Shown in pieces: positions 1 through 64,000 of a stretch of 64,000 bases of DNA. The notes under the pieces were generated by a model. It made no database searches and was not told the origin of the DNA. It saw nothing but the letters and a program-made list of their open reading frames with translations. A program made the translations under genes and the position numbers. This DNA comes from Caulobacteraceae bacterium (GTDB lineage Bacteria > Pseudomonadota > Alphaproteobacteria > Caulobacterales > Caulobacteraceae): NCBI GenBank assembly GCA_031291645.1, contig JARLIQ010000053.1, forward strand, positions 1 to 64,000. Direction: 5' to 3'. The first letter of the stretch is position 1; each line of letters opens with the position of its first letter.

Positions 1-113
1 CCCACGTGTTACTCACCCGTCCGCCACTAACCCCGAAGGGTTCGTTCGACTTGCATGTTTTAGGCCTGCCGCCAGCGTTCGCTCTGAGCCAGGATCAAAC
101 TCTCAGGTTGAGT
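1..113 (-). rRNA. rrs: 16S ribosomal RNA, 5' end only
   Basis: The reverse complement carries the conserved start of bacterial 16S rRNA, AGAGTTTGATCCTGGCTCAG, at about 85-104, followed by the GCGAACGCTGGCGGCAGGCC and ACACATGCAAGTCGAACG regions typical of alphaproteobacteria. Only about the first 113 nucleotides are inside the window; the rest of the rRNA operon lies to the left. The mature 5' end is placed near 110-113 by similarity and is not exact. Confidence 0.97.
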
Positions 114-314
114 TGACGTTCTGACTTTCGTCTCCATCACCCCGAAGGGTGACGGGCGTTCGTCTGCGTAGTCTATTGACGAGTTCCCATAAATCCACCG
201 GCCGAAGCCGATGGTCATGGTGTCTTCAAGAGACCGCGTGACAGTCAGTGTCGAGGACAGACTTGCTCTGTCCGCAGAACACCGCCGCCTGCGTTTCTCT
301 TTCCAAATCAACGA

Positions 315-325
315 TGTCAAAGACC
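315..325 (-). promoter_or_regulatory. boxA-like antitermination element in the rRNA leader
   Basis: Read on the minus strand the leader contains GGTCTTTGACA, close to the boxA consensus TGCTCTTTAACA used by the Nus antitermination complex on rRNA operons. It lies between the promoter at 379-407 and the 16S start, which is the expected place. The match is by eye only. Confidence 0.5.
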
Positions 326-378
326 TGACCGGCTTGCCGGCCCCACCGTTTAGCGCCCGGTGGCGGCGAGGAGCGGCG

Positions 379-407
379 TATCTAGTTGCCGCCGTTTTCC
401 GTGTCAA
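379..407 (-). promoter_or_regulatory. Strong housekeeping promoter of the rRNA operon
   Basis: On the minus strand a perfect -35 hexamer TTGACA (402-407) is followed after exactly 17 bases by TAGATA (379-384), a good -10. It lies about 270 bases upstream of the 16S start. The region 114-764 otherwise holds the rRNA leader and no convincing gene; the open frames in it lack coding character. Confidence 0.7.
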
Positions 408-546
408 CCGGCTTTCTGAAGAAGTTTTCGGCAGAGCCGATAAGCTAGTTCAGGGCGCAAAACTCGCTCCAGGGCCGCCGAGGGGCTTCCCTCTTCAGTC
501 CGGAAACGAGTCGGTTGGAGCCGGGGAACCTACTGTCGAAGCTTCG

Positions 547-575
547 AAAAAGCAAGAGTTTTTTTGGTCTCTTGC
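547..575 (-). terminator. Hairpin with T-run on the minus strand, upstream of the rRNA promoter
   Basis: Inverted repeat GCAAGAG (552-558) / CTCTTGC (569-575), followed on the minus strand by five T (547-551). This is the form of an intrinsic terminator that would stop minus-strand transcription before the rRNA promoter. No minus-strand gene ends just upstream, so it may insulate the promoter from antisense reading through the Rrf2 gene. The loop itself contains a run of A/T. Confidence 0.4.
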
Positions 576-764
576 GTCTCGACGCCCGGCCGCGGCCTCA
601 GCGAGGGGCGGCTTATATGGGGGTGGTTCCTGGGGCGCAAGCCCTTAGTGACGCGATGCGAAAGATTCCTGCCGAGGCTTCCGTGCGCGCCTTGGCCGCG
701 GGGTGCGGAGTCAGCTTGCGAAGCCCGGCCCAGCGGCCCTATTGAGGTATGACGAGGAACCAGA

Positions 765-1214
765 ATGCTCTCACAAAAGGCTCGATACGCCCTTCGCGCG
801 CTGGTCGAACTGGCGCGGGACCCGGGCCAGGGTCAGCTCACCGCCAGCGAACTGGCCGCCCGGGCGGACGCCCCGCGCAAATTCCTGGAAGCCATCCTGC
901 TCGAGCTCGCGCGGCGCAGCATCGTGGTCAGCCGGCGGGGCAAGTTCGGCGGCTACGTGCTGGCCCGCCCCCCGGAGGCGATCAGCTTCGCCGAAGTGAT
1001 CCGGGTCATAGACGGCCCGCTCGCCCTGGCGCCCTGCGTCAGCCGCACGGCGTTCCGCAAATGCCATGATTGCCCCAGCCTCGAGGGCTGCGCCTTGCGC
1101 GGCGCGCTCCTCATGGCCCGCGACGCGACGGCCGCGGTGCTGGAAGCCTATTCCCTTGCGGACGCGGTCGCGGGCGTGGGCGACGCCCCGGTGATTCTCA
1201 GCGCGAGCGCCTGA
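765..1214 (+). CDS. Rrf2-family transcriptional regulator
   Basis: A 149-residue protein with the Rrf2 N-terminal winged helix (starts MLSQKARYALRAL; recognition and wing region about residues 25-65, with RRGKFGGY typical of the family). Four cysteines (C91, C100, C103, C109) lie in the region where Rrf2 sensors such as IscR or NsrR bind an Fe-S cluster, so iron-sulfur or redox sensing is likely. The cysteine spacing is not that of IscR, and the ligand is unknown. ATG at 765 is chosen for the GAGGAA ribosome binding site just upstream; an upstream ATG at 749 is in another frame. It is a single gene, convergent with the CBS gene. Confidence 0.9.
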   Translation: MLSQKARYALRALVELARDPGQGQLTASELAARADAPRKFLEAILLELARRSIVVSRRGKFGGYVLARPPEAISFAEVIRVIDGPLALAPCVSRTAFRKCHDCPSLEGCALRGALLMARDATAAVLEAYSLADAVAGVGDAPVILSASA

Positions 1215-1226
1215 CCGCGCGCCGGC

Positions 1227-1658
1227 TCAGCCGGCGGTGATGTAGGCCTTCAGGTTTTCCGCTTCCGCTTCGGCCTCGGCGATCTTGCTCTTCACCAGGT
1301 CGCCGATCGAGACGATCCCGACCAGCCGTCCGTCCCTGACCACCGGCAGATGGCGCACGCGGCGATCGGTCATCCGCTCCAGCAGCGACTGCACCGCCTC
1401 GGTGGGCGTGGCGAACACCACGTCCCGGGTCATGCAGGTCGAGATCGGCTGACTGAGCCCCGCGGCGCCCCGTTCGGCCACGACCCGGACGACATCGCGT
1501 TCGGACAGTATTCCGACGATAGCGTCCTCGCGGTCGACGATGACCATCGCGCCAACGCGTCTGGCGTGCAGCAAGGCCGCCGCTGCGGCCACGGTTTCAT
1601 GCGGTGAGGCCGTGAAAACGAGATCGCCTTTCCCTTTGAGAATCTGGGAAACAAGCAT
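1227..1658 (-). CDS. CBS-domain protein
   Basis: A 143-residue protein made almost only of two CBS domains (about residues 8-60 and 75-130), recognisable by VGILSERDVVR and LVGIVSIGDLV. CBS pairs (Bateman modules) bind adenosine nucleotides, and stand-alone versions usually act as energy or stress sensors on an unknown partner. It is soluble, with an acidic helical C-terminus. It lies 99 bases downstream of the rhomboid gene on the same strand and could share its transcript. The ATG at 1658 has a GGAGGAACGG-like ribosome binding site. Confidence 0.9.
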   Translation of the reverse strand: MLVSQILKGKGDLVFTASPHETVAAAAALLHARRVGAMVIVDREDAIVGILSERDVVRVVAERGAAGLSQPISTCMTRDVVFATPTEAVQSLLERMTDRRVRHLPVVRDGRLVGIVSIGDLVKSKIAEAEAEAENLKAYITAG

Positions 1659-1757
1659 CCACCGTTCCTCCTTCGCCTTTATAGTTGGCCTCAGAGTCCC
1701 GCAGATCGGCTTTCAGATCAATTCTCTATGCCGTGATCGCCCGCGCGCGACGCGACG

Positions 1758-2432
1758 TCACCAGTAGCGGTGGATCAGTCGCAGGAGTGGGGCGAACAGG
1801 AAGAGACCGGCCGCATAGCCGAACAGGTGCACCTCCCAGGCCACCATGGCGCCATTGGCGCCGGGCGCCAGTCCAGCCACGCCGAGCGACTGGGCCAGGC
1901 CAAGCAGCAGGTTTATCCCGACCCACGCGCCGGCCATGCTCAACACAGGCTGGCTGAAGAAGGGCGCCAGGCCCGGCCCCCGGGTCATCAAGCGCGAGGT
2001 GGCTGCCATCAGCCCCGCAGCGGCGCCCGAGGCGCCCACCACCACGTTGACGCTCTGGGGATGGATCGCCGCGTAGCCGAGGTTGGCCAGGACGCCGCAG
2101 GTCAGAAAGAAGCCCAGGAAGGCGAGCGCGCCAACGGCGTCCAAGCCTACGCGCCGCGATATCGGCGTGCCGAAGGCCAGGATGAAGGCGGAATTGACCA
2201 ATACGTGCGGCCAGCCCCCGTGCAGGAATACCGAGACGAACAGCGGCGCGATCCGGCCATGGGTCAGCGAAGCCGGCGAAAAGCCGAGCGCGTAGTTCAC
2301 CGCCTCCGCCCCGATGTAGCTCTGCATGCCGTAGGCCGCCAAGATCACGACCAGTAACGCCAGCACCGGCCAGGGCGCCCGGAAGAAGGGCTCGCGTTCA
2401 GGCTCCAATCTCGGACTCCCATTTCGACGCAC
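1758..2432 (-). CDS. Rhomboid-family intramembrane serine protease
   Basis: A 224-residue membrane protein with about six transmembrane segments. The rhomboid signature is visible: HGGWPHVLVN (71-80), the catalytic serine in GASG (S135), and the catalytic histidine in WEVHLFGY (H201), which form the Ser-His dyad. It would cleave transmembrane substrates in the inner membrane; the substrate is unknown. The start codon is GTG at 2432, because the next in-frame ATG lies inside the first membrane segment. Confidence 0.9.
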   Translation of the reverse strand: MRRNGSPRLEPEREPFFRAPWPVLALLVVILAAYGMQSYIGAEAVNYALGFSPASLTHGRIAPLFVSVFLHGGWPHVLVNSAFILAFGTPISRRVGLDAVGALAFLGFFLTCGVLANLGYAAIHPQSVNVVVGASGAAAGLMAATSRLMTRGPGLAPFFSQPVLSMAGAWVGINLLLGLAQSLGVAGLAPGANGAMVAWEVHLFGYAAGLFLFAPLLRLIHRYW

Positions 2433-2572
2433 GGACGCCGCCCGCGCCAGAACGCGTGTTAGCGCCTTGCGTCGATTTGGCCAGAAGTCGTTTCAAAAAG
2501 AACTCCTAGCGGGGCGCTCTTAACCAAATCGCGAGGCTTGCCGCTTTAGTTTTGCGGGACGTTCAGCGTTGG

Positions 2573-2598
2573 CACGACCGTTGCTTGCACCGGTCGTG
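2573..2598. promoter_or_regulatory. Inverted repeat in the hfaA leader
   Basis: A perfect 8-base dyad, CACGACCG (2573-2580) and CGGTCGTG (2591-2598) with a 10-base loop, ends 25 bases before the hfaA start. It could be an operator or a leader hairpin. The region 2433-2623 should also hold the hfa promoter, but I see no unambiguous -35/-10 there. A single CtrA-like half site (TTAACC, 2520-2525) is present, which is weak evidence. Confidence 0.35.
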
Positions 2599-2623
2599 TC
2601 TTTGGCTTGGGGAGACAGTTCGG

Positions 2624-3055
2624 ATGGTTCGCAAGACTTTCATGCGCGCAGGCGCCGTCGCGGCGGCCGGCTTCGTCGCCCTGGCCGTGGGCGCAGCCGC
2701 CGACGCCCAGACCATGTCCACCAATTCCGCCTCGTTCAACGCCGGTTACGGTCGCACGTCCGGCCAGGAGAACCAACCGGTCAACGTCGACCTGACCGAC
2801 GCCAACGGCAATCTGGTCGTGATCAACGGCCTGTTCCAGGCCAACTCCTCCAGCATGTTCGCCGGCGCCTCGGCCCGGCTCAGCGGCGCGGCCGACAGCT
2901 TCAGCGGCGCCGGCAGCGTCGGCGGATCCGCCTCGGCGATCGGCAACAACCTCAACGTCGTCGTCGAAGGTTCAGACAACACAGTGATCGTGCAGTCCCA
3001 ACAGACCAACACCGGGAACGTCAGCGCGAGCACCACCACCAATGGAAAGCCCTAA
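2624..3055 (+). CDS. hfaA: Holdfast anchor protein HfaA (curlin-like)
   Basis: A 143-residue secreted protein: a signal peptide of about 29 residues (ends AAADAQ), then a Gly/Ser/Asn/Gln-rich region with repeats such as SAIGNNLNVVVEGSDN and VIVQSQQTNTG, as in curlin-type amyloid subunits. In Caulobacter HfaA, with HfaB and HfaD, anchors the polar polysaccharide holdfast to the cell envelope. Identification rests on these features and on the following CsgG-like gene and second repeat protein, which reproduce the hfaABD order. ATG 2624 follows a GGGGAGA ribosome binding site; the frame extends upstream to 2552, but that part has no signal sequence character. Confidence 0.85.
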   Translation: MVRKTFMRAGAVAAAGFVALAVGAAADAQTMSTNSASFNAGYGRTSGQENQPVNVDLTDANGNLVVINGLFQANSSSMFAGASARLSGAADSFSGAGSVGGSASAIGNNLNVVVEGSDNTVIVQSQQTNTGNVSASTTTNGKP

Positions 3056-3059
3056 ACCC

Positions 3060-4100
3060 ATGGTCGCTCCATCTCTCAGCCTCTCCCTGCTCGCGCGGGT
3101 CAAAATCCCGGCGACGGTCTCGGCCTGCGCGGTGGCGCTGTCGGCCTGCGTCTCGCCGGTCGCCGGCCCTAACGGCAACTACGCCCGTCCGATCGGCGAC
3201 GCGCCGGTCACGGCCAACCCGACGCCGTATTCGACAGCGCTGGTCTGCCTCAGCGACTACGCCAGGGCCAATCACATCACCTCGCCGCGGATCGCCGTGG
3301 GCCGGATCTCGGACTACACCGGCAAGGAAGAATCGGACGGCTCGGGCCGCAAGCTGACCCAGGGCGCCTCGCTGATGGCGATGTCCGCCCTGGCCAAGTC
3401 CGGCGCGAACCTGGTCGAGCGCTACGACACCAGCGTCTCCGAGCTCGAGCTGAAGTACGCCAACAACAAGCTGATCAGCGACGCCGCCTCACCCGCGCCG
3501 GGCGCGCCCGCCGACTATCGCAAGATCGTCTCCGGCCAGGTGCCCGGCTCCGACTACTATCTGGTCGGCGGCATCACCGAGCTGAACTTCAACATCCGCT
3601 CGTCGGGCCTCGACGCGGCGGGCGCCGATTCCAAGGCCACGGGCCTGAAGGTCGAGGCGACCGGCCAGCTCTACGTGATGAACGTCGGCCTGGACCTGCG
3701 CCTGGTGGACACCCGCACTCTGCAGGTGGTCGACGTGATCTCCTATCAGAAGCAGATCATCGGCCGGCAGGTCGGCGTCGGCGCCTTCGACTTCTTCAAC
3801 GGCAACGTCTTCCAGGTCTCCGCCGGCGAAGGCGGGCTGGAGCCGATCCAACTCGGCGTCCGCGCCGTGGTCGAGCGCGCGGTGCTCGAGATGATGGCCA
3901 ACCTCTATGGCGCGCCGGGCCCGCAGGTCTGCCTGCACGACGGCGACCCGATCGGCGGGCGCACCACCGGCGTGACCGGCGGCTTCGTCCCCGCCTACAA
4001 CAACCTGGACAAGAACAATGCGCAGACCCGCCAAGATCCTGCTCGCTGGAGCGTTTCTGACGATTCCCATGCTGCCGCCGTTCAGCGGAGCCGCTACTAG
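3060..4100 (+). CDS. hfaB: Holdfast anchor lipoprotein HfaB (CsgG-like secretion pore)
   Basis: A CsgG/HfaB-type outer-membrane lipoprotein of 346 residues. The lipobox LSAC puts the lipidated cysteine at residue 30. The CsgG core is seen in RIAVGRISDYTG, the KLTQGASLMAMSALAK stretch and the DLRLVDTRTLQVVDVISYQKQI strand pair. CsgG forms the pore that exports curlin; HfaB is thought to export or stabilise HfaA and HfaD. The gene starts 4 bases after the hfaA stop. An alternative ATG at 3042 would overlap hfaA but has no ribosome binding site, whereas 3060 has GGAAAG at a suitable distance. The 3' end overlaps hfaD by 83 bases. Confidence 0.88.
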   Translation: MVAPSLSLSLLARVKIPATVSACAVALSACVSPVAGPNGNYARPIGDAPVTANPTPYSTALVCLSDYARANHITSPRIAVGRISDYTGKEESDGSGRKLTQGASLMAMSALAKSGANLVERYDTSVSELELKYANNKLISDAASPAPGAPADYRKIVSGQVPGSDYYLVGGITELNFNIRSSGLDAAGADSKATGLKVEATGQLYVMNVGLDLRLVDTRTLQVVDVISYQKQIIGRQVGVGAFDFFNGNVFQVSAGEGGLEPIQLGVRAVVERAVLEMMANLYGAPGPQVCLHDGDPIGGRTTGVTGGFVPAYNNLDKNNAQTRQDPARWSVSDDSHAAAVQRSRY

Positions 4101-5310
4101 CCAGAGCACGATCTCGCACGTCCAGATCGACAGCGGCGACGTCTTCGCCACCCAGACTCTGAACGTCGACGACACCGCCGGCCCGACCAGCGCCGTCGGC
4201 ACGGCGACCGGCAATGGTGTGACCGCGGCGGTTGTAACCGGCTCGCTGAACGTCCAGCTCGGCCAGACCATGAGCGGCGCGACGCGGGCCCAGACGACGC
4301 TGAACGTCGGGACCTACGCCGGCGGGCTGACCACCATGGTCACCGCCGCAACCGCCAACACGGCCGAAGTCGACAGCCTGGGCGGGGGCGGCCTGACCGG
4401 CGCCGTCACCCAGGTCGCCAATGGCGCCTCGGTGTCGGCCGAGAACGACTTCACCGCCTCGGCGGCCCTGCCAACCGATCCGACGGTGGGGGTCGCCAAC
4501 GTCACCGCCAGCGCGCAGGCGATCGCCAACTCCGTCAGCATCGGTGTGATCGGCGGCTCGACCAACATGAGCGTCAGCCAGTCCAGCACGACCTCGGTCG
4601 ACGGCGAGAGCGGCAGCGCGCCCCCGGTCGGCGGAGCGACCGTGCAACATACGTCCGGTACGGCGTCGTTCAGCTCCATCGCGGTCAACAACAACGTCAC
4701 CGCGACCGGAACCAGCGGCGCCAACCAGACCCTGAACGTGACCCAGACGGCCACGGGCGACCACACCATCGCGGGCCAGTTCCTCAACGTCGGCAGCGGC
4801 CAGACCGTCCAGGGCGAGGCCGCGGCCAGCGCCAACAACATCTCGGCCAGCAATGAGAGCGGCGACCTGAACGTCACCAGCAACCAGAGCAACGCGACCT
4901 ACACCCAGGCCGACTCGGTCGTCACCGCCTATGAGTTCGGCTCGGCCCAGTCGACGGCGTCCGGCGTGGGCAATTCGCTGATGGCGGCCAACTACGGCCC
5001 CAGCACCGAGTTGTCGAGCAACCAGAGCAACAATGCCGAAGTCGACTCCAGCGCGAGCTTCACGGGCGGCAACACCAATGGCGGCAGCTACGACGCGGCC
5101 ACCTCGGCGACCGCCGTCGGCAACGCGGTGACGGCCTTCTCGTGCTCTGACTGCGGCGGCGTGATCAACGTGGGCAGCACCCAGACCAACACCAACACCA
5201 TCAGCGCCACGGCGACGACCGAGCTCACCGGTTCGACCCGATCGATCAGCAGCACCGCGACCGCCGTCGGCAACAACGCGACCTTCTACGTCAGCCAGCC
5301 TACGCGCTGA
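4018..5310 (+). CDS. hfaD: Holdfast anchor protein HfaD (repeat-rich surface adhesin)
   Basis: A 430-residue secreted protein. The signal peptide covers about residues 1-26, then the whole chain is Ser/Thr/Asn/Ala/Gly-rich and recurrently built of short units such as NQTLNVTQTA, SNQSNATYTQA and TATAVGNN, suggesting a beta-solenoid or amyloid-like fold. Such proteins are secreted and surface-displayed; in Caulobacter HfaD is a holdfast anchor component. One CSDC pair sits near the C-terminus. The start at 4018 is needed to keep the signal peptide, so the gene overlaps the end of hfaB by 83 bases in another frame, which implies tight translational coupling. Confidence 0.85.
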   Translation: MRRPAKILLAGAFLTIPMLPPFSGAATSQSTISHVQIDSGDVFATQTLNVDDTAGPTSAVGTATGNGVTAAVVTGSLNVQLGQTMSGATRAQTTLNVGTYAGGLTTMVTAATANTAEVDSLGGGGLTGAVTQVANGASVSAENDFTASAALPTDPTVGVANVTASAQAIANSVSIGVIGGSTNMSVSQSSTTSVDGESGSAPPVGGATVQHTSGTASFSSIAVNNNVTATGTSGANQTLNVTQTATGDHTIAGQFLNVGSGQTVQGEAAASANNISASNESGDLNVTSNQSNATYTQADSVVTAYEFGSAQSTASGVGNSLMAANYGPSTELSSNQSNNAEVDSSASFTGGNTNGGSYDAATSATAVGNAVTAFSCSDCGGVINVGSTQTNTNTISATATTELTGSTRSISSTATAVGNNATFYVSQPTR

Positions 5311-5413
5311 CGCGGCCAGGCGGCCATTTTCCAGTTCGACGCTTTTGCGCCTTGCCGCCGCCACGAGCGGCGGCGATGGTCGCCGTCATTTTGATCACCG
5401 CCAAGGTCCCCTG

Positions 5414-8400
5414 ATGATCCGCACCCAGCGTCTCGCCCTTCTGGCGAGTTGCAGCCTGGCGCTTGCCGCCTGCACCACCGTGCGGCATCTGACGCCCCAC
5501 TTCGGCGGCCACCAGGCGCCGCCGCCCTCCGGCGAGCAGGCCGTCTCGCCGCCGCCGGCGCCCCCCGCGGCCAAGCCCGCCCGCAAGTCCCGCCACAAAC
5601 AGAAGCCGGCTCCGGCCTCCACGGCGGCCGCCGTCGTCCCCCTCTCCGCCCCTGCGGCCAAGCCCCCGCCGGCGAACGTCTGGCCACAGACCTACGCCGA
5701 CCTGCCACCCGATCCGGCGATGCGATTCGGCGTCCTGCCCAACGGCATGCGCTATGTGGTGATGAAGAACGCAACCCCGGGCGGCCAGGCCTCGCTGCGG
5801 CTGAGGATCAACGCCGGCTCGCTGAACGAGACCGACAGCCAGCAGGGGCTGGCGCACCTTCTTGAACACATGGCCTTCAACGGCTCGACCCACGTGCCGC
5901 GCGGCGAGATGGTCAACATCCTCGAACGCCACGGCCTGGCGTTCGGGGCCGACACCAACGCCTCCACATCCTGGGACGAGACGGTCTACAAGCTCGACCT
6001 GCCCAAGGCCGACGACGACACCGTCGACTCCAGCATGATGCTGCTGCGCGAGGTGGCCGGCGAGTTGAAGCTGGACCAGGACGCCCTTGATCAGGAGAAG
6101 GGCGTGGTGCTGTCCGAGGAACGGCTGCGCGACACGCCCGGCTATCGGGTGCTGAAGACCAGCCTCGGCTATTCGCTGCAGGGCCAACTCGCCGCCGACC
6201 GCTTCCCGATCGGCCAGGTGGACGTGGTGCGGAACGCCACCCACGACCAGCTCGAAGCCTTCTACAGGGCCTACTACCGGCCGGAGCGCGCCGTGCTGGT
6301 TGCGGTCGGCGACTTCGACCCCGACGCCATGGAAGCCAAGATCAAGGCCCGGTTCGGCGACTGGACCGACGCCGCGCCGCCCGGCCCCGATCCCGACCTC
6401 GGAACCCCGCTCCAGCGCGGCGCCCAGGCGCGGTTGAACGTCCAGCCGGGCGCATCGGAGCTGTTGCAGATCGGCTGGGTCACTCCGCCCGACCTTTCCC
6501 CCGACAGCGTGGCCAAACGCCGGCGCGAGGTGATCGAGACCCTGGGCCTGGCCGTGCTTAACCGCCGACTGGAAAAGCTGGTGCGGGCCGACGACCCGCC
6601 CTTCATCAGCGCGGTCGCGTACCGCTCCGACGAGTTCCATTCCGCGCGCCTGACCATGGTCCAGGCCACGCCCCAGCCCGGCCAATGGACGAAGGCGCTG
6701 AACGCCACCGACCAGGCCGTCCGCCAACTCCTGACCTATGGCGTCAGCCAGGCCGAACTCGACGAGGAGATCGACTCCTATCGCGCCAACCTGAAGGCCT
6801 CGGCCGACGGCGCGGCCACCCGCACGACCCCGGCGATCGCCGAGGACATCGTCGGCACGCTCGACACGCCGGAGGTGGAGACCAGTCCCGCCGAGGACCT
6901 CGCCCTGTTCGACGCGACGGTGAAGGGGCTGACGGCGGCCGAGGCGAACGCCACCGTGACGGCGGCGTTCCGCGGCTCCGGCCCGCTGGTGCTTTTGTCG
7001 ACTCAATCGCCGATCGACGGCGGCGAGGCGGCGCTGACTCAGGCCTTCCAGAGCGCCGAAGCCGCGCCGGTCCAGCCGGCGTCGGCCCAGGCGGCGCTGA
7101 ACTGGCCCTATGAGGACTTCGGCGCGGCCGGCAAGGTCGCTGAGCGGCGCGACATCGCCGACCTGGACACGGTTTTCGTCCGCTTCGAGAACGGCGTGCG
7201 CCTCACGGTCAAGCCGACCAAGTTCCGCGACGACCAGATTCTGGTGCAGGTCCGGGTGGGCGACGGCCAGCTGAGCATGCCGGGGAATCGCCCCACGGCC
7301 GCGTGGGCCGCCTCCAGCGCCTTCCCCGAATCGGGCCTCGACCAGCTCACCGCCCAGGACATCGACCAGGTCCTGCGCTCGAGGATCGTCGGCCGCGCTT
7401 TTTCGGTCGGTGAAGACGCCTTCGCCCTTTCGGGAAGCACGCGCGGCGACGACCTCGACACCCAGATGCAGCTGCTGGCGGCCTACGTCACCCATCCCGG
7501 CTGGCGCACGGCGGCCTTCGAGCGGATGCAGAAGGCCGCGCCGACCATCCTGGACCAGCTCTCCGCCACGCCGGCCGGCGTGCTGAATCGGGACCTGGGC
7601 CAACTGTTGCACGCCGGCGATCGCCGCTGGGGCATTCCCTCACGCGCGGAAATCGCCGCCGAAACCCCCGGCGACCTGAAAACGCTGGTCGGACCGGCGC
7701 TGGAGAGCGGGCAGATCGAGGTCGTGGTGGTCGGCGACACCACCGTCGAAAAGGCGATCGAATCGGTGGCCGCCACCTTCGGCGCCCTGCCCCCGCGGCC
7801 CGCGGCCCCGGCGCCCGACCTGACGCCCAGCGTCCGTTTCCCGGCGGGTTCGCCGACTCCGATCGTACTGACCCACGGCGGCCGCGCCGACCAGGCGATC
7901 GGCCTGATGGCCTGGCCGACAGGCGACTTCCTGTCGGACACCCAGACCGCCCGGGTCCTGACCCTGCTCAGCGACGTGCTGCAGTTGCGGCTGACCGACC
8001 AGATCCGCAAGGCGGAAGGGCTGACCTATTCGCCTTCAGCCAGCTTCTCGCCGTCGCAGGCCTTCGCCGGATACGGCTATCTGTCGGCGCGGGTCGAAAT
8101 TCCGCCGGCGCGGCTGGACGGTTTCTTCAAGGACGTCGATGCGATCGTCGCCGATCTGAAGGCCCACGACATCAGCGCGGACGAACTGGACCGGGCCAAG
8201 ACCCCCGCCGTCGATTCGCTGGAGCGCCGGCGCCAGACCAACGAGTACTGGCTGATGGCCTTGTCCGACGGCCAGGCCGACCCGCGCCGGCTGGCCGCCA
8301 TCCGCACGTCCGAGGCCCAGCTCCAACGCGTCACCGCCGACGACATCCGGCGCGCCGCCCAGACCTATCTCGACAGCGCTAAGGCCTGGAAGCTGGAGGT

Positions 8401-8431
8401 CGTGCCGCGCGCGGCCGCCCCGGCGAAATAG
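5414..8431 (+). CDS. M16-family zinc metallopeptidase, lipoprotein (PqqL-like)
   Basis: A 1005-residue protein with a lipoprotein signal (MIRTQRLALLASCSLALAAC, lipidated C20), a Pro/Ala/Lys-rich linker to about residue 90, and a full-length two-half M16 peptidase. The inverted zinc motif HxxEH is at H148-LLE-H152 (AHLLEHMAFNG), and the inactive second half runs from about residue 560 to 1000. The length and layout match periplasmic M16B enzymes such as PqqL. It probably sits on the periplasmic side of the envelope and degrades peptides; substrate unknown. The ATG at 5414 has AAGG upstream; a longer frame to 5345 would bury the signal peptide. It follows hfaD by 103 bases, and an operon link is not shown. 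Confidence 0.88.
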   Translation: MIRTQRLALLASCSLALAACTTVRHLTPHFGGHQAPPPSGEQAVSPPPAPPAAKPARKSRHKQKPAPASTAAAVVPLSAPAAKPPPANVWPQTYADLPPDPAMRFGVLPNGMRYVVMKNATPGGQASLRLRINAGSLNETDSQQGLAHLLEHMAFNGSTHVPRGEMVNILERHGLAFGADTNASTSWDETVYKLDLPKADDDTVDSSMMLLREVAGELKLDQDALDQEKGVVLSEERLRDTPGYRVLKTSLGYSLQGQLAADRFPIGQVDVVRNATHDQLEAFYRAYYRPERAVLVAVGDFDPDAMEAKIKARFGDWTDAAPPGPDPDLGTPLQRGAQARLNVQPGASELLQIGWVTPPDLSPDSVAKRRREVIETLGLAVLNRRLEKLVRADDPPFISAVAYRSDEFHSARLTMVQATPQPGQWTKALNATDQAVRQLLTYGVSQAELDEEIDSYRANLKASADGAATRTTPAIAEDIVGTLDTPEVETSPAEDLALFDATVKGLTAAEANATVTAAFRGSGPLVLLSTQSPIDGGEAALTQAFQSAEAAPVQPASAQAALNWPYEDFGAAGKVAERRDIADLDTVFVRFENGVRLTVKPTKFRDDQILVQVRVGDGQLSMPGNRPTAAWAASSAFPESGLDQLTAQDIDQVLRSRIVGRAFSVGEDAFALSGSTRGDDLDTQMQLLAAYVTHPGWRTAAFERMQKAAPTILDQLSATPAGVLNRDLGQLLHAGDRRWGIPSRAEIAAETPGDLKTLVGPALESGQIEVVVVGDTTVEKAIESVAATFGALPPRPAAPAPDLTPSVRFPAGSPTPIVLTHGGRADQAIGLMAWPTGDFLSDTQTARVLTLLSDVLQLRLTDQIRKAEGLTYSPSASFSPSQAFAGYGYLSARVEIPPARLDGFFKDVDAIVADLKAHDISADELDRAKTPAVDSLERRRQTNEYWLMALSDGQADPRRLAAIRTSEAQLQRVTADDIRRAAQTYLDSAKAWKLEVVPRAAAPAK

Positions 8432-8444
8432 CCTCGTCAAATGC

Positions 8445-8474
8445 AAAAAGGCCCCGGCGCAAAACGCCGGGGCC
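8445..8474 (-). terminator. Intrinsic terminator for the minus-strand gene at 8553-9392
   Basis: A perfect 10-base stem GGCCCCGGCG (8450-8459) / CGCCGGGGCC (8465-8474) with a 5-base loop. Read on the minus strand the stem is followed by TTTTT (8445-8449), the classic intrinsic terminator form. It lies 78 bases past the stop of the upstream minus-strand gene and 13 bases past the end of the convergent M16 gene, so it may also block read-through into that gene. Confidence 0.75.
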
Positions 8475-8552
8475 GAGGTCTTGGAGGTCATCGTCCAAGC
8501 AGGTGACGATGGCCTATGATTTCAGTTCAGGACAAGAGCACCTTGCCCTGGA

Positions 8553-9392
8553 TCAATACATGACGCCGCCGACGCCGCCATCGAGGCTGAGCGCGCTCGT
8601 GGTCGAGGCGCCGGTCGTTTCCTCGCGATAGGCCGTGTACTTCTCGATCGTCACCAGGGTCAGCACCTTCACCCCAGCGCCGAAGCGGCGCAGCAGCGAG
8701 CGCTCGTTGCAGTCGCGAGCGGGCTTCTGCGGCCGACATTCGATCGCGCCGCCCGCCGAACCGGGCGCGCCCGGAGTGTGGTAGAGGGCGTCGTTCTTCT
8801 GGCAGGTCACCGTCTGGCCGTGGTCGAAGGCGACCTTGCCGTTGAATTCGGCGAAGGTGTACTGCATCCGCGTTCCGGCGATGCAGCGATAGAGTTCGCC
8901 GTCGTAGGAATCCTCGATGTCGCGGTCGGGGGTGACCTGCGAAGCCGGGTGCGGCACGTCCTTGTCGTCCAGGCAGACCGCCTCGATCACCACCTTGGTG
9001 ATCTTGGTGCGGGTCGCCTCATAGGCGGTGCGGCGCAGGCCGCCGTCGACGTTCAGCCCCTGGATCAAGCCGGGCGTGCCCGGCATCAGATAACCGCCGC
9101 CGCCACCGCCGCCGTTGACATAGACCGCGCCGCTGCCGGAGCCGCTCACGCTGGCCTGAGCCTGCACGTTGGCGTTGACGATCACCGAGGCGCCGACATT
9201 CACGTTAACGCCCGGAATATTGACGTTGATGCTCGGCGGCTGGCAGCACGGATCATGGTGCTGGGTCGGCGGCGTGGGCGAGGTGCTGCATCCGCAGCCT
9301 CCGGCCACCGCCGAGCCCGCGATCACCAGGGCGGCCGTCAAGGCGAAGAACGCGCCGATCGCGGCCAGAATGGGATTGATACGCGCCTTCAT
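8553..9392 (-). CDS. Secreted Cys- and Gly-rich protein of unknown function
   Basis: A 279-residue protein I do not recognise. A signal peptide (about residues 1-31) is followed directly by a Cys cluster (GGCGC, then DPCCQPP), a VNVN-rich strand-like segment (INVNIPGVNVNVGASVIVNANV), a Gly7 run, and a C-terminal domain with several spaced cysteines that suggest disulfides. The composition resembles surface or matrix proteins. The start at 9392 has GGAG upstream; the open frame continues to 9548 but that part lacks a signal sequence. The transcript is closed by the terminator at 8445-8474. Nearness to the hfa operon makes a cell-surface role thinkable but unproven. Confidence 0.7.
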   Translation of the reverse strand: MKARINPILAAIGAFFALTAALVIAGSAVAGGCGCSTSPTPPTQHHDPCCQPPSINVNIPGVNVNVGASVIVNANVQAQASVSGSGSGAVYVNGGGGGGGYLMPGTPGLIQGLNVDGGLRRTAYEATRTKITKVVIEAVCLDDKDVPHPASQVTPDRDIEDSYDGELYRCIAGTRMQYTFAEFNGKVAFDHGQTVTCQKNDALYHTPGAPGSAGGAIECRPQKPARDCNERSLLRRFGAGVKVLTLVTIEKYTAYREETTGASTTSALSLDGGVGGVMY

Positions 9393-9539
9393 TGGCGGGT
9401 CTCCGTTGTCAGTCGCTCGGCACAAGCAAGAAGGGCGCCGCCCGCCTTGTTCGCCGTCCCATCCTGGGACGTTCGCAGCCTGGTCCAAATCTTCCTGCAA
9501 TCCCCGTGCGGCCCTGGTGGTCGAGCAAGGCAGGCTTCG

Positions 9540-10085
9540 ATGTTCCATTCAAATACGGAACAGTTGATAGACTATTGGCGAAACCGCAGAGGCGCGCGTC
9601 AAACCCCGGCGCGCGCTGCGATTAACCCTGCTGATTTCGCTCATCTCTTGCCTCAGGTGTTCATGTTGGGTCGCCTGGGGGCTGGACAGTACCGCGTGCG
9701 GCTGGCCGGCGGCTTCGTCGCCGACCTGCACGGCCGCGAACTGCGCGGCGAGAACTTCCCGGGTCTGTGGCGACCGGACGACCGCATGTCGCTGCAGCTG
9801 ACCCTCGAGGCCATGCGCCGGTACCCCGATCCCGTGGTGGTCGACGCCGACGCGCGCGCCGGCGAATTCGTCATGCAGATGGAGGTCCTGCTCGCGCCCG
9901 TCAGGGCTTCCAACGGTCAGGTCGACCGCGTGCTGGGCCTCTACCAGCCGATCAGCCCGGCCGCCGCCCTGATGGGCGGCACGGTCAACGCGCTGAACAT
10001 CCGGGGCGTGACGAGCACGGCCGCGAACATCGACCAGTTCCCACGCCTGCGCCTGGCGTCGATCGACGGCCGCCGGATCGCCTAA
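9540..10085 (+). CDS. PAS_5-type single-domain PAS protein
   Basis: A 181-residue soluble protein. The opening TEQLIDYWRNRRG, followed by PADFAHLLPQVFMLGRLG and then YRVRLAGGFVADLHGRELRGENF, is the pattern of the PAS_5 family common in alphaproteobacteria, in which a lone PAS domain carries no output domain. Caulobacter has regulators of this general kind, but I cannot assign an ortholog. The C-terminal 45 residues are low in structure. ATG 9540 has an AAGGCAGG ribosome binding site. The gene converges with the POT transporter and their stop codons overlap (10082-10085). Confidence 0.8.
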   Translation: MFHSNTEQLIDYWRNRRGARQTPARAAINPADFAHLLPQVFMLGRLGAGQYRVRLAGGFVADLHGRELRGENFPGLWRPDDRMSLQLTLEAMRRYPDPVVVDADARAGEFVMQMEVLLAPVRASNGQVDRVLGLYQPISPAAALMGGTVNALNIRGVTSTAANIDQFPRLRLASIDGRRIA

Positions 10086-11944
10086 ACCGCGCGGTCGTCC
10101 CGGACGATCTGCGGATTGACCGCCTGGCGTTCGCCGTCGAGCGTCGGCGCCAGGGGCTGGGGCGCGGGGTGGTTGGCGGCGTCGTTGACCCCGTGCGCCA
10201 GCCGCTTGAGCCAGGGACTGGCCAGCAACAGCAGGACGCCCGCGGCCATGCCGGCGACGCCGATACCGCGGAAGGTGCTGACGTAGGTCCCCAGCGCCTT
10301 TTCCGGGTCGAGCACCTGGCCGGCGACCGTGTCGGCCGCCGTCAGCTTGGCCACCAGACCCGCCAGGTACTGGGCCGCCGAACTGGCCAGGAACCACATC
10401 GCCATCAGGGTCGAGATCAGGGCCGCCGGGGCGAGCTTGGTCATCTCGGACAGGCCGACCGGCGACAGGCAGAGCTCACCGGTGGTGTGCAGCAGATAGG
10501 CCAAGGCCAGGAACAGCATCGGCACGCGGAAGGCCGCGTCGTGGAATTGCGCGCCCCAGACCAGGACGAAGAAGCCCAGTCCGACCTGAAGCAGGCCAAG
10601 GCCGAACTTGATCACCGGGTCCGGATCCCGGTTGCGGGCGCCCGCCCACGCCCAGAGGGCCGAAAAAGCCGGGGCGAAGATCAGGATGAAGCCGGCGTTG
10701 AACGATTGGGTCTGGGGCGGCGAGACGGTCCAGAAGCCGTGGCTGGGCAGCAGGGTGTTGCGTTCGGCGAACTGGTTCAGCGACGAGCCGGCCTGCTCGA
10801 ACAGGGTGAAGAAGACGATCGAGGCGATGACCAGGATCATCGCCAGGATCAGGCGGTCGCGCACGACGCGGTCGCACTTGGCGATCATGAACCAGCCCAG
10901 GTAGCCCAGGGCCGCGAGCCAGCCGACCACCTGCAGCCAGCCCATCACCTCGTAGCGCTGCACCAGCACCCACACCGCCGCGACGCCGACCAGGGCGACG
11001 AGGTAGAGCGCCCATTCGAGATTGACCGGGCCGAGCACCCGCGTCCGTAGCCGCGCCGGATCCGGCGGCTCGCCGCGACCCTCGAGCAGCGGCTTTCCGA
11101 GCACGAACATCAGAAGGCCGGCCAGCATGCCGACGCCCGCCAGGCCGAATCCGGCCCACCAGCCGACCGTCTGGCCCAGCAGGCCGCAGACCACCGAGGC
11201 CCAGAATGCCCCGAGGTTGATGCCGTAGTAGTAGAGGGTGAAGCCGGGGTCGCGCCGCGGGTCGCCCTGGGGATAGAGCTGGCCGACGATCGAGGAGATG
11301 TTGGCCTTCAGGTAGCCGACCCCCATGATGATCAGCGCCAGGGCCAGGTAGAAGACGTTGACGAACAGCGGATCGCGCTTCTCGACCGCAAGTTTATAGG
11401 CGCCCGTTGGCAGGCGGGCGGGCAGCGAGGCGCCGGCCGGCAGGTTCTGGATGGCCATGCCGCCGTCCTTGGCGGCGGTGACGGGATAGCAGCCGTGATC
11501 GACCTTCAGGCAGACCGTCCGCCCGTCCATCCGCCCCTCGGCCTTGAATTCATAGGTGTGGCCGGCGAAGGCCAGGGTCTGCACCGCGGGCTTGCCCTCG
11601 ATGGCCATGGTGAAGTGGCCGGCGACCAGCAGGACCGCGCCCGCCATGATCGCCTTGCGCGAGCCGAGGTAGCGGTCGGCCAGAAAGCCGCCCAGCAAGG
11701 GCAGGAGATAGACCAGCGTTGTGTAGGCGGCGTACTGGCCCTGGCTGAAGTCGTCCGAGAACAGGAACTGTTCCGTCAGATAGAAGATCAGAAGGCCGCG
11801 CATACCGTAGTAGGAGAATCGCTCCCACATCTCGGCGAAGAACAGGACGCGGAGGCCGGGTGGATGGTCCCGAAGCTGGACCAGCACCGGTATCCCCGTC
11901 AGCACGGTGACGAAGACACCGATCACCACCACGACATTGAACAT
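10082..11944 (-). CDS. POT/PTR-family proton-dependent oligopeptide transporter
   Basis: A 620-residue inner-membrane transporter of the major facilitator superfamily with about 14 membrane segments. The POT signature ExxERF is present in FFAEMWERFSYYGMRG near the N-terminus, followed by YTTLVYLLPLLGGFLADRYLG. POT proteins import di- and tripeptides with protons. A soluble insertion of about 80 residues (near residues 130-200) separates two segments, as in long POT members. ATG 11944 is chosen because CCGAGGGG lies 7 bases upstream; the frame extends to 11989 without a good ribosome binding site. Confidence 0.9.
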   Translation of the reverse strand: MFNVVVVIGVFVTVLTGIPVLVQLRDHPPGLRVLFFAEMWERFSYYGMRGLLIFYLTEQFLFSDDFSQGQYAAYTTLVYLLPLLGGFLADRYLGSRKAIMAGAVLLVAGHFTMAIEGKPAVQTLAFAGHTYEFKAEGRMDGRTVCLKVDHGCYPVTAAKDGGMAIQNLPAGASLPARLPTGAYKLAVEKRDPLFVNVFYLALALIIMGVGYLKANISSIVGQLYPQGDPRRDPGFTLYYYGINLGAFWASVVCGLLGQTVGWWAGFGLAGVGMLAGLLMFVLGKPLLEGRGEPPDPARLRTRVLGPVNLEWALYLVALVGVAAVWVLVQRYEVMGWLQVVGWLAALGYLGWFMIAKCDRVVRDRLILAMILVIASIVFFTLFEQAGSSLNQFAERNTLLPSHGFWTVSPPQTQSFNAGFILIFAPAFSALWAWAGARNRDPDPVIKFGLGLLQVGLGFFVLVWGAQFHDAAFRVPMLFLALAYLLHTTGELCLSPVGLSEMTKLAPAALISTLMAMWFLASSAAQYLAGLVAKLTAADTVAGQVLDPEKALGTYVSTFRGIGVAGMAAGVLLLLASPWLKRLAHGVNDAANHPAPQPLAPTLDGERQAVNPQIVRDDRAV

Positions 11945-12030
11945 TAGGCGCCCCTCGGCCGATCCGGGTGGAACATCACCATGCGTCACCCCATTTCACA
12001 AGCAACGCCCCTTGAGGAGGAGACGTCGCA

Positions 12031-12498
12031 ATGAAACTCCCCGGCCCCGACCATCCGATCACCATCCGCTACAATCCCAAGCGCGTTCAGGTGCTCTATG
12101 ACGGCCATCTGATCGCCGACACCCGCGGCGCGCTGGAGCTGAAGGAAGCGGACTATCCGCCCGTGCAGTACATCCCCCGCGAGGATGTCGAGATGGCCGT
12201 CCTGTCACGGACCGACCGGCGCACCCACTGCCCCTACAAGGGTGACGCCTCCTACTACACCATCGTCCGGGACGGCCAGGTCGCCGAGAACGCGGTGTGG
12301 ACCTACGAAACCCCCTACCCCGCCATGGAGGAGATCAAGGGGTTGCTGGCCTTCTATCCGAACAAGGTGGAGATCGTTCAGTTCGAGGACGGCGAGACGC
12401 CCGACGCCATCCGCGAGGCGATCGAGCACACCGATTCGGGCGCCGGCCGCAGCCAGCTCGAACACTGGCCGTCAGGCGACCAGTCCGAAAGCCACTAG
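12031..12498 (+). CDS. DUF427 protein
   Basis: A 155-residue soluble protein of the DUF427 family (PF04248): HPITIRYNPKRVQVLYDGHLIADT near the start and the conserved THCPYKGDASYYTI core, ending AFYPNKVEI. The function of the family is unknown; it is widespread in bacteria and fungi. A strong GAGGAGGAGA ribosome binding site precedes ATG 12031. The gene converges with gshA with only 2 bases between stops. Confidence 0.88.
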   Translation: MKLPGPDHPITIRYNPKRVQVLYDGHLIADTRGALELKEADYPPVQYIPREDVEMAVLSRTDRRTHCPYKGDASYYTIVRDGQVAENAVWTYETPYPAMEEIKGLLAFYPNKVEIVQFEDGETPDAIREAIEHTDSGAGRSQLEHWPSGDQSESH

Positions 12499-12500
12499 GA

Positions 12501-13883
12501 TCAGTAGGCGGCCGCGTCAAAGGCCGAGGCGGCGTCTCCGTTCCACGCGCCGTTGTACAGTTCGAGCAGCCGCTCGGCCGGGGTCAGGCCGCTGGCGACG
12601 ATCTCGTCGAGATCGGTCAGGTAGCCGGTCTCGTTGCTGAACGAGGCGCCTAGGCGATTGCGTCGGTTCAGACCCTCGCGGGCGATGGCCAGGACGTCGC
12701 GGGCGACGTCGCGCACCGAGCGGCCGGCGATCGTCGCCTTCAGCCCCGCCTGCGCCACGTCAGCCCGCAGCCCGGCCCGCTGTTCGACCGTCCAGTCCTT
12801 GCACAGGTCCCACGCCGCCGCCTGGGAGGCCGGATCGTACAAGAGGCCGATCCACAGCGCCGCCAGGGCGCAAAGCCGCGTCTGGGGCCCGGCGTCGGCG
12901 CCGCGCATCTCGAGGTAGGTCTTCAGCCGCACCTCGGGGAACAGGGTCGTCAAATGGTCTTCCCAATCCTTCAGCGTCGGCCGCTCGCCCGGCAGGGCGG
13001 GCAACTCGCCGGCCATGAAGGCGCGGAACGACTGGCCCGAGGCGTCGATGTACCGGCCGCCGCGCTTGACGAAATACATCGGCACGTCGACCGCGTAGCG
13101 GGCGTAGGTCTCGAAGCCGAAGCCGTCCTCGAACACGAAGGGCAGCATGCCCGTGCGCTGCGGATCGGTGTCGGTCCAAACGTTCGCCCGGTTGGACAGC
13201 AGGCCCGTCGGCTTGCCCTCGACGAAAGGCGAATTGGCGAACAGGGCCGTCGCGATCGGCTGCAGGGCCAGGCTCAGACGGAACTTCGCCGTCATGTCCG
13301 CCTCGGAGGCGAAGTCGAGGTTGGCCTGCACCGTGCAGGTGCGGAACATCATGTCCAGGCCGCGCCCGCCCACCTTGGGCATGTAGGCGCGCATGATGGC
13401 GTAGCGGCCCTTGGGCATCACCGGGATGTCCGCGCGCGTCCAGGTCGGGGTGTGGCCGAGGCCGGCGAAGCCCAGGCCCAACTCCTCGGCGACCACCGCG
13501 GCCTCCGACAGGTGCTGGCTGATCTCCTCGCAGATGTCGTGCACGGTCTCCAGCGGCGCGCCGGAGAGTTCGAACTGGCCGCCCGGCTCCAGGCTGATGT
13601 TGCCGCCGCCGCGCTGCAGGCCGATCAGGGTATGGCCGAATTGGTTGTCCTCATAGACGCCGGACCAGCCGAATCGCTTGAGGCCCTCCAGAAGCGCGTG
13701 GATGCCCCCGCGGCCCTCCCCGTCGACCTCGTAGGCCACCGGCTCGTAGGAGCCCAGGCGATAGACGAATTTCTCGTGCTCTGAGCCCACGCGGAACGCG
13801 CTGGGCGGTTTGCAACCCGTGGCCAGATGGCTGGCCAGGTCCTTAAGCGTTAGTGGCCGCCTGTCCAACTCGGCTGTCGCCAT
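12501..13883 (-). CDS. gshA: Glutamate-cysteine ligase
   Basis: A 460-residue enzyme of the plant/alphaproteobacterial glutamate-cysteine ligase type (not the E. coli type). Family motifs include VGSEHEKFVYR near the N-terminus, ISLEPGGQFELSGAPL, and MFRTCTVQANLDF. It makes gamma-glutamylcysteine from glutamate, cysteine and ATP, the first step of glutathione synthesis in the cytoplasm. It lies 87 bases downstream of rsmE on the same strand, so the two are probably co-transcribed. Confidence 0.95.
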   Translation of the reverse strand: MATAELDRRPLTLKDLASHLATGCKPPSAFRVGSEHEKFVYRLGSYEPVAYEVDGEGRGGIHALLEGLKRFGWSGVYEDNQFGHTLIGLQRGGGNISLEPGGQFELSGAPLETVHDICEEISQHLSEAAVVAEELGLGFAGLGHTPTWTRADIPVMPKGRYAIMRAYMPKVGGRGLDMMFRTCTVQANLDFASEADMTAKFRLSLALQPIATALFANSPFVEGKPTGLLSNRANVWTDTDPQRTGMLPFVFEDGFGFETYARYAVDVPMYFVKRGGRYIDASGQSFRAFMAGELPALPGERPTLKDWEDHLTTLFPEVRLKTYLEMRGADAGPQTRLCALAALWIGLLYDPASQAAAWDLCKDWTVEQRAGLRADVAQAGLKATIAGRSVRDVARDVLAIAREGLNRRNRLGASFSNETGYLTDLDEIVASGLTPAERLLELYNGAWNGDAASAFDAAAY

Positions 13884-13970
13884 CCGGCACCTCCAACCCC
13901 CAGCGGGGAGGCATCCCCGGCGCGGCGCGATTCTTAGTTGCTCGTGAAGTGGGCGCCAAGACGCTTCCGC

Positions 13971-14702
13971 TCAAGGGGCGATGTCGTGACGCGCCCAATC
14001 GCCGGCCCCAGCCTGCCAGAGGGCCAGGGCGGTGATGGCCGCGGTGTCGGCGCGAAGGATGCGCGGACCAAGGCTGACGGGCGTCACGAACGGCAGGCTG
14101 CGCAGCCGTGCGCGCTCCTCCGGCGAAAAGCCGCCTTCCGGCCCAATCAGCACGGCGGCGGGACCGGCCGCACGCACCGCCTCCAGCAGCGGGCGCGCCT
14201 CGCCCGCCTCGTCACAGAAGACCAGGGCGCGGCCGCCGTCCCAGCCGTCCAGCAACCGCTCCAACTTCTCGGGGCCCACCACCTCGGGCACGTCGAGCCG
14301 GCCGGTCTGCTCGGCGGCTTCCACGGCGATCGCCTGCAGCCGGGCGAGATTGGTGTGGTCGGCGTTGGTGTGGCGGGTGATGGCCAGGCGGATGCGCCGC
14401 GCGCCAAGCTCGGTGGCCTTCTCTACGATGGTCTCCAGCCTGGCGCGCTTGACCAGGGCGACCACGAGGTCGAGGTCGGGGCGCGCGCTCTGCGGCCGGG
14501 TCTGCTCCTCCACGGCGAGGACGCAGCGCCGCCTGGCCGCCTCGGCCACGCTCGCGCGCCATTCGCCGTCGCGGCCGTTGAACGCCAGCACCGCCTCGCC
14601 GACCGCCCGGCGCATCACGTTCGTCAGGTAGTGGGCCTGATCCTCGGCAAGGGGGAATCGGGCGCCGGCGTGCAATGGATCGGGAACGAAGAGGCGGATC
14701 AT
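13971..14702 (-). CDS. rsmE: 16S rRNA m3U1498 methyltransferase RsmE
   Basis: A 243-residue SPOUT methyltransferase. The knot region is visible in AAVLIGPEGGFSPEER and VTPVSLGPRILRADTA, both hallmarks of RsmE, and the N-terminal PUA-like domain precedes it. It methylates N3 of U1498 in 16S rRNA within the 30S subunit, using S-adenosylmethionine. It is first gene of a likely rsmE-gshA unit, a pairing common in alphaproteobacteria. Confidence 0.95.
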   Translation of the reverse strand: MIRLFVPDPLHAGARFPLAEDQAHYLTNVMRRAVGEAVLAFNGRDGEWRASVAEAARRRCVLAVEEQTRPQSARPDLDLVVALVKRARLETIVEKATELGARRIRLAITRHTNADHTNLARLQAIAVEAAEQTGRLDVPEVVGPEKLERLLDGWDGGRALVFCDEAGEARPLLEAVRAAGPAAVLIGPEGGFSPEERARLRSLPFVTPVSLGPRILRADTAAITALALWQAGAGDWARHDIAP

Positions 14703-14795
14703 TCCCCTTAACTAGCGCCCCCAGGGCGGGCTTGTCGAAGGTCGCTTGATGAGGCGCCCGCTCCGGGGTCTGATGGTCTGACGACGGAGACGCAC

Positions 14796-15557
14796 ATGGC
14801 GAAGAAGGACGGCTACAAGGCCGAACTCGAACATCTGCAGGCCGCGCTGGTGCGCTACCAGCAGTGGGCCATGCGCACGGGGGACAAGGCGCTCCTGGTG
14901 TTCGAGGGTCGCGACGGAGCCGGCAAGGACGGCGCGATCAAACGGATCACCGAGCACCTGGCGCCCCGGAACACCCGGGTCGTCGCCCTGCCCAAACCAT
15001 CGGACCGCCAGCGGACCGAATGGTGGTTCCAGCGCTACACCCGCCACCTGCCCGCGGCCGGCGAGATCGTGCTGTTCAACCGCTCCTGGTACAACCGGGC
15101 CGGGGTCGAGCGGGTGATGGGCTTTTCCACGCCCAAGGAGCAGGAGGACTTCCTGCGCGACGCGCCGACCTTCGAGCGGATGCTGGTCGCGGCCGATATC
15201 CGGATCATCAAGTTCTGGCTCGACATCTCCAAGGAGGAACAGGCCGACCGGCTGGACGCGCGGCGGAACGATCCCTTGAAGATCCTCAAGGTCAGCGACC
15301 TGGACGGCGTCGCCCAGAAGGAATGGAAGGCCTACTCCAAGGCTCGCAACGAGATGCTAAGCCGGACCCATTCCGCCTTCGCCCCCTGGATCTGCGTGCA
15401 CACCGACAAAAAGAAGAAGGCCCGGATCGCCGTCCTGCGCCAGATCCTGCACACCCTGGCGCCGACCGATATCCACCAGGACGTCGCCGCCCCGGATCCA
15501 GACGTGCTGTACGCCTTCGAGGACAACGCGCTGCACGACGGACGGTTGGAGAAGTAG
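14796..15557 (+). CDS. ppk2: Polyphosphate kinase 2 (class I PPK2)
   Basis: A 253-residue single-domain PPK2. The Walker A loop GRDGAGKDG (38-46), Walker B region EIVLFNRSWYNRAG and the arginine-rich lid around EEQADRLDARRNDPLK are all present. PPK2 enzymes transfer phosphate between polyphosphate and nucleoside diphosphates, mostly making NTP from NDP in this class. The length fits class I. It is cytoplasmic. It is a separate unit, 50 bases before the aldo/keto reductase gene. Confidence 0.92.
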   Translation: MAKKDGYKAELEHLQAALVRYQQWAMRTGDKALLVFEGRDGAGKDGAIKRITEHLAPRNTRVVALPKPSDRQRTEWWFQRYTRHLPAAGEIVLFNRSWYNRAGVERVMGFSTPKEQEDFLRDAPTFERMLVAADIRIIKFWLDISKEEQADRLDARRNDPLKILKVSDLDGVAQKEWKAYSKARNEMLSRTHSAFAPWICVHTDKKKKARIAVLRQILHTLAPTDIHQDVAAPDPDVLYAFEDNALHDGRLEK

Positions 15558-15613
15558 CCCTCCCGCCCCACATGCGCTCACGGGTCGGAAGCGTTCGGTG
15601 GAAAGGGATGGGA

Positions 15614-16594
15614 ATGGACTACGTCAATCTGGGCCGCACCGGCCTGAAGGTCTCGCGCCTCTGCCTGGGCTGCATGACCTATGGCTCGTCGAAATGGCGG
15701 CCGTGGGTGCTGGAGGAAGAGGCGGCCATGCCCTTCTTCAAGAAGGCGATCGAGGCGGGAATCAACTTCTTCGACACCGCCGACGTCTATTCGCAGGGCG
15801 AAAGCGAGCGGGTGACGGGCAAGGCGCTGAAGGAATACGCCAAGCGCCACGAGGTGGTGATCGCCACCAAGGTCAACGGCCCGATGGGCAAGGATCCCAA
15901 CAACCGCGGCCTGTCGCGCAAGCACATCCTGGACGGCATCGACCGCAGCCTGCAACGGCTGGGCGTCGACTACATCGACCTCTACCAGATCCACCGGTTC
16001 GACTATGAGACCCCGATCGAGGAGACGCTGGAGGCGCTGAACGACGTCGTGCGCGCCGGCAAGGCCCGCTACATCGGCGCGAGCTCGATGTACGCCTGGC
16101 AGTTCATGAAGATGCTGACGACGTCCAAGGCCAACGGCTGGACCCCGTTCGTCTCGATGCAGCCGCAATACAACCTGGTCTACCGCGAGGAGGAGCGGGA
16201 GATGCTGCCGCTCTGCCGCGACCAGGGGATCGGGGTGATTCCATGGTCGCCGCTCGCCCGGGGCTTCCTGGCTGGCGGGCGCGCCAGCCCCGGCGAGGGC
16301 AATACCGACCGCGCCCGCACCGACGAGTTCGCGCCTCGCCTCTACTACCGCGAGCCCGACTTCGCCGTGGTCGAGGCCCTGACGGGCATCGCCAAGGCCC
16401 GCGGCGTCTCGAACATGCAGGTCGCCCTGGCCTGGGTGCTGAAGAACCCGGCGATCACCGCCCCGATCATCGGCGCGTCCAAGCCGCACCACCTGGACGA
16501 CGCGCTTGGCGGGCTGGCGCTAACGCTGACCGATGAGGAGATCGCGACCCTGGAGAAGCCGTACCAGCCCAAGCCGGTGCTGGACCACGCCTGA
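15614..16594 (+). CDS. Aldo/keto reductase
   Basis: A 326-residue NADPH-dependent aldo/keto reductase barrel. It begins MDYVNLGRTGLKVSRLCLG, with the active-site aspartate and tyrosine in FFDTADVYSQGESE, lysine in VIATKV, and histidine in YQIHRFD. The C-terminal GASKPHHLDDAL matches the cofactor-binding end of AKR proteins of the YajO/Gcy type. The substrate is unknown. ATG 15614 is preferred over 15608 because AAAGGG is better spaced from it; the protein would differ by two residues. Confidence 0.92.
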   Translation: MDYVNLGRTGLKVSRLCLGCMTYGSSKWRPWVLEEEAAMPFFKKAIEAGINFFDTADVYSQGESERVTGKALKEYAKRHEVVIATKVNGPMGKDPNNRGLSRKHILDGIDRSLQRLGVDYIDLYQIHRFDYETPIEETLEALNDVVRAGKARYIGASSMYAWQFMKMLTTSKANGWTPFVSMQPQYNLVYREEEREMLPLCRDQGIGVIPWSPLARGFLAGGRASPGEGNTDRARTDEFAPRLYYREPDFAVVEALTGIAKARGVSNMQVALAWVLKNPAITAPIIGASKPHHLDDALGGLALTLTDEEIATLEKPYQPKPVLDHA

Positions 16595-16648
16595 GCCAAA
16601 AAGGGCCGCCGGCGCAGCCAGGGCCTGGAACAATTCCGGAACCTTGGC

Positions 16649-16699
16649 TAGACCATTTTCCGCCGAAGTGGATACCGGTTCGGCGTAGAAAATGGTCTA
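16649..16699. repeat. Alphaproteobacterial intergenic palindromic repeat
   Basis: A 51-base interrupted palindrome: TAGACCATTTTC (16649-16660) pairs with GAAAATGGTCTA (16688-16699), and inside it CGCCGAA (16661-16667) pairs with TTCGGCG (16679-16685) around GTGGATACCGG. Elements with this core (CCGAAGTGGATACCGGTTCGG) are scattered between genes in many alphaproteobacteria. It would fold into a long cruciform or RNA hairpin. Only this copy is seen in the window. Confidence 0.8.
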
Positions 16700-16714
16700 A
16701 TTATAACACCTTAT

Positions 16715-16750
16715 GAGCATTTGCCGGTTCAAGCGAACCGGCAAATGCTC
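16715..16750. repeat. Perfect 16-base inverted repeat
   Basis: GAGCATTTGCCGGTTC (16715-16730), loop AAGC, and an exact reverse complement (16735-16750), only 15 bases after the previous palindrome and 12 bases before the next gene. The stem shares the GAGCATTT/AAATGCTC ends seen in the same repeat superfamily. There is no T-run, so it is less likely to be a simple terminator than a second member of the repeat family. Confidence 0.8.
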
Positions 16751-16762
16751 TAGCGTCAGCGG

Positions 16763-17962
16763 ATGAATCGCGACCTCTCCGCCCGCCAGGCCCGCAGGAT
16801 CGCCTTGGCGGCCCAGGGGCTGGCGGGGCCCCGGCCGTCCGCGCCGACCTCCCGCCGCGCCATCCGCGCCCTGGCCGACCGGCTGGGCGTGATCCAGATC
16901 GACAGCGTCAACGTGCTGGTGCGCACCCACTATCTGCCCGCCTTTTCGCGGCTGGGCGCCTATCCGCGCGAGTTGCTGGAGGCGGAGGCGTGGGGCAAGC
17001 GGCCTTCGCTGTTCGAATACTGGGGACACGAGGCCTCGCTGCTGCCGGTCGAGACCCAGCCCCTGCTGCGCTGGCGCATGGCGCAGGCGCGCAGCGGCCT
17101 GGGCATGTGGAAAAGCTTCGCCCGGTTCGCCCGCGAGCGGCGCGACTACATCGACCATGTGCTGGCCGAGATCGAGCGGCGCGGCCCGGTGACCGGCGGC
17201 GACTTCACCGACGGGACCAAGCGAACGCCGGGCTGGTGGGAATGGAGCGACGGCAAGCGGGCGCTGGAGTGGCTGTTCTGGGCCGGGATGATCACCACCA
17301 GGACGCGGCGCGGCTTCGAGCGGGTCTACGACCTGACCGAACGGGTGCTGCCGGCCAAGGTGGCGAGCGCACCGACGCCGAGCGACGCCGAGGCGCATCG
17401 CGGCCTCCTGATGATCGCCGGCCGCGCCATGGGCGTCGCGACCGAAACGGACCTGCGCGACTATTTCCGTATGCCGGTGGCCGAGACCAGGGCCCGGCTC
17501 GCCGAACTGGTCGAGGCGGGCGAGCTGGAACATGTCGGCGTCGAGGGCTGGCGCGGGCCGGCCTATCTGCACCCCGCCGCGCGCGCGCCGCGCAAGGCGA
17601 CGGGCCGCGCCCTGCTCTCCCCGTTCGACAATCTGATCTGGGCGCGCGACCGCACCGAGCGGCTGTTCGACGCCAGGGTGCGGCTGGAAATCTACACCCC
17701 CGCGCACAAGCGCGAGCACGGCTACTACGTCCTGCCGTTCCTTCAGGGCGAGGCGATCACCGCCCGCGTCGACCTGAAGGCCGACCGCAAGGCGGGCGTG
17801 CTGCGCGTGCAGGCCGCTCACCTGGAGGCCGGGGCGGACGCCGGCGTGGTGATCCCCGAACTGGCCGACGAACTGCGCCTGATGGCCGGCTGGCTGGGCC
17901 TGGCCGAGGTCGCTGCGGCGCCGCGCGGAGACCTCGCCGAGCGGCTGGCGCAGGCGCTGTGA
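16763..17962 (+). CDS. YcaQ-type DNA glycosylase (HTH_42 winged-helix protein)
   Basis: A 399-residue protein of the AlkZ/YcaQ superfamily, built of tandem winged helices. The catalytic Q-x-D motif of the YcaQ branch is visible as VIQIDSVNVL (Q45, D47), and the HYLPAFSRLG and FEYWGHEASLLP segments are typical. E. coli YcaQ removes alkylated bases and unhooks interstrand crosslinks, so this is likely a cytoplasmic repair enzyme. It converges with alaS: the stops abut in a shared TGATCA (17960-17965). Confidence 0.88.
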   Translation: MNRDLSARQARRIALAAQGLAGPRPSAPTSRRAIRALADRLGVIQIDSVNVLVRTHYLPAFSRLGAYPRELLEAEAWGKRPSLFEYWGHEASLLPVETQPLLRWRMAQARSGLGMWKSFARFARERRDYIDHVLAEIERRGPVTGGDFTDGTKRTPGWWEWSDGKRALEWLFWAGMITTRTRRGFERVYDLTERVLPAKVASAPTPSDAEAHRGLLMIAGRAMGVATETDLRDYFRMPVAETRARLAELVEAGELEHVGVEGWRGPAYLHPAARAPRKATGRALLSPFDNLIWARDRTERLFDARVRLEIYTPAHKREHGYYVLPFLQGEAITARVDLKADRKAGVLRVQAAHLEAGADAGVVIPELADELRLMAGWLGLAEVAAAPRGDLAERLAQAL

Positions 17963-20611
<2,649 letters not shown>

Positions 20612-20712
20612 CAGGGCTCCGCGCTTAACACTTGAAGCGTCATATAGAAAACCACGAGCGAATTAGCCAAGCGCGATTGGGCCCACGAGGCGTCCATACT
20701 GAGCCTGCAAGC

Positions 20713-20750
20713 AAAAAGGACGCCCGGGGATGCTCGTCCCGGACGTCCTT
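20713..20750 (-). terminator. Intrinsic terminator after recA
   Basis: On the minus strand AAGGACGTCCGGG pairs with CCCGGGCGTCCTT (one G-U pair; 20738-20750 with 20716-20728), followed by a T-run (20713-20717 is part of the A tract on the plus strand). It stands 123 bases beyond the recA stop. The rest of the 20612-20872 gap should contain the alaS promoter; I see no other gene there. Confidence 0.75.
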
Positions 20751-20872
20751 CCATCTCGGCGGCCACGCGGGGGAAGGCCCGGGCGCAGCTCAGGGTTGGC
20801 GGGCGCCGCCACGCCCAGACCATAGCGGCCGCGAGATGATCCCTTGCGGGAGCCTTCGCCGCGAGCCCTCGA

Positions 20873-21937
<1,065 letters not shown>

Positions 21938-22048
21938 TTCAAGGGCGTCCTTATCCCACGATTCTTCGGCCACCACCGGGACCCCCGCGCATCGTCCGCG
22001 CCCGCCCCGTTCGAGACTTCAATGTACATGCTTTGTTCCGGGCTGCAA

Positions 22049-22063
22049 GTTCTATATTCGTTC
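22049..22063. promoter_or_regulatory. LexA box (SOS operator) of recA
   Basis: GTTC-TATATTC-GTTC is an exact match to the alphaproteobacterial LexA operator GTTC-N7-GTTC. It stands 112 bases upstream of the recA ATG. The sequence between (CATGTACATT) could hold the -10 region of the promoter on the minus strand. Confidence 0.85.
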
Positions 22064-22133
22064 CGGCCCCCCGCATCCGACGGTCATGGCGCGATGAACA
22101 GGCGTCTGGGCGAAGCCCGCCCAGAGAGGGGCC

Positions 22134-22922
22134 TCAGCGCACGACGAGGCGGCTGTAGAGATGCCAGGTCGCGTAGCCCAGGACCGGCAGGACGATGGCC
22201 AGGCCGACGAAGGCCGGCAGGCTCCCCAGGACGAGCAGGCCGGCCACCCGAAACCCCCACGAGGCCATGACCTTGGGATTGGCGCTCACCGCCCGGACCG
22301 ACGTCGAGACCGCGGTGATCGCGTCGACCTGCTTGTCGACCGCCATGGGGAACGAGACCACCGCCAGCGCCAGGGTCGCGACCGCGAAGGCGAGGCCGGT
22401 CAGGTTGCCGGCCACGATCATGATCCAGCCCTCCGGCGTGGTGAACAGCCGGCGCAGGAAGTCGGCATGGCCTGGATGGCCGAGCCCCGGGCTGGAGGCG
22501 TAGATCAGCCAGGCCGCGAGCAACCAGCCGGCGAACAGCGCCGCCAAGCCCGCCGTGAGGACCGCCAGGGTCCCTCGGTTCGGGCCCAGGACGGGATCGA
22601 GAAAATGCCGCCAGCCGGACTCCAGGCCCGCCTCGCGCCGTCGGGCGAGCGCATAGAAGCCGGAGGCGACGGCCGGGCCCAGGATCGAAACCCCGGCCGC
22701 CAGGGGGAAGAACATCGGCAGCAGCCGGCCGTTCAGGGTGATCGCCGCCGCGACCATCCCCACCGCCGGATAGATCAGGGCCAGCACGACCACGTCGCCG
22801 CGTTTCTCGCGGAAATCCTTCCACCCCTCGGACAGGGCCCAATCGAGCTCGCCCGGGTGAATCCGGCGCACCCGCGGCCGCTCGGCCGCCATGGGCATGT
22901 GGATGGACTGAAGCATGGTCAT
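22134..22922 (-). CDS. DUF2189 integral membrane protein
   Basis: A 262-residue inner-membrane protein with about six segments and the DUF2189 pattern: PGELDWALSEGWKDFREKRGDVVVLALIYP near the N-terminus, SILGPAVASGFYALARRREAG, and the SFPMAVDKQVDAITAVSTSVRAV stretch. The function of the family is unknown. ATG 22922 follows GGGAGAGCG; the open frame runs on to 23006 without membrane or ribosome-binding signals. It is divergent from nothing nearby and probably monocistronic. Confidence 0.85.
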   Translation of the reverse strand: MTMLQSIHMPMAAERPRVRRIHPGELDWALSEGWKDFREKRGDVVVLALIYPAVGMVAAAITLNGRLLPMFFPLAAGVSILGPAVASGFYALARRREAGLESGWRHFLDPVLGPNRGTLAVLTAGLAALFAGWLLAAWLIYASSPGLGHPGHADFLRRLFTTPEGWIMIVAGNLTGLAFAVATLALAVVSFPMAVDKQVDAITAVSTSVRAVSANPKVMASWGFRVAGLLVLGSLPAFVGLAIVLPVLGYATWHLYSRLVVR

Positions 22923-23081
22923 GGACGCTCTCCCGTGCTGTCCGTGGCGCTTTCGCCCCTCTCGACCTCGCTCTGAAATGTCTGGACGGCGCGATGCTAC
23001 ACCCACCCGAAGATGCGGCCAAAGGCGGATTGCGCGCCCGGCTACGCGGACCGGCCCGGCGCCGCGACTCAGGGTTCCCCG

Positions 23082-23351
23082 CTAGCCGTCGACCGGCTTG
23101 GCCGCCAGTTCGGCGAAGCCGCTGAGCATGTGCGCCAGCAACTTCTCGCCCTCTTCGATCGAACGAACACTCTGGGAGAAGACCAGGTCGCGCCCCATGA
23201 CGATGACGGCGACGTCGGGCAGACCCGGCCCCGGCGAGGCGTAGACCGCGGCCGTAACCGTCGGTTTGAAGCCGGCCCTCACCCCTGCGGATGGCACAAC
23301 TGTGACGCGAGAGCTCAACTGAATCCTGTCCTCAGCGGCGCGCGGGCTCAT
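23082..23351 (-). CDS. Small hypothetical protein, coupled to the gene before it
   Basis: An 89-residue protein beginning MSPRAAEDRIQLSSR. It contains a predicted beta-rich middle (VTAAVYASPGPGLPDVAVIVMGRDLVFSQS cut across two strands) and an amphipathic C-terminal helix ending AAKPVDG. I do not recognise a family. The evidence that it is a gene is the ATGA overlap (23348-23351) with the stop of the upstream small ORF, a form of translational coupling. The same frame extends upstream, but that part is an Arg-rich shadow of the neighbour. Confidence 0.55.
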   Translation of the reverse strand: MSPRAAEDRIQLSSRVTVVPSAGVRAGFKPTVTAAVYASPGPGLPDVAVIVMGRDLVFSQSVRSIEEGEKLLAHMLSGFAELAAKPVDG

Positions 23352-23602
23352 AGCCGCCGCCGACGCTGGGCGCGGGAGCGCTGGCCGCCCGCGTGGAAGG
23401 GCGCATGGCCGAAGACGATATCCGGAAAGGCTTCGATCGCCGGGCTCGCGAAAGACCGCGCCGCGCGCCAGGCGCACGCCATGGCGCCTTCCTGATGCGA
23501 CGCGACGCCCGTGGCGGCGGTGGACCCGTCGGAGTCGATCACCTCCCACAACCAGCCTTGCGCGTTCGGGGTCATCAATATGGCGTGCCTGGCGTCTTGC
23601 AT
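23348..23602 (-). CDS. Small hypothetical protein
   Basis: An 84-residue protein starting MQDARHAILMTPNAQG. It has a short strand-like motif GWLWEVIDSDGSTAATGVA and an Ala-rich helix (AMACAWRAARSFA), then an Arg-rich tail. The pattern of a strand followed by a helix resembles small RHH or DUF-type proteins, but no family is recognised. The ATG has GGAGACG upstream, and its stop codon overlaps the start of the next ORF by 4 bases, so both are probably expressed together. Confidence 0.55.
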   Translation of the reverse strand: MQDARHAILMTPNAQGWLWEVIDSDGSTAATGVASHQEGAMACAWRAARSFASPAIEAFPDIVFGHAPFHAGGQRSRAQRRRRL

Positions 23603-23719
23603 GCGCGTCTCCGTTGCGTCCCGTCGGACGCGGTCATCGCCCCTATCGCCCTGGACGCCCGCCGAATGGCGCCGCTTACATACAGTCGGCGGCCGGCCGA
23701 ATACCCGCTTTGATCTGGC

Positions 23720-24415
23720 TCAACTCAGGTCGGACGCCGGGTCAAATCCCTGGAACGCCGCGAATTCGTCCACGCCCACGCGCTCGGTGCGCAGCCGGTT
23801 GATCGGGTGGGTTTCGTCCATCTGGCCCAGCGCCATGCCGCAGAACAGCATCAGCTCGGGCGCCATTCCCAGGAAGGCGCGGACGGTGACGTGCCATAGG
23901 GCCCAGGATTCCAGCGCCGCGGTGTGCAGGCCCTGCTCGCGCGCCAGCAGCATGACCGACTGGACGAACATGCCTAGGTCGGCCCACTGACCCTGCTGCA
24001 TCGAGCGGTCGATGGCGAAGAATATCCCGACCGGCGCGCCGAAGAAGTCGAAATTGCGCGCGCCCTCGGCCATCCGAGCCGCCCAGTCGTCGCGGGCGAC
24101 GCCGAGGGCCGCGTACATGGCCTCGCCCGCCCTGAACCGGCGCGAGGCGTAGGGCTCCTTCAGTTCCGACGGATAGATCAGATATTCGCTCGGCCCGTCG
24201 GCGATCTGGCCGGCGGCCATCTTGGCCCGGACCTCGGCCTCCAGTGCGGCGAGCGGCTCGCCCGCCAGCGCCCAGACCCGCCACGGCTGCAAATTACCGC
24301 CCGACGGCGCGCGCGACGCCTGGGCCAGGATTTCGCGCACCACCGGCAACGGGACCGGCGTCGGCCGGAAGGCGCGGCAGGTGATACGGGTGTCGAGCGC
24401 CTCGGCGACGCGCAT
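23720..24415 (-). CDS. Nitroreductase-family flavoprotein
   Basis: A 231-residue FMN-dependent reductase. The start AEALDTRITCRAFRPTPVPL and APSGGNLQPWRVWAL are the family FMN-binding segments, and the C-terminal LFCGMALGQMDETHPIN is the usual end of the fold. Such enzymes use NAD(P)H to reduce nitroaromatics, quinones or enones; the natural substrate is unknown. Cytoplasmic dimer expected. Confidence 0.92.
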   Translation of the reverse strand: MRVAEALDTRITCRAFRPTPVPLPVVREILAQASRAPSGGNLQPWRVWALAGEPLAALEAEVRAKMAAGQIADGPSEYLIYPSELKEPYASRRFRAGEAMYAALGVARDDWAARMAEGARNFDFFGAPVGIFFAIDRSMQQGQWADLGMFVQSVMLLAREQGLHTAALESWALWHVTVRAFLGMAPELMLFCGMALGQMDETHPINRLRTERVGVDEFAAFQGFDPASDLS

Positions 24416-24490
24416 GGAGCCGGCTCCGGGCCATTGCGGACGGATCCGCAGAATGGCGGGACCGCGAACCTGGAGCCTTGCGCTAGATCA

Positions 24491-25192
24491 TCATCCACCC
24501 GGCGCCAGGCGCGCCTCGGCCAGCGGGCCGCCGGCCGGGTTTGGCGAGACCAGGGTGAAATCCACCATGGCCTTGCCTTCGCGGCTGCGGAACTTGACCG
24601 GCACGCCGTCGCGGTCGATCCAGACGTCCCACTTGTCCGGCTGGGCGGCCGTGCTGGCGCTGAAATGGCGGGCCTGCATCGCCACGCCGCCGACGACGAT
24701 CCGCTCCGGCTGCCCGCCGGTCACGTCGACCTGCTCGACCTTGCCGGACTTGATCGAGACCGCCTGGCCCCGGCCCACGTGGTCCAGGCCCCAGGGGTCC
24801 GCCGCGGCGACGTCGGCGGGCGCGGTGGTCGTGCCGGAGGGCGAGGTGATCAGGAACTTGCCGGCGCTGGCCTCGCCGCTGACGGCCAGGTGCTGGCCGG
24901 CAGTGTCGCTGACGCTGTTGAACGAAACCAGCCGGCGGTCCCGCCAGACCTCGGTCTGGTCGTCGCGTTCGCGGTGCACCACCATGCCCATCATCTTGAC
25001 CGCGATCAGCAGGCGGGACCGCGCGCGGATCACGCCTCCGGTCTGGTCGATGGTCCGCTCATAGGTCCCGATGTCGCCATAGTGCGAGTGGTTGACCGAA
25101 TAGACAAAGGTGCGCGGGGCGGCCACCGCCGCGGCGGGAAGCGCCAGACCGGCCACGATCGCGGCGGTCTTCAGGCTCGACGTCCATGCCAT
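24491..25192 (-). CDS. Secreted DUF6134-type protein
   Basis: A 233-residue protein with a signal peptide of about 25 residues (ends AAAVAAP) and a beta-rich chain. RTFVYSVNHSHYGDIGTYER, the WRDRRLVSFNS turn and the C-terminal WDVWIDRDGVPVKFRSREG match a conserved alphaproteobacterial periplasmic family of unknown function, now usually called DUF6134. The fold resembles lipid-carrier-type barrels (an inference). It is 75 bases upstream of the nitroreductase gene on the same strand. Confidence 0.8.
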   Translation of the reverse strand: MAWTSSLKTAAIVAGLALPAAAVAAPRTFVYSVNHSHYGDIGTYERTIDQTGGVIRARSRLLIAVKMMGMVVHRERDDQTEVWRDRRLVSFNSVSDTAGQHLAVSGEASAGKFLITSPSGTTTAPADVAAADPWGLDHVGRGQAVSIKSGKVEQVDVTGGQPERIVVGGVAMQARHFSASTAAQPDKWDVWIDRDGVPVKFRSREGKAMVDFTLVSPNPAGGPLAEARLAPGG

Positions 25193-25279
25193 CGCTCGTC
25201 CCCAAGTTTCAAGCGAGCCCTCGTTGGGCCCATATCATGTCAAACGGCGGCCCTTCGCCAGCAGTTCCTTATCCGAACC

Positions 25280-25942
25280 TCAAACCTCGCTCCGGCTGGG
25301 GGCGCGCCCACCGAACACGAAGCGGTCGACGAAGGCGCAAAGCTCACGCATTTCCTGCGCGGCCATCGACTCGCCGTCCAGCTCCTCGGCCGAGCGGCCG
25401 GTCTCCAACACGGACTGATAGGCGGCGCGGGAGCGGATGATCACCGGGGCCAGCGGCAGGCGCAGCAGCTTCAGCGCCTCGACCGAGCGCTTGACCAGCG
25501 GCGGCTCGACCTGGCCACGGGCGATCGGAGCCTGGTTGAGCACCACCAGCCCCGGCTTCCTGAGCCGACGGATGATGTCGCTGGTGCGGACCGCAGCCGC
25601 CAGGTCGAGGAAGGTCGGGCGCACGACCAGGAGCGCCACGTCGGACAGGACGACGGCGTGGGCGACCTCGTCTTCCAGCACCGCCGGGGTGTCGATCACC
25701 AGGGCGTCCAGACCCGCGCGCATCGAGGCGGTCTTCAGCGCGAACAGCTTCGGGCCCGACGAAGCGACCGGTTCCGGCCCCCCGCCCTCCCGGCCCCGCA
25801 GCACCTCGATGGACGAGCGCTGGGGATCGGCGTCGGCCAATATGGTCCGCCGTCCCCTCAGATGCAGACCGATCGCCAGATGCACCGCGACCGTCGTCTT
25901 GCCCGATCCGCCCTTGCGGCCGATCACCGCGATCGACCTCAT
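25280..25942 (-). CDS. ParA/MinD-like ATPase
   Basis: A 220-residue ATPase of the ParA family. The deviant Walker A with its signature lysine is present (GRKGGSGKTT, K10 and the P-loop lysine), with ILADADPQRSS and LDALVIDTPAVLEDE as the switch and Walker B segments. There is no ParB or parS visible next to it, so it is an orphan ParA of the kind used to position protein clusters or plasmid-like cargo, rather than chromosome partition. The ATG at 25942 fits. Confidence 0.9.
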   Translation of the reverse strand: MRSIAVIGRKGGSGKTTVAVHLAIGLHLRGRRTILADADPQRSSIEVLRGREGGGPEPVASSGPKLFALKTASMRAGLDALVIDTPAVLEDEVAHAVVLSDVALLVVRPTFLDLAAAVRTSDIIRRLRKPGLVVLNQAPIARGQVEPPLVKRSVEALKLLRLPLAPVIIRSRAAYQSVLETGRSAEELDGESMAAQEMRELCAFVDRFVFGGRAPSRSEV

Positions 25943-26085
25943 CGATCACCTCGCACATACCGAGGTGACCCCTAGCGCAGATTGCGGTGAAGCTTGGCCT
26001 GCTGAACTGTGAACTTTAAGCGTCAGCGTAAGCGGTAGGCGCCGGGGTCTCTACCGCGCCGCCCGGCGATGATAGACTGGGCGCC

Positions 26086-26871
26086 ATGAGCGACGCCGAG
26101 CAAACCTACGCCGAGCTGCTCGACCGGGCGCGGGAGGACCCGCAGATCCTGGCCTTCTGGCTCGACGGATCACGCGGCAAGGGCCGCGCCGGACCTCAGT
26201 CGGACTACGACTGCACCCTGATCGTCGCCGACGACGCGCTGGCCGCCTACCGCGAGACGTTCGCGCGCCTCGGCCGGCCGGACATCCAGTGCCAGGTGAT
26301 GACCCTGGCCGGCTTCGAGGCCTATGCGGCATGGGGGTCGGAGAGCGCCTGGGCGCGCTACAACTACGCCCAACTGCGCGCGCTGATCGACAAGACGGGC
26401 CAGGTCCAGGCGCTGATCGAGGCCAAGGCGCGGGTGCCGGACGAGGCGGCGGCCGGGTTCATCGAAGGCTCGATCGACCATTGGATCAACCAGGCCTATC
26501 GCTCGCTCAAATGCTTCCGCGACGGCCTGCCGCTGGCCGCGCGGCTGGAAGCCGCCGAGGGCGTGACGCCGCTGCTCAACGCCCTCTTCGCCCTGCACGG
26601 CGGCCGGCTGAAGCCCTACGCCAAATACCTGGAATGGGAGCTGGCGGCGCACCCGCTGGAGCACCTGCCGTGGACGCCCGAGGTTTTCCTGCGGCGGCTG
26701 ACCGACGTCCTGGACACCGGTGACATCGCCGCCCAGCGCGACCTGATCCAGGGGCTGGCGCCGGTGTTCCGGGCCGCGGGCCACCGGGCCGCGCTGGACA
26801 GCTGGGACGAGGCCTGGCCCTGGCTGCTGGACGCGGTCAGTGGGCGCCAGCCGCCGGGCGAGGCGGCCTGA
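26086..26871 (+). CDS. Nucleotidyltransferase-domain protein
   Basis: A 261-residue protein with a Pol-beta-type nucleotidyltransferase core: FWLDGSRGKGRAGPQSDYDC (Gly-Ser motif and the SDYD metal-binding acidic pair), then a helical C-terminal half with the SIDHWINQAYRSLKCF segment that resembles aminoglycoside adenylyltransferase relatives. It probably transfers a nucleotide to a small molecule or protein; no resistance function should be assumed. It ends 52 bases before the GT87 gene. Confidence 0.8.
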   Translation: MSDAEQTYAELLDRAREDPQILAFWLDGSRGKGRAGPQSDYDCTLIVADDALAAYRETFARLGRPDIQCQVMTLAGFEAYAAWGSESAWARYNYAQLRALIDKTGQVQALIEAKARVPDEAAAGFIEGSIDHWINQAYRSLKCFRDGLPLAARLEAAEGVTPLLNALFALHGGRLKPYAKYLEWELAAHPLEHLPWTPEVFLRRLTDVLDTGDIAAQRDLIQGLAPVFRAAGHRAALDSWDEAWPWLLDAVSGRQPPGEAA

Positions 26872-26923
26872 TCGCCAGGCAGGCCTTCGCCGCCGGTTAA
26901 GGTCTGTCGGCGAAGCTTGCGAC

Positions 26924-28162
26924 ATGATCGCCCCGAGCCCCGAACCGAGGCGCGAGCCGCTCGTTCTGCGCGCGTTGCGCGAGGGCGACTGGCTGACGAG
27001 CGAGCGGGCCAGGCTGTTCTGCCGCACCTGGCTGGCGGTGAGTGTCGTCGTCGTGGCCGCCTGGGTCCTGCTGGCGCGGAACGGCCTCGACGTCCTGGGA
27101 AAGCCGATCGGGACCGATTTCACCAGCTTCTGGACCGCCTCGCAGCTGGCGCTGTCCGGCCATCCGGCGCAGGTCTACGACGTCGCGATCCACCATCAGG
27201 CCCAGACGCGCCTGTTCGGCCGCGACACGGGCTACGCCGCCTTCTTCTATCCCCCGATCTTCCTGTGGATCTGCCTGCCGCTGGCCAGCCTGCCCTATCT
27301 CGCCTCGCTGGCGGCGTGGCTGGCCGCCACGGGCGCGGCCTACGCCCGGGTCACCCGAGCCTTCCTGGGCGAGGCGGCCGGGTGGGTCGCCATCCTCGCC
27401 TTCCCGGCGGTGTTGATCAACGCCGGCCACGGGCAGAACGGCTTTCTGAGCGCGGCCCTGTTCGGCGGCGGCGTGCTCCTGATGAACCGCCGCCCGATGC
27501 TCGCCGGCGCGCTGCTGGGATGCCTCGCCTACAAGCCGCAGCTAGGCCTGCTCATCCCGATCGCGCTCCTGGCCGCCGGCCGCTGGCGCGTCATCGCCGG
27601 CGCGGCCGGCGCGGTCCTCGCCCTGGCCGGGCTGTCGGTCTGGGCTTTCGGGCTGGCGACCTGGCGCGCCTTCCTCGCCGTCTCGCCGCTGGCGCGGGCG
27701 GCTTTGGAGCAGGACCTCGTCGGATACGGCAAGATGCAGAGCGTCTTCGCCGCCATACGCCTGCTGCATGGCGGCCTCGCCCTCGCCTATGGCGCCCAGG
27801 CGCTGGCCGCCCTGGCCGCCTGCGCGGCGCTGGTCTTCCTGCAACGCAAGGCGCCGCGCGCCGAAGCCGAGGGCCCCGCCCTGGTCGCCGCGAGCCTCCT
27901 GGCCAGCCCCTTCCTGCTGGACTACGACCTGATCCTCCTGGCCATCCCGCTGGCGTGGCTGACCGCCCAGGGCCTGAGGACGGGATTTCGTTCGTACGAG
28001 AAGACCATCCTGGCCGCGGGCTTCATCCTGCCGGCCATCTCGCGCCCCCTGGCCATGGGCGCCGGCGTCCCGCTCGGCCCCCTGGTGATCGCCGCCGTCT
28101 TCTGGCTCGTCCTGCGCCGATGGGCCCAACCGGGCCAGGTCGAAGCGCCGACGCACCCCTGA
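26924..28162 (+). CDS. GT87-type (DUF2029) polyprenol-dependent glycosyltransferase
   Basis: A 412-residue inner-membrane protein with about 10 segments. The GT87 region is visible in GTDFTSFWTASQLALSGHPAQVYD, then FFYPPIFLWICLPLASLPYL and LGCLAYKPQLGLLIPIALL. GT87 enzymes use polyprenyl-phosphate mannose or similar donors and act from the periplasmic face. The acceptor is unknown. ATG 26924 is chosen; the open frame to 26840 overlaps the upstream gene. Confidence 0.85.
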   Translation: MIAPSPEPRREPLVLRALREGDWLTSERARLFCRTWLAVSVVVVAAWVLLARNGLDVLGKPIGTDFTSFWTASQLALSGHPAQVYDVAIHHQAQTRLFGRDTGYAAFFYPPIFLWICLPLASLPYLASLAAWLAATGAAYARVTRAFLGEAAGWVAILAFPAVLINAGHGQNGFLSAALFGGGVLLMNRRPMLAGALLGCLAYKPQLGLLIPIALLAAGRWRVIAGAAGAVLALAGLSVWAFGLATWRAFLAVSPLARAALEQDLVGYGKMQSVFAAIRLLHGGLALAYGAQALAALAACAALVFLQRKAPRAEAEGPALVAASLLASPFLLDYDLILLAIPLAWLTAQGLRTGFRSYEKTILAAGFILPAISRPLAMGAGVPLGPLVIAAVFWLVLRRWAQPGQVEAPTHP

Positions 28163-28253
28163 ACCGGCCTTCGCCGGGGCGGGCGGCATGTGGGCTGGAT
28201 ATCCACGACGTGTTAGTCCCGAGCAGCGAAGCCGCTGGCGGGGGCCGGAACGA

Positions 28254-29285
28254 ATGCGCATCCTGGTGGTCGGGGGCTATGGTCTGATCGGATCGGCCAT
28301 CGTCGCCCGGCTGCATGCCGAAGGCCATGACGTGGTCGGCGCCGGTCGCGCGATCGCCGCGGCTCGGCGCCGCGCGCCCGCGGTGCGCTGGATAGAGGCC
28401 GACCTGGGCAAGGCGACGATTGAAAACTGGGGCCGCCATCTCGATGGAATCGAGGCGGTGGTGAACTGCGCGGGCGCTCTGCAGGATGGCGGGCGTGACA
28501 ACCTTCGCGCCGTGCATGTCGACGGCGTCGCGCGTCTGCTCAAGGCCTGCGAACACAGGGGCGTCACGCGTTTCGTGCACATCTCGGCAGCGGGCCTGGC
28601 GCCCGGCCGGGGCGCCGGATTCAACGACACCAAACTCATGAGCGAAGCGCTCATCGAGGCTTCGAGCCTCGACTGGCTAATCCTGCGCCCAGCGCTGGTC
28701 ATCGGACCGGCCGCCTATGGCGGCACCGCCTTGCTGCGAGGACTGGCCGCGTTTCCCTTCGTGATTCCCTCCATCTATCCCGCGAGCCTGGTCCAGGTCG
28801 TGGCGATCGAGGATGTCGCTCAGGCGGTCAGTCGGAGCCTCGGCACCGAAGTCCCAGTCCGAGTGCGATATGATCTCGCCCACCGGGAAGTCCATCGCCT
28901 TGATCATATCCTCAAACGCCTGAGGTCCTGGCTCGGCCTGCCGGAAGCGCCTGTGCTGGCCCTACCCGCCTGGCTCGGCCGGATCACGGCCGCGACCGGC
29001 GACCTGCTCGGCCTCCTGGGCTGGCGCAGTTCTCTGCGCACCACTGCGCTCGAACAGCTCCGCCAGGGCGTCCGCGGCGATCCGAGCGCTGCGGAGACCA
29101 TACTCGATCTGAGGTTTCGGTCGCTTGGCGAGATGCTGATGCGCTGGCCCAGCGGAGTCCAGGAACGGTGGTTCGGGAAGTCCTACTTCCTCAAGCCGCT
29201 CATGGTGACAGTCCTGGCCGTATTCTGGACTCTCTCCGGCGTCATCGGCCTGACGGCCGGGCGCGGCCGGCGGCCTCGGTCCTGA
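28254..29285 (+). CDS. SDR-family (atypical/extended) oxidoreductase, apparently frameshifted
   Basis: A 343-residue protein with an N-terminal Rossmann fold: the GG-x-G-xx-G motif is in LVVGGYGLIGSAIV, followed by VNCAGAL and the active-site-like region with VHISAAGL. The C-terminal 30 residues enter a membrane segment (YFLKPLMVTVLAVFWTLSG) and then stop early. In related proteins an SDR domain is followed by a DoxX-like membrane domain of about 100 residues; here that domain continues in another frame (29258-29548). Local GC is lower than in the neighbours, which may hint at transfer. Confidence 0.75.
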   Translation: MRILVVGGYGLIGSAIVARLHAEGHDVVGAGRAIAAARRRAPAVRWIEADLGKATIENWGRHLDGIEAVVNCAGALQDGGRDNLRAVHVDGVARLLKACEHRGVTRFVHISAAGLAPGRGAGFNDTKLMSEALIEASSLDWLILRPALVIGPAAYGGTALLRGLAAFPFVIPSIYPASLVQVVAIEDVAQAVSRSLGTEVPVRVRYDLAHREVHRLDHILKRLRSWLGLPEAPVLALPAWLGRITAATGDLLGLLGWRSSLRTTALEQLRQGVRGDPSAAETILDLRFRSLGEMLMRWPSGVQERWFGKSYFLKPLMVTVLAVFWTLSGVIGLTAGRGRRPRS

Positions 29286-29548
29286 CGGCCGTCCACATGC
29301 ACCCGCTGGCCGCCCAGGCTTTCGTCGCGCTCGGCTCGATCGTCGACATCGCGCTCGGGCTCGCGGTGTGCTTTCGATCCACAGCCGCCAGAGCAATGCA
29401 GGGGATGCTGCTAGTGTCCGCGGTCTATCTTGTTGCAGGCACGGCGCTGCGGCCCGATCTATGGGCCGACCCGCTTGGACCGTTCGTAAAGACGGTTCCG
29501 GCTGCAGTGCTGGCGCTGGCGGCGCTCGCCTTGCTGGACGAGCGCTGA
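29258..29548 (+). pseudogene. DoxX-like C-terminal half of the SDR gene, displaced by a -1 frame change
   Basis: In the frame shifted by -1 relative to the SDR gene, the sequence from about 29258 reads RARPAASVLTAVHMHPLAAQ and continues with a DoxX-like membrane domain (QAFVALGSIVDIALGLAV, then GMLLVSAVYLVAGTALRPDLWADPLGPF). This is the missing C-terminus of the SDR protein. A one-base loss somewhere in the G/C-rich run 29258-29275 explains the break. No slippery heptamer is obvious. The frame is intact to its stop and overlaps the start of the next gene (TGATG), so translation may still reach it, or the base may be a sequencing error. Confidence 0.7.
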
Positions 29549-30018
29549 TGATGCTCTACGCCGTTCTGAAATACGCGCACGTCGTCGGGGCTATGGTCTT
29601 GTTCGGCTCAGGCGCGGCGATCGCCTTCTTCATGGTGATGGCGCACAGGACCCGCGACCCGACACTGATCGCCCACACTGCCGGCGTCGTGGTGATCGCC
29701 GATACGCTGTTCACCGCGTCCGCCGTGGTTCTCCAGCCGATCACAGGGGCCGCGCTCGCGACGATGGCGGGCTTCCCAGTCTTCAGCAGCTGGATTGGCG
29801 CAAGCCTCGTCCTCTATGCGATCACCGGCGCGTTCTGGCTGCCGGTGGTCTGGATCCAGCTACGGCTACGCGACCTCGCCCGCGAGGCGGCCGCCAGCAA
29901 GACGCCCCTGCCCGAAGCCCATTTCCGCCTCTATCGCGTATGGTTCGCCTTCGGCTTCCCGGCGTTCGCCGCCGTCGCCGCCATCCTGTGGCTCATGCTG
30001 ACCAAGCCCGCGCTCTAA
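29548..30018 (+). CDS. DUF2269 integral membrane protein
   Basis: A 156-residue membrane protein with four segments and the DUF2269 pattern MLYAVLKYAHVVGAMVLFG, followed by VVVIADTLFTASAVVLQPITG. Its start overlaps the stop of the DoxX-like frame by one base (TGATG), which is a coupling arrangement. Homologs are often next to SDR/DoxX proteins; the function is not known. That coupling is an argument that the upstream frame break was recent or is an artefact. Confidence 0.85.
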   Translation: MMLYAVLKYAHVVGAMVLFGSGAAIAFFMVMAHRTRDPTLIAHTAGVVVIADTLFTASAVVLQPITGAALATMAGFPVFSSWIGASLVLYAITGAFWLPVVWIQLRLRDLAREAAASKTPLPEAHFRLYRVWFAFGFPAFAAVAAILWLMLTKPAL

Positions 30019-30025
30019 GCCCCTC

Positions 30026-30625
30026 TCAAACCTCGGCGGGGCCGAAGTGGCGGCGGACGGCGGATTCCACCTCGGCGGCGCAGGCCTGGACCGACTCGGC
30101 GGTGATCTCGGGCACGATGCCGCCGAAATGGACGTGGTCCATCAGGGCCAGGCCGCAGACGTCGGCGAAATGCTGGTCGAACAGCTTGCGCACCGCGTCC
30201 CACGAGCCTGTCTGGCGGATCCACGCCTCGGGCGCGCCGGACGAGGTGAAGCTGATCATCATCCGCCCGCGCAGCAGCGGCGTATTGGCCGCCCCACCGG
30301 AGCCATAGCCGAAGCCCATGCCGAACACCCGGTCGATGTAGCCCTTCAGGATCGCCGGCTGGGCGTAGAACCACAGGGGATAGACGAAGGCGAACACCTG
30401 GGCGTCGCCGATCAGGGCGCGCTCGGCCAGCACGTCGTCGCCGGGGGTGAACCCGTGGGGCCCGGGGACCTCGGCCTGGCCCAGACGGGGGTCGAACCCC
30501 AGGCGGTAGAGGTCGCGGACCACCACCGTATGGCCGATCGCCGCAGCCGCGGTCTCATAGGCCCGCGCCATGGTCAGGTTGAAGCTGTCGGGGTTGGGGT
30601 GGGCGACGATCAGGGCGTGTTTCAT
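30026..30625 (-). CDS. NAD(P)H-dependent flavodoxin-like oxidoreductase
   Basis: A 199-residue enzyme of the Flavodoxin_2 (NQO1/MdaB/KefF) family: start MKHALIVAHPNPDSFN, the FMN loop FVYPLWFYAQPAILKGYIDRVF, and the segment GRMMISFTSSGAPEAW. It reduces quinones or similar acceptors by two electrons in the cytoplasm. Its start overlaps the stop of the upstream monooxygenase gene by 4 bases (30622-30625), so they form an operon, and the reductase may supply or protect against the quinone product of that enzyme. Confidence 0.9.
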   Translation of the reverse strand: MKHALIVAHPNPDSFNLTMARAYETAAAAIGHTVVVRDLYRLGFDPRLGQAEVPGPHGFTPGDDVLAERALIGDAQVFAFVYPLWFYAQPAILKGYIDRVFGMGFGYGSGGAANTPLLRGRMMISFTSSGAPEAWIRQTGSWDAVRKLFDQHFADVCGLALMDHVHFGGIVPEITAESVQACAAEVESAVRRHFGPAEV

Positions 30626-32187
30626 GACGGACTCTGCTGGGGGTTCGGGGAGGACGTCTGGAGGACGGGCTCGAAGCGGACGCCGTAGCGCGCGAGCTTG
30701 CGGCCGATGGCCTCAACGTCCTGGCGGATCGAGGCATAGGCCACATAGCCGTCCGGCCGGACGACATAGACCGCGTGCCGCGCCAGACCCGCGCGGCCCA
30801 TGGCCGGCGTCCACTCGAAGGTGCGCAGCGGCAGGCCAAGGCGGGCGCAGGCCGCGCGGAGCGGCGCTCCGGCGGCGCCGTAGACCTGGGCCTGCCAGGC
30901 AACCCCGCGCAAGGCCTCGAAATTGTCACCGCCGTCCTTCGCCGCCACCCAGGGCAGCCGATCACCACCGGCCACCAGCCCCGCCGCGCCAGCGCTGGCG
31001 CCCACGCCGCGATAGTTGACGCCAAGCTGCGAAAGCGCGCGGAAGGCCCAGAGCCGGAAGGGCTTCAACCCCATCAGGGCGGGCGCGAGCCGAACCATCG
31101 CCTGGCGCGCCAGGCCCATGGTCGCGCCCGGACTGGCCTGCAGCGCGAAGCCCGCGTCGGTGGTGGCGGCGACCTGGCGGGCCGCGGCCACGCGTTCGGT
31201 CTGGTAGGTGTCGAGCAGCGCCTCGCCCGCCCGGCCGCGAAGCACGGCGGCCAGCTTCCAAGCCAGGTTCACCGCGTCGCCGACCCCCGCGTTGAGTCCC
31301 TGGCCGCCCGCCGGGCTGTGCAGGTGGCTGGCGTCGCCGAGCAGGAAGACCCGCCCCTTGCGCCAGGCGGACGCGATGCGCTGGTGGACCCGGTAGCTGG
31401 CGAAACTCTCCGCGAGCGAAACCTCCAGCCCGGTGTCGCGCTCGATCTGCGGGCGCACGTCCTCGAAGTCGATCTGCAGCTTGAGCGCGCGCACCGCCGG
31501 GGGCGCGAGACCGATCACCCGAACCCGGCCGTCCCCCTTGAGCGGAAAGACGCTGCAGAGGTCGTCGCCGGAGGTCACATAGTGCAGTTCGCCATCGACC
31601 AGGGGCCCGGTGGCCCGGAGGTCGGCGACGTAGAAGACCGCTTCGGACGCGCCACCTGGGAAACCGATCTTCGACAGCTCGCGCACGGTCGAGCCGGCGC
31701 CGTCGCAGCCGCACAGATAGGCCGCCTCGCAAGTCTGGTCGGCGCCGCCGTTCCCCTTGAGCCGTGCCCGCAACCCGCCGTCGCGCACGTCGATGTCGAC
31801 GAGCTCGGTGTTCCAGTCGACCTGGACGCCCTCGGCCGCCAGGTGGTCGATCAGCAGCTTCTCATGGTCGCCCTGCAGCAGGATCAGCACGAACGGGAAC
31901 GGGCTCAGCCCCTTGCCGAAGTCTCCGAAGGCGATGCGGTGGGCCCGCCCTCGCCCCGTGTGCACGCTCATCGCCTCGATGACCTGGCCGCGGGCGATCG
32001 CGTCGGCGGCGAGGCCGATTCGGTCGTAATGCTCCAGGGTCCGCGCCTGCAGGGCGAAGGCGCGCGACGCGCGGCCCGGCCCCGCGCCCCGGTCGACGAT
32101 CCTCACGGCGACGCCTTGCCTGGCCAGCCATAGCGCCAGGGCAAGTCCGCTGGGCCCGGCCCCGACGATCAGAACCTCGGTCTGCAT
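30622..32187 (-). CDS. FAD-dependent aromatic monooxygenase (PheA/TfdB-type)
   Basis: A 521-residue flavoprotein hydroxylase. The dinucleotide motif VLIVGAGPSGLALALWLARQG and the FAD_binding_3 signature FLLGDASHLHSPAGGQGLNAGVGDAVNL (split here: GDASHLHSP, then GGQGLNAG) are complete, and a thioredoxin-like C-terminal domain follows. Members hydroxylate phenols or polyketide aromatics using NAD(P)H and oxygen. ATG 32187 is preferred to 32202 because GGGCGGGAG is directly upstream. It is coupled to the flavodoxin-like reductase gene. Confidence 0.88.
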   Translation of the reverse strand: MQTEVLIVGAGPSGLALALWLARQGVAVRIVDRGAGPGRASRAFALQARTLEHYDRIGLAADAIARGQVIEAMSVHTGRGRAHRIAFGDFGKGLSPFPFVLILLQGDHEKLLIDHLAAEGVQVDWNTELVDIDVRDGGLRARLKGNGGADQTCEAAYLCGCDGAGSTVRELSKIGFPGGASEAVFYVADLRATGPLVDGELHYVTSGDDLCSVFPLKGDGRVRVIGLAPPAVRALKLQIDFEDVRPQIERDTGLEVSLAESFASYRVHQRIASAWRKGRVFLLGDASHLHSPAGGQGLNAGVGDAVNLAWKLAAVLRGRAGEALLDTYQTERVAAARQVAATTDAGFALQASPGATMGLARQAMVRLAPALMGLKPFRLWAFRALSQLGVNYRGVGASAGAAGLVAGGDRLPWVAAKDGGDNFEALRGVAWQAQVYGAAGAPLRAACARLGLPLRTFEWTPAMGRAGLARHAVYVVRPDGYVAYASIRQDVEAIGRKLARYGVRFEPVLQTSSPNPQQSPS

Positions 32188-32265
32188 CTCCCGCCCGTCC
32201 ATTGGCCAACGCCGCCCTCACTCACGGTGCGCCAGAGGGCGCGTTCAGGCAATCGGGCGCGAGGC

Positions 32266-33078
32266 TCAGCGGCTGAGCAGCAGGTATTTGGAGGAGGCCG
32301 CGATGAAGTCCTCGGTCACCCCGCCCAGCATCCATTCCCGCAGCCGCGAATGGCCATAGGCGCCGATGACGATCAGGTCGGCCGAATGCCGGCTCGCGGT
32401 GTCCTCAAGCGTCTCGGCGATGCTGTGCTTGCTCTTGGCGACCATCTCGACGCTGGCGTCCACGCCGTGGCGCGCCAGGCGCCGCGCGACCTCGTTCACC
32501 CCGGCGAGAGCCTCGCCCTCGCCGCCGACGGTGGCCACGACGACGTGCTGGGCCCTCATCAGCAGCGGCAGGGCGTCGGACACGGCGCGGCGCGACTCCC
32601 GGGTGTCCTTCCAGCCGATGACCACCCGGTCGCCCCGGAACGGCGCGTCCCCGTCGGCGGTCAGCAGCACCGGCACGCCGGCCTCCATGATCAGTTCGGC
32701 GGGGCGGGCCGCGTAGGTCGGCCCCTCGCCCCGTTCGGGCCGGCTGGCGACGATCAGGTCGGCGCCGCGCGCGTGCAGGGCCAACATCCGGTCCGGATAG
32801 TCCTCATGGGCGACCCATTCGGCGCCCGCGCGCCCGACGGTCATGGCCCGGAAGTGCTTTTCGGCCGCCACAATGTCCGCGCTGATGTGTTCCTGGGCCG
32901 CCTCGATCACGGCGCCGTCCACGGTCGCGAAGCCGGACGCCATCAGCGGGCCGAAGGCTTCTGCGCCAAGACCGGTCACCGCGCCGTCGAACCAGTCGGC
33001 GACCTGCACCGCGGTGCGGACGCGACGATTGCAGCCCGGCCCAGGGTCGGCGTGGACGAGGATGGTCTTGAAAGGCAT
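32266..33078 (-). CDS. Universal stress protein
   Basis: A 270-residue protein with two Usp-like halves. The C-terminal half has the ATP-binding signature, a G-xx-G-9x-G type run within VIGAYGHSRLREWMLGGVTED. Start MPFKTILVHADPGPG is the usual beginning of Usp proteins. Usp family members are often induced by oxygen limitation. The gene is divergent from an alcohol dehydrogenase, and the shared region contains an FNR/FixK-type box at 33144-33157, so both probably respond to low oxygen. Confidence 0.92.
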   Translation of the reverse strand: MPFKTILVHADPGPGCNRRVRTAVQVADWFDGAVTGLGAEAFGPLMASGFATVDGAVIEAAQEHISADIVAAEKHFRAMTVGRAGAEWVAHEDYPDRMLALHARGADLIVASRPERGEGPTYAARPAELIMEAGVPVLLTADGDAPFRGDRVVIGWKDTRESRRAVSDALPLLMRAQHVVVATVGGEGEALAGVNEVARRLARHGVDASVEMVAKSKHSIAETLEDTASRHSADLIVIGAYGHSRLREWMLGGVTEDFIAASSKYLLLSR

Positions 33079-33143
33079 CGGTAGGTCTTTTCGAGTCTTG
33101 CGGTTTTGATGAGCAGACCTTGCCATCACAGCCGGGCCGCGCC

Positions 33144-33157
33144 GTGATCCAGATCAA
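33144..33157. promoter_or_regulatory. FNR/FixK-type box between usp and adh
   Basis: On the minus strand TTGATCTGGATCAC matches TTGAT-N4-ATCAA in 9 of 10 positions. Its centre is 58 bases before the alcohol dehydrogenase start and 72 before the usp start, so one site could serve both divergent genes. Confidence 0.7.
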
Positions 33158-33208
33158 ACCGTTGAGCCGTCCAAGAGCGTGTGATCGGCCCGGTCAGGAG
33201 ACGTTTGC

Positions 33209-34201
33209 ATGTTCGCGATGATGTTGCCGGCCCCCCACCAGGCGCTCGAGCCCGTGCGTCGGCCCGATCCGTCGCCGGGCCCGGGCGAGGTGCGGCTGCG
33301 GGTCTGCGCCTGCGGGGTCTGCCGCACCGACCTGCACGTGATCGACGGCGAACTGCCCGAGGGGCCCATGCCGATCATCCCCGGGCACGAGGTCGTCGGC
33401 GTCGTCGAGGCGGTCGGCCAGGGCGTCGCCGCATCGCGGATCGGCGAGCGGCTGGGCGTGCCCTGGCTGGGCTGGACCTGCGGGCGCTGCCGCTACTGCC
33501 TAGAGGGCGAGGAAAACCTCTGCGACAATCCGCGCTTCACCGGCTGGACGCGCGATGGCGGCTATGCCGACCGGACCATCGCCGACGTCCGCTACTGCTT
33601 CCCGATCCCCGAGGTCTATGGCGACGCCGAGGCCGCGCCGCTGCTGTGCGCGGGCCTCATCGGCTTTAGAGCCTGGCGCAAGGCCGCGGAGGCGCGGCCG
33701 GTCAAGCGGCTCGGCCTCTACGGCTTCGGCGCGGCGGCCCACCTTCTGACCCAGCTCGCCGTGGCCCAGGGCCAGAGCGTCTACGCCTTCACCCGCACCG
33801 GCGACGAGCCGGCCCAGCGCTTCGCCCGCGACCTCGGCTGCGCCTGGGCCGGGGCCTCGGAGGACACGCCGCCGGACGCCCTGGACGCGGCGATCATCTT
33901 CGCACCCGCGGGTGAGACCGTGCCGATGGCGCTGAAGGCGGTGCGCAAGGGCGGGACGGTGGTCTGCGGCGGCATCCACATGAGCGACATCCCCCAGTTC
34001 CCGTACGACATCCTCTGGGAGGAACGCCGGCTGGTCTCGGTCGCCAACCTGACGCGGCAGGACGGGCTGGACTACCTGCCGATGGCCGCGGCGGCAGGCG
34101 TGCGCGCGCACGTCACGCCCTATCCGCTCAGCCAGGCGAACCAAGCCCTGGCCGATCTTCGCGCCGGCGCCTTCACCGGCGCGGCGGTGCTCATCCCCTA
34201 G
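33209..34201 (+). CDS. Zinc-dependent alcohol dehydrogenase (AdhP-like)
   Basis: A 330-residue medium-chain dehydrogenase. Zinc ligands are visible: the [10 protein letters not shown] site with C and H of the catalytic metal, GHEVVG, and the structural-zinc cysteines in [16 protein letters not shown]. The Rossmann segment is [13 protein letters not shown]. The class is zinc-binding alcohol dehydrogenase family protein, likely reducing or oxidising short alcohols with NAD(H). It would dispose of reductant under low oxygen, in line with the FixK-type box. It converges with the beta-CASP gene and their stops overlap in CTAG (34198-34201). Confidence 0.92.
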
Positions 34202-35775
34202 GCGGCTTCCAGGTCGCGCCGCAGCCGTTCGAGCACGCGAAGCCGGTCAGCGTCGTCGCCCGCCTTCTCCAGCTGTTCCTCCAGCCGGTTGAGGAAGTCG
34301 CTGCGGGCGTTGTGCCAGTCGAGTTCGGACGCCGCCTCGGGCGCCAGGCGCGGCTCGGTCAGGCTGGCCTCGATCCGGGTGTGCTCCAGCCGGAACGCCT
34401 GGTCGATGGTGGGAATGGCGATGCGATCGGCCCGCAGGCCCGCCGCGACCAGCCGCTTGCGCAGGGCGTTCAGCGAATCCGGCTCGCCGTGGGCCAGGAA
34501 CATCTCGCCCGCGACCGGGCCCCGCGCCTGGACCCACCGCTGCAGCGCGGGGGCGTCTGCGTGACCGGAATAAAGGTCGAGCGAACGGATGCGGGCCGCG
34601 ACGCGGTAGGGCTCGCCCTCGATCCGCACCGTCTTGCGCCCGTCAGCCAGAAGCCGGCCCAGCGTGCCGACGGCCTGAAAGCCGGACAGCAGCACCGTCG
34701 CCTCTCGCCGCCACAGCAGCCGTTTCAGATGCTTGCGCACCCGGCCGGCGTCGCACATGCCGCTGCCGGCCATGATGATGTGCCAGCCGCGCAGCCGGTC
34801 GAGTTGGTCGCTGTCGGCCGGACGTTCCAGATAGTGCAGCCGACCCGAGGCGCGGATGCGGTCGAAGGGATTCCCACTCCCGGTCGAACCGTGCTCGAGG
34901 AAGATTTCGCAGGCCTTGATGGCCAGGGGTGAGTCCAGGAAGATCTCGCCCGCGGGCGCCTCGCCGGCGTCGACGATCTGGACCAGGTCCGCCAGCAGCT
35001 CCTGGGTGCGCTCGACCGCGAAGGCCGGCATCAGCAGGGGACCGCCGGCGGCGTGGGCGTCACGCAGTTCCTTGGCCAGGGCCTGCCGCCGCTGGTCGGG
35101 GTCGCAGGGCGGCCGCTCCGTCCCGCCGTAGGTGCTTTCGACCACCAGGTGATCGACGCCGCTCGGGCCCCGCGGGTCTTCCAGGTAGTCGCGGCCGCCA
35201 GGACCGAGGTCGCCGGAGAACATCAGGCGCAAGGGACCGCTCTCTTCCTCGATCTCGACCTCGATCGAGGCGGAGCCCAGGATGTGGCCGGCGTTCCACC
35301 AGCGCGCCCGCACGCCCGGCGCGACCGCCGTCCAGTCCTCGTACTTGACGACATCGAAACGCCGCATGGCCTTTGCGGCGTCGGCCACGGTGTAGATCGG
35401 CTCGACCAGCGCCCGGCCGCGCCGCTCGTTGCGGCGGTTGAGGTGTTCGACCTCGCTCTCCTGGATGTGGCCGCAGTCGGCCAGCATGATCTCGCAGAGG
35501 GCGCGCGTGCCCGAGGTGGCGTAGATCGGCCCGCGGAAGCCGGCCTTCACCAGCTTGGGCAACTGGCCGGAGTGGTCGATGTGCGCGTGGGTCAGGAGAA
35601 CCGCGTCGACCTGGTCCACCTCGAACGGAAACGGCTGGTAGTTCAGCGCCTTCAGTGTCTTGGGCCCCTGGAACAGGCCGCAGTCGACCAGCACCATGGC
35701 CCGGTCGGTCCGGATCCTGGCGCAAAAGCCGGTGACGCACCCGGCCGCGCCGTGGAAGGTCAGTTCGGTCTTCAT
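34198..35775 (-). CDS. Beta-CASP metallo-beta-lactamase (RNase-type)
   Basis: A 525-residue protein of the beta-CASP/CPSF-like class. HAHIDH (63-68) is the zinc motif, later YSGHADAPAL is the C-terminal RMMBL histidine, and the beta-CASP part has IIMAGSGMCDAGRVRKHLK. Proteins with this layout act mostly on RNA (exo- or endonuclease), some on DNA. The C-terminal 70 residues form a charged coiled helix. Its ATG overlaps the stop of the Prs-like gene (ATGA, 35772-35775). Confidence 0.9.
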   Translation of the reverse strand: MKTELTFHGAAGCVTGFCARIRTDRAMVLVDCGLFQGPKTLKALNYQPFPFEVDQVDAVLLTHAHIDHSGQLPKLVKAGFRGPIYATSGTRALCEIMLADCGHIQESEVEHLNRRNERRGRALVEPIYTVADAAKAMRRFDVVKYEDWTAVAPGVRARWWNAGHILGSASIEVEIEEESGPLRLMFSGDLGPGGRDYLEDPRGPSGVDHLVVESTYGGTERPPCDPDQRRQALAKELRDAHAAGGPLLMPAFAVERTQELLADLVQIVDAGEAPAGEIFLDSPLAIKACEIFLEHGSTGSGNPFDRIRASGRLHYLERPADSDQLDRLRGWHIIMAGSGMCDAGRVRKHLKRLLWRREATVLLSGFQAVGTLGRLLADGRKTVRIEGEPYRVAARIRSLDLYSGHADAPALQRWVQARGPVAGEMFLAHGEPDSLNALRKRLVAAGLRADRIAIPTIDQAFRLEHTRIEASLTEPRLAPEAASELDWHNARSDFLNRLEEQLEKAGDDADRLRVLERLRRDLEAA

Positions 35776-36656
35776 GCTTGGATCTCGCTCTGCAGCGCCG
35801 CAGCCAGGACGCCGGCCAGCGGCGCGCGGTTGGTGGGGTGGACAATGGAATCGGTGGAGACGATCGCGCGCACGCCGGCGGCCTTCATCCGCGCGCCGGC
35901 CTCGCGGCCGAACAGGGCGTGCACAACGCCGACGTCGATCGAGGCCGCGCCCGCCGCGTGCAGCCTCTCGGCGGCCGCGACCAGGGTGGCGCCGCTGGAG
36001 CAGATGTCGTCGACCAGCAGCACGTGACGGCCCCAGACCGACGTCAGATCACTGTGCGCCAGGCGCACCGTCTCGTCGCCCTTGCGGGTCTTGCTGAACA
36101 TCAGCGCCTCCCCGCCGAGCCGCTCGGCGATCCGGCCCGCCCAGGGGCCGGACTCCGCGTCCGGCCCGACCACCAGCGGGCGCTCCGGCCCGGCCAGCGC
36201 TTCGGCCAGCGGGATCGACGCGGAAAGGTCGTCCGCCTCGATCCCGCCGAAGGCCGCCGACAGGTCGCGGGTGCGATGCAGGTGGGCGTCCACCGTCACC
36301 ACCCGGTCGAAACACGCGCCCAGCAGGCCGCAGACCGCGTCGCGGCTGAGCGGTTCGCCAGGATGAAACACCGCGTCCTGGCGCAGGTAGCAGAGGTAGG
36401 GCGCGACCAGCACCAGGCGCCGCACGCCGGCCCGGCGCCAGGCGTCGGCGGCCAGCAGCAGGGCGATCAGCTTCTCGTTCGGATGGTCCAGCGAGCAGTA
36501 GGCGACGACCGTCCTGGCCGGCTGGACCACCGGCATAAGCTCGCCGTCCGGAAACCGGTGCAGGGCGATCGGTGCGAACGGCGCGCCAAGTTCGGCGGCG
36601 AGGGCGCGGCCCCGCGGCGCCTGATCCTCGAACGCCTGGACGGTGAGCGGGATCAC
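35772..36656 (-). CDS. Divergent ribose-phosphate pyrophosphokinase (Prs-like)
   Basis: A 294-residue Prs relative, shorter than the usual 310-320. Motifs: FPDGE (35-39), PYLCYLRQD (86-94), VTVDAHLH (120-127), GPDAES (164-169) and the PRPP loop [11 protein letters not shown] (215-225). Prs makes PRPP from ribose 5-phosphate and ATP, and most key positions are conserved, so catalysis is plausible. The changed flexible loop ([12 protein letters not shown]) and the partner gene suggest a specialised role. Both gene junctions are ATGA overlaps, showing a tight operon with the phosphorylase and the beta-CASP protein. Confidence 0.85.
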
Positions 36657-38143
36657 GCGCCGACGACCTTGTAGCCCGGGTCCTCGTCCGCGGCCTCACG
36701 GGCGAAGCCGAAGTCGTGCGGGTCGACGCCGTAGATCCGGTAGAGCGGCTCGCCCGCCCGCACCGGCTCACCCTTGCGCTTGAACAGGTCGAGGCCGGCG
36801 CCGACGTCGGTCGGCGCGCCCGCCAGCCGCGCCACGCTGCGGATGCGCTCGCAGTCGACGTCCTGGACCCAGCCGTCCAGCCGGGCCACCACGTCATAGG
36901 TCAAAGATCCCAGTTCGGACTTGCAGGGCGGCGGACCCTGGGCCTCGATGATCTGGTCCATCTTCCGGGCCGCCGCTCCGCTTTCGAGCAGTTCGCGGGC
37001 CCGCGCGGCGCCCTGCCCGCCGCGAAGGGCCGGATCGAACTCCAGCAGGCGGCCGGCGAGCATGATCGACTTTTCCCTCAGGTCGACCGGCGCATCGGGC
37101 GCGTTCTCGAGCACGGCGCGCACGTCGCGGGCCTCCAGGGCCGGACCGACCCCGCGCCCGATCGGCTGGCCGCCGTCGCTGATCACGATCTCCATGGTCA
37201 GCCCCAGCCGGCTGCCGACGAACTCGAACAGCTTGCGCAGACGCAGCGCCTCGTTGGTGTTGCGGACCTTGGCCGACGGGCCGAGCGGCAGGTCGATCAC
37301 CAGGTGGGTCGAGCCCGCGGCCGCCTTCTTCGACAGGATGGAAGCGACCATCTGCTCGGCCGTGTCGACGCCCAGCGGCCGTTCCACCGAGATCAGCACG
37401 TCGTCGGCCGGCGACAGGTCAACCTTGCCGCCCCAGACGATGCATGCGCCGCAGCGGTCGACCACTGCGCGCATCTCGTCTTCGTTGAGCTCCACCCGGG
37501 CCATCACCTCCATGGTGTCGGCGGTTCCCGCGGGCGAGGTGATGGCGCGCGAGGAGGTCTTGGGGAACAGCAGCCCGTGGGCCGCGACGATCGGGGCGAC
37601 GACCAGCGAGGTCCGGTTGCCCGGGATGCCGCCGATGCAGTGCTTGTCGACCACCAGCGGCCGGTCCCAGCGCAGCCGCGAGCCCGAAGCGATCATCGCC
37701 TGGGTCATCGCCAGGGTCTCGTCCGCGGTCATGAAGCTGGCGCACGAGATCAGGAAGGCGGCCACCTCCATGTCCGAATAGGCGTGGGTGACCAGGTCGT
37801 CGACGATCGCGGCCAGCGCCTTCTCGTCCAGGGTCGCGCCATTGACCTTCCTGCGCACCCAATCCAGGCTTTCAGGCGGCCGCGCCGGGGCGATATCGAC
37901 GTCGGCGCCGGCGGCTGCGCCCAGGCGGCGGAACAGCGGCATGGTCAGGCCGGCCTCGTCGGGCCCGACCAACTCGTCGGATTCGGCGATGACGATGTTG
38001 GCGAACAGCACGCGGCCGCCGGCGCGGACCTCGACCTTGCGCGAGCCGCTGATCCGCTCCGGCCGGAGCGCCGAACACCGCCGCGACAGCACCAGCACGT
38101 TCTCCCGCAGCGTATCGACCGGCAGCGGCTTGACCTTGAGCAT
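36653..38143 (-). CDS. Archaeal-type AMP (NMP) phosphorylase / thymidine phosphorylase family
   Basis: A 496-residue member of the DeoA superfamily of the long archaeal type. An extra N-terminal domain (about residues 1-85) precedes the pyrimidine-phosphorylase fold. Phosphate- and ribose-binding motifs read [10 protein letters not shown] (167-176) and [19 protein letters not shown] (195-213); the GGxPGN version is that of archaeal AMP phosphorylase and not of bacterial thymidine phosphorylase (KHSTGGVGDK). It should release the base from a nucleoside monophosphate, giving ribose 1,5-bisphosphate. First gene of the coupled three-gene operon. Confidence 0.85.
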
Positions 38144-38234
38144 GGAGAGCCCTCGCCCTGTGATGCCCGATGGTTAGCCGCAGGCCCGACCGCGCGAAAT
38201 TCGGGTCGGGCCCCTAGGGAGTATTACGGAGGTC

Positions 38235-38259
38235 CGCCCGCCGGCCCGGCCGGCGGGCG
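38235..38259. terminator. GC-rich hairpin between ompW and the phosphorylase operon
   Basis: A perfect 10-base stem CGCCCGCCGG / CCGGCGGGCG with a 5-base loop lies 12 bases beyond the ompW stop. No T-run follows on either strand, so termination might be partial, which would let ompW transcripts continue into the phosphorylase gene 127 bases downstream. Confidence 0.45.
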
Positions 38260-38270
38260 AGAATCCCGCC

Positions 38271-38930
38271 TCAGAAGCGGTGGCCGACGCCGAGCGACAG
38301 AATCCAAGGATCGAGGTGGACGTTGCTATAGAGATAGCCAGAGCCGGTATCGACCTTGGCCTTGGTCGTGACGAACACCTTCTTGACGTCGGCGTTCAGG
38401 GTCCAGCCCGACGAGACCGGCGCGTCGAGGCCGGCCTGCAAGGCCCAGCCCACGGCGTCCGACAGGTGGGTCGAGAACCCGCTCTTGTTGGAGCCCGAGA
38501 AGAAGATCATGGCGTTGACGCCCGCCCCGACATAGGGGCTGACCGGCGCGTGGGTCAGCGGCCGGTACTGCAGGGTGATGACCGGCGGCAGCACCCAGGT
38601 GTCGTAGACGGGAAGGCTCACGCCCGCGCCCTCGGCCTTGATGTGGTGGTCGGTGACCCCGAGGATCGCCTCGGCCGAGATGTGGTCGGTCAGAAAGTAG
38701 GTGATGCCCAGCGTCGGCATGACTGACGATCCGACGTTGACGTGCAGGCCGCTCGGAGCGCCCGCGCCATTGGTGATGGCGTTCGAGGCGTTGGAGAAGA
38801 CGTCGGTGACCCGGCCGGTGATTAGCCACGTCCCCTTGCTCAGGGGCGCTGTATCGTCGGCGTGGGCGTGAGCCGGGCCGACCAGGGAGAAGGCGGCGGC
38901 CGCGGCGGCGATCATGTACTTCGTTTTCAT
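38271..38930 (-). CDS. ompW: OmpW-family outer-membrane protein
   Basis: A 219-residue beta-barrel protein with a 25-residue signal peptide (ends HAHAD). The OmpW pattern is visible in TLGITYFLTDHISAEAILGVT, followed by LPPVITLQYRPL and the C-terminal SNVHLDPWILSLGVGHRF. OmpW is an 8-stranded outer-membrane channel for small hydrophobic molecules, and in several proteobacteria it is strongly induced by FNR-type regulators. An FNR/FixK-type box at 39020-39033 is 96 bases upstream. ATG 38930 follows GGGGAT; the open frame to 39047 is not needed. Confidence 0.9.
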   Translation of the reverse strand: MKTKYMIAAAAAAFSLVGPAHAHADDTAPLSKGTWLITGRVTDVFSNASNAITNGAGAPSGLHVNVGSSVMPTLGITYFLTDHISAEAILGVTDHHIKAEGAGVSLPVYDTWVLPPVITLQYRPLTHAPVSPYVGAGVNAMIFFSGSNKSGFSTHLSDAVGWALQAGLDAPVSSGWTLNADVKKVFVTTKAKVDTGSGYLYSNVHLDPWILSLGVGHRF

Positions 38931-39019
38931 GAGTATCCCCTCATCGCTTCCGCCGGGCGCCACGAGCACCCACTCCATCGGAAGCCAGATGGGTCTACCC
39001 GCCGCGGCGCCCACTCCGC

Positions 39020-39033
39020 GTTGATCTAAAGCA
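39020..39033. promoter_or_regulatory. FNR/FixK-type box upstream of ompW
   Basis: TTGATCTAAAGCAA matches TTGAT-N4-ATCAA in 9 of 10 positions; its centre lies 96 bases upstream of the ompW start. The gap between the ompW and cytochrome-porin genes (38931-39342) holds this site and the next one and no gene that I can support. Confidence 0.65.
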
Positions 39034-39266
39034 AGTCCTGCGATCAAAGACCCTACGTAGGAACCCGTATAGGCGGCTCACGGGTGTTCCGGAAAAATCG
39101 GCGATCAATCCCGCCATTTCCCCATGGTCATGACCACCTGATTACTTCAGCAACCTCTGGAATAAACTAAGCTTGAACGGCGGCAAGCTGAGCACAAGCG
39201 CCAGGATGGCCCCGAATCGATTCCGAAATCTGGCGATTTTACGCCGAGAAGGCCGAACTGCGTTCA

Positions 39267-39280
39267 TTGACGGAGGTCAA
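39267..39280. promoter_or_regulatory. FNR/FixK-type box upstream of the cytochrome-porin gene
   Basis: TTGACGGAGGTCAA is a perfect dyad (ATTGAC-GGAG-GTCAAT) of the FNR/FixK class, 8 of 10 against TTGAT-N4-ATCAA. Its centre is 70 bases before the start at 39343, suitable for an activator at about -41.5. Confidence 0.65.
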
Positions 39281-39342
39281 TGCCCATATCGAGGCGCTGT
39301 CGAAACTGCCGTCACAAGCAACGAAGCCCGAGGGGGGCTAAC

Positions 39343-40713
39343 ATGCGACATCTTCGGCTCGACAAGACGCTCTCCCATTTCATTGGCTTGGCGGCCGGCG
39401 CGGTCATGACGCTGGCCGCCGCCGCGCTCAGCGCGGGCCCCGCGCAGGCCGTGCCCGCCTTTGCGGTCCAGACAAGTCAGCCATGCCAGGCCTGCCACGT
39501 CGGCGGGTTCGGCCCGCAACTCACGCCGTTCGGGCGCGAGTTCAAGCTGCATGGCTACACCACCCGCGCCAACACCTGGAACGTGCCGCTCTCGGCGATG
39601 GCGGTGGCCTCCTACGTGCGCACCGCCAAGGACCAGAACCCGCCGCCCGCGCCGCACTTCTCACCGAACGACAACGTTGCGCTGGACCAGTTCAGCCTGT
39701 TCTTCGCCGGCGGCCTCGGCTCGCACCTCGGCGCCTTCATCCAGACCACCTATGACGGCATCGCCAAGGCCTGGAGTTGGGACAACCTCGATGTGCGCGC
39801 CACCACCACCGCCACGATCAAGGGCGCGGACGTTGTGCTGGGCGCAAGCGTCAACAATTCGCCGACCGTCGACGACGCCTGGAACACCCTGGCGGCGTGG
39901 GGCTATCCCTATACCGGTTCGGGCCTGGCGCCCTCGCCGTCAGCCTCGCCCCTGCTGTCGGGCGCCCTCGCCCAGACCAGCCTGGGGGTGACCGCCTACG
40001 CCTGGGTCAACTCCGAGTTCCTGATCGAGGGGGGCGCCTACGGCTCGCCGGGCGCGACCACCCTGACCCACCTCGGCGCCGACCCCACCTCGCCCGGCGA
40101 CATCAGCGGCCTGGCGCCCTACGGCCGGATCGCCGTCCAGAAGGCGGTAGGCCCCGGCACGGTCGAGATCGGCGCCTTCGGCATGCAGGCCAACATCCAT
40201 CCCGGCCTGGACCGCTCGACCGGCATGACCGACCGCTACAGCGACCTTGGCCTGGACGGTTCCTACATCAGGACCCTGCAGAACGGCGACGTCGTGACCA
40301 TCAACGCCCGCTACACGCACGAAACCCAGTCACTGAACGCGACCTGCGCGCTCGCCGGGCAGTCCTCCGGCTGCGCCAGCAACAGCCTGAATGACATCCG
40401 CGCCGACGCCTCCTATTACTGGCGCAACGAGATCGGCGGCACGATCGCGGTGTTCGACACGAGCGGCTCGGCCAACCCGACCCTCTACGCCGGCAACCGG
40501 ACCTTCAAGCCGGACAGCACCGGCCTGATGTTCCAGCTGGACGGCACGCCGTTCGGCGGCGGCTCACCCGTCGGCCCGAGGATCAATATGCGCATGGGCG
40601 TGCAGTACACGCTCTACACCGAGTTCAACGGAGCCGGGTCCAACTATGACGGGTTCGGCGCCAAGGCCTCCGACAACAATACGCTGAGGGTATTCACATG
40701 GTTCGCATTCTGA
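39343..40713 (+). CDS. Outer-membrane cytochrome-porin (monoheme, Cyc2-like layout)
   Basis: A 456-residue secreted protein. A signal peptide of about 36 residues (ends AGPAQA) is followed at once by one heme c site, CQACH (48-52), in the setting FAVQTSQPCQACHVGGFGPQL then TPFGREFKLHGYTT. The rest looks like alternating beta-strands with Gly/Asn turns (about 14-16), ending in an aromatic residue (VFTWFAF) as outer-membrane barrels do. This layout, a heme plug fused to a porin, is that of Cyc2-type cytochrome-porins. Direct homology to Cyc2 is inferred. RBS GAGGGGGG precedes ATG 39343. Confidence 0.75.
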   Translation: MRHLRLDKTLSHFIGLAAGAVMTLAAAALSAGPAQAVPAFAVQTSQPCQACHVGGFGPQLTPFGREFKLHGYTTRANTWNVPLSAMAVASYVRTAKDQNPPPAPHFSPNDNVALDQFSLFFAGGLGSHLGAFIQTTYDGIAKAWSWDNLDVRATTTATIKGADVVLGASVNNSPTVDDAWNTLAAWGYPYTGSGLAPSPSASPLLSGALAQTSLGVTAYAWVNSEFLIEGGAYGSPGATTLTHLGADPTSPGDISGLAPYGRIAVQKAVGPGTVEIGAFGMQANIHPGLDRSTGMTDRYSDLGLDGSYIRTLQNGDVVTINARYTHETQSLNATCALAGQSSGCASNSLNDIRADASYYWRNEIGGTIAVFDTSGSANPTLYAGNRTFKPDSTGLMFQLDGTPFGGGSPVGPRINMRMGVQYTLYTEFNGAGSNYDGFGAKASDNNTLRVFTWFAF

Positions 40714-41093
40714 CCTGCCGGGGTCTTGTCCCGGCCGCCGCCGTGCTAGCGGCCGGGCTGCTCGCCGCCCTGCCGGCCGCGGCCGGCGACGCCGCCCACG
40801 GCAAGAGCGTGTTCGCGGCCCAGTGCGCCATGTGCCACACCGCGACGCACGGCGGCCCGACCATCCTCGGCCCGAACCTCTATGGGGTCGTGGGCCGCAA
40901 GGCGGGATCGACGCCAGGCTTCGCCTATTCGCCTGGCATGAAGGCCGCGGGCTTCACCTGGACGGACGACCAGCTCCACGCCTACCTGCCTTCGCCCCGC
41001 GCCATGGTGCCCGGCACCAAGATGAGCTACGCGGGGCTGAAGAACCCGTCCCAGCTGGACGACCTGGTCTCCTATCTCGACACCCTGAAATAG
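40698..41093 (+). CDS. Periplasmic class I cytochrome c
   Basis: A 131-residue c-type cytochrome: signal peptide (about 1-29), CAMCH (43-47) heme site, LGPNLYGVVGRKAG as in cytochrome c2, and PGTKMSYAGL supplying the axial methionine. Its start lies inside the end of the cytochrome-porin gene (16-base overlap), so the two are co-translated. It would carry electrons in the periplasm between the outer-membrane cytochrome and inner-membrane partners such as the cbb3 oxidase. Confidence 0.92.
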   Translation: MVRILTCRGLVPAAAVLAAGLLAALPAAAGDAAHGKSVFAAQCAMCHTATHGGPTILGPNLYGVVGRKAGSTPGFAYSPGMKAAGFTWTDDQLHAYLPSPRAMVPGTKMSYAGLKNPSQLDDLVSYLDTLK

Positions 41094-41134
41094 GCCGTCT
41101 CGCCCTCCCAGCCCCCTGGGAGGACGCCGGCTGC

Positions 41135-42595
41135 TCAGGCATAGTCGAACAGGGCCATGAACCCGAAGTCCATGTGCAGCTGCTGGTGGCAGTGGAACAG
41201 CGTCCGGCCAGGATTGTCGGCCAGGGAGTCCACTTCCGCCGTCTGATAGCCGCCGAGCATCACCACATCCTTGATCACGCCGGCGACGGGCTCGCCGGCG
41301 ATCCGGGTCAGCTCGAAGCTGTGCCGGTGCAGGTGCACCGGATGGATGTCGTCGCTGGCGTTGCGCATGCGCAGCCGATAGCGCCGTCCCTGGCGCAGGC
41401 GGAACATCGGCTCCATGCGCTCGTCGGAGAAGGCGACGCCGTTGATCGTCCAGCGGTTGAAGCCGCCCAGGGCGGCGTTGTCCTTGGCGAAGGTCAGATC
41501 GAAGGTCTCGTCGGGTTCGCTGGCCCGCGCGCCGGGGCGGCCGAACCACCGGTAGTCCCAGTGCGACCTGGCCGGCGCGACCCACCGGGGCGGCCCTTTG
41601 CGGCCGGCGTACTCCACCACGACGCCCATGCCGCGGCGCCGATCGTCGTCGGCCAGGTCGCCCAACACCCAGACGCCGGGATTGCTCATCTCGACGATGG
41701 CCGAAACCCGCTCGGCGGTTCCCAGCCACAGCACCGGGACGCTGGCCTGCACCGGCGTCGGGTTGCCGTCCAGCGCCACCACCTGGAAATGGTGGCCCGG
41801 CAGGGCGAGGCTGCGGATCTCCGTCGCGCTGCCGTTCACGACGTGGAACAGAACACGTTCGCCGGCGCGGACCCGGATCGGCTCGCCGCGCCCCAGCATC
41901 TTGCCGTTGATCGAGAACAGGTCGTAGCCGACCTCGAAGCCATGCGGCGCGCCTGACGCCAGCGAGGCCTTCATCGCCGCCTCCCCCCTCGCCTTGAGCG
42001 CCGCGACCTCGACGGCGGGCGAGAGGAAATCCATGTCCATGTCGCCGCCGCGGCTCAGCGTCGGCTCAAACTCCTTCAGGACCAGGAACACCTCGCGGTC
42101 GTAGCGGCCCGGCTCACGCCGGGGTTCGATATAGACCGCGCCGACCTGGCCGCTGTACTGGCCCGCCGCCAGGTCGGCGCCCGCGTTCAGGTGACTGTGG
42201 TAGAAGCGCAGGCCCGCCCGCCCGGGTGTGAAGGCGATGCGCCGCGAGCCGTGGGCGGGGATGAAGGGCGTGCCTTCCTCGGCCGAGCCGTCCACGTCGA
42301 CCGGCACGGTCTGACCGTGCCAATGCAGTTGCTCAGGCGTGTCGGTGTCGTTGTGGATGTCGACCACCACCCGCCGCCCCTCGGTCATCCGCAGCAGCGG
42401 CCCTGGGAACTGGCCGTTGTAGGTGGTGGTGGCGACGATCTTGTCGGGGGCCAGTTCCACCAGCCCCGCGCCGATCCGGATGGTGTGGTCCGCGGGCCCG
42501 CCCGGCGCGGGCTCCGCCGCGACGCGCCGCGGCAGCGCCCCGGCGATGGCGGCGGCCGCGCCGAACTGCAAGAGATGTCTGCGATCGAAGGCCAT
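41135..42595 (-). CDS. Tat-exported multicopper oxidase (laccase-like)
   Basis: A 486-residue three-domain multicopper oxidase. It carries a Tat-type signal (DRRHLLQFGAAAA). Copper ligands: HWHG (91-94), YHSHLNAG (132-139), HPVHLH (418-423) and HCHQQLH (468-474), so both type 1 and trinuclear sites are complete. The axial type 1 position appears to be Phe (F479), with a Met one residue later, which would favour a high potential. Possible substrates are Cu(I), Fe(II), phenols or the neighbouring cytochromes. It is last gene of the run on the minus strand that starts at the hemerythrin gene. Confidence 0.9.
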   Translation of the reverse strand: MAFDRRHLLQFGAAAAIAGALPRRVAAEPAPGGPADHTIRIGAGLVELAPDKIVATTTYNGQFPGPLLRMTEGRRVVVDIHNDTDTPEQLHWHGQTVPVDVDGSAEEGTPFIPAHGSRRIAFTPGRAGLRFYHSHLNAGADLAAGQYSGQVGAVYIEPRREPGRYDREVFLVLKEFEPTLSRGGDMDMDFLSPAVEVAALKARGEAAMKASLASGAPHGFEVGYDLFSINGKMLGRGEPIRVRAGERVLFHVVNGSATEIRSLALPGHHFQVVALDGNPTPVQASVPVLWLGTAERVSAIVEMSNPGVWVLGDLADDDRRRGMGVVVEYAGRKGPPRWVAPARSHWDYRWFGRPGARASEPDETFDLTFAKDNAALGGFNRWTINGVAFSDERMEPMFRLRQGRRYRLRMRNASDDIHPVHLHRHSFELTRIAGEPVAGVIKDVVMLGGYQTAEVDSLADNPGRTLFHCHQQLHMDFGFMALFDYA

Positions 42596-42653
42596 GGCGC
42601 GCCTCTGGCGGGAGCGGTCGCCGGACCGCGTGACGCCCCTGCCCCCGCCGCGG

Positions 42654-43001
42654 CTACTTGCCCAGCAACAGGTCCATGAACGGCGGGAAGGTCAGCAGCA
42701 GTCCCGCGATCAACATCATGAAGGAAGACGCGTTCACGCGCATCAGGTTCACGTCCCGCCTGGCCCAACGTCTGGAAAGCCAGAACCAGACCGCGAGCCA
42801 GACCACGATCGCCGCCAGGGTGACGCCGGACAGCGGGCCGGTCGGAATCCAAAGGCTGAACCCCTTCCGGACAAGCGGAGACGCATCGCCCGCGAACGCG
42901 CAGGCGCCCAGGGCGAGCGAGCCGACGCCCGCCGCCAGGATGGCCGCGGCCCCTGGCCCGTTGGGAAGCGCCTCAGGCGCCGATGGTGGCGGAGCGGTCA
43001 T
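42654..43001 (-). CDS. Small membrane protein of the low-oxygen cluster
   Basis: A 115-residue protein, not recognised. Three hydrophobic segments are visible: about 17-37 (AAAILAAGVGSLALGACAFAG), 57-75 (GVTLAAIVVWLAVWFWLS) and 93-113 (FMMLIAGLLLTFPPFMDLLLGK), with a basic loop RRWARRD between the last two, which is probably cytoplasmic. It begins one base after the stop of the 43003-43566 gene and clearly belongs to the same operon as the multicopper oxidase. Confidence 0.7.
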   Translation of the reverse strand: MTAPPPSAPEALPNGPGAAAILAAGVGSLALGACAFAGDASPLVRKGFSLWIPTGPLSGVTLAAIVVWLAVWFWLSRRWARRDVNLMRVNASSFMMLIAGLLLTFPPFMDLLLGK

Positions 43002-43002
43002 C

Positions 43003-43566
43003 TCAGCGCCCCCGCATCAGGACGATCTCGGCGCCGCCCCTGACCGGCGCATACTTGTTCAGGAAGGCGCCGAACACGCCCGCCACGGCCGTGGCGAGGA
43101 AGGCGGCGGCGGTGAAGCCCAGCACGGCGTTACGCATCTGGCGTTGGAGCGCGAGCTGGGGGCCGTACTTGATGAACACATAGGCGACCATGGTCATGGC
43201 GATCGGCGTGAACCAGGCGATGTGTTCCTTCCATTCCATGCCGAGTTCGTGCCAGCCGGCGGTCAGCGGGCTGGAGAGCAGCAGCCGCTGGGGATAGGCC
43301 GAGAGGTCCTTCGCGCCGGCCGGCGGGGCCGCGCGATACCAGGGATAGATGATGTAGGAGCCCGACAGCACCGTCAGCCATGCGAGAACCGCCATACTGA
43401 TGAGGTAGAAGCGGAACAGGCCGAGCGCCGACGACGGCGAGGGCCAGCGCGCGCCGGCGGCGGTGGCGTAGATCACGCCAAGCGCGCCCGAGAAGGCGAG
43501 CATGAACAGCACGCCGAAACCCATCCCGTGCAGCACCGTCATCAGGTCCCGGAAGGTGAGTTCCAA
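43003..43566 (-). CDS. Membrane protein with conserved-looking histidines
   Basis: A 187-residue inner-membrane protein with four segments (about 12-33, 50-72, 115-134, 147-167). Three histidines lie in or at membrane segments: H13 (VLHGMGFG), H106 (GWHELG) and H115 (WKEHIAWF). This arrangement would suit a b-type heme or copper site, but I recognise no family. It is preceded by the hemerythrin gene (54-base gap) and followed one base later by another small membrane protein, so it is probably the membrane anchor or quinol-side partner of this cluster. Confidence 0.7.
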   Translation of the reverse strand: MELTFRDLMTVLHGMGFGVLFMLAFSGALGVIYATAAGARWPSPSSALGLFRFYLISMAVLAWLTVLSGSYIIYPWYRAAPPAGAKDLSAYPQRLLLSSPLTAGWHELGMEWKEHIAWFTPIAMTMVAYVFIKYGPQLALQRQMRNAVLGFTAAAFLATAVAGVFGAFLNKYAPVRGGAEIVLMRGR

Positions 43567-43620
43567 GGCTCGAGCCTCCTTGGCCGGATTTCGGCGTGGC
43601 TTTGTCGCCGCAGCAGACCG

Positions 43621-44178
43621 CTATTGGCCGACGGCGGGCAGCTTCGCGTGCAGGACCTCGCCGATCACCTCGACGGTCGGTTCCAGCAATTCGAGGTCGT
43701 TCAGCGAGTCGGTCGCCGCAGCCCGCGCGAATTCGACGGCGTCATGGTCGTTCGCGCGCTCGCCAGCCGCCAGGAGCGCGTTCAGCACCGCCGTCATCTC
43801 GGTGTGCTCCTGGAATATCTGCTCGCGCTCGGCCTTGACCCGGTCGGTCATGGCCATCGCCCAGGCCATGTCGGGCGTCACCTTGCCGTCGGCCAGGTCG
43901 GGAAGCAGGGTCAGCGGCGGCAGGATGTACGCCTCCTCGCGGGCGGCGTGCCGCTCGAACAACGCCATCGCCTCGCGGGCCCGCGCCCCGACCGGTCCGG
44001 GCCGCTGGGCCAGGACGGAAAGATGGGCCAGCGTCTCCTGGTGCTCGAGCACCAGCGACTGGGGTATCTCGCGCCGGCCCTCGGCGGCCGACGCCGGCTG
44101 GGCGGCGGCGACGAAACCCACGCAAGCCACGCCAGCGGCCGCCAGCAATGCTAACACCGTCGATGACGTTGGGCGCAT
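43621..44178 (-). CDS. Secreted hemerythrin-like protein
   Basis: A 185-residue protein with a signal peptide (about 1-32, ends AQPASAA) and an all-helical domain. Likely iron ligands: H46 and H52 (LEHQETLAHL), H77 with E81/E82 (ERHAAREEA), H125 (QEHTEM) and H145. Hemerythrin folds carry a di-iron centre for oxygen or metal binding, here in the periplasm, where it could deliver or sense oxygen. A very strong AGGAGG ribosome binding site is present. First gene of the minus-strand unit, with an FNR/FixK-type box at 44270-44283. Confidence 0.78.
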   Translation of the reverse strand: MRPTSSTVLALLAAAGVACVGFVAAAQPASAAEGRREIPQSLVLEHQETLAHLSVLAQRPGPVGARAREAMALFERHAAREEAYILPPLTLLPDLADGKVTPDMAWAMAMTDRVKAEREQIFQEHTEMTAVLNALLAAGERANDHDAVEFARAAATDSLNDLELLEPTVEVIGEVLHAKLPAVGQ

Positions 44179-44269
44179 GTCCCATTCCTCCTGCCGAACG
44201 CCTGGCGGGCGGATGGTCCACCGCGCCACACGTCCTGCCGAAGGCTCCCACGAACGCGCCCGGACCGAG

Positions 44270-44283
44270 TTGACCTGGATCAA
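44270..44283. promoter_or_regulatory. FNR/FixK-type box upstream of the hemerythrin-oxidase operon
   Basis: TTGACCTGGATCAA matches TTGAT-N4-ATCAA in 9 of 10 positions. The centre is 98 bases before the hemerythrin start. It should make the hemerythrin, membrane proteins and multicopper oxidase respond to low oxygen. Confidence 0.7.
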
Positions 44284-44361
44284 GGCCGCATTGGCCCCGA
44301 CCAATAACCTTATGATTTCAAGTAGTATCCACCTCGAGGCTCGCCCGCCGCGCAAGGCGAC

Positions 44362-44387
44362 GGGGGTCCCTACTTCGGGGGTCCCTA
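44362..44387. repeat. Pair of 11-base direct repeats at the end of cheE
   Basis: GGGGGTCCCTA occurs at 44362-44372 and again at 44377-44387; the second copy includes the cheE stop codon. It lies between the end of the chemotaxis operon and the box of the hemerythrin operon. No role is clear. Confidence 0.5.
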
Positions 44388-44873
44388 GGCCGGCAGGGCG
44401 TCGGGATCCCCGACCCGTTTGCGGGTGACCTGGTTCAGGCCCTTGATCACATCCAGCCGCTCGCGCTCGCCGATCGCCTGGCCGACCGTGCGCAACATGC
44501 GCAGCGCGTCGAGGTGCAGGTCGATCGCCACCCAGTCCCAGGCCCGCTGCGCCTCGCAGAGGGCGGTGAGTTGACACAGCGCCCGGGCCGCCTTGTCGAG
44601 GTCGGCGCCGGTGAAGAAGATCGAGGCGTCGATGATCCTGGACGACAGGGTGTAGAGGTCGCCGAACGGCTCGTCGGCCCGGCCCGCCGCGCCGGCGCCA
44701 TAACGCCGCTCGATCTCGGCGATGGCGCTGTCGATGGTCTCGAGGCAGGGCCCCCGCATGGTCTCCAGCGCCGCGTCCGCCCGCCGCAGGGCGTCGGCTA
44801 CGGTCATGCCGCCGGGGCGAAAGGCGTGGGTCGACAGTCGCGTCTCGACCTTAAACTTCCGGGCTTCGCTCAT
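44385..44873 (-). CDS. cheE: Chemotaxis protein CheE
   Basis: A 162-residue helical protein, the last gene of the operon. The context, directly after a CheY paralog in the Caulobacter order, identifies it as CheE. The sequence has no enzyme motif; it has a conserved-looking region LYTLSSRIIDASIFFTGADLDKAARALCQL. Its function is unclear even in Caulobacter. The start overlaps the stop of the previous gene (ATGA, 44870-44873). Confidence 0.82.
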   Translation of the reverse strand: MSEARKFKVETRLSTHAFRPGGMTVADALRRADAALETMRGPCLETIDSAIAEIERRYGAGAAGRADEPFGDLYTLSSRIIDASIFFTGADLDKAARALCQLTALCEAQRAWDWVAIDLHLDALRMLRTVGQAIGERERLDVIKGLNQVTRKRVGDPDALPA

Positions 44874-45478
44874 AGGTTGACTTTGGCCGGCTTCATGAAG
44901 GCGTTGATCTCGTCTTGGCTAAGGTTGGGACCGCCTTCGTCGCGCAGCTTGGTGGCCCGGTCGTCGGCCCTGCGCCCGGTCACCCCGGGCGGCGGACCCA
45001 ATCGTTTGAACCGCCGGTCCGGTCCCTTGTAGGACTCGCTGTCGATGAACAGCCGGTTCTCGCGCGCAATCCAGAAGATGCGCTGCAAAAGGATTTTTGG
45101 CGTGATCGGCTTGGCGATGACGAAGTGGGCGCCGCAGTCGCGCGCCCGCTGCACCACGGCGGCGCTGGTGTCGCCGGTGACCATGACGGCCGGCGCATAG
45201 CGGTTCGGCTCGTTGGCCACGTGGCGCAGCCACCTGAGGAAGTCGAAGCCGTCCTCGCCGGAGAACCGCACGTTGGTGATCACGAAGTCGATGTCCATGC
45301 GGCTGGCGATGTCCTTGGCCTCGCGCACCGACTGGCACTTGTGCATGCCGCGCACGCCGAAGCCGGAAACCACCTGCCCGATGATGTCGAGCGACTGCTG
45401 ATTGTCGTCGATCAGCAGGAACGAGATCCGTTCCAGATTGATCCGCTCGCCGCTGATCAGAGCGCCGAGGTTGCTCAT
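44870..45478 (-). CDS. cheYIII: CheY-like receiver protein (CheYIII position) without the phospho-acceptor Asp
   Basis: A 202-residue protein: an N-terminal receiver domain (about 15-145) and a basic C-terminal tail with GPDRRFKRLG and TGRRADDR. The acidic pair is present (LLIDDNQQ) and the lysine too (VIAKPITP), but the acceptor aspartate of the usual TDxxMPxxDG is replaced by Asn (N69 in ITNVRFSGEDG). It therefore cannot be phosphorylated in the normal way. The Arg-rich tail recalls c-di-GMP-binding CheY-like (Cle) proteins, an inference. Coupled to cheE by ATGA. Confidence 0.82.
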   Translation of the reverse strand: MSNLGALISGERINLERISFLLIDDNQQSLDIIGQVVSGFGVRGMHKCQSVREAKDIASRMDIDFVITNVRFSGEDGFDFLRWLRHVANEPNRYAPAVMVTGDTSAAVVQRARDCGAHFVIAKPITPKILLQRIFWIARENRLFIDSESYKGPDRRFKRLGPPPGVTGRRADDRATKLRDEGGPNLSQDEINAFMKPAKVNL

Positions 45479-45488
45479 CGTCCCGGCC

Positions 45489-45857
45489 TCACCAGAACTC
45501 GGCTTCGCCGCTGGGAGCGGACGATATCCGCCCCCCGCTGAGCCGAGCGCGCAGGTCCGAAAGCTTCAGTCCGTCGAACACCTGGGCGGACGCCTCGCCG
45601 AGATCGTCGCCCGCCGACAACCGCGCGAGCAGCCCCGCCACGTCGGCCAGCCGCTGGGTCAGCTCGTCCAGTCGCTGCAGCCGTTCCGCCAGATCGCGGC
45701 GAACGTCGTGGCCGAGCGCTTCACCCAGCGCGTCCTGGCAGTCCTCGGCGATCGCGACGGCTTCGGCCAGTTCGTCGGCCAGCCGCGCGGCAAGGTCCCC
45801 GACCGCGACCGCCTCCCGCTGATGACCGACCTCGATCGAGATGACCTGGCTGTTCAT
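45489..45857 (-). CDS. cheU: Chemotaxis protein CheU
   Basis: A 122-residue, largely helical and Ala/Leu/Asp-rich protein in the place of Caulobacter cheU, between cheD and cheYIII. No motif is recognised and its function is not known. The sequence is acidic and coiled-coil-like from residue 20 to 90. Identification rests on position. Confidence 0.7.
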   Translation of the reverse strand: MNSQVISIEVGHQREAVAVGDLAARLADELAEAVAIAEDCQDALGEALGHDVRRDLAERLQRLDELTQRLADVAGLLARLSAGDDLGEASAQVFDGLKLSDLRARLSGGRISSAPSGEAEFW

Positions 45858-45865
45858 CGCTCCCC

Positions 45866-46399
45866 CTAGAACAGTTCGACGCCGCCGGCCGACGGCGCGG
45901 TCGGCCGTACGGGCGGACGCATGACGTCCGGCGCCTGCTCGACCGCCCGCTGACGCGCGCGGCCCGATGCCGGCCAGAACTCGATCCGCCGTGCGCTCAG
46001 CCCCCCCAGGCTGCCACCCGTGACCGCGATGCCTTCCAATTCGAGGAACCGCCGGGCGAAGGCGGCGTTGGCCGCGCCGATGTCCCCCAGGGTGTCGAAC
46101 AGCCGCGCCCCGCCGAACAGCTTGGCCTGCAGCCGCTCGCGGCGCGCGCCCAGCTTCATCAGGTCGTTGATCAGCATTTCCATGGCGTAGGCGCCGTAGC
46201 GCATCGACTCATCGCCGACCGCGGAGCCGCCGGTGTCCTCCGGCAGCAGGAAGTGGTTCATCCCGCCGACCCCGGCCTGCGGATCGTGCATGCAGGCCGC
46301 CACGCACGAGCCCAGCACCGTGGTCAGGATCGCGTCCTGATCGGTCGAGACCGCGTGTTCGCCCTGGATGACGTGCAGCTTGCGGGGCCCAAAATTCAT
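45866..46399 (-). CDS. cheD: Chemoreceptor glutamine deamidase CheD
   Basis: A 177-residue CheD. Catalytic Cys and His are at C32 (VLGSCVAACMHD) and H49 (GGMNHFLLP), followed by the typical RYGAYAMEMLINDLMKLGA segment. CheD deamidates glutamines of methyl-accepting receptors and can bind CheC-type phosphatases. The last 35 residues are a Pro-rich tail. The start overlaps the stop of cheYII by 4 bases. Confidence 0.92.
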   Translation of the reverse strand: MNFGPRKLHVIQGEHAVSTDQDAILTTVLGSCVAACMHDPQAGVGGMNHFLLPEDTGGSAVGDESMRYGAYAMEMLINDLMKLGARRERLQAKLFGGARLFDTLGDIGAANAAFARRFLELEGIAVTGGSLGGLSARRIEFWPASGRARQRAVEQAPDVMRPPVRPTAPSAGGVELF

Positions 46400-46785
46400 G
46401 TAAGCGCCCCGAACACTTCCTCGATCTTGGCCTTCAGCGTGGCGTTAGTGAACGGTTTGACCAGATAATTGTTGACGCCGTATTGCGCCGCCTTCTGAAC
46501 AAGTTCGCGGTCGGCGCGCCCGGTCAGCATGATGAAGGCGGTGTTGCGGATCGGCTGGTGCGACCGGATGGCGCGCAGCAATCCCAGACCGTCAAGCTTG
46601 GGCATGTTGAAGTCCGAGATCACCAGGTGTGTGGGCCGGGCCAGCAGCGCCCGCAGCCCGTCCTCACCGTCGGCGGCTTCACGGACGTTGACGATGCCCA
46701 GCTGCTGCAGCCCGTTGCGGACGAGCGAACGGATGGTCTGCTGGTCATCGACGATCAGGGTTTGGAGAGAGGAGGCGGCGGGCAT
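46396..46785 (-). CDS. cheYII: Response regulator CheY (CheYII position)
   Basis: A 129-residue single-domain receiver with all key residues: acidic pair in LIVDDQQTI, acceptor D58 (VISDFNMPKLDG), Thr in FIMLTGRAD and Lys in NYLVKPF. It would bind the flagellar switch when phosphorylated by CheA, or act as a phosphate sink. It lies 3 bases after cheB. Confidence 0.92.
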   Translation of the reverse strand: MPAASSLQTLIVDDQQTIRSLVRNGLQQLGIVNVREAADGEDGLRALLARPTHLVISDFNMPKLDGLGLLRAIRSHQPIRNTAFIMLTGRADRELVQKAAQYGVNNYLVKPFTNATLKAKIEEVFGALT

Positions 46786-46788
46786 GGC

Positions 46789-47811
46789 TCAGCGCTTCTT
46801 TTCACAGAGGGAGAGGAGGATGGGGCCGACCTCGCCGATCGGCGCCTGGCGCTCGACGGCGCCGATTTCAAAAGCCGCCTTGGGCATGCCGTAGACGACG
46901 CTGCTGGCTTCGTCCTGGCCCACGGTATGCGCGCCGGCCTGGCGCATCGCCTTCAGGCCCTCCGCACCGTCGCGGCCCATGCCGGTCAGGATGGCGCCCG
47001 CCGCGGCGCGGCCGACCGCGTCGGCGACCGAGGCGAACAGGGCGTCGACCGAGGGGCGATGGCCGTTGACCGGATCGCCTTCGCGCAGTCGGCACCGCAG
47101 GCCGCCGGCGCGGACGACCTCCAGGTGCGCCACCCCGCCCGGAGCCAGATAGACCCGGCCCGGCTCGATCGGCGCGCCGTCATAGGCCTCCACCACCTGC
47201 GCCGCACAGGCCCGGTCGAGGCGCGCGGCGAAGCTGCGGGTGAAGCTGGCGGGCATGTGCTGGGTGATGACCGTCGGCGGGCAGGTTTCTGGAAAATGCT
47301 CCAGCACGGTCAGGAGCGCCTCGACCCCGCCCGTCGACGAGCCGATCGCCACGAGATCGCCGGACGGCGCATAGCCGCTGCGCGGGGCCGGCGGGCGGAC
47401 CTCGTCGTAGCGGCCCCGCACCCGGGCCCGCGCGGCCGCCTTGACCCGGGCGGGCAGATCCGACAGCGCCTCGCCGACCGCGCCCGACGGCTTGGCCACG
47501 CAATCCACCGCTCCCAGCTCAAGCGCCTGCAGGCTGGCTTCGGCGCCGGCCTGGGTCAGGGTGGAGACCATGACCACCGGCATCGGTCGCAGGCGCATGA
47601 TCCGCTCCAGGAAGTCGAGGCCGTTCATGTTCGGCATCTCGATGTCCAGGGTGATCACGTCCGGGTTGACCGCCTTGATCGTCTGGCGCGCTTCGAGCGG
47701 GTCGCCCGCGGAGCCCACGACCTCGATGTCCGGGTCACGGCGCAGGGAGGCGCTGATCAGGCCGCGCATGGTGGCGGAATCGTCGACGACGACGACGCGT
47801 ATGGGGCTCAT
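46789..47811 (-). CDS. cheB: Chemotaxis methylesterase CheB
   Basis: A 340-residue protein: receiver domain (1-120; acidic pair VVDDSAT, acceptor D56 in [11 protein letters not shown]) and a C-terminal esterase. The catalytic Ser ([10 protein letters not shown]), His (TQHMPASFT) and Asp ([10 protein letters not shown]) are all seen. It removes methyl groups from receptor glutamates and so resets adaptation. Start ATG overlaps the cheR stop by 4 bases. Confidence 0.95.
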
Positions 47812-48695
47812 CGCAGGCCTCCCGCGCGGCGGTAGACGGTCAGGCCGTCGCTGGCGTAGCCGACGGTAGCCGGGCCGGTGACCCGCTCGGAATGACCGAT
47901 GTAGAGGCGGCCCTGGGCGCCCAGCAGCGGCGCGAACCGGGACCAGATGGTTTCCTGGGTCGGCTCGTCGAAATAGATCACCACGTTGCGGCAGAAGATG
48001 GCGTCGAAGGGGCCTTTCACCGGCCACGCGCCGATCAGGTTCAGTTCCTTGAAGGTGACCAGCGAACGCGCGGCCTCGCCAACGCGCCATTGCCGCGCAT
48101 TGGATGGATCACGCTCCATCCAACGGTTGCGGAAGTCGCCGGGGATCGGTTCGACCAGGTCAGCGGCGTAACGGCCCTCGCGGGCCTGGGCGACGACCTT
48201 GGAATCGATGTCGGTGGCGAGGATCTTGATGTCGAGGTTCGGCGCCTCCGGCAGCAGCGAAAGCACCGTCAGGGCCATGGAATAGGGCTCCTGGCCGGTC
48301 GAGCAGGCCGCCGACCACAGCCGCATCCGCCCGCCCGCCCGAAGCGCGTCCAGCCGCGGCGCCAGCACCTGGTCGCGCAGATGGTCGAAGTGGTGCGGTT
48401 CGCGGAAGAAGCGGGTGACGTTGGTGGTCAGGGCGTTGAGCATGTTCGCCTGCTCGTCCGCGCCCTCGGGCGAGGCGATCAGCGCGCAGTAGTCCGCGAA
48501 GCTCTGCAGGCCCAGGCCGCGCAGCCGCTTGGCCAGCCGCGAGTAGACCAGGGTGGCCTTGGTCTCGGTCAGGGAAATGCCAGCCTGTTCGTAGAGCAGT
48601 TCCGCAATCCGACGAAAATCGCCGGCCGTGAATGCGAACTCGCCTTCGACCAGGTTCGGCTCGGGCTCACCCCGTCTGGCGAGCGCCGCGCTCAT
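47808..48695 (-). CDS. cheR: Chemotaxis methyltransferase CheR
   Basis: A 295-residue SAM-dependent methyltransferase. The CheR helical N-domain (about 15-90) and the SAM pocket ([21 protein letters not shown], then [13 protein letters not shown]) are clear, as are FKELNLI and [14 protein letters not shown]. It methylates receptor glutamates. ATG 48695 overlaps the cheW stop; longer frames on the same strand are shadows of cheW. Confidence 0.95.
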
Positions 48696-49159
48696 GCGGC
48701 CAGGGCCTCGAGTTCGGGCAGCAGGCGCTCGATGGCGATCTCGCTGATCATCCGGCCTTCCATGGTGATCAGACCACGGATGAAACTTCGGACCCGGTCG
48801 CAGGCCACGTCCGGCGTCGCCTGGATCAGGTCCTCGGTGATCGAGAGGATGTCGGAGACCGCGTCGACCAGCAGGCCGACCATGCGCTCGTCCACCTTGA
48901 TCACGATGATCACCGAGCGGACGGTGGTTTCGGAGGTCGGCAGGCCCAGGCGCGCGGCCAGGTCCATGATCGGCAGCACCGCCCCGCGCAGATTGATCAC
49001 CCCGCGCATGTAGTCGGGCGTCTGGGGCAGGGGCGTGGCCGGGCTCCAGCCGCGAATCTCGCGGACAGCCATGATGTCCACGCAATACTCCTGCTCGCCG
49101 ATGCAGAAGGCGATCAGTTCGCGGCGTTCGGACGTCGACTGCGCATGAGTTTCGTTCAT
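48692..49159 (-). CDS. cheW: Chemotaxis coupling protein CheW
   Basis: A 155-residue CheW domain protein: [22 protein letters not shown] at the start, [26 protein letters not shown] in the middle. It links receptors to CheA. It lies 4 bases after cheA. Confidence 0.95.
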
Positions 49160-49163
49160 CGGG

Positions 49164-51368
49164 CTACTCCGCAGCGTGAAGAGTGGGTTCGGGGGCGCGG
49201 GGCTCGCGACGGCGCATCGCCACCACGGCGTCCACGTCCAGGATCAGGGCGACGCGGCCATCGCCCAGGATGGTGGCCGCCGCGATGCCTTCGACCTGAC
49301 GGTAGTTGGCTTCCAGCGACTTGATCACGACCTGGCGCTGGCCCTGGATCACGTCGGCGACCAGGGCGGCGCGGCCGCCGTCCTCGTGCTCGACGAGCAG
49401 GACCACGCCCTCGCTGGGCGCGACCGACGACTTGCGGAAGCCGAGGACGGAGCCGACGTCGACCAGCGGCACATAGCTGTCGCGCACGGCCAGCACCGCG
49501 CCCGTGGGCCCCAGCGGACGCACGTCCTCGGGCTTGGGCCGCAGGCTCTCGATGATGGAGGTCAGGGGCACCACCAGGGTGTGGCCCGCGACATCGACCA
49601 CCATTCCGTCGAGCACGGCCAGGGTCAGGGGCAGGCTGAGGGTGAAGGTCGAGCCTTCGCCCGGACGCGAGCTGATCGAGATCCGGCCGCCCAGCGCCTG
49701 CACGCTGCGGCGGACCACGTCCATGCCGACGCCGCGCCCGGAGATGTCCGAGACCGCGTTGGCGGTCGAGAACCCGGGCAGGAAGATCAGGTTGTCGACC
49801 TCTTCGTCGGTCAGGGTCGCGTCGGCGGCCAGAAGGCCCTTGTCGATCGCGATCTGGCGAACCCGCTGGCGGTTGATGCCGCGCCCGTCGTCCTCGACCT
49901 CGATCACGATCCGACCGCCGCGATGCAGGGCCGCCAGGCGCACCACGCCCTCCGGCGGCTTGCCGGCGGCGATCCGCTCGCTGGGCGTCTCCAGCCCGTG
50001 GTCGATGGCGTTGCGCAGCATGTGGGTGATCGGGTCCGACAGCCGCTCGATCACGGTCTTGTCGACCTCGGTGCCCTCGCCTTCCATCACAAGGCGGACC
50101 TGCTTGCCGATCTGGGACGCGACCTCGCGCGCCAGACGGGGCATGCGCTGGAACACCGACTTCACGGGCTGGGCGCGGATGGCCATCACGCTGTCCTGGA
50201 TGCCGCGGGTGAGCTGTTCCAGCTCGTCCAGGCCCATGGCGATGTCCGAAGACGGGGCGAAGCCGTGCTGGACCACCCTCTGGGCCAGCATCGCCTGGTT
50301 GATCACCAGTTCGCCCACGAGGTCGATCAGCCGGTCGATCCGCTCGGGATCGACCCGGATGGTGGCCTGGGGCGGGGCATGGTCCACCGCGGCGCGGCCG
50401 GCGGCCGGCGCCGGGGCGGCGGCCCGGATCGGTGCAGACTCGACCGGAGCGACCGCCACCGGGGCGGGCGCGAGGGGCGCGATCTCGACTTCGAGCGGCG
50501 CGGGGCCCGGCGCCGGGGCGGCCGAAAGCGACGCCAGCAGGGCCGCAAGGTCGGTCTCCTCGTTCGCGCCGTCCTCGCGCGAGATGGTCAGCTCGCAGTC
50601 GCCGTCGACGAATTCGAACGCGTCGCGGATCGCCTGCTCGTCGACCTCAGGCTCCAGCCGGACGGTCCAGCTGAGGTAGGCCTCCTCGGGCTTCAGGGCG
50701 TCGAGCGGCGGCAGGTCGGCGTCGTCGAGTTCGACCTCGACCGGACCCAGCCGGCCCAGCTCACGCAGCAACCGGCCGGCCTCGTTGGCCTTGGCGTAGA
50801 GGCTGGCCGCGGGCTTGAAGGTGACGGTCCAGCCCGCCTTGGCCGGCGCTTCGTCGATCGGCGCGACGTCAGGGATCAGGACGGCCATCGGCTTGAAGCC
50901 GAAGTCGTCTTCGTCGGCGGCGGCCGGCGGCGCCGCCGGCTTCGCCGCGGCGGGCGCGACGACAGGCTCCGCGCCAAGGGGCTCGCCGGCGATCCAGGCT
51001 TCCAATTCGGCGACCATCGAGGCGGTCTCGTGCTCGTCGGCGCGGCCGTTGGTGCGCGCGGCCTGCACCTCGTCGGCCAGGACGTCGGCCGCTCGCAGCA
51101 GCACGCGCACCAGCTCGGGCGCGGCCTCGATCGAGCCGCTCCGGACGCCGTCGAGCAGGGTCTCGAAGACGTGGGCGTAGCGCACGAGCGCGTCGAGTCC
51201 GAACGCGCCGGCGCCCCCCTTGACCGAGTGCACCGCGCGGAAGACGGCGTTGACGGTCTCGCTGTCGCCCTCGCCCGCTTCCATCTGCAGGAGACCGGCC
51301 TCCAGGTCGCCGAGCAGCTCGTCGCACTCTTGAAAGAAGGTCGCCTTGATCTCTTCGAGCTCATCCAT
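49164..51368 (-). CDS. cheA: Chemotaxis histidine kinase CheA
   Basis: A 734-residue CheA with the full domain order: an N-terminal Hpt domain (H47 in [13 protein letters not shown]), a middle linker with a second domain (about 180-275), the dimerisation helices, the HATPase (N-box [25 protein letters not shown] and GRGVGMDVV), and a C-terminal CheW-like domain. It autophosphorylates and passes phosphate to CheY proteins and CheB. Long Ala/Pro linkers separate the parts. Confidence 0.95.
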
Positions 51369-51373
51369 CGGGA

Positions 51374-51736
51374 TTACGCCGCGACCCTGCGAATGGCCTC
51401 GACCAGCTTCTCCGGATGGAAGGGCTTGACGATCCAGCCCGTCGCGCCCGCTTCGCGCGCCCGGTTCTTCTTGGCCGGGTCGCTTTCGGTGGTCAGCACC
51501 AGGATCGGCGTCGCGCGGTAGGCGTCATCCTCGCGCACCGCCTCGATGAAACCGAAGCCGTCGAGCCTTGGCATGTTGATGTCCGTGATGATCACGTCGG
51601 CGTTGGCCTGGCCCAGGACTTCGAGCCCGTGGACGCCGTCCACCGCCTCGATGACGTGGAAGCCGGCCTTGACCAACGCCAAGCGCAGCATGTCGCGCAT
51701 GGTGCGCGAATCATCCACCGTCAGAATCCGCATCAT
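51374..51736 (-). CDS. cheYI: Response regulator CheY (CheYI position)
   Basis: A 120-residue receiver with complete signature: acidic pair LTVDDSRT, acceptor D52 (IITDINMPRLDG), Thr in LVLTTESD and Lys in WIVKPFHPEKL. It stands directly before cheA, as in Caulobacter. The start overlaps the stop of the STAS gene by 4 bases. Confidence 0.93.
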   Translation of the reverse strand: MMRILTVDDSRTMRDMLRLALVKAGFHVIEAVDGVHGLEVLGQANADVIITDINMPRLDGFGFIEAVREDDAYRATPILVLTTESDPAKKNRAREAGATGWIVKPFHPEKLVEAIRRVAA

Positions 51737-52017
51737 CGGGCCCCTTTTTCCGATCGATCATCGTCAAATCGCCCATCCGCGCCGAACAGCGCGAGGGCTT
51801 CGTCGAAAGCCGCCGAACGCGGCGTGATGGCGAAGGCGCAAGCGTCGCTCGCCCAAGTCCGGTCGGCGGACAGCAACACCTGCAGGCACAGCCCGCCCAG
51901 TCGCTGCACGCCCGAGGCGTCCACGCTGAGGGGCTTGCCCCGGCGCTCGAGCAGGGCCGCCTGCAATGGGGCGGACGCCTTCAGGTCCAGCACCGGGTCC
52001 AGCACGAGCGTGTCCAT
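51733..52017 (-). CDS. STAS-domain protein of the che operon
   Basis: A 94-residue protein with the STAS fold: LDLKASAPLQAALLERRGKPL, then VDASGVQRLGGLCLQVLLSA, which holds a Ser at the usual regulatory position. STAS proteins bind partner kinases or nucleotides. In Caulobacter a similar gene (sometimes called cheX) stands at this place. It begins 3 bases after the stop of a short upstream ORF and its stop overlaps cheYI. Confidence 0.85.
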   Translation of the reverse strand: MDTLVLDPVLDLKASAPLQAALLERRGKPLSVDASGVQRLGGLCLQVLLSADRTWASDACAFAITPRSAAFDEALALFGADGRFDDDRSEKGAR

Positions 52018-52019
52018 CG

Positions 52020-52187
52020 TCAGAAATCCTTCCAGTCGTCGCCGGCGGCCGCCGGCGCGCCGAGGTCGGCGGCGGGCGGGTCAGGGCGCAGACGGACGAG
52101 GAAGCCGGCCGAGCGCTTCGCCGACGCGCGCGCGCCGCCGAATTCCGCCTCAAAGCCAAGCCCTGCCCAGATCACCCCGAACGACAT
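52020..52187 (-). CDS. 55-residue ORF ending in a CheR-docking-like WxxF tail
   Basis: The ORF starts at ATG 52187 behind GGGGCGAG and ends AAAGDDWKDF 3 bases before the STAS gene. The end resembles the xWxxF pentapeptide that chemoreceptors carry at their C-terminus to tether CheR and CheB (NWETF in E. coli). The order in Caulobacter is a chemoreceptor gene (mcpA) at this spot; here no receptor coding sequence is found upstream, so this could be an mcpA remnant or a free docking peptide. The rest (FEAEFGGARASAKRSAGF) shows no fold. Confidence 0.5.
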   Translation of the reverse strand: MSFGVIWAGLGFEAEFGGARASAKRSAGFLVRLRPDPPAADLGAPAAAGDDWKDF

Positions 52188-52445
52188 TCTACTCGCCCCG
52201 ATCACAGCTACTAACTATTTGGGAAAAGCTTGAGTCATCCTTAACAGCGCGGTTTACACTGCAGAAACTAGACGGCGGCCCCGCCGGATTAGGTAAATAT
52301 TTAGAAACGCCCAACGAAGCCGCGGTGAAACGCCACGCATTAGTGGCTGCGTCGCGCGCCTTCCGGCCGGAAGCAGTCCGCCAGCGGGACAAGCCTTCCG
52401 CAACCCGCCTTGCTCCCGATCCGCCGAATGCAGATATTCCAGCGA

Positions 52446-54167
52446 TTAACTTGCTATCCGTTCCGGGCTTGGGGAGAGTTGTTCCAACAGCAGCCGCTGC
52501 AGCTGCGCAGGCTGAATCGGCTTTGCGATGAAGCCGTCCATGCCGGCCGCCCGGCAACTGTCGGCGTGGTCGCTCATCGCGTCGGCCGTGACCGCCACCA
52601 CGGGAATGCGGCCCGCCGCGCCGGGCAGCCTGCGAATCGCGCGGGTGGCCTCCAGGCCATCCATGCCTGGCATCTGCAGGTCCATCAGGACCAGGTCATA
52701 GCGGCCGCCTGCGACAGCCCTCACGGCGGCGGCGCCATCCTCGACCATCTCGTGAGCCAACCCCATCTCGTCCAGCAGCACCGCCATGATCCGGCGGTTG
52801 AGCGGATGGTCCTCGGCGACCAGAATCCTGGGGCCCGCCTCGTCCCCGGCGAGCGCCGGCTCGGGCGGCGGCGTCTGCGCCGGAACCTGGCCGGCTCGCG
52901 CCTGGGCCAGCGGTAGGGCCAGACGGATCGTCATCCGCGCGCCCAGGTTCGGCGCGCTTTCCGCGCTGATCTCGCCGCCCATCAGCCGAATGAGGTCGCG
53001 GCAGATCGCCAGCCCCAGGCCGGTGCCGCCGTGCCGGCGGGTGTTGGTGGAATCGGCCTGGACGAAGGGGTCGAAGATGCGTTCCGCGAGGGCGGCGTCG
53101 AAGCCCTGGCCGGTGTCGGCCACCACCAGCAGCAGTCGGGCTTGGCCGTCCTCGATCGCCTCGCACTCACATCGGATCGAGACCGATCCCCGCTCGGTGA
53201 ACTTGATCGCATTGCTCAGCAGGTTCGAGATCACCTGGCGCAGCCGTCCCTCGTCGCCGACGACCGGAGGCAGGCCCCCGGCGTCGACCTGAAGGTCCAG
53301 CCCCTTGGCCGACGCCGCGCAGCGCCAGGTGACCGCCAGCGCGTTGATGAGGTCGCCGGGCGAGAATGGAGCCGCCGCCAGGGTGAAGGCGCCGGCCTCG
53401 ATCTTGGCCAGGTCCAGGATCTCGTTGAGCAGGGCCAGGAGCGTGCGGCCCGACTCGCGGACAATGCCGACCAGGTCGCGGTCCTCGGCGGCGGTGACCC
53501 GGCCGGCCAGGACGTCGGCGATGGCGATCACCCCGTTCAGCGGCGTGCGGATCTCATGGCTCATGGTCGCCAGGAAGCGGGACTTGGCCAGGTTGGCCGC
53601 CTCGGCCTCGGCCCGGGCGGCCTCCGCGGCGCGGGCCCAGGCCTCGGATTGGCGCCGCTCGCGCTCGAGGGCGGCGCCGGACGCCTTGAGGTCCGCCACG
53701 GTGCGGTTCAGGGCGGCCACCGTCTCGGTCAGCGCCGCGTCGCTGGCCAGCCGCTGGGAAATGTCCCGGCACGCGCCGATGAACTTGCGCTGGCCGCCGA
53801 TCCAGGCCTCTCCGACAGACAGTTCGATCGGCACCGGCGTCCCGTCGCGGCGGCGCGCCTCCAGCGTCCTTGGCCCGACGTTGAGGATTCCGCTGCGGCC
53901 GGTGTTCAGATAGCGGGCCATGTGGCCACTGTGGCCGGCCCGGTCGACCTCGCCCATCAGGACCTCGAGCGGCTGGCCGCGGAGATCCCCCTCGGCCCAA
54001 CCGAACAGCCGCGTGGCCGCCAGGTTGGAATTTTCGATCGCCCCCTTCTCGTCAATGACGATGATCGCGTCGGCCGCATGGTCGAGGATCGCCGCCAACC
54101 GTTCCTCGACGGCGCTCGCCTCGGCGCCGGCCGCCCGCCCCTCACCCGGATCTTCACACTGCGTCAT
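52446..54167 (-). CDS. Hybrid PAS-histidine kinase-receiver protein
   Basis: A 573-residue soluble hybrid kinase: PAS domain (about 25-140, AAILDHAADAIIVIDEKGAIEN to a PAC-type end), coiled coil, HisKA with the phospho-His in FLATMSHEIRTPLNG, HATPase (NLLSNAIKFTERG, DTGQGFD, GTGLGLAI) and a C-terminal receiver (acidic pair LVAEDHPLN, acceptor Asp in LVLMDLQMPGMDG, K in FIAKPIQP). No membrane segment is seen. ATG 54167 is preferred; an upstream GTG at 54224 is possible. The cognate output is not adjacent, although a LuxR-type regulator lies 650 bases away. Confidence 0.92.
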   Translation of the reverse strand: MTQCEDPGEGRAAGAEASAVEERLAAILDHAADAIIVIDEKGAIENSNLAATRLFGWAEGDLRGQPLEVLMGEVDRAGHSGHMARYLNTGRSGILNVGPRTLEARRRDGTPVPIELSVGEAWIGGQRKFIGACRDISQRLASDAALTETVAALNRTVADLKASGAALERERRQSEAWARAAEAARAEAEAANLAKSRFLATMSHEIRTPLNGVIAIADVLAGRVTAAEDRDLVGIVRESGRTLLALLNEILDLAKIEAGAFTLAAAPFSPGDLINALAVTWRCAASAKGLDLQVDAGGLPPVVGDEGRLRQVISNLLSNAIKFTERGSVSIRCECEAIEDGQARLLLVVADTGQGFDAALAERIFDPFVQADSTNTRRHGGTGLGLAICRDLIRLMGGEISAESAPNLGARMTIRLALPLAQARAGQVPAQTPPPEPALAGDEAGPRILVAEDHPLNRRIMAVLLDEMGLAHEMVEDGAAAVRAVAGGRYDLVLMDLQMPGMDGLEATRAIRRLPGAAGRIPVVAVTADAMSDHADSCRAAGMDGFIAKPIQPAQLQRLLLEQLSPSPERIAS

Positions 54168-54224
54168 CACGACTGGCCGCCCCCCTGGCTCGCCCCCGCG
54201 CCCCAACCAACCCGACACCAGCAC

Positions 54225-54814
54225 CTCACGTAGTTCGGAAAATATAGACCTTCCGTTCTAGCTCACCTGAGGCCTAAAAATTCTCCTAATAAGAGAAATA
54301 GTTCACGTAACGGGTGCACGGGAAGCATTAACACTCGCCCAAAAGATGATTTCTGACTGTATCGCCATTCTATTCTTGAGACAGATAGGCGCCCATATTG
54401 GGCGCCCATCCGGCGCCGGTCCCGCCGCCGCGACCCCGCACCCCATCCGGGGGCGGCGCACGGATCAACGTTACTCTTTGAGATTGGCGGCCGGTTAGTT
54501 AATCACGAATGAATCCGCACTATCCTTGGCAGCCATATCAGGCATACGTAACCACCAATCACGCAACTCTCACGACTATATCTGTCGACATTCTTTTCCG
54601 CATGGATAGTATAACGGCAATATAACCACCTAGCCAGGTGGCCAGGGGCGAAAGGGTTTGATGATGTGGAATGACGTCACTCTTGACGAGCGGCCGACAC
54701 TTAAACATTGATCCAGGTTAAGCCGCCCTGTGTTTTCCCAGATTAGGGCGACTTCGTAGCGCGGGCGCGCGACCGCCTCCCCCATCGACGACCGCGCCGA
54801 GGAAGTAGATCGCG
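54225..54814. other. AT-richer intergenic region between the hybrid kinase and the LuxR gene
   Basis: About 590 bases with clearly lower GC than the surroundings and no plausible gene. It holds the divergent promoters of the kinase and LuxR genes, an 8-base perfect hairpin GGCGCCCA / TGGGCGCC (54388-54406), and a CtrA-like site TTAA-N7-TGAA (54499-54513, 7 of 8). Otherwise I see nothing definite in it. A small RNA is possible but not supported. Confidence 0.5.
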
Positions 54815-55441
54815 ATGAGATTTCTTGTCATCGATGAGCATCCATTGGTGCGTGAGGCTCTCGAGGGCGTACTCAGGCGGCAGTTCCCGGCGGCGGAGAT
54901 TTCGGCGGTGGGCTCGCACGACGAGGCCCAAGAGAGCGTGCGGCGCAGGCCTGCGGACCTGATCCTCACAGACATGATGTGCGGCGCGCCGGAGGACCTG
55001 AAGGCCCTGCCGGCCCTGGTCGAGGCCGCGGCGCCGGGCCGCGTGGTGGTGTTCGGCAAATGCGCGGGACGGGCCGGGGCCCGCCGGATCCAGGCCACGG
55101 GCGTCCACGGCTATGTGCCGGCCACCAGCCGGGCCGAACTGGTGGGCGCGGCCGTTGGGCTGGTCCTGGCCGGCGGGGTCTATTTCCCCCAGGTTCCCGC
55201 GCAGGACCGCCGCGTCCATGACGCCGGCCGGCCCTTGGTCGAGCGGCTGTCGGCGCGTCAGCGCGAGGTGCTGCGCGGCCTGCAGGCCGGCCAGAGCAAC
55301 AAGCTGATCGCCCGCGCGATGGGCATATCCGTCGCCACGGTCAAACTGCACGTCCAGGCGATCCTGCGCGAGACCGGCGCACGCAACCGCACCGAGGCGG
55401 TCGCCATCGCCGCCGAGCAGACGCAGGACAGCGAACTCTAG
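54815..55441 (+). CDS. LuxR/NarL-type response regulator with a degenerate receiver
   Basis: A 208-residue protein: N-terminal receiver-like domain (MRFLVIDEHPLVREAL, with acceptor-type Asp in LILTDMMCG) and a C-terminal LuxR helix-turn-helix (LSARQREVLRGLQAGQSNKLIARAMGI across the scaffold and first helix, then TVKLHVQAILRETGARNRTEAV). The conserved receiver lysine near GVHGYVPATS is replaced by Ala, so normal phospho-switching is doubtful. It binds DNA as a dimer. Targets unknown; the nearby hybrid kinase is a possible partner. Confidence 0.85.
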   Translation: MRFLVIDEHPLVREALEGVLRRQFPAAEISAVGSHDEAQESVRRRPADLILTDMMCGAPEDLKALPALVEAAAPGRVVVFGKCAGRAGARRIQATGVHGYVPATSRAELVGAAVGLVLAGGVYFPQVPAQDRRVHDAGRPLVERLSARQREVLRGLQAGQSNKLIARAMGISVATVKLHVQAILRETGARNRTEAVAIAAEQTQDSEL

Positions 55442-55477
55442 CCGCTAGGCGGGAAGAGGACCTGAAGGGGCGGCGCG

Positions 55478-55759
55478 TCAGCCGCGACGACGAGCCCGTG
55501 CGCCGATGCGGACCGGAGCGGCCACCGGGCGGCCCGCCTCGCCGGCGGCGACGAGGCCCAGGCCGACACCGGCCATGCCGAGCGCGGCGTAGCAGGCCGC
55601 GCAATGCGGCCCCAGCAAAGCGTGGCCGCAGATCGGGCCGTAGGCGCTGGCCGCCAGGATCGGCCGCATCAGCATGGCGTACCAGCCGACGCCGCCGGCG
55701 ACCATCGCCAGCCCCGCCGCGCCGAGACCATTCGCCGAAAGGAATTTCGCGATGCGCAT
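55478..55759 (-). CDS. Small membrane protein divergent from the cbb3 operon
   Basis: A 93-residue protein with two membrane segments (about 10-30 and 54-74) and a Cys/His-rich turn between them: [21 protein letters not shown]. CxxC plus nearby histidines could bind metal, heme or form a disulfide. It is divergent from ccoN and the FixK-type box at 55845-55858 lies between them, 92 bases upstream of this start, so it may be co-regulated with the oxidase. ATG 55759 has GAGGCG at the right distance; 55771 does not. No family recognised. Confidence 0.6.
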
Positions 55760-55844
55760 GACGCGCCTCATAAGCTTAACGCCACGCCGGATATGGGCGT
55801 CGCCGATCCATGCGGCAAGGTGCCCATCGGGCCTGCCCAACGCC

Positions 55845-55858
55845 TTGACCTAAATCAA
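55845..55858. promoter_or_regulatory. FixK/FNR-type box of the cbb3 oxidase operon
   Basis: TTGACCTAAATCAA, 9 of 10 against TTGAT-N4-ATCAA. A class II site centred at -41.5 would put transcription near 55893, so the translation start must be downstream of that, in favour of ATG 55916 rather than 55868 for ccoN. Confidence 0.75.
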
Positions 55859-55915
55859 GGCGACTTCATGGCCAGCCCTGCAAGTCAGCCCCAACGATTA
55901 GTCGGGCTGAATCTC

Positions 55916-57580
55916 ATGGTCACAATCGAATCCAAGCCGCCCACCGCGAGGTCCGGTGAGGCGGTCTATTTCCTGATCGCGACAGTGGCCCTCGCCCTGG
56001 TGGCGGCGGCGGCCACGGCGGCGTCCAAGGACCCGCTGTTCCAGTTCCAGGGCTGGATCTTCACCATCGCCTTCACCTTGGGCTCCTTCGCCCTGGCGGC
56101 GGGGATCTCCTCGGGCTCGTTCAACAGTCCGCAGGACCGCTACTCGGACGGGGTCATCAAGGCCGGGGTCATCGCGACCATGTTCTGGGGGGCGGCCGGC
56201 ATGCTGGTCGGCTGCATCATCGCCGCCCAGCTCTCCTGGCCGAGGATCTTCTACTTCCCCGACTTCGGGTTCCTGAACTTCGGCCGCCTGCGGCCGCTGC
56301 ACACCTCGGCGGTGATCTTCGCCTTCGGCGGCAACGCCCTGATCGCCACCTCGTTCTGGGTCGTCCAGCGCACCTGCCGGGCGCGCCTCTTCGGCGGCAT
56401 CGCGCCCTGGTTCGTCTTCTGGGGCTACCAGCTGTTCATCGTGCTGGCCGGCCTCGGCTACCTGGTGGGCATCACCCAGGGCCAGGAGTACGCCGAGCCG
56501 GAATGGGCCACCGACCTGTGGCTGGCCATCGTCTGGGTCGCCTATCTGCTGGTCTTCCTGGGCACGATCTGGAAGCGCAAGGAACCCCACATCTACGTGG
56601 CGAACTGGTTCTACCTCGCCTTCATCGTGACCATCGCCATCCTGCACATCGTCAACAACCTGGCCCTGCCGGTCAGCTTCCTGAACCACCGCAGCTACGA
56701 GGTGTGGGCCGGCGTCCAGAGCGCCCTGGTCCAGTGGTGGTACGGCCACAACGCGGTCGGCTTCTTCCTGACAGCCGGCTTCCTGGGCATGATGTACTAC
56801 TTCATCCCCAAGCGCGCCGAACGGCCGATCTACAGCTATCGGCTGAGCATCGTGCACTTCTGGGCCCTGATCTTCATCTACATCTGGGCCGGGCCGCACC
56901 ACCTGCACTACACCGCCCTGCCGCAATGGGCCCAGACGCTGGGCATGACCTTCTCGATCATGCTGTGGATGCCGTCCTGGGGCGGGATGATCAACGGCCT
57001 GATGACGCTGTCGGGCGCCTGGGACAAGCTGCGCACCGATCCGGTGATCCGGATGCTGGTCGTCTCCCTGGCCTTCTACGGCATGTCGACCTTCGAGGGA
57101 CCGGTGATGTCGATCCGGGCGGTCAACGCCCTGTCGCACTACACCGACTGGACCATCGGCCACGTGCATTCCGGCGCGCTCGGCTGGGTCGGCTTCGTCA
57201 CCTTCGGCTCGGTCTACTGCATGGTCCCCTGGCTGTGGAAGAAGGACCGGCTGTATTCGAACACCCTGGTCGAGTGGCACTTCTGGATCGCGACCACCGG
57301 CATCCTGCTCTACATCAGCGCGATGTGGGTCTCCGGGATCATGGAAGGCCTGATGTGGCGCGAATACACGCCGCAAGGCTTCCTGGCCTACAGCTTCGTC
57401 GAGGTCGTCGCCGCCCGTCACGTCGAGTTCGTGATCCGGCTGGGCGGCGGGCTGATGTACCTCGCGGGCGCCCTCATCATGATCTACAACCTCTGGCGCA
57501 CGGTCCAGCTTCCCAGCTCCGAAAGCGCCGCCCATCCGGCCAATGCGACGCCCGCGCCGCTGGCCCTGGCCGCGGAGTAA
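55916..57580 (+). CDS. ccoN: cbb3-type cytochrome c oxidase subunit I
   Basis: A 554-residue heme-copper oxidase subunit with 12 or more membrane segments. Heme and copper ligand histidines are visible in [43 protein letters not shown] and [14 protein letters not shown]. It is the catalytic subunit that reduces oxygen at very low concentrations and pumps protons in the inner membrane. ATG 55916 is preferred to 55868 because the FixK-type box would place the transcript start between them. First gene of ccoNOQP. Confidence 0.96.
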
Positions 57581-57586
57581 GGGCCC

Positions 57587-58339
57587 ATGGCCACTTCATC
57601 CCCACTCTTTTCCAAGCACGCCACGCTCGAGCGGCACTCGCTGCTGCTGCTGATCGGGATCATCATCGTCGTCTCGATCGGCGGCATCATCGAGATCGCC
57701 CCGCTCTTCTACCTGGAGAGCACGATCGAGAAGGTGGGCGGCATGCGCCCCTACACCCCGCTCGAACTCGAGGGTCGCGACATCTACATCCGCGAGGGCT
57801 GCTACCTCTGCCATTCGCAGATGATCCGCCCCCTGAAGGACGAGGTCGAGCGCTACGGCCACTACAGCCTGGCCGCCGAGAGCATGTACGACCACCCCTT
57901 CCAATGGGGTTCGGAACGGCAGGGCCCGGACCTGGCCCGCGTGGGAGGCAAGTATTCCGACGCCTGGCACCGCGACCACCTGATCAACCCGCGCTCGGTG
58001 GTGCCGGAATCGATCATGCCGCCCTACGCCTTCCTGGCGAAGAAGGACCTGGACTACCGGGACATCGCCGAAAAGCTGAAGACGCAGAAGGCGGTGGGCG
58101 TGCCCTACACCGACGCCGAGATCGCCTCGGCCGCGGATGACCTGAAGGCCCAGGCCGACCCGTCCGCCAGCGACGCGACGCTCAAGGCTCACTACGGCGC
58201 CAAAGCCAACGCCCGCGATTACGACGGCGACCCGGACCGGATCACCGAAATGGACGCCCTGATCGCCTACCTGCAGATGCTCGGCACCCTGGTGGACTTC
58301 TCCACCTATCACGCCGACGCCCCAGCCAACCAACGGTGA
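57587..58339 (+). CDS. ccoO: cbb3 oxidase subunit II (monoheme cytochrome c)
   Basis: A 250-residue membrane-anchored cytochrome c: one N-terminal membrane helix (about 18-40), then CYLCHSQMI with heme site C72-H76, and the typical [23 protein letters not shown]. It passes electrons from ccoP to ccoN in the periplasm. Six bases after ccoN. Confidence 0.96.
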
Positions 58340-58343
58340 GGTC

Positions 58344-58499
58344 ATGAGCTACGAAACCGTCTCCCGTTTGGCCCAGCAAGGCGGGACCGTCTACTTCGTG
58401 ATCCTTTTCCTCGGCGGCCTCGCCTACGCGTTCTGGCCGAAGAAGAAGGACGAGTTCCAGCGCGCCGCCCGTCTGCCGCTCGACGAGGAGGAGGGCTGA
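58344..58499 (+). CDS. ccoQ: cbb3 oxidase subunit CcoQ
   Basis: A 51-residue protein, MSYETVSRLAQQGGTVYFVI..., with one membrane helix (TVYFVILFLGGLAYAFWP) and a charged tail (KKKDEFQRAARLPLDEEEG). CcoQ stabilises the oxidase complex. It lies between ccoO and ccoP, 4 and 3 bases from them, as expected. Confidence 0.92.
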   Translation: MSYETVSRLAQQGGTVYFVILFLGGLAYAFWPKKKDEFQRAARLPLDEEEG

Positions 58500-58502
58500 G
58501 AT

Positions 58503-59372
58503 ATGAGCCACGAAAAGGAAACCGACGCCCACTCCGGCATGGAGACCACCGGTCACGAGTGGGATGGGATCAAGGAACTCGACACGCCGCTGCCCCGCTG
58601 GTGGCTGTGGATCTTCTACGGCTGCATCGCCTTCGCGGCCGTCTACTGGATCCTGATGCCGTCCTGGCCGGGGATCACCGGCTACAGCCACGGACTGCTG
58701 CACGACTCCGCGCGGGCGAACGTGGTCAAGGACCTGGCGGGCCTGCAGGCCCAGCGGGCGACCGAGGCCAACCGGCTGAGCACCGCCTCGCTGGAGACGA
58801 TCGAGAAGGATCCGCAGCTGCAGGCCTACGCCCTGGCGGTGGGCCAGTCGATCTTCGGCGACAACTGCGCAACCTGCCACGGCTCCGGTGGGACGGGCGG
58901 CAAGGGCTATCCGAACCTGCGCGACGACGTCTGGCTGTGGGGCGGCTCGCTGGAGGACATCCAGCGCACCATCACCTACGGCGTGCGGGCGGACGATCCC
59001 AACACCCGCTTCTCCCAGATGCCGTCCTTCGGCCGCGACAAGATCCTGCAGCCCGACCAGGTCTCTGACCTGACCGAGTACGTGGTGGCCCTGTCGCACC
59101 GCAAGGCCGACGCCGCCGCGGTCGCCCGCGCCGCCCCGGTGTTCCAGGCGAACTGCGCCGTCTGCCACGGTCCTCAAGGCCTGGGCAACCAAGCCATGGG
59201 CGCGCCCAACCTGACGGATTCGGACTGGCTCTACGGCGCCGACCGCGCCTCGATCCACGACCAGATCTGGAACGGCCACGGCGGGGTCATGCCGGCCTGG
59301 GGCCACCGGTTCGACGCCAACACTATCAAGGCGCTGACCGTCTACATCCACGCCAACGCCGGCGGCAAATAG
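58503..59372 (+). CDS. ccoP: cbb3 oxidase subunit III (diheme cytochrome c)
   Basis: A 289-residue protein with one membrane helix (about 34-53, WWLWIFYGCIAFAAVYWILM) and two c-type heme domains: CATCH (122-126) and CAVCH (218-222). It receives electrons from soluble cytochrome c and passes them to ccoO. Full length. Confidence 0.96.
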   Translation: MSHEKETDAHSGMETTGHEWDGIKELDTPLPRWWLWIFYGCIAFAAVYWILMPSWPGITGYSHGLLHDSARANVVKDLAGLQAQRATEANRLSTASLETIEKDPQLQAYALAVGQSIFGDNCATCHGSGGTGGKGYPNLRDDVWLWGGSLEDIQRTITYGVRADDPNTRFSQMPSFGRDKILQPDQVSDLTEYVVALSHRKADAAAVARAAPVFQANCAVCHGPQGLGNQAMGAPNLTDSDWLYGADRASIHDQIWNGHGGVMPAWGHRFDANTIKALTVYIHANAGGK

Positions 59373-59397
59373 GCCCGGAGTTCAAGTAAAAACCGTC

Positions 59398-60903
59398 ATG
59401 GTCACCGTGATCGACACCAAGTCCGGACATTCGGACGGACCGCGTAAGGGACCGGTCTCGGTCGCCGCCTCGACCCGCGCCAAGGGCGCGGGCGGGCCCA
59501 GCCTCTACAAGCCGCGCACGCCGATCTATCCCAAGCTGGTCCACGGCCGCTGGCGGATGGTGAAGTGGGCGCTGCTGGTGATGACGCTGGCGATCTACTA
59601 CGTCACGCCGTGGCTCCGGTGGCATCGGCCGGAGGGCCTGCCGCAGCAGGCCGTCCTGGTCGATTTCGCCGGCCGGCGGTTCTATTTCTTCGCCATCCAG
59701 CTGTGGCCGCAGGAGGTCTATTTCATCACCGGGCTGCTGGTGGCGGCGGCCTTGGCCCTATTTCTGGTCAGCGCCCTGTTCGGGCGGCTGTGGTGCGGCT
59801 ACGCCTGCCCGCAGACCGTCTGGACCGACCTCTACATCGTCGTCGAGCGTCTGTTCGAAGGCGACCGCAACGCGCGGATGAAGCTGGACGCCGCCCCACT
59901 GTCCTTCGACAAGGCATGGCGCAAGTCGGGCAAGCACCTGGTGTGGATCGCCATCGCGGTGGCGACCGGCGGCGCCTGGATCCTCTACTTCCAGGACGCG
60001 CCGACGCTGTGGAGGCAGTTCTGGGTCGGCCAGGCGCCGGTCACCGCCTACATCTCGGTGGCGGTCCTGACCTTCACCACCTATTCGCTGGCCGGGACCA
60101 TGCGCGAGCAGGTCTGCACCTACATGTGCCCCTGGCCCCGCATCCAGGGCGCGATGCTCGACGAGCATTCGCTTCAGATCACCTACCGCAACGACCGCGG
60201 CGAGCCGCGCGGACCGCACAAGAAGACCGAAGGCTGGGAAGGCCGCGGCGACTGCGTGGACTGCAACCAGTGCGTGGTCGTCTGCCCGATGGGGATCGAC
60301 ATCCGCGACGGGGCCCAGATCGAGTGCATCAACTGCGGGCTCTGCGCCGACGCGTGCGACGAAATCATGGTCCGCGTCGGCCGGCCCCAGGCGCTGATCT
60401 CCTACGACACCGACTCCGCGGTCGCCGACCGCGCGGCCGGACGCAAGCCGGTCTACAAGCTCGTCCGCGCCCGCACGATCTACTACGCCGCCGCCCTGGC
60501 GCTGGTCACCGGCCTGATGGTATGGGGCTTCGCGACCCGCAGCGCGGTGGTGTTCGACGTGCTGCGCGACCGCAATCCGACCTTCGTGCGGCTGCATGAC
60601 GGTTCGATCCGGGATGGCTACACCCTCAAGGTCGCCAACCGCAGCTTCGAGCGCCAGACCTACGTCATCACCCTGACCGGCCTGCCCGCCGACAGCCTGA
60701 AGGTTCCCGGCCAGGACGTCACCACCGGCGCGCTCACCCTGACGGTCCCGGCCAACGAGGTCGATTCCCTGCGCGTGCTCGTCGCCGCGCCCCCCGAAGC
60801 CATCACCGCCGCCAGCATGCCGGTGGTCTTCCACCTGCGCGCCGGCAAGACGGCGGCGGATGTCCCGTCGGTCTTCCTTTCTGGAGCTGCGAATCCGCAA
60901 TGA
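59398..60903 (+). CDS. ccoG: cbb3 oxidase assembly protein CcoG (4Fe-4S ferredoxin-type)
   Basis: A 501-residue membrane protein with about five segments and two ferredoxin-like cluster sites (CVDCNQCVVVCP and CINCGLCADACD), plus the RLWCGYACPQTVWTD motif. A C-terminal immunoglobulin-like domain follows. It is the FixG-type protein that reduces copper for the cbb3 oxidase. It lies 25 bases after ccoP and overlaps ccoH by 4. Confidence 0.95.
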   Translation: MVTVIDTKSGHSDGPRKGPVSVAASTRAKGAGGPSLYKPRTPIYPKLVHGRWRMVKWALLVMTLAIYYVTPWLRWHRPEGLPQQAVLVDFAGRRFYFFAIQLWPQEVYFITGLLVAAALALFLVSALFGRLWCGYACPQTVWTDLYIVVERLFEGDRNARMKLDAAPLSFDKAWRKSGKHLVWIAIAVATGGAWILYFQDAPTLWRQFWVGQAPVTAYISVAVLTFTTYSLAGTMREQVCTYMCPWPRIQGAMLDEHSLQITYRNDRGEPRGPHKKTEGWEGRGDCVDCNQCVVVCPMGIDIRDGAQIECINCGLCADACDEIMVRVGRPQALISYDTDSAVADRAAGRKPVYKLVRARTIYYAAALALVTGLMVWGFATRSAVVFDVLRDRNPTFVRLHDGSIRDGYTLKVANRSFERQTYVITLTGLPADSLKVPGQDVTTGALTLTVPANEVDSLRVLVAAPPEAITAASMPVVFHLRAGKTAADVPSVFLSGAANPQ

Positions 60904-61388
60904 GCCTCGGCACCACTCGCCCCGCCTTCGTCATCAAGGGATGGCACGTCCTGGTCGCCTTGCTGGTCTTCTTCGGCGCCGACATCGCGGTCAACACCGT
61001 CTTCATGGTCACCGCCTACAAGACCTTCCCGGGCGAGACCTCGATCACGCCCTATGAAGACGGCCTCGCCTACAACAACGCCCTCGCCCAGCTGCATGAC
61101 CAGGAGAGCCGCGCCTGGCGCATCACCGCCGCCGCGACCGATGGCGGCCTGCTTCAGGTCCAGGCCTACGACAAGGCCGGCGCGCCGCTGAAGGCGCTGC
61201 GGGTGAGCGGCGAGCTCCTGCGCCCGGCGACCGAGACCGGCCGGCGCAGCGTCGCCTTCCATGAGACCGGACCGGGCGTCTACGCCGCCGACACGGGCGC
61301 GCTGAACGGCGCCTGGGACCTCGACGTCACCCTGATCGACGACCAGGGCCACAAGGCGCTGGCCGAGCGCAGACTGGTCCTGCCGTGA
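60900..61388 (+). CDS. ccoH: cbb3 oxidase assembly protein CcoH (FixH)
   Basis: A 162-residue protein: one N-terminal membrane helix (about 15-37) and a beta-rich periplasmic domain, the FixH layout. It is needed for cbb3 assembly. It overlaps ccoG by 4 bases (ATGA) and ccoI by 4 (GTGA). Confidence 0.93.
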   Translation: MSLGTTRPAFVIKGWHVLVALLVFFGADIAVNTVFMVTAYKTFPGETSITPYEDGLAYNNALAQLHDQESRAWRITAAATDGGLLQVQAYDKAGAPLKALRVSGELLRPATETGRRSVAFHETGPGVYAADTGALNGAWDLDVTLIDDQGHKALAERRLVLP

Positions 61389-63553
61389 CGACCGCCCTCG
61401 ACGCCGACCTGAGCGGCTTCCTCGGTCACGAGGCGGCCGGGGCGGCGACGCTGGAGCTGCTGGTGCCCGGCGCCCGCTGCGCCGCCTGCATGGCCAAGAT
61501 CGAGCGCGGGCTCGTCGGCCAGGCCGGCGTCAAGCAGGCGCGGCTCAACCTGACCACCCACAAGCTCAGCCTGACCTTCGACGGCCCGAGCGGCGATCCC
61601 GCCCGGGTCATCTCGGCGCTGGATCGCCTCGGCTACAACGCCAGCCTGTTCGATCCGGCCGAGGCCAAGGCGGCCGAGGACCGCGAGGGCCGCCGCCTGG
61701 CGCTGGCGCTCGGCGTGGCCGGCTTCGGCGCCGGCAACGTGATGATGTTCTCGGTGCCGGTCTGGGCCGGACTGTTCGGCCAGGAGCTGGAGCCGGCGAC
61801 CCGGACGCTGATGTACTGGCTGTCGGCGATCGTCGCGACGCCCTGCGCCCTCTACGCCGGCATGACCTTCTTCCGGTCCGCCTGGTCGTCGCTGCGGCGC
61901 GGGCGAGCCAACATGGACGTGCCGATCTCTATCGGCGTGCTGCTGACCCTGGCCGTCAGCTTCTCCGAGACCATCCAGGGCGGCCGGCACGCCTATTTCG
62001 ACGCGGCGGTCTCGCTGCTGTTCCTGCTGCTGATCGGCCGCTGGCTGGACCACAAGCTGCGGTCCAAGGCCCAGGGCGCCGCGCGCGACCTTCTGGCCCT
62101 GCAGGCGCCGGTGGCCTACCGGCTGGATGCCGCCGGGGTCGAGCGCGGCGTGCCGGTGGCGGAGGTCGTCGTCGGCGACCGGTTGGCGGTCGCGCCCGGC
62201 CAGCGCGTGCCGGTGGACGGCCGCGTGGAGACCGGCGCCTCGCTGCTGGACAACGCCCTGATCACCGGAGAGACCGCGCCTGCGGCCGTCGGCGCCGGCA
62301 GCCTGGTGCACGCCGGCGCCCTGAACCTCGACGGGCGCCTGGTCATGCGGGCCGAGGCGCAGTCGCAGGACTCGGCCCTCGCCGCCATCGCCCGGCTGAT
62401 GGAGGCCGGCGCCCAGTCCAAGTCCGCCTATGTCCGGCTGGCCGACAAGGCCGCCGCCATCTATGTGCCGGTCGTGCACAGCCTGGCGCTGGCGACCTTC
62501 GTCGGCAGCTGGGCCCTGGGCCTTGGCCCGCGCGAGGCCCTGTTGCGCGCCGCCGCCGTGCTGATCATCACCTGCCCCTGCGCCCTCGGGCTGGCCGTGC
62601 CCGCCGTGCAGATCGCCGCGTCCGGCCGCCTGTTCCGCAAGCGGGTGCTGGTCAAGTCCGGCGCCGCCCTCGAACGTCTGGCCGAGGTCGATCATGTGGT
62701 GTTCGACAAGACCGGCGTCCTGACCGAGGGCCGCCCGCACCTGGCCGACGCGGCGCCCGCGCTGGTCGCCGCCGCCGCGCCGCTCGCCCGCGCCTCGCGC
62801 CACCCCCTGGCCCAGGCCCTGGCGCGCGAAGCCGGACCCGGCCCGGTCGCCGAGGACGTCAGGGAGACAGCCGGCCTCGGCGTCGAAGGCCTGATCGGCG
62901 GGCGCCGCGCCCGCCTCGGCCGCGCCGCCTTCCTGGGGATCGACGCCAGCCAGAGCCTGGAGACCGAACTGTGGTTCGGCTTCGACGCCGAGGCGCCGCA
63001 AAGGCTCGCCTTCGCCGACACCCTGCGCCCAGACGCGGCCCGCGCCGTGGCGGCGTTGAAGGCCCGCGGCCTCACGATCGAGGTGCTGTCCGGCGACGTG
63101 CCCGCCGCCGTCGCCCGCGCCGCCGAGGCCGCCGGGATCGAGCGCTGGCGCGCCGGCCTGACGCCGATCGAGAAGGCCGCGGCCATCGACAGTCTGAAGG
63201 CTGCGGGCCGCAAGGCCCTGATGGTCGGCGACGGCCTGAACGACGCAGCCGCGCTGGCCCGGGCCCACGCTTCCATGGCCCCCGGCGCCGCAGTCGACGC
63301 CAGCCAGAACGCGGCCGATCTGGTGTTCGAGGGCGAAGGCCTGATGGCCGTGGTCGACGCGATCGACGTCGCCCGCGCCGCCAAGCATCGAGCGCTGGAG
63401 AATTTCGGCTTTTCGGCGCTCTATAACCTCGTCGCCGCGCCGGCGGCGGTGTTCGGCCTGATCAACCCCTTCATTGCGGCCATCGCCATGTCCGGCTCGT
63501 CATTGGTCGTGACGCTCAACGCGCTGCGCATGAACCTGGAGGCCCGCCGATGA
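61385..63553 (+). CDS. ccoI: Copper-translocating P-type ATPase CcoI (FixI)
   Basis: A 722-residue P1B-type ATPase: metal-binding domain with CAAC (32-35), CPC in the transport helix (ITCPCALGLAVP), the phosphorylation motif DKTG and GDGLNDAAAL. It exports or delivers copper for the cbb3 centre. The start is GTG at 61385, overlapping the ccoH stop. Confidence 0.95.
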   Translation: MTTALDADLSGFLGHEAAGAATLELLVPGARCAACMAKIERGLVGQAGVKQARLNLTTHKLSLTFDGPSGDPARVISALDRLGYNASLFDPAEAKAAEDREGRRLALALGVAGFGAGNVMMFSVPVWAGLFGQELEPATRTLMYWLSAIVATPCALYAGMTFFRSAWSSLRRGRANMDVPISIGVLLTLAVSFSETIQGGRHAYFDAAVSLLFLLLIGRWLDHKLRSKAQGAARDLLALQAPVAYRLDAAGVERGVPVAEVVVGDRLAVAPGQRVPVDGRVETGASLLDNALITGETAPAAVGAGSLVHAGALNLDGRLVMRAEAQSQDSALAAIARLMEAGAQSKSAYVRLADKAAAIYVPVVHSLALATFVGSWALGLGPREALLRAAAVLIITCPCALGLAVPAVQIAASGRLFRKRVLVKSGAALERLAEVDHVVFDKTGVLTEGRPHLADAAPALVAAAAPLARASRHPLAQALAREAGPGPVAEDVRETAGLGVEGLIGGRRARLGRAAFLGIDASQSLETELWFGFDAEAPQRLAFADTLRPDAARAVAALKARGLTIEVLSGDVPAAVARAAEAAGIERWRAGLTPIEKAAAIDSLKAAGRKALMVGDGLNDAAALARAHASMAPGAAVDASQNAADLVFEGEGLMAVVDAIDVARAAKHRALENFGFSALYNLVAAPAAVFGLINPFIAAIAMSGSSLVVTLNALRMNLEARR

Positions 63554-63705
63554 GCATCATCCTGGTCCTGGCTCCCGCGTCGGTGATGTTGGCCCTGCTT
63601 GGGCTGGGCGCCTTCTGGTGGACGGTGAAGTCCGGCCAGTACGACGATCCGGCCGGCGACGCCGCGCGGATCCTGAACGACCAGTTGGACGACCGCCCCC
63701 TTTGA
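63550..63705 (+). CDS. ccoS: cbb3 oxidase assembly protein CcoS (FixS)
   Basis: A 51-residue protein with one membrane helix (about 3-28) and a short acidic tail, beginning MSIILVLAPASVML and ending LNDQLDDRPL. CcoS is required for heme and copper incorporation in the cbb3 oxidase. It overlaps ccoI by 4 bases. Confidence 0.92.
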   Translation: MSIILVLAPASVMLALLGLGAFWWTVKSGQYDDPAGDAARILNDQLDDRPL

Positions 63706-63715
63706 TCCAGGTCAG
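63702..63715. promoter_or_regulatory. FixK/FNR-type box upstream of hemN
   Basis: TTGATCCAGGTCAG matches TTGAT-N4-ATCAA in 8 of 10 positions; the centre is 65 bases before the hemN start. Its first bases overlap the ccoS stop codon. Confidence 0.6.
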
Positions 63716-63772
63716 GGCGCGATCCCTGGCTTTCGGCAGGGTGCGGACGTTCCGATCGACCAAGGCTCTTGC

Positions 63773-64000
63773 ATGAACGTCCTGAATCCCGCCGCGGCCC
63801 TGCGCCTGCGCCAACTCGCCCTGCTGCCCCATTACGACACGCGCGCGCCGCGCTACACCAGCTATCCCACGGCCGTTCAGTTCACCCCGCACATCGGCCC
63901 GCAGCAGCAGGGCGAGTGGCTGGAAGCCCTGGCGCTGGACGCGCCGGTCTCGATCTACGCGCACATCCCCTTCTGCGCGCGGCTGTGCTGGTACTGCGGC
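63773..64000 (+). CDS. hemN: Oxygen-independent coproporphyrinogen III dehydrogenase, N-terminal part
   Basis: The first 76 codons of a HemN-type radical SAM protein, cut by the window end. It begins MNVLNPAAALRLRQ, then RYTSYPTAVQFTPHIG and the radical SAM cysteines C68, C72, C75 (YAHIPFCARLCWYCG). It makes protoporphyrinogen IX without oxygen and therefore supplies heme for the cbb3 oxidase at low oxygen, consistent with the FixK-type box upstream. Confidence 0.93.
   Translation, partial: MNVLNPAAALRLRQLALLPHYDTRAPRYTSYPTAVQFTPHIGPQQQGEWLEALALDAPVSIYAHIPFCARLCWYCG

Follow-up and report, generated by a model that had tools for sequence, protein, structure and literature searches.

A Cyc2-like cytochrome-porin gene with FNR/FixK-type boxes, a carrier gene and an accessory set in a Caulobacteraceae genome

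Whether a heme-bearing outer-membrane protein and the redox genes around it make up one electron pathway is the question raised by a Caulobacteraceae locus, analyzed here within a 64 kb stretch of DNA (64,000 nucleotides, hereafter the window). The first-pass annotation had raised the possibility of a single pathway composed of a heme-barrel fusion gene, an overlapping cytochrome c gene and a convergent four-gene minus-strand run, with FNR-type boxes and a nearby cbb3 oxidase; all these genes, the four-gene run included, were found at the positions and on the strands assigned to them. We consider it probable that the module passes electrons, perhaps from dissolved iron, inward through the outer membrane of this soil or water bacterium.

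Heme domain and barrel of the fusion protein

The cyc2-like gene (39343..40713, plus strand) encodes a monoheme cytochrome-porin fusion of 456 aa, with a signal peptide, a sole heme site, CQACH, at residues 48-52 (DNA positions 39484-39498), and a C-terminal Phe. As anticipated from the first reading of the sequence, the AlphaFold2 model (69 sequences; mean pLDDT 90.1, pTM 0.86) predicts a fused porin barrel, with 16 strands from residue 83 onwards, and its top PDB matches in Foldseek were outer-membrane porins, including OprO (4rjw) and OprP (2o4v).

Cyc2 is the fused monoheme cytochrome-porin of iron oxidizers such as Acidithiobacillus, Mariprofundus and Leptospirillum (Cyt572), and is in use as a marker for iron oxidation by microbes; the role of its many distant homologues is reportedly a question raised by the authors of Cyc2 studies themselves. 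The window protein resembles it in having one near-N-terminal CXXCH in a protein of more than 365 aa, a predicted 16-strand barrel of the OprO/OprP kind and an adjoining gene for a periplasmic cytochrome c. It differs in the motif preceding CXXCH, which is AXPXFAR[QK][TY] in Cyc2 and AVPAFAVQT here, Val replacing Arg (FAVQT for FAR[QK][TY]); RQT was retained in 9 of the 48 fusion relatives that match a relaxed motif. The Cyc2 PXL spacing (4 residues after CXXCH) is also lacking: PQL is present after a gap of five residues, not three as in Cyc2, and the same was observed in all 48 scored relatives.

Searches of Pfam, NCBIfam and PDB sequences with the fusion protein returned no match, so the family assignment rests on the fold and on motif-exact relatives. 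A barrel-only HMM matched five Cyc2 proteins carrying the exact motif (L183-L187; E 1e-103 or better), the heme-domain HMM matched 29 of 29 motif-exact Cyc2 proteins, and the window protein shared 38% identity with one of them (L185) over its full length. With Cyc2 of the KYGMSCNSCHTMFPKL type, homology was confined to the heme domain (E ~1e-9, vs. 0.009 for the best unrelated protein), no barrel homology to this type being detectable. Judged by sequence comparison and predicted fold, the fusion protein is a Cyc2-family homologue, as had been suspected, yet with a divergent motif of its own. Relatives are carried by named isolates of Novosphingobium, Solimonas, Rhodanobacter and Nitrospirillum, among which we know of no iron oxidizer. 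The core is related to an established iron-oxidizing protein; what is new is its occurrence in a Caulobacteraceae and sphingomonad lineage without known iron oxidation, and its hemerythrin-like, oxidase and membrane-pair partners, previously undescribed with Cyc2.

Periplasmic carriers and FNR/FixK-type boxes

The gene overlapping the fusion gene (40698..41093, plus strand) encodes a periplasmic class I cytochrome c of 131 aa (PF00034, 1.5e-11), as first annotated, with matches to PDB cytochromes c at E values down to 9e-33, CAMCH at residue 43 and Met 109 (in GTKM) as the candidate Met ligand, that is, with the CXXCH, Met and fold of its class. About 26 relatives show the same overlap. Moreover, a cytochrome c or HiPIP gene adjoins the fusion gene in at least 66 of the 96 flanked loci, as compared to 2.3% of control intervals; the carrier counts come from an ORF-based scan that misses some cytochromes and are lower bounds, tblastn finding more. 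The partner type changes seven times on the tree by parsimony, at least four of these changes being forced by well-supported branches. The HiPIP partner in L046 matches PioC (6xyv, E 2e-10), a HiPIP of photoferrotrophs, and a cupredoxin serves as partner in L072. These observations support a systematic pairing of the fusion with one-electron carriers.

A search of the 64 kb window with the pattern TTGAYNNNNRTCAA gave three perfect FNR/FixK-type boxes (at 39267, 44270 and 55845) vs. 0.11 expected, preceding the cyc2-like gene, the hemerythrin-like gene and ccoN, respectively. The first, TTGACGGAGGTCAA (39267..39280), is centered 69.5 bp upstream of the cyc2-like ATG, and the second, TTGACCTGGATCAA (44270..44283), lies 98.5 bp upstream of the hemerythrin-like ATG; both had been noticed before. 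Perfect boxes were also found upstream of 19 of 101 fusion relatives, vs. a background of 1.2% (~16-fold enrichment), and upstream of 5 of 11 relatives of the hemerythrin-like gene. Chance placement was rejected on the window count and this conservation. Apparently, the fusion gene is under FNR/FixK-type boxes and induced at low oxygen, a reading limited by the box being perfect in only a fifth of fusion relatives.

Among known systems, the rus operon of Acidithiobacillus ferrooxidans (cyc2-cyc1-cup-cox-rus) is similar in that Cyc2 is followed by a periplasmic cytochrome c, with a copper protein and an oxidase nearby, whereas the window cluster is without rusticyanin or aa3 genes and has a multicopper oxidase, a hemerythrin-like protein, membrane proteins and low-oxygen boxes instead. 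PioABC of Rhodopseudomonas palustris TIE-1 also combines an outer-membrane conduit with a periplasmic one-electron carrier and is under FixK control (PMC3050613), but PioAB places a decaheme cytochrome inside a porin while the window has a monoheme fusion, and the carrier is a HiPIP in PioABC and a cytochrome c here, some relatives of the window conduit using PioC-like HiPIPs. The alphaproteobacterial Cyc2 cluster of Bradyrhizobium, with a HiPIP and three cytochromes c, likewise joins Cyc2 to such carriers, and its description, as far as seen in part of the source, mentions no hemerythrin, oxidase and TM187/TM115 set (PMC5566968).

Accessory genes beside the proposed conduit

The minus-strand run begins with a gene for a secreted hemerythrin-like protein of 185 aa (43621..44178, start corrected to the ATG at 44178). 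The window protein itself scored 17.1 bits against PF01814, under the Pfam gathering cut-off of 25.3, while its relative L166 exceeded it (36.0 bits), so that the annotated class holds for a relative and weakly for the protein. The diiron ligands of hemerythrin are five His and two carboxylates; in an alignment of 13 sequences, H46, H77-xxx-E81 and H125 (in EH 124-125) were conserved, but the HxxxH pair and the helix-4 His were not.

The two membrane proteins, one of them with three histidines, were present as described. TM187 (43003..43566, minus strand, 187 aa, start corrected to TTG) has about four helices and exactly three His (13, 106 and 115), invariant in seven aligned sequences within the motifs LHGMGFG, AGWHELG and MEWKEH. 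No significant family was found for it in Pfam or NCBIfam; a Pfam-search match to GDT1 reached 0.066 and was taken as chance, and its single-sequence AlphaFold model was poor (pLDDT 55), so no fold is claimed. It was present in 6 of 149 family genomes and in 1 of 398 genomes of the phylum sample, the other 397 having no detectable relative. TM115 (42654..43001, minus strand, 115 aa, about three transmembrane segments), assigned to no Pfam or NCBIfam family, adjoins TM187 wherever found.

The run ends with the multicopper oxidase (41135..42595, minus strand, 486 aa), for which the sequence bears out the annotated Tat export as a Tat-like signal. It has three cupredoxin domains (PF07731/PF07732/PF00394) and all the copper motifs (HWH, HSH, HPVHLH and HCHQQLHMDFGF, of HCHxxxH type), with ligands conserved in 10 aligned sequences and Phe at the usual type-1 axial position; a PDB match was 6vow (3.8e-33).

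Genomes with an accessory gene nearly always had the fusion as well: 10 of 10 for the hemerythrin-like gene, 8 of 9 for the oxidase and 6 of 6 for TM187 (hypergeometric p of 8e-8, 2e-5 and 8e-5, respectively, phylogeny being ignored, and the positives including G032, a 38-residue fragment at a contig end). This co-occurrence was seen in Caulobacteraceae; most conduit relatives are without accessory genes. The hemerythrin-like, oxidase and TM187/TM115 genes are an accessory set in part of the lineage. Of the single pathway proposed at first, the conduit, carriers, boxes and nearby cbb3 oxidase stand, and the accessory genes are candidate members. Of the two findings named beforehand as refuting it, neither was obtained: a barrel is predicted, and partner genes for a cytochrome and a multicopper oxidase recur next to homologues. 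In keeping with the first-pass annotation, whose author knew of no described system with these genes, none of the papers searched combined hemerythrin, Cyc2 and multicopper oxidase, and none linked Cyc2 with Caulobacteraceae or Phenylobacterium.

The oxidase and the membrane pair are also found in the absence of the conduit, where their neighbors are chrA/PadR or ars genes. Members of the same oxidase subfamily (64-75% identity) adjoin chrA/PadR and ars genes on plasmids of Bradyrhizobium and Komagataeibacter, and chrA in L170 and L171. The TM187/TM115 pair has PadR/chrA as a neighbor on a plasmid of Burkholderia, and L036 and L170 have a GDT1-type cation antiporter gene close to the set. Such neighbors would fit metal detoxification, a possible though rather unlikely explanation in which the periplasmic multicopper oxidase would oxidize toxic Fe(II), Cu(I), Mn(II) or another metal with the help of the hemerythrin-like and membrane proteins, and the Cyc2-like pair would be a neighbor removing reduced metal outside, not an energy pathway. 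However, it explains neither the FNR boxes nor the pairing of the fusion with a cytochrome, HiPIP or cupredoxin in loci without the oxidase gene.

Proposed direction of electron flow

The best reading, held with moderate confidence, is that of a Cyc2-type conduit that works under microaerobic conditions and supplies electrons to periplasmic carriers and the cbb3 oxidase. The latter, annotated earlier and confirmed about 15 kb away (ccoNO(Q)P and ccoG, 55604..60903, plus strand; PF00115, PF02433, PF14715/PF13442, PF11614), is a candidate terminal oxidase with an FNR-type box of its own (55845-55858). We infer the following path: the 16-strand barrel would stand in the outer membrane with the N-terminal monoheme domain as its plug, and the reductant oxidized at the pore would be small and soluble, most likely Fe(II). 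By way of the single heme, the electron would then reach the overlapping gene's class I cytochrome c and from there an oxidase of the inner membrane, for which the cbb3 is the likeliest candidate, with FNR/FixK tying conduit expression to low oxygen. The accessory set probably handles periplasmic oxygen and metal, for instance by oxidizing Fe(II) or another metal entering via the porin. No match to RuBisCO was found in the source genome (97% complete), which disfavors autotrophic iron oxidation and argues for supplementary energy or detoxification instead. Against the inward conduit stand the motif without Arg, the shifted PXL, the lack of a known iron oxidizer among the named isolates with relatives and the occurrence of accessory genes apart from the conduit.

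A single-heme carrier can pass electrons either way, and FNR/FixK-type control is compatible with alternative respiration. At low oxygen, an outward conduit would take electrons from the quinone pool and the periplasmic cytochrome and release them, via the Cyc2-like protein, onto acceptors such as Fe(III) or humics. It would agree with the link of a Cyc2 isoform of acidithiobacilli to Fe(III) reduction, which also counts against the inward reading (PMC10715153). We regard it as unlikely: a cbb3 oxidase, which consumes oxygen, and a multicopper oxidase are clustered with it in the window regulon, PioC-like partners belong to an inward path, and the Cyc2 proteins tested biochemically oxidize Fe(II) (PMC8406198). 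More doubtful still is a low-oxygen, non-autotrophic uptake in which the multicopper oxidase would draw electrons off the Cyc2-like/cytochrome c path, the hemerythrin-like protein would supply or buffer oxygen and TM187/TM115 would be a new membrane redox complex, together a periplasmic side-respiration parallel to cbb3. That two unrelated operons are adjacent by chance is very improbable, although each half is found alone in other genomes, as co-occurrence and adjacency recur in different gene orders (L036, L037, L062, L063 and L066), the hemerythrin-like gene also adjoins the conduit in L048, L051, L074 and L154, and both halves have FNR-type boxes.

These results tie a divergent Cyc2 subfamily of heterotrophic Caulobacteraceae and sphingomonads to control by low oxygen and to one-electron carriers that are interchangeable, PioC-like HiPIPs included. 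If the inward conduit is real, ordinary bacteria of soil and fresh water, several of which are in culture, would have the uptake of electrons from iron or another extracellular source as a supplementary trait regulated by oxygen. The hemerythrin-like, oxidase and TM187/TM115 set provides concrete new candidate genes.

Divergent from the cyc2-like gene lies a gene for an OmpW-family outer-membrane protein (38271..38930, minus strand; PF03922, 1.3e-49), and the two have the intergenic FNR-type box in common, making the OmpW-family gene a possible member of the same regulon. In Sphingopyxis, ompW is divergent, lies upstream of ccoN and is anaerobically induced (PMC7713065).

Cyc2 homology of the fusion protein

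Frames, strands and coordinates given for the cluster in the first-pass annotation were correct on rechecking. The 456-residue fusion protein (39343-40713, +) had no match among Pfam, NCBIfam or PDB sequences. Its AlphaFold2 model (69 relatives; pLDDT 90.1) consisted of a short helical N-terminal domain bearing CQACH followed by 16 beta strands, bearing out the claimed heme c site fused to a barrel, and was grouped by Foldseek with porins including OprO and OprP, the porins named for Cyc2 by Keffer et al. 2021 (PMC8406198).

Cyc2 membership was assessed independently of the query with a DNA pattern for P.FAR[QK]....C..CH...P.L, which recovered 29 proteins from 398 genomes across the phylum. 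An HMM built from the barrel alone of the window family matched five of these (L183-L187) with E-values no higher than 1e-103, and one of them (L185) was 38% identical to the window protein over its full length, so that the suspected homology to Cyc2 held; the remaining 24 had the heme domain alone in common with the window family (about 1e-9), as distant Cyc2 groups likewise do (PMC5566968). The window protein resembles Cyc2 in its porin barrel, OprO/OprP-like fold and full-length homology to the motif-exact L185, but lacks the Arg of the published FAR[QK][TY] (here FAVQT) and carries PXL two residues further along. It belongs to a divergent subfamily homologous to Cyc2.

Periplasmic carriers beside the fusion gene

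Relatives were gathered from 149 family genomes (33 positive), a class sample (10/289) and named genomes (80 loci). Of 96 full loci, 66 had a gene for a cytochrome c or HiPIP no more than 1.6 kb away from the fusion gene; among random intervals drawn from the same DNA the share was 2.3%. The cytochrome gene overlapped the fusion gene in about 26 loci, as in the window (40698-41093, +), a cupredoxin gene (PF00127, 2.4e-9) occupied the carrier position in L072, and all five motif-exact relatives (L183-L187) had an adjoining HiPIP-like or cytochrome c frame. Partner type required seven changes on the maximum-likelihood tree, four of them forced by well-supported branches. Since the repeatedly swapped carriers share redox chemistry alone, this exchange is the best evidence for electron transfer, in one direction or the other, between the fusion protein and the periplasmic pool. 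Cyc2 is already known with a neighbouring cytochrome (PMC10715153) and with HiPIP in a Bradyrhizobium (PMC5566968); no report of carrier exchange beside a Cyc2-like gene was found in the literature searched.

Cytochrome c prime-like and cytochrome b561 genes occurred together beside a cyc2-like/cytochrome pair (L071:12092-13263) and beside the multicopper oxidase gene (L169:7906-9179).

FNR/FixK boxes and the putative electron route

The 64 kb window held three perfect TTGAY-N4-RTCAA boxes (0.11 expected), two upstream of the fusion and hemerythrin-like genes, where FNR-type boxes had been annotated, and a third near the ccoN start. Perfect boxes preceded 19 of 101 fusion gene relatives in a partly redundant set of loci, against 1.2% of random segments. 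In L062, L063 and L066 boxes lay in the divergent region separating the fusion and hemerythrin-like genes, adjoining anaerobic coproporphyrinogen oxidase-like (hemN-like) and universal stress genes. The pioABC genes of Rhodopseudomonas are under FixK control (PMC3050613); no divergent Cyc2 subfamily with conserved low-oxygen boxes was found reported in the literature searched. The conserved block beside the cyc2-like gene in L062, L063 and L066 (hemN-like, universal stress and unknown genes) resembles an FNR regulon island.

Fold, family, carrier pairing and boxes were computed; donor, direction and final oxidase are what we infer. In the best-supported reading, a reductant would be oxidised at the outer membrane and the electron would pass through the single heme to the cytochrome c of the overlapping gene, and from there to an oxidase, the cbb3 enzyme (55604-60903, +) being the likely partner because it shares regulation with the fusion gene. 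Autotrophy is unlikely, since no RuBisCO match was found in the 4.4 Mb source genome.

Chemotaxis genes or chemoreceptor-like proteins adjoined the cyc2-like gene in the window (44385-51736) and in L035, L036, L069, L070 and L072, possibly pointing to redox or energy taxis. Genes for a beta-CASP nuclease, a ribose-phosphate pyrophosphokinase and an archaeal-type thymidine/AMP phosphorylase stood in a row at 34198-38143, in this genome without a RuBisCO match.

The accessory set

Among the 149 family genomes, the genes for the hemerythrin-like protein (43621-44178, -), multicopper oxidase (41135-42595, -) and membrane protein TM187 (43003-43566, -) were present in 10, 9 and 6, with the fusion gene also present in 10, 8 and 6, respectively. 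Gene order differed in L036, L037, L062 and L066 while the set remained together, which argues for selection. The single electron-transfer module of the first-pass annotation stood in part: the set co-occurs with the fusion gene in the family, but the oxidase and TM187/TM115 (TM115 at 42654-43001, -) were also found in other contexts. In genome G099 the set, together with the cytochrome gene, lay at locus L059, whose contig lacks the fusion gene. TM187/TM115 were located elsewhere in G075 and G089, adjoining a cytochrome b561 gene. Because in those other contexts the oxidase is found with chrA/PadR and ars genes, and TM187/TM115 with PadR/chrA, the set is read as accessory metal- and oxygen-handling genes recruited to the conduit, and not as established members of the electron chain. 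At the position usual for the type-1 axial ligand the oxidase carries Phe, which suggests a high-potential site, and the hemerythrin-like protein keeps its diiron ligands in part only. An association of a Cyc2-like gene with genes for a hemerythrin-like protein, a multicopper oxidase and TM187/TM115 was not found in the literature searched.

On plasmids and chromosomes, and without cyc2 (L162, L164, L170, L171, L160), the oxidase subfamily or the TM187/TM115 pair adjoined a chrA-type chromate transporter gene, mostly with a PadR regulator, and may there form a separate metal-resistance unit. A GDT1-family cation antiporter gene lay close to the oxidase set in two genera (L036:4938-5480; L170:5366-6025), hinting that manganese or another divalent metal is involved.
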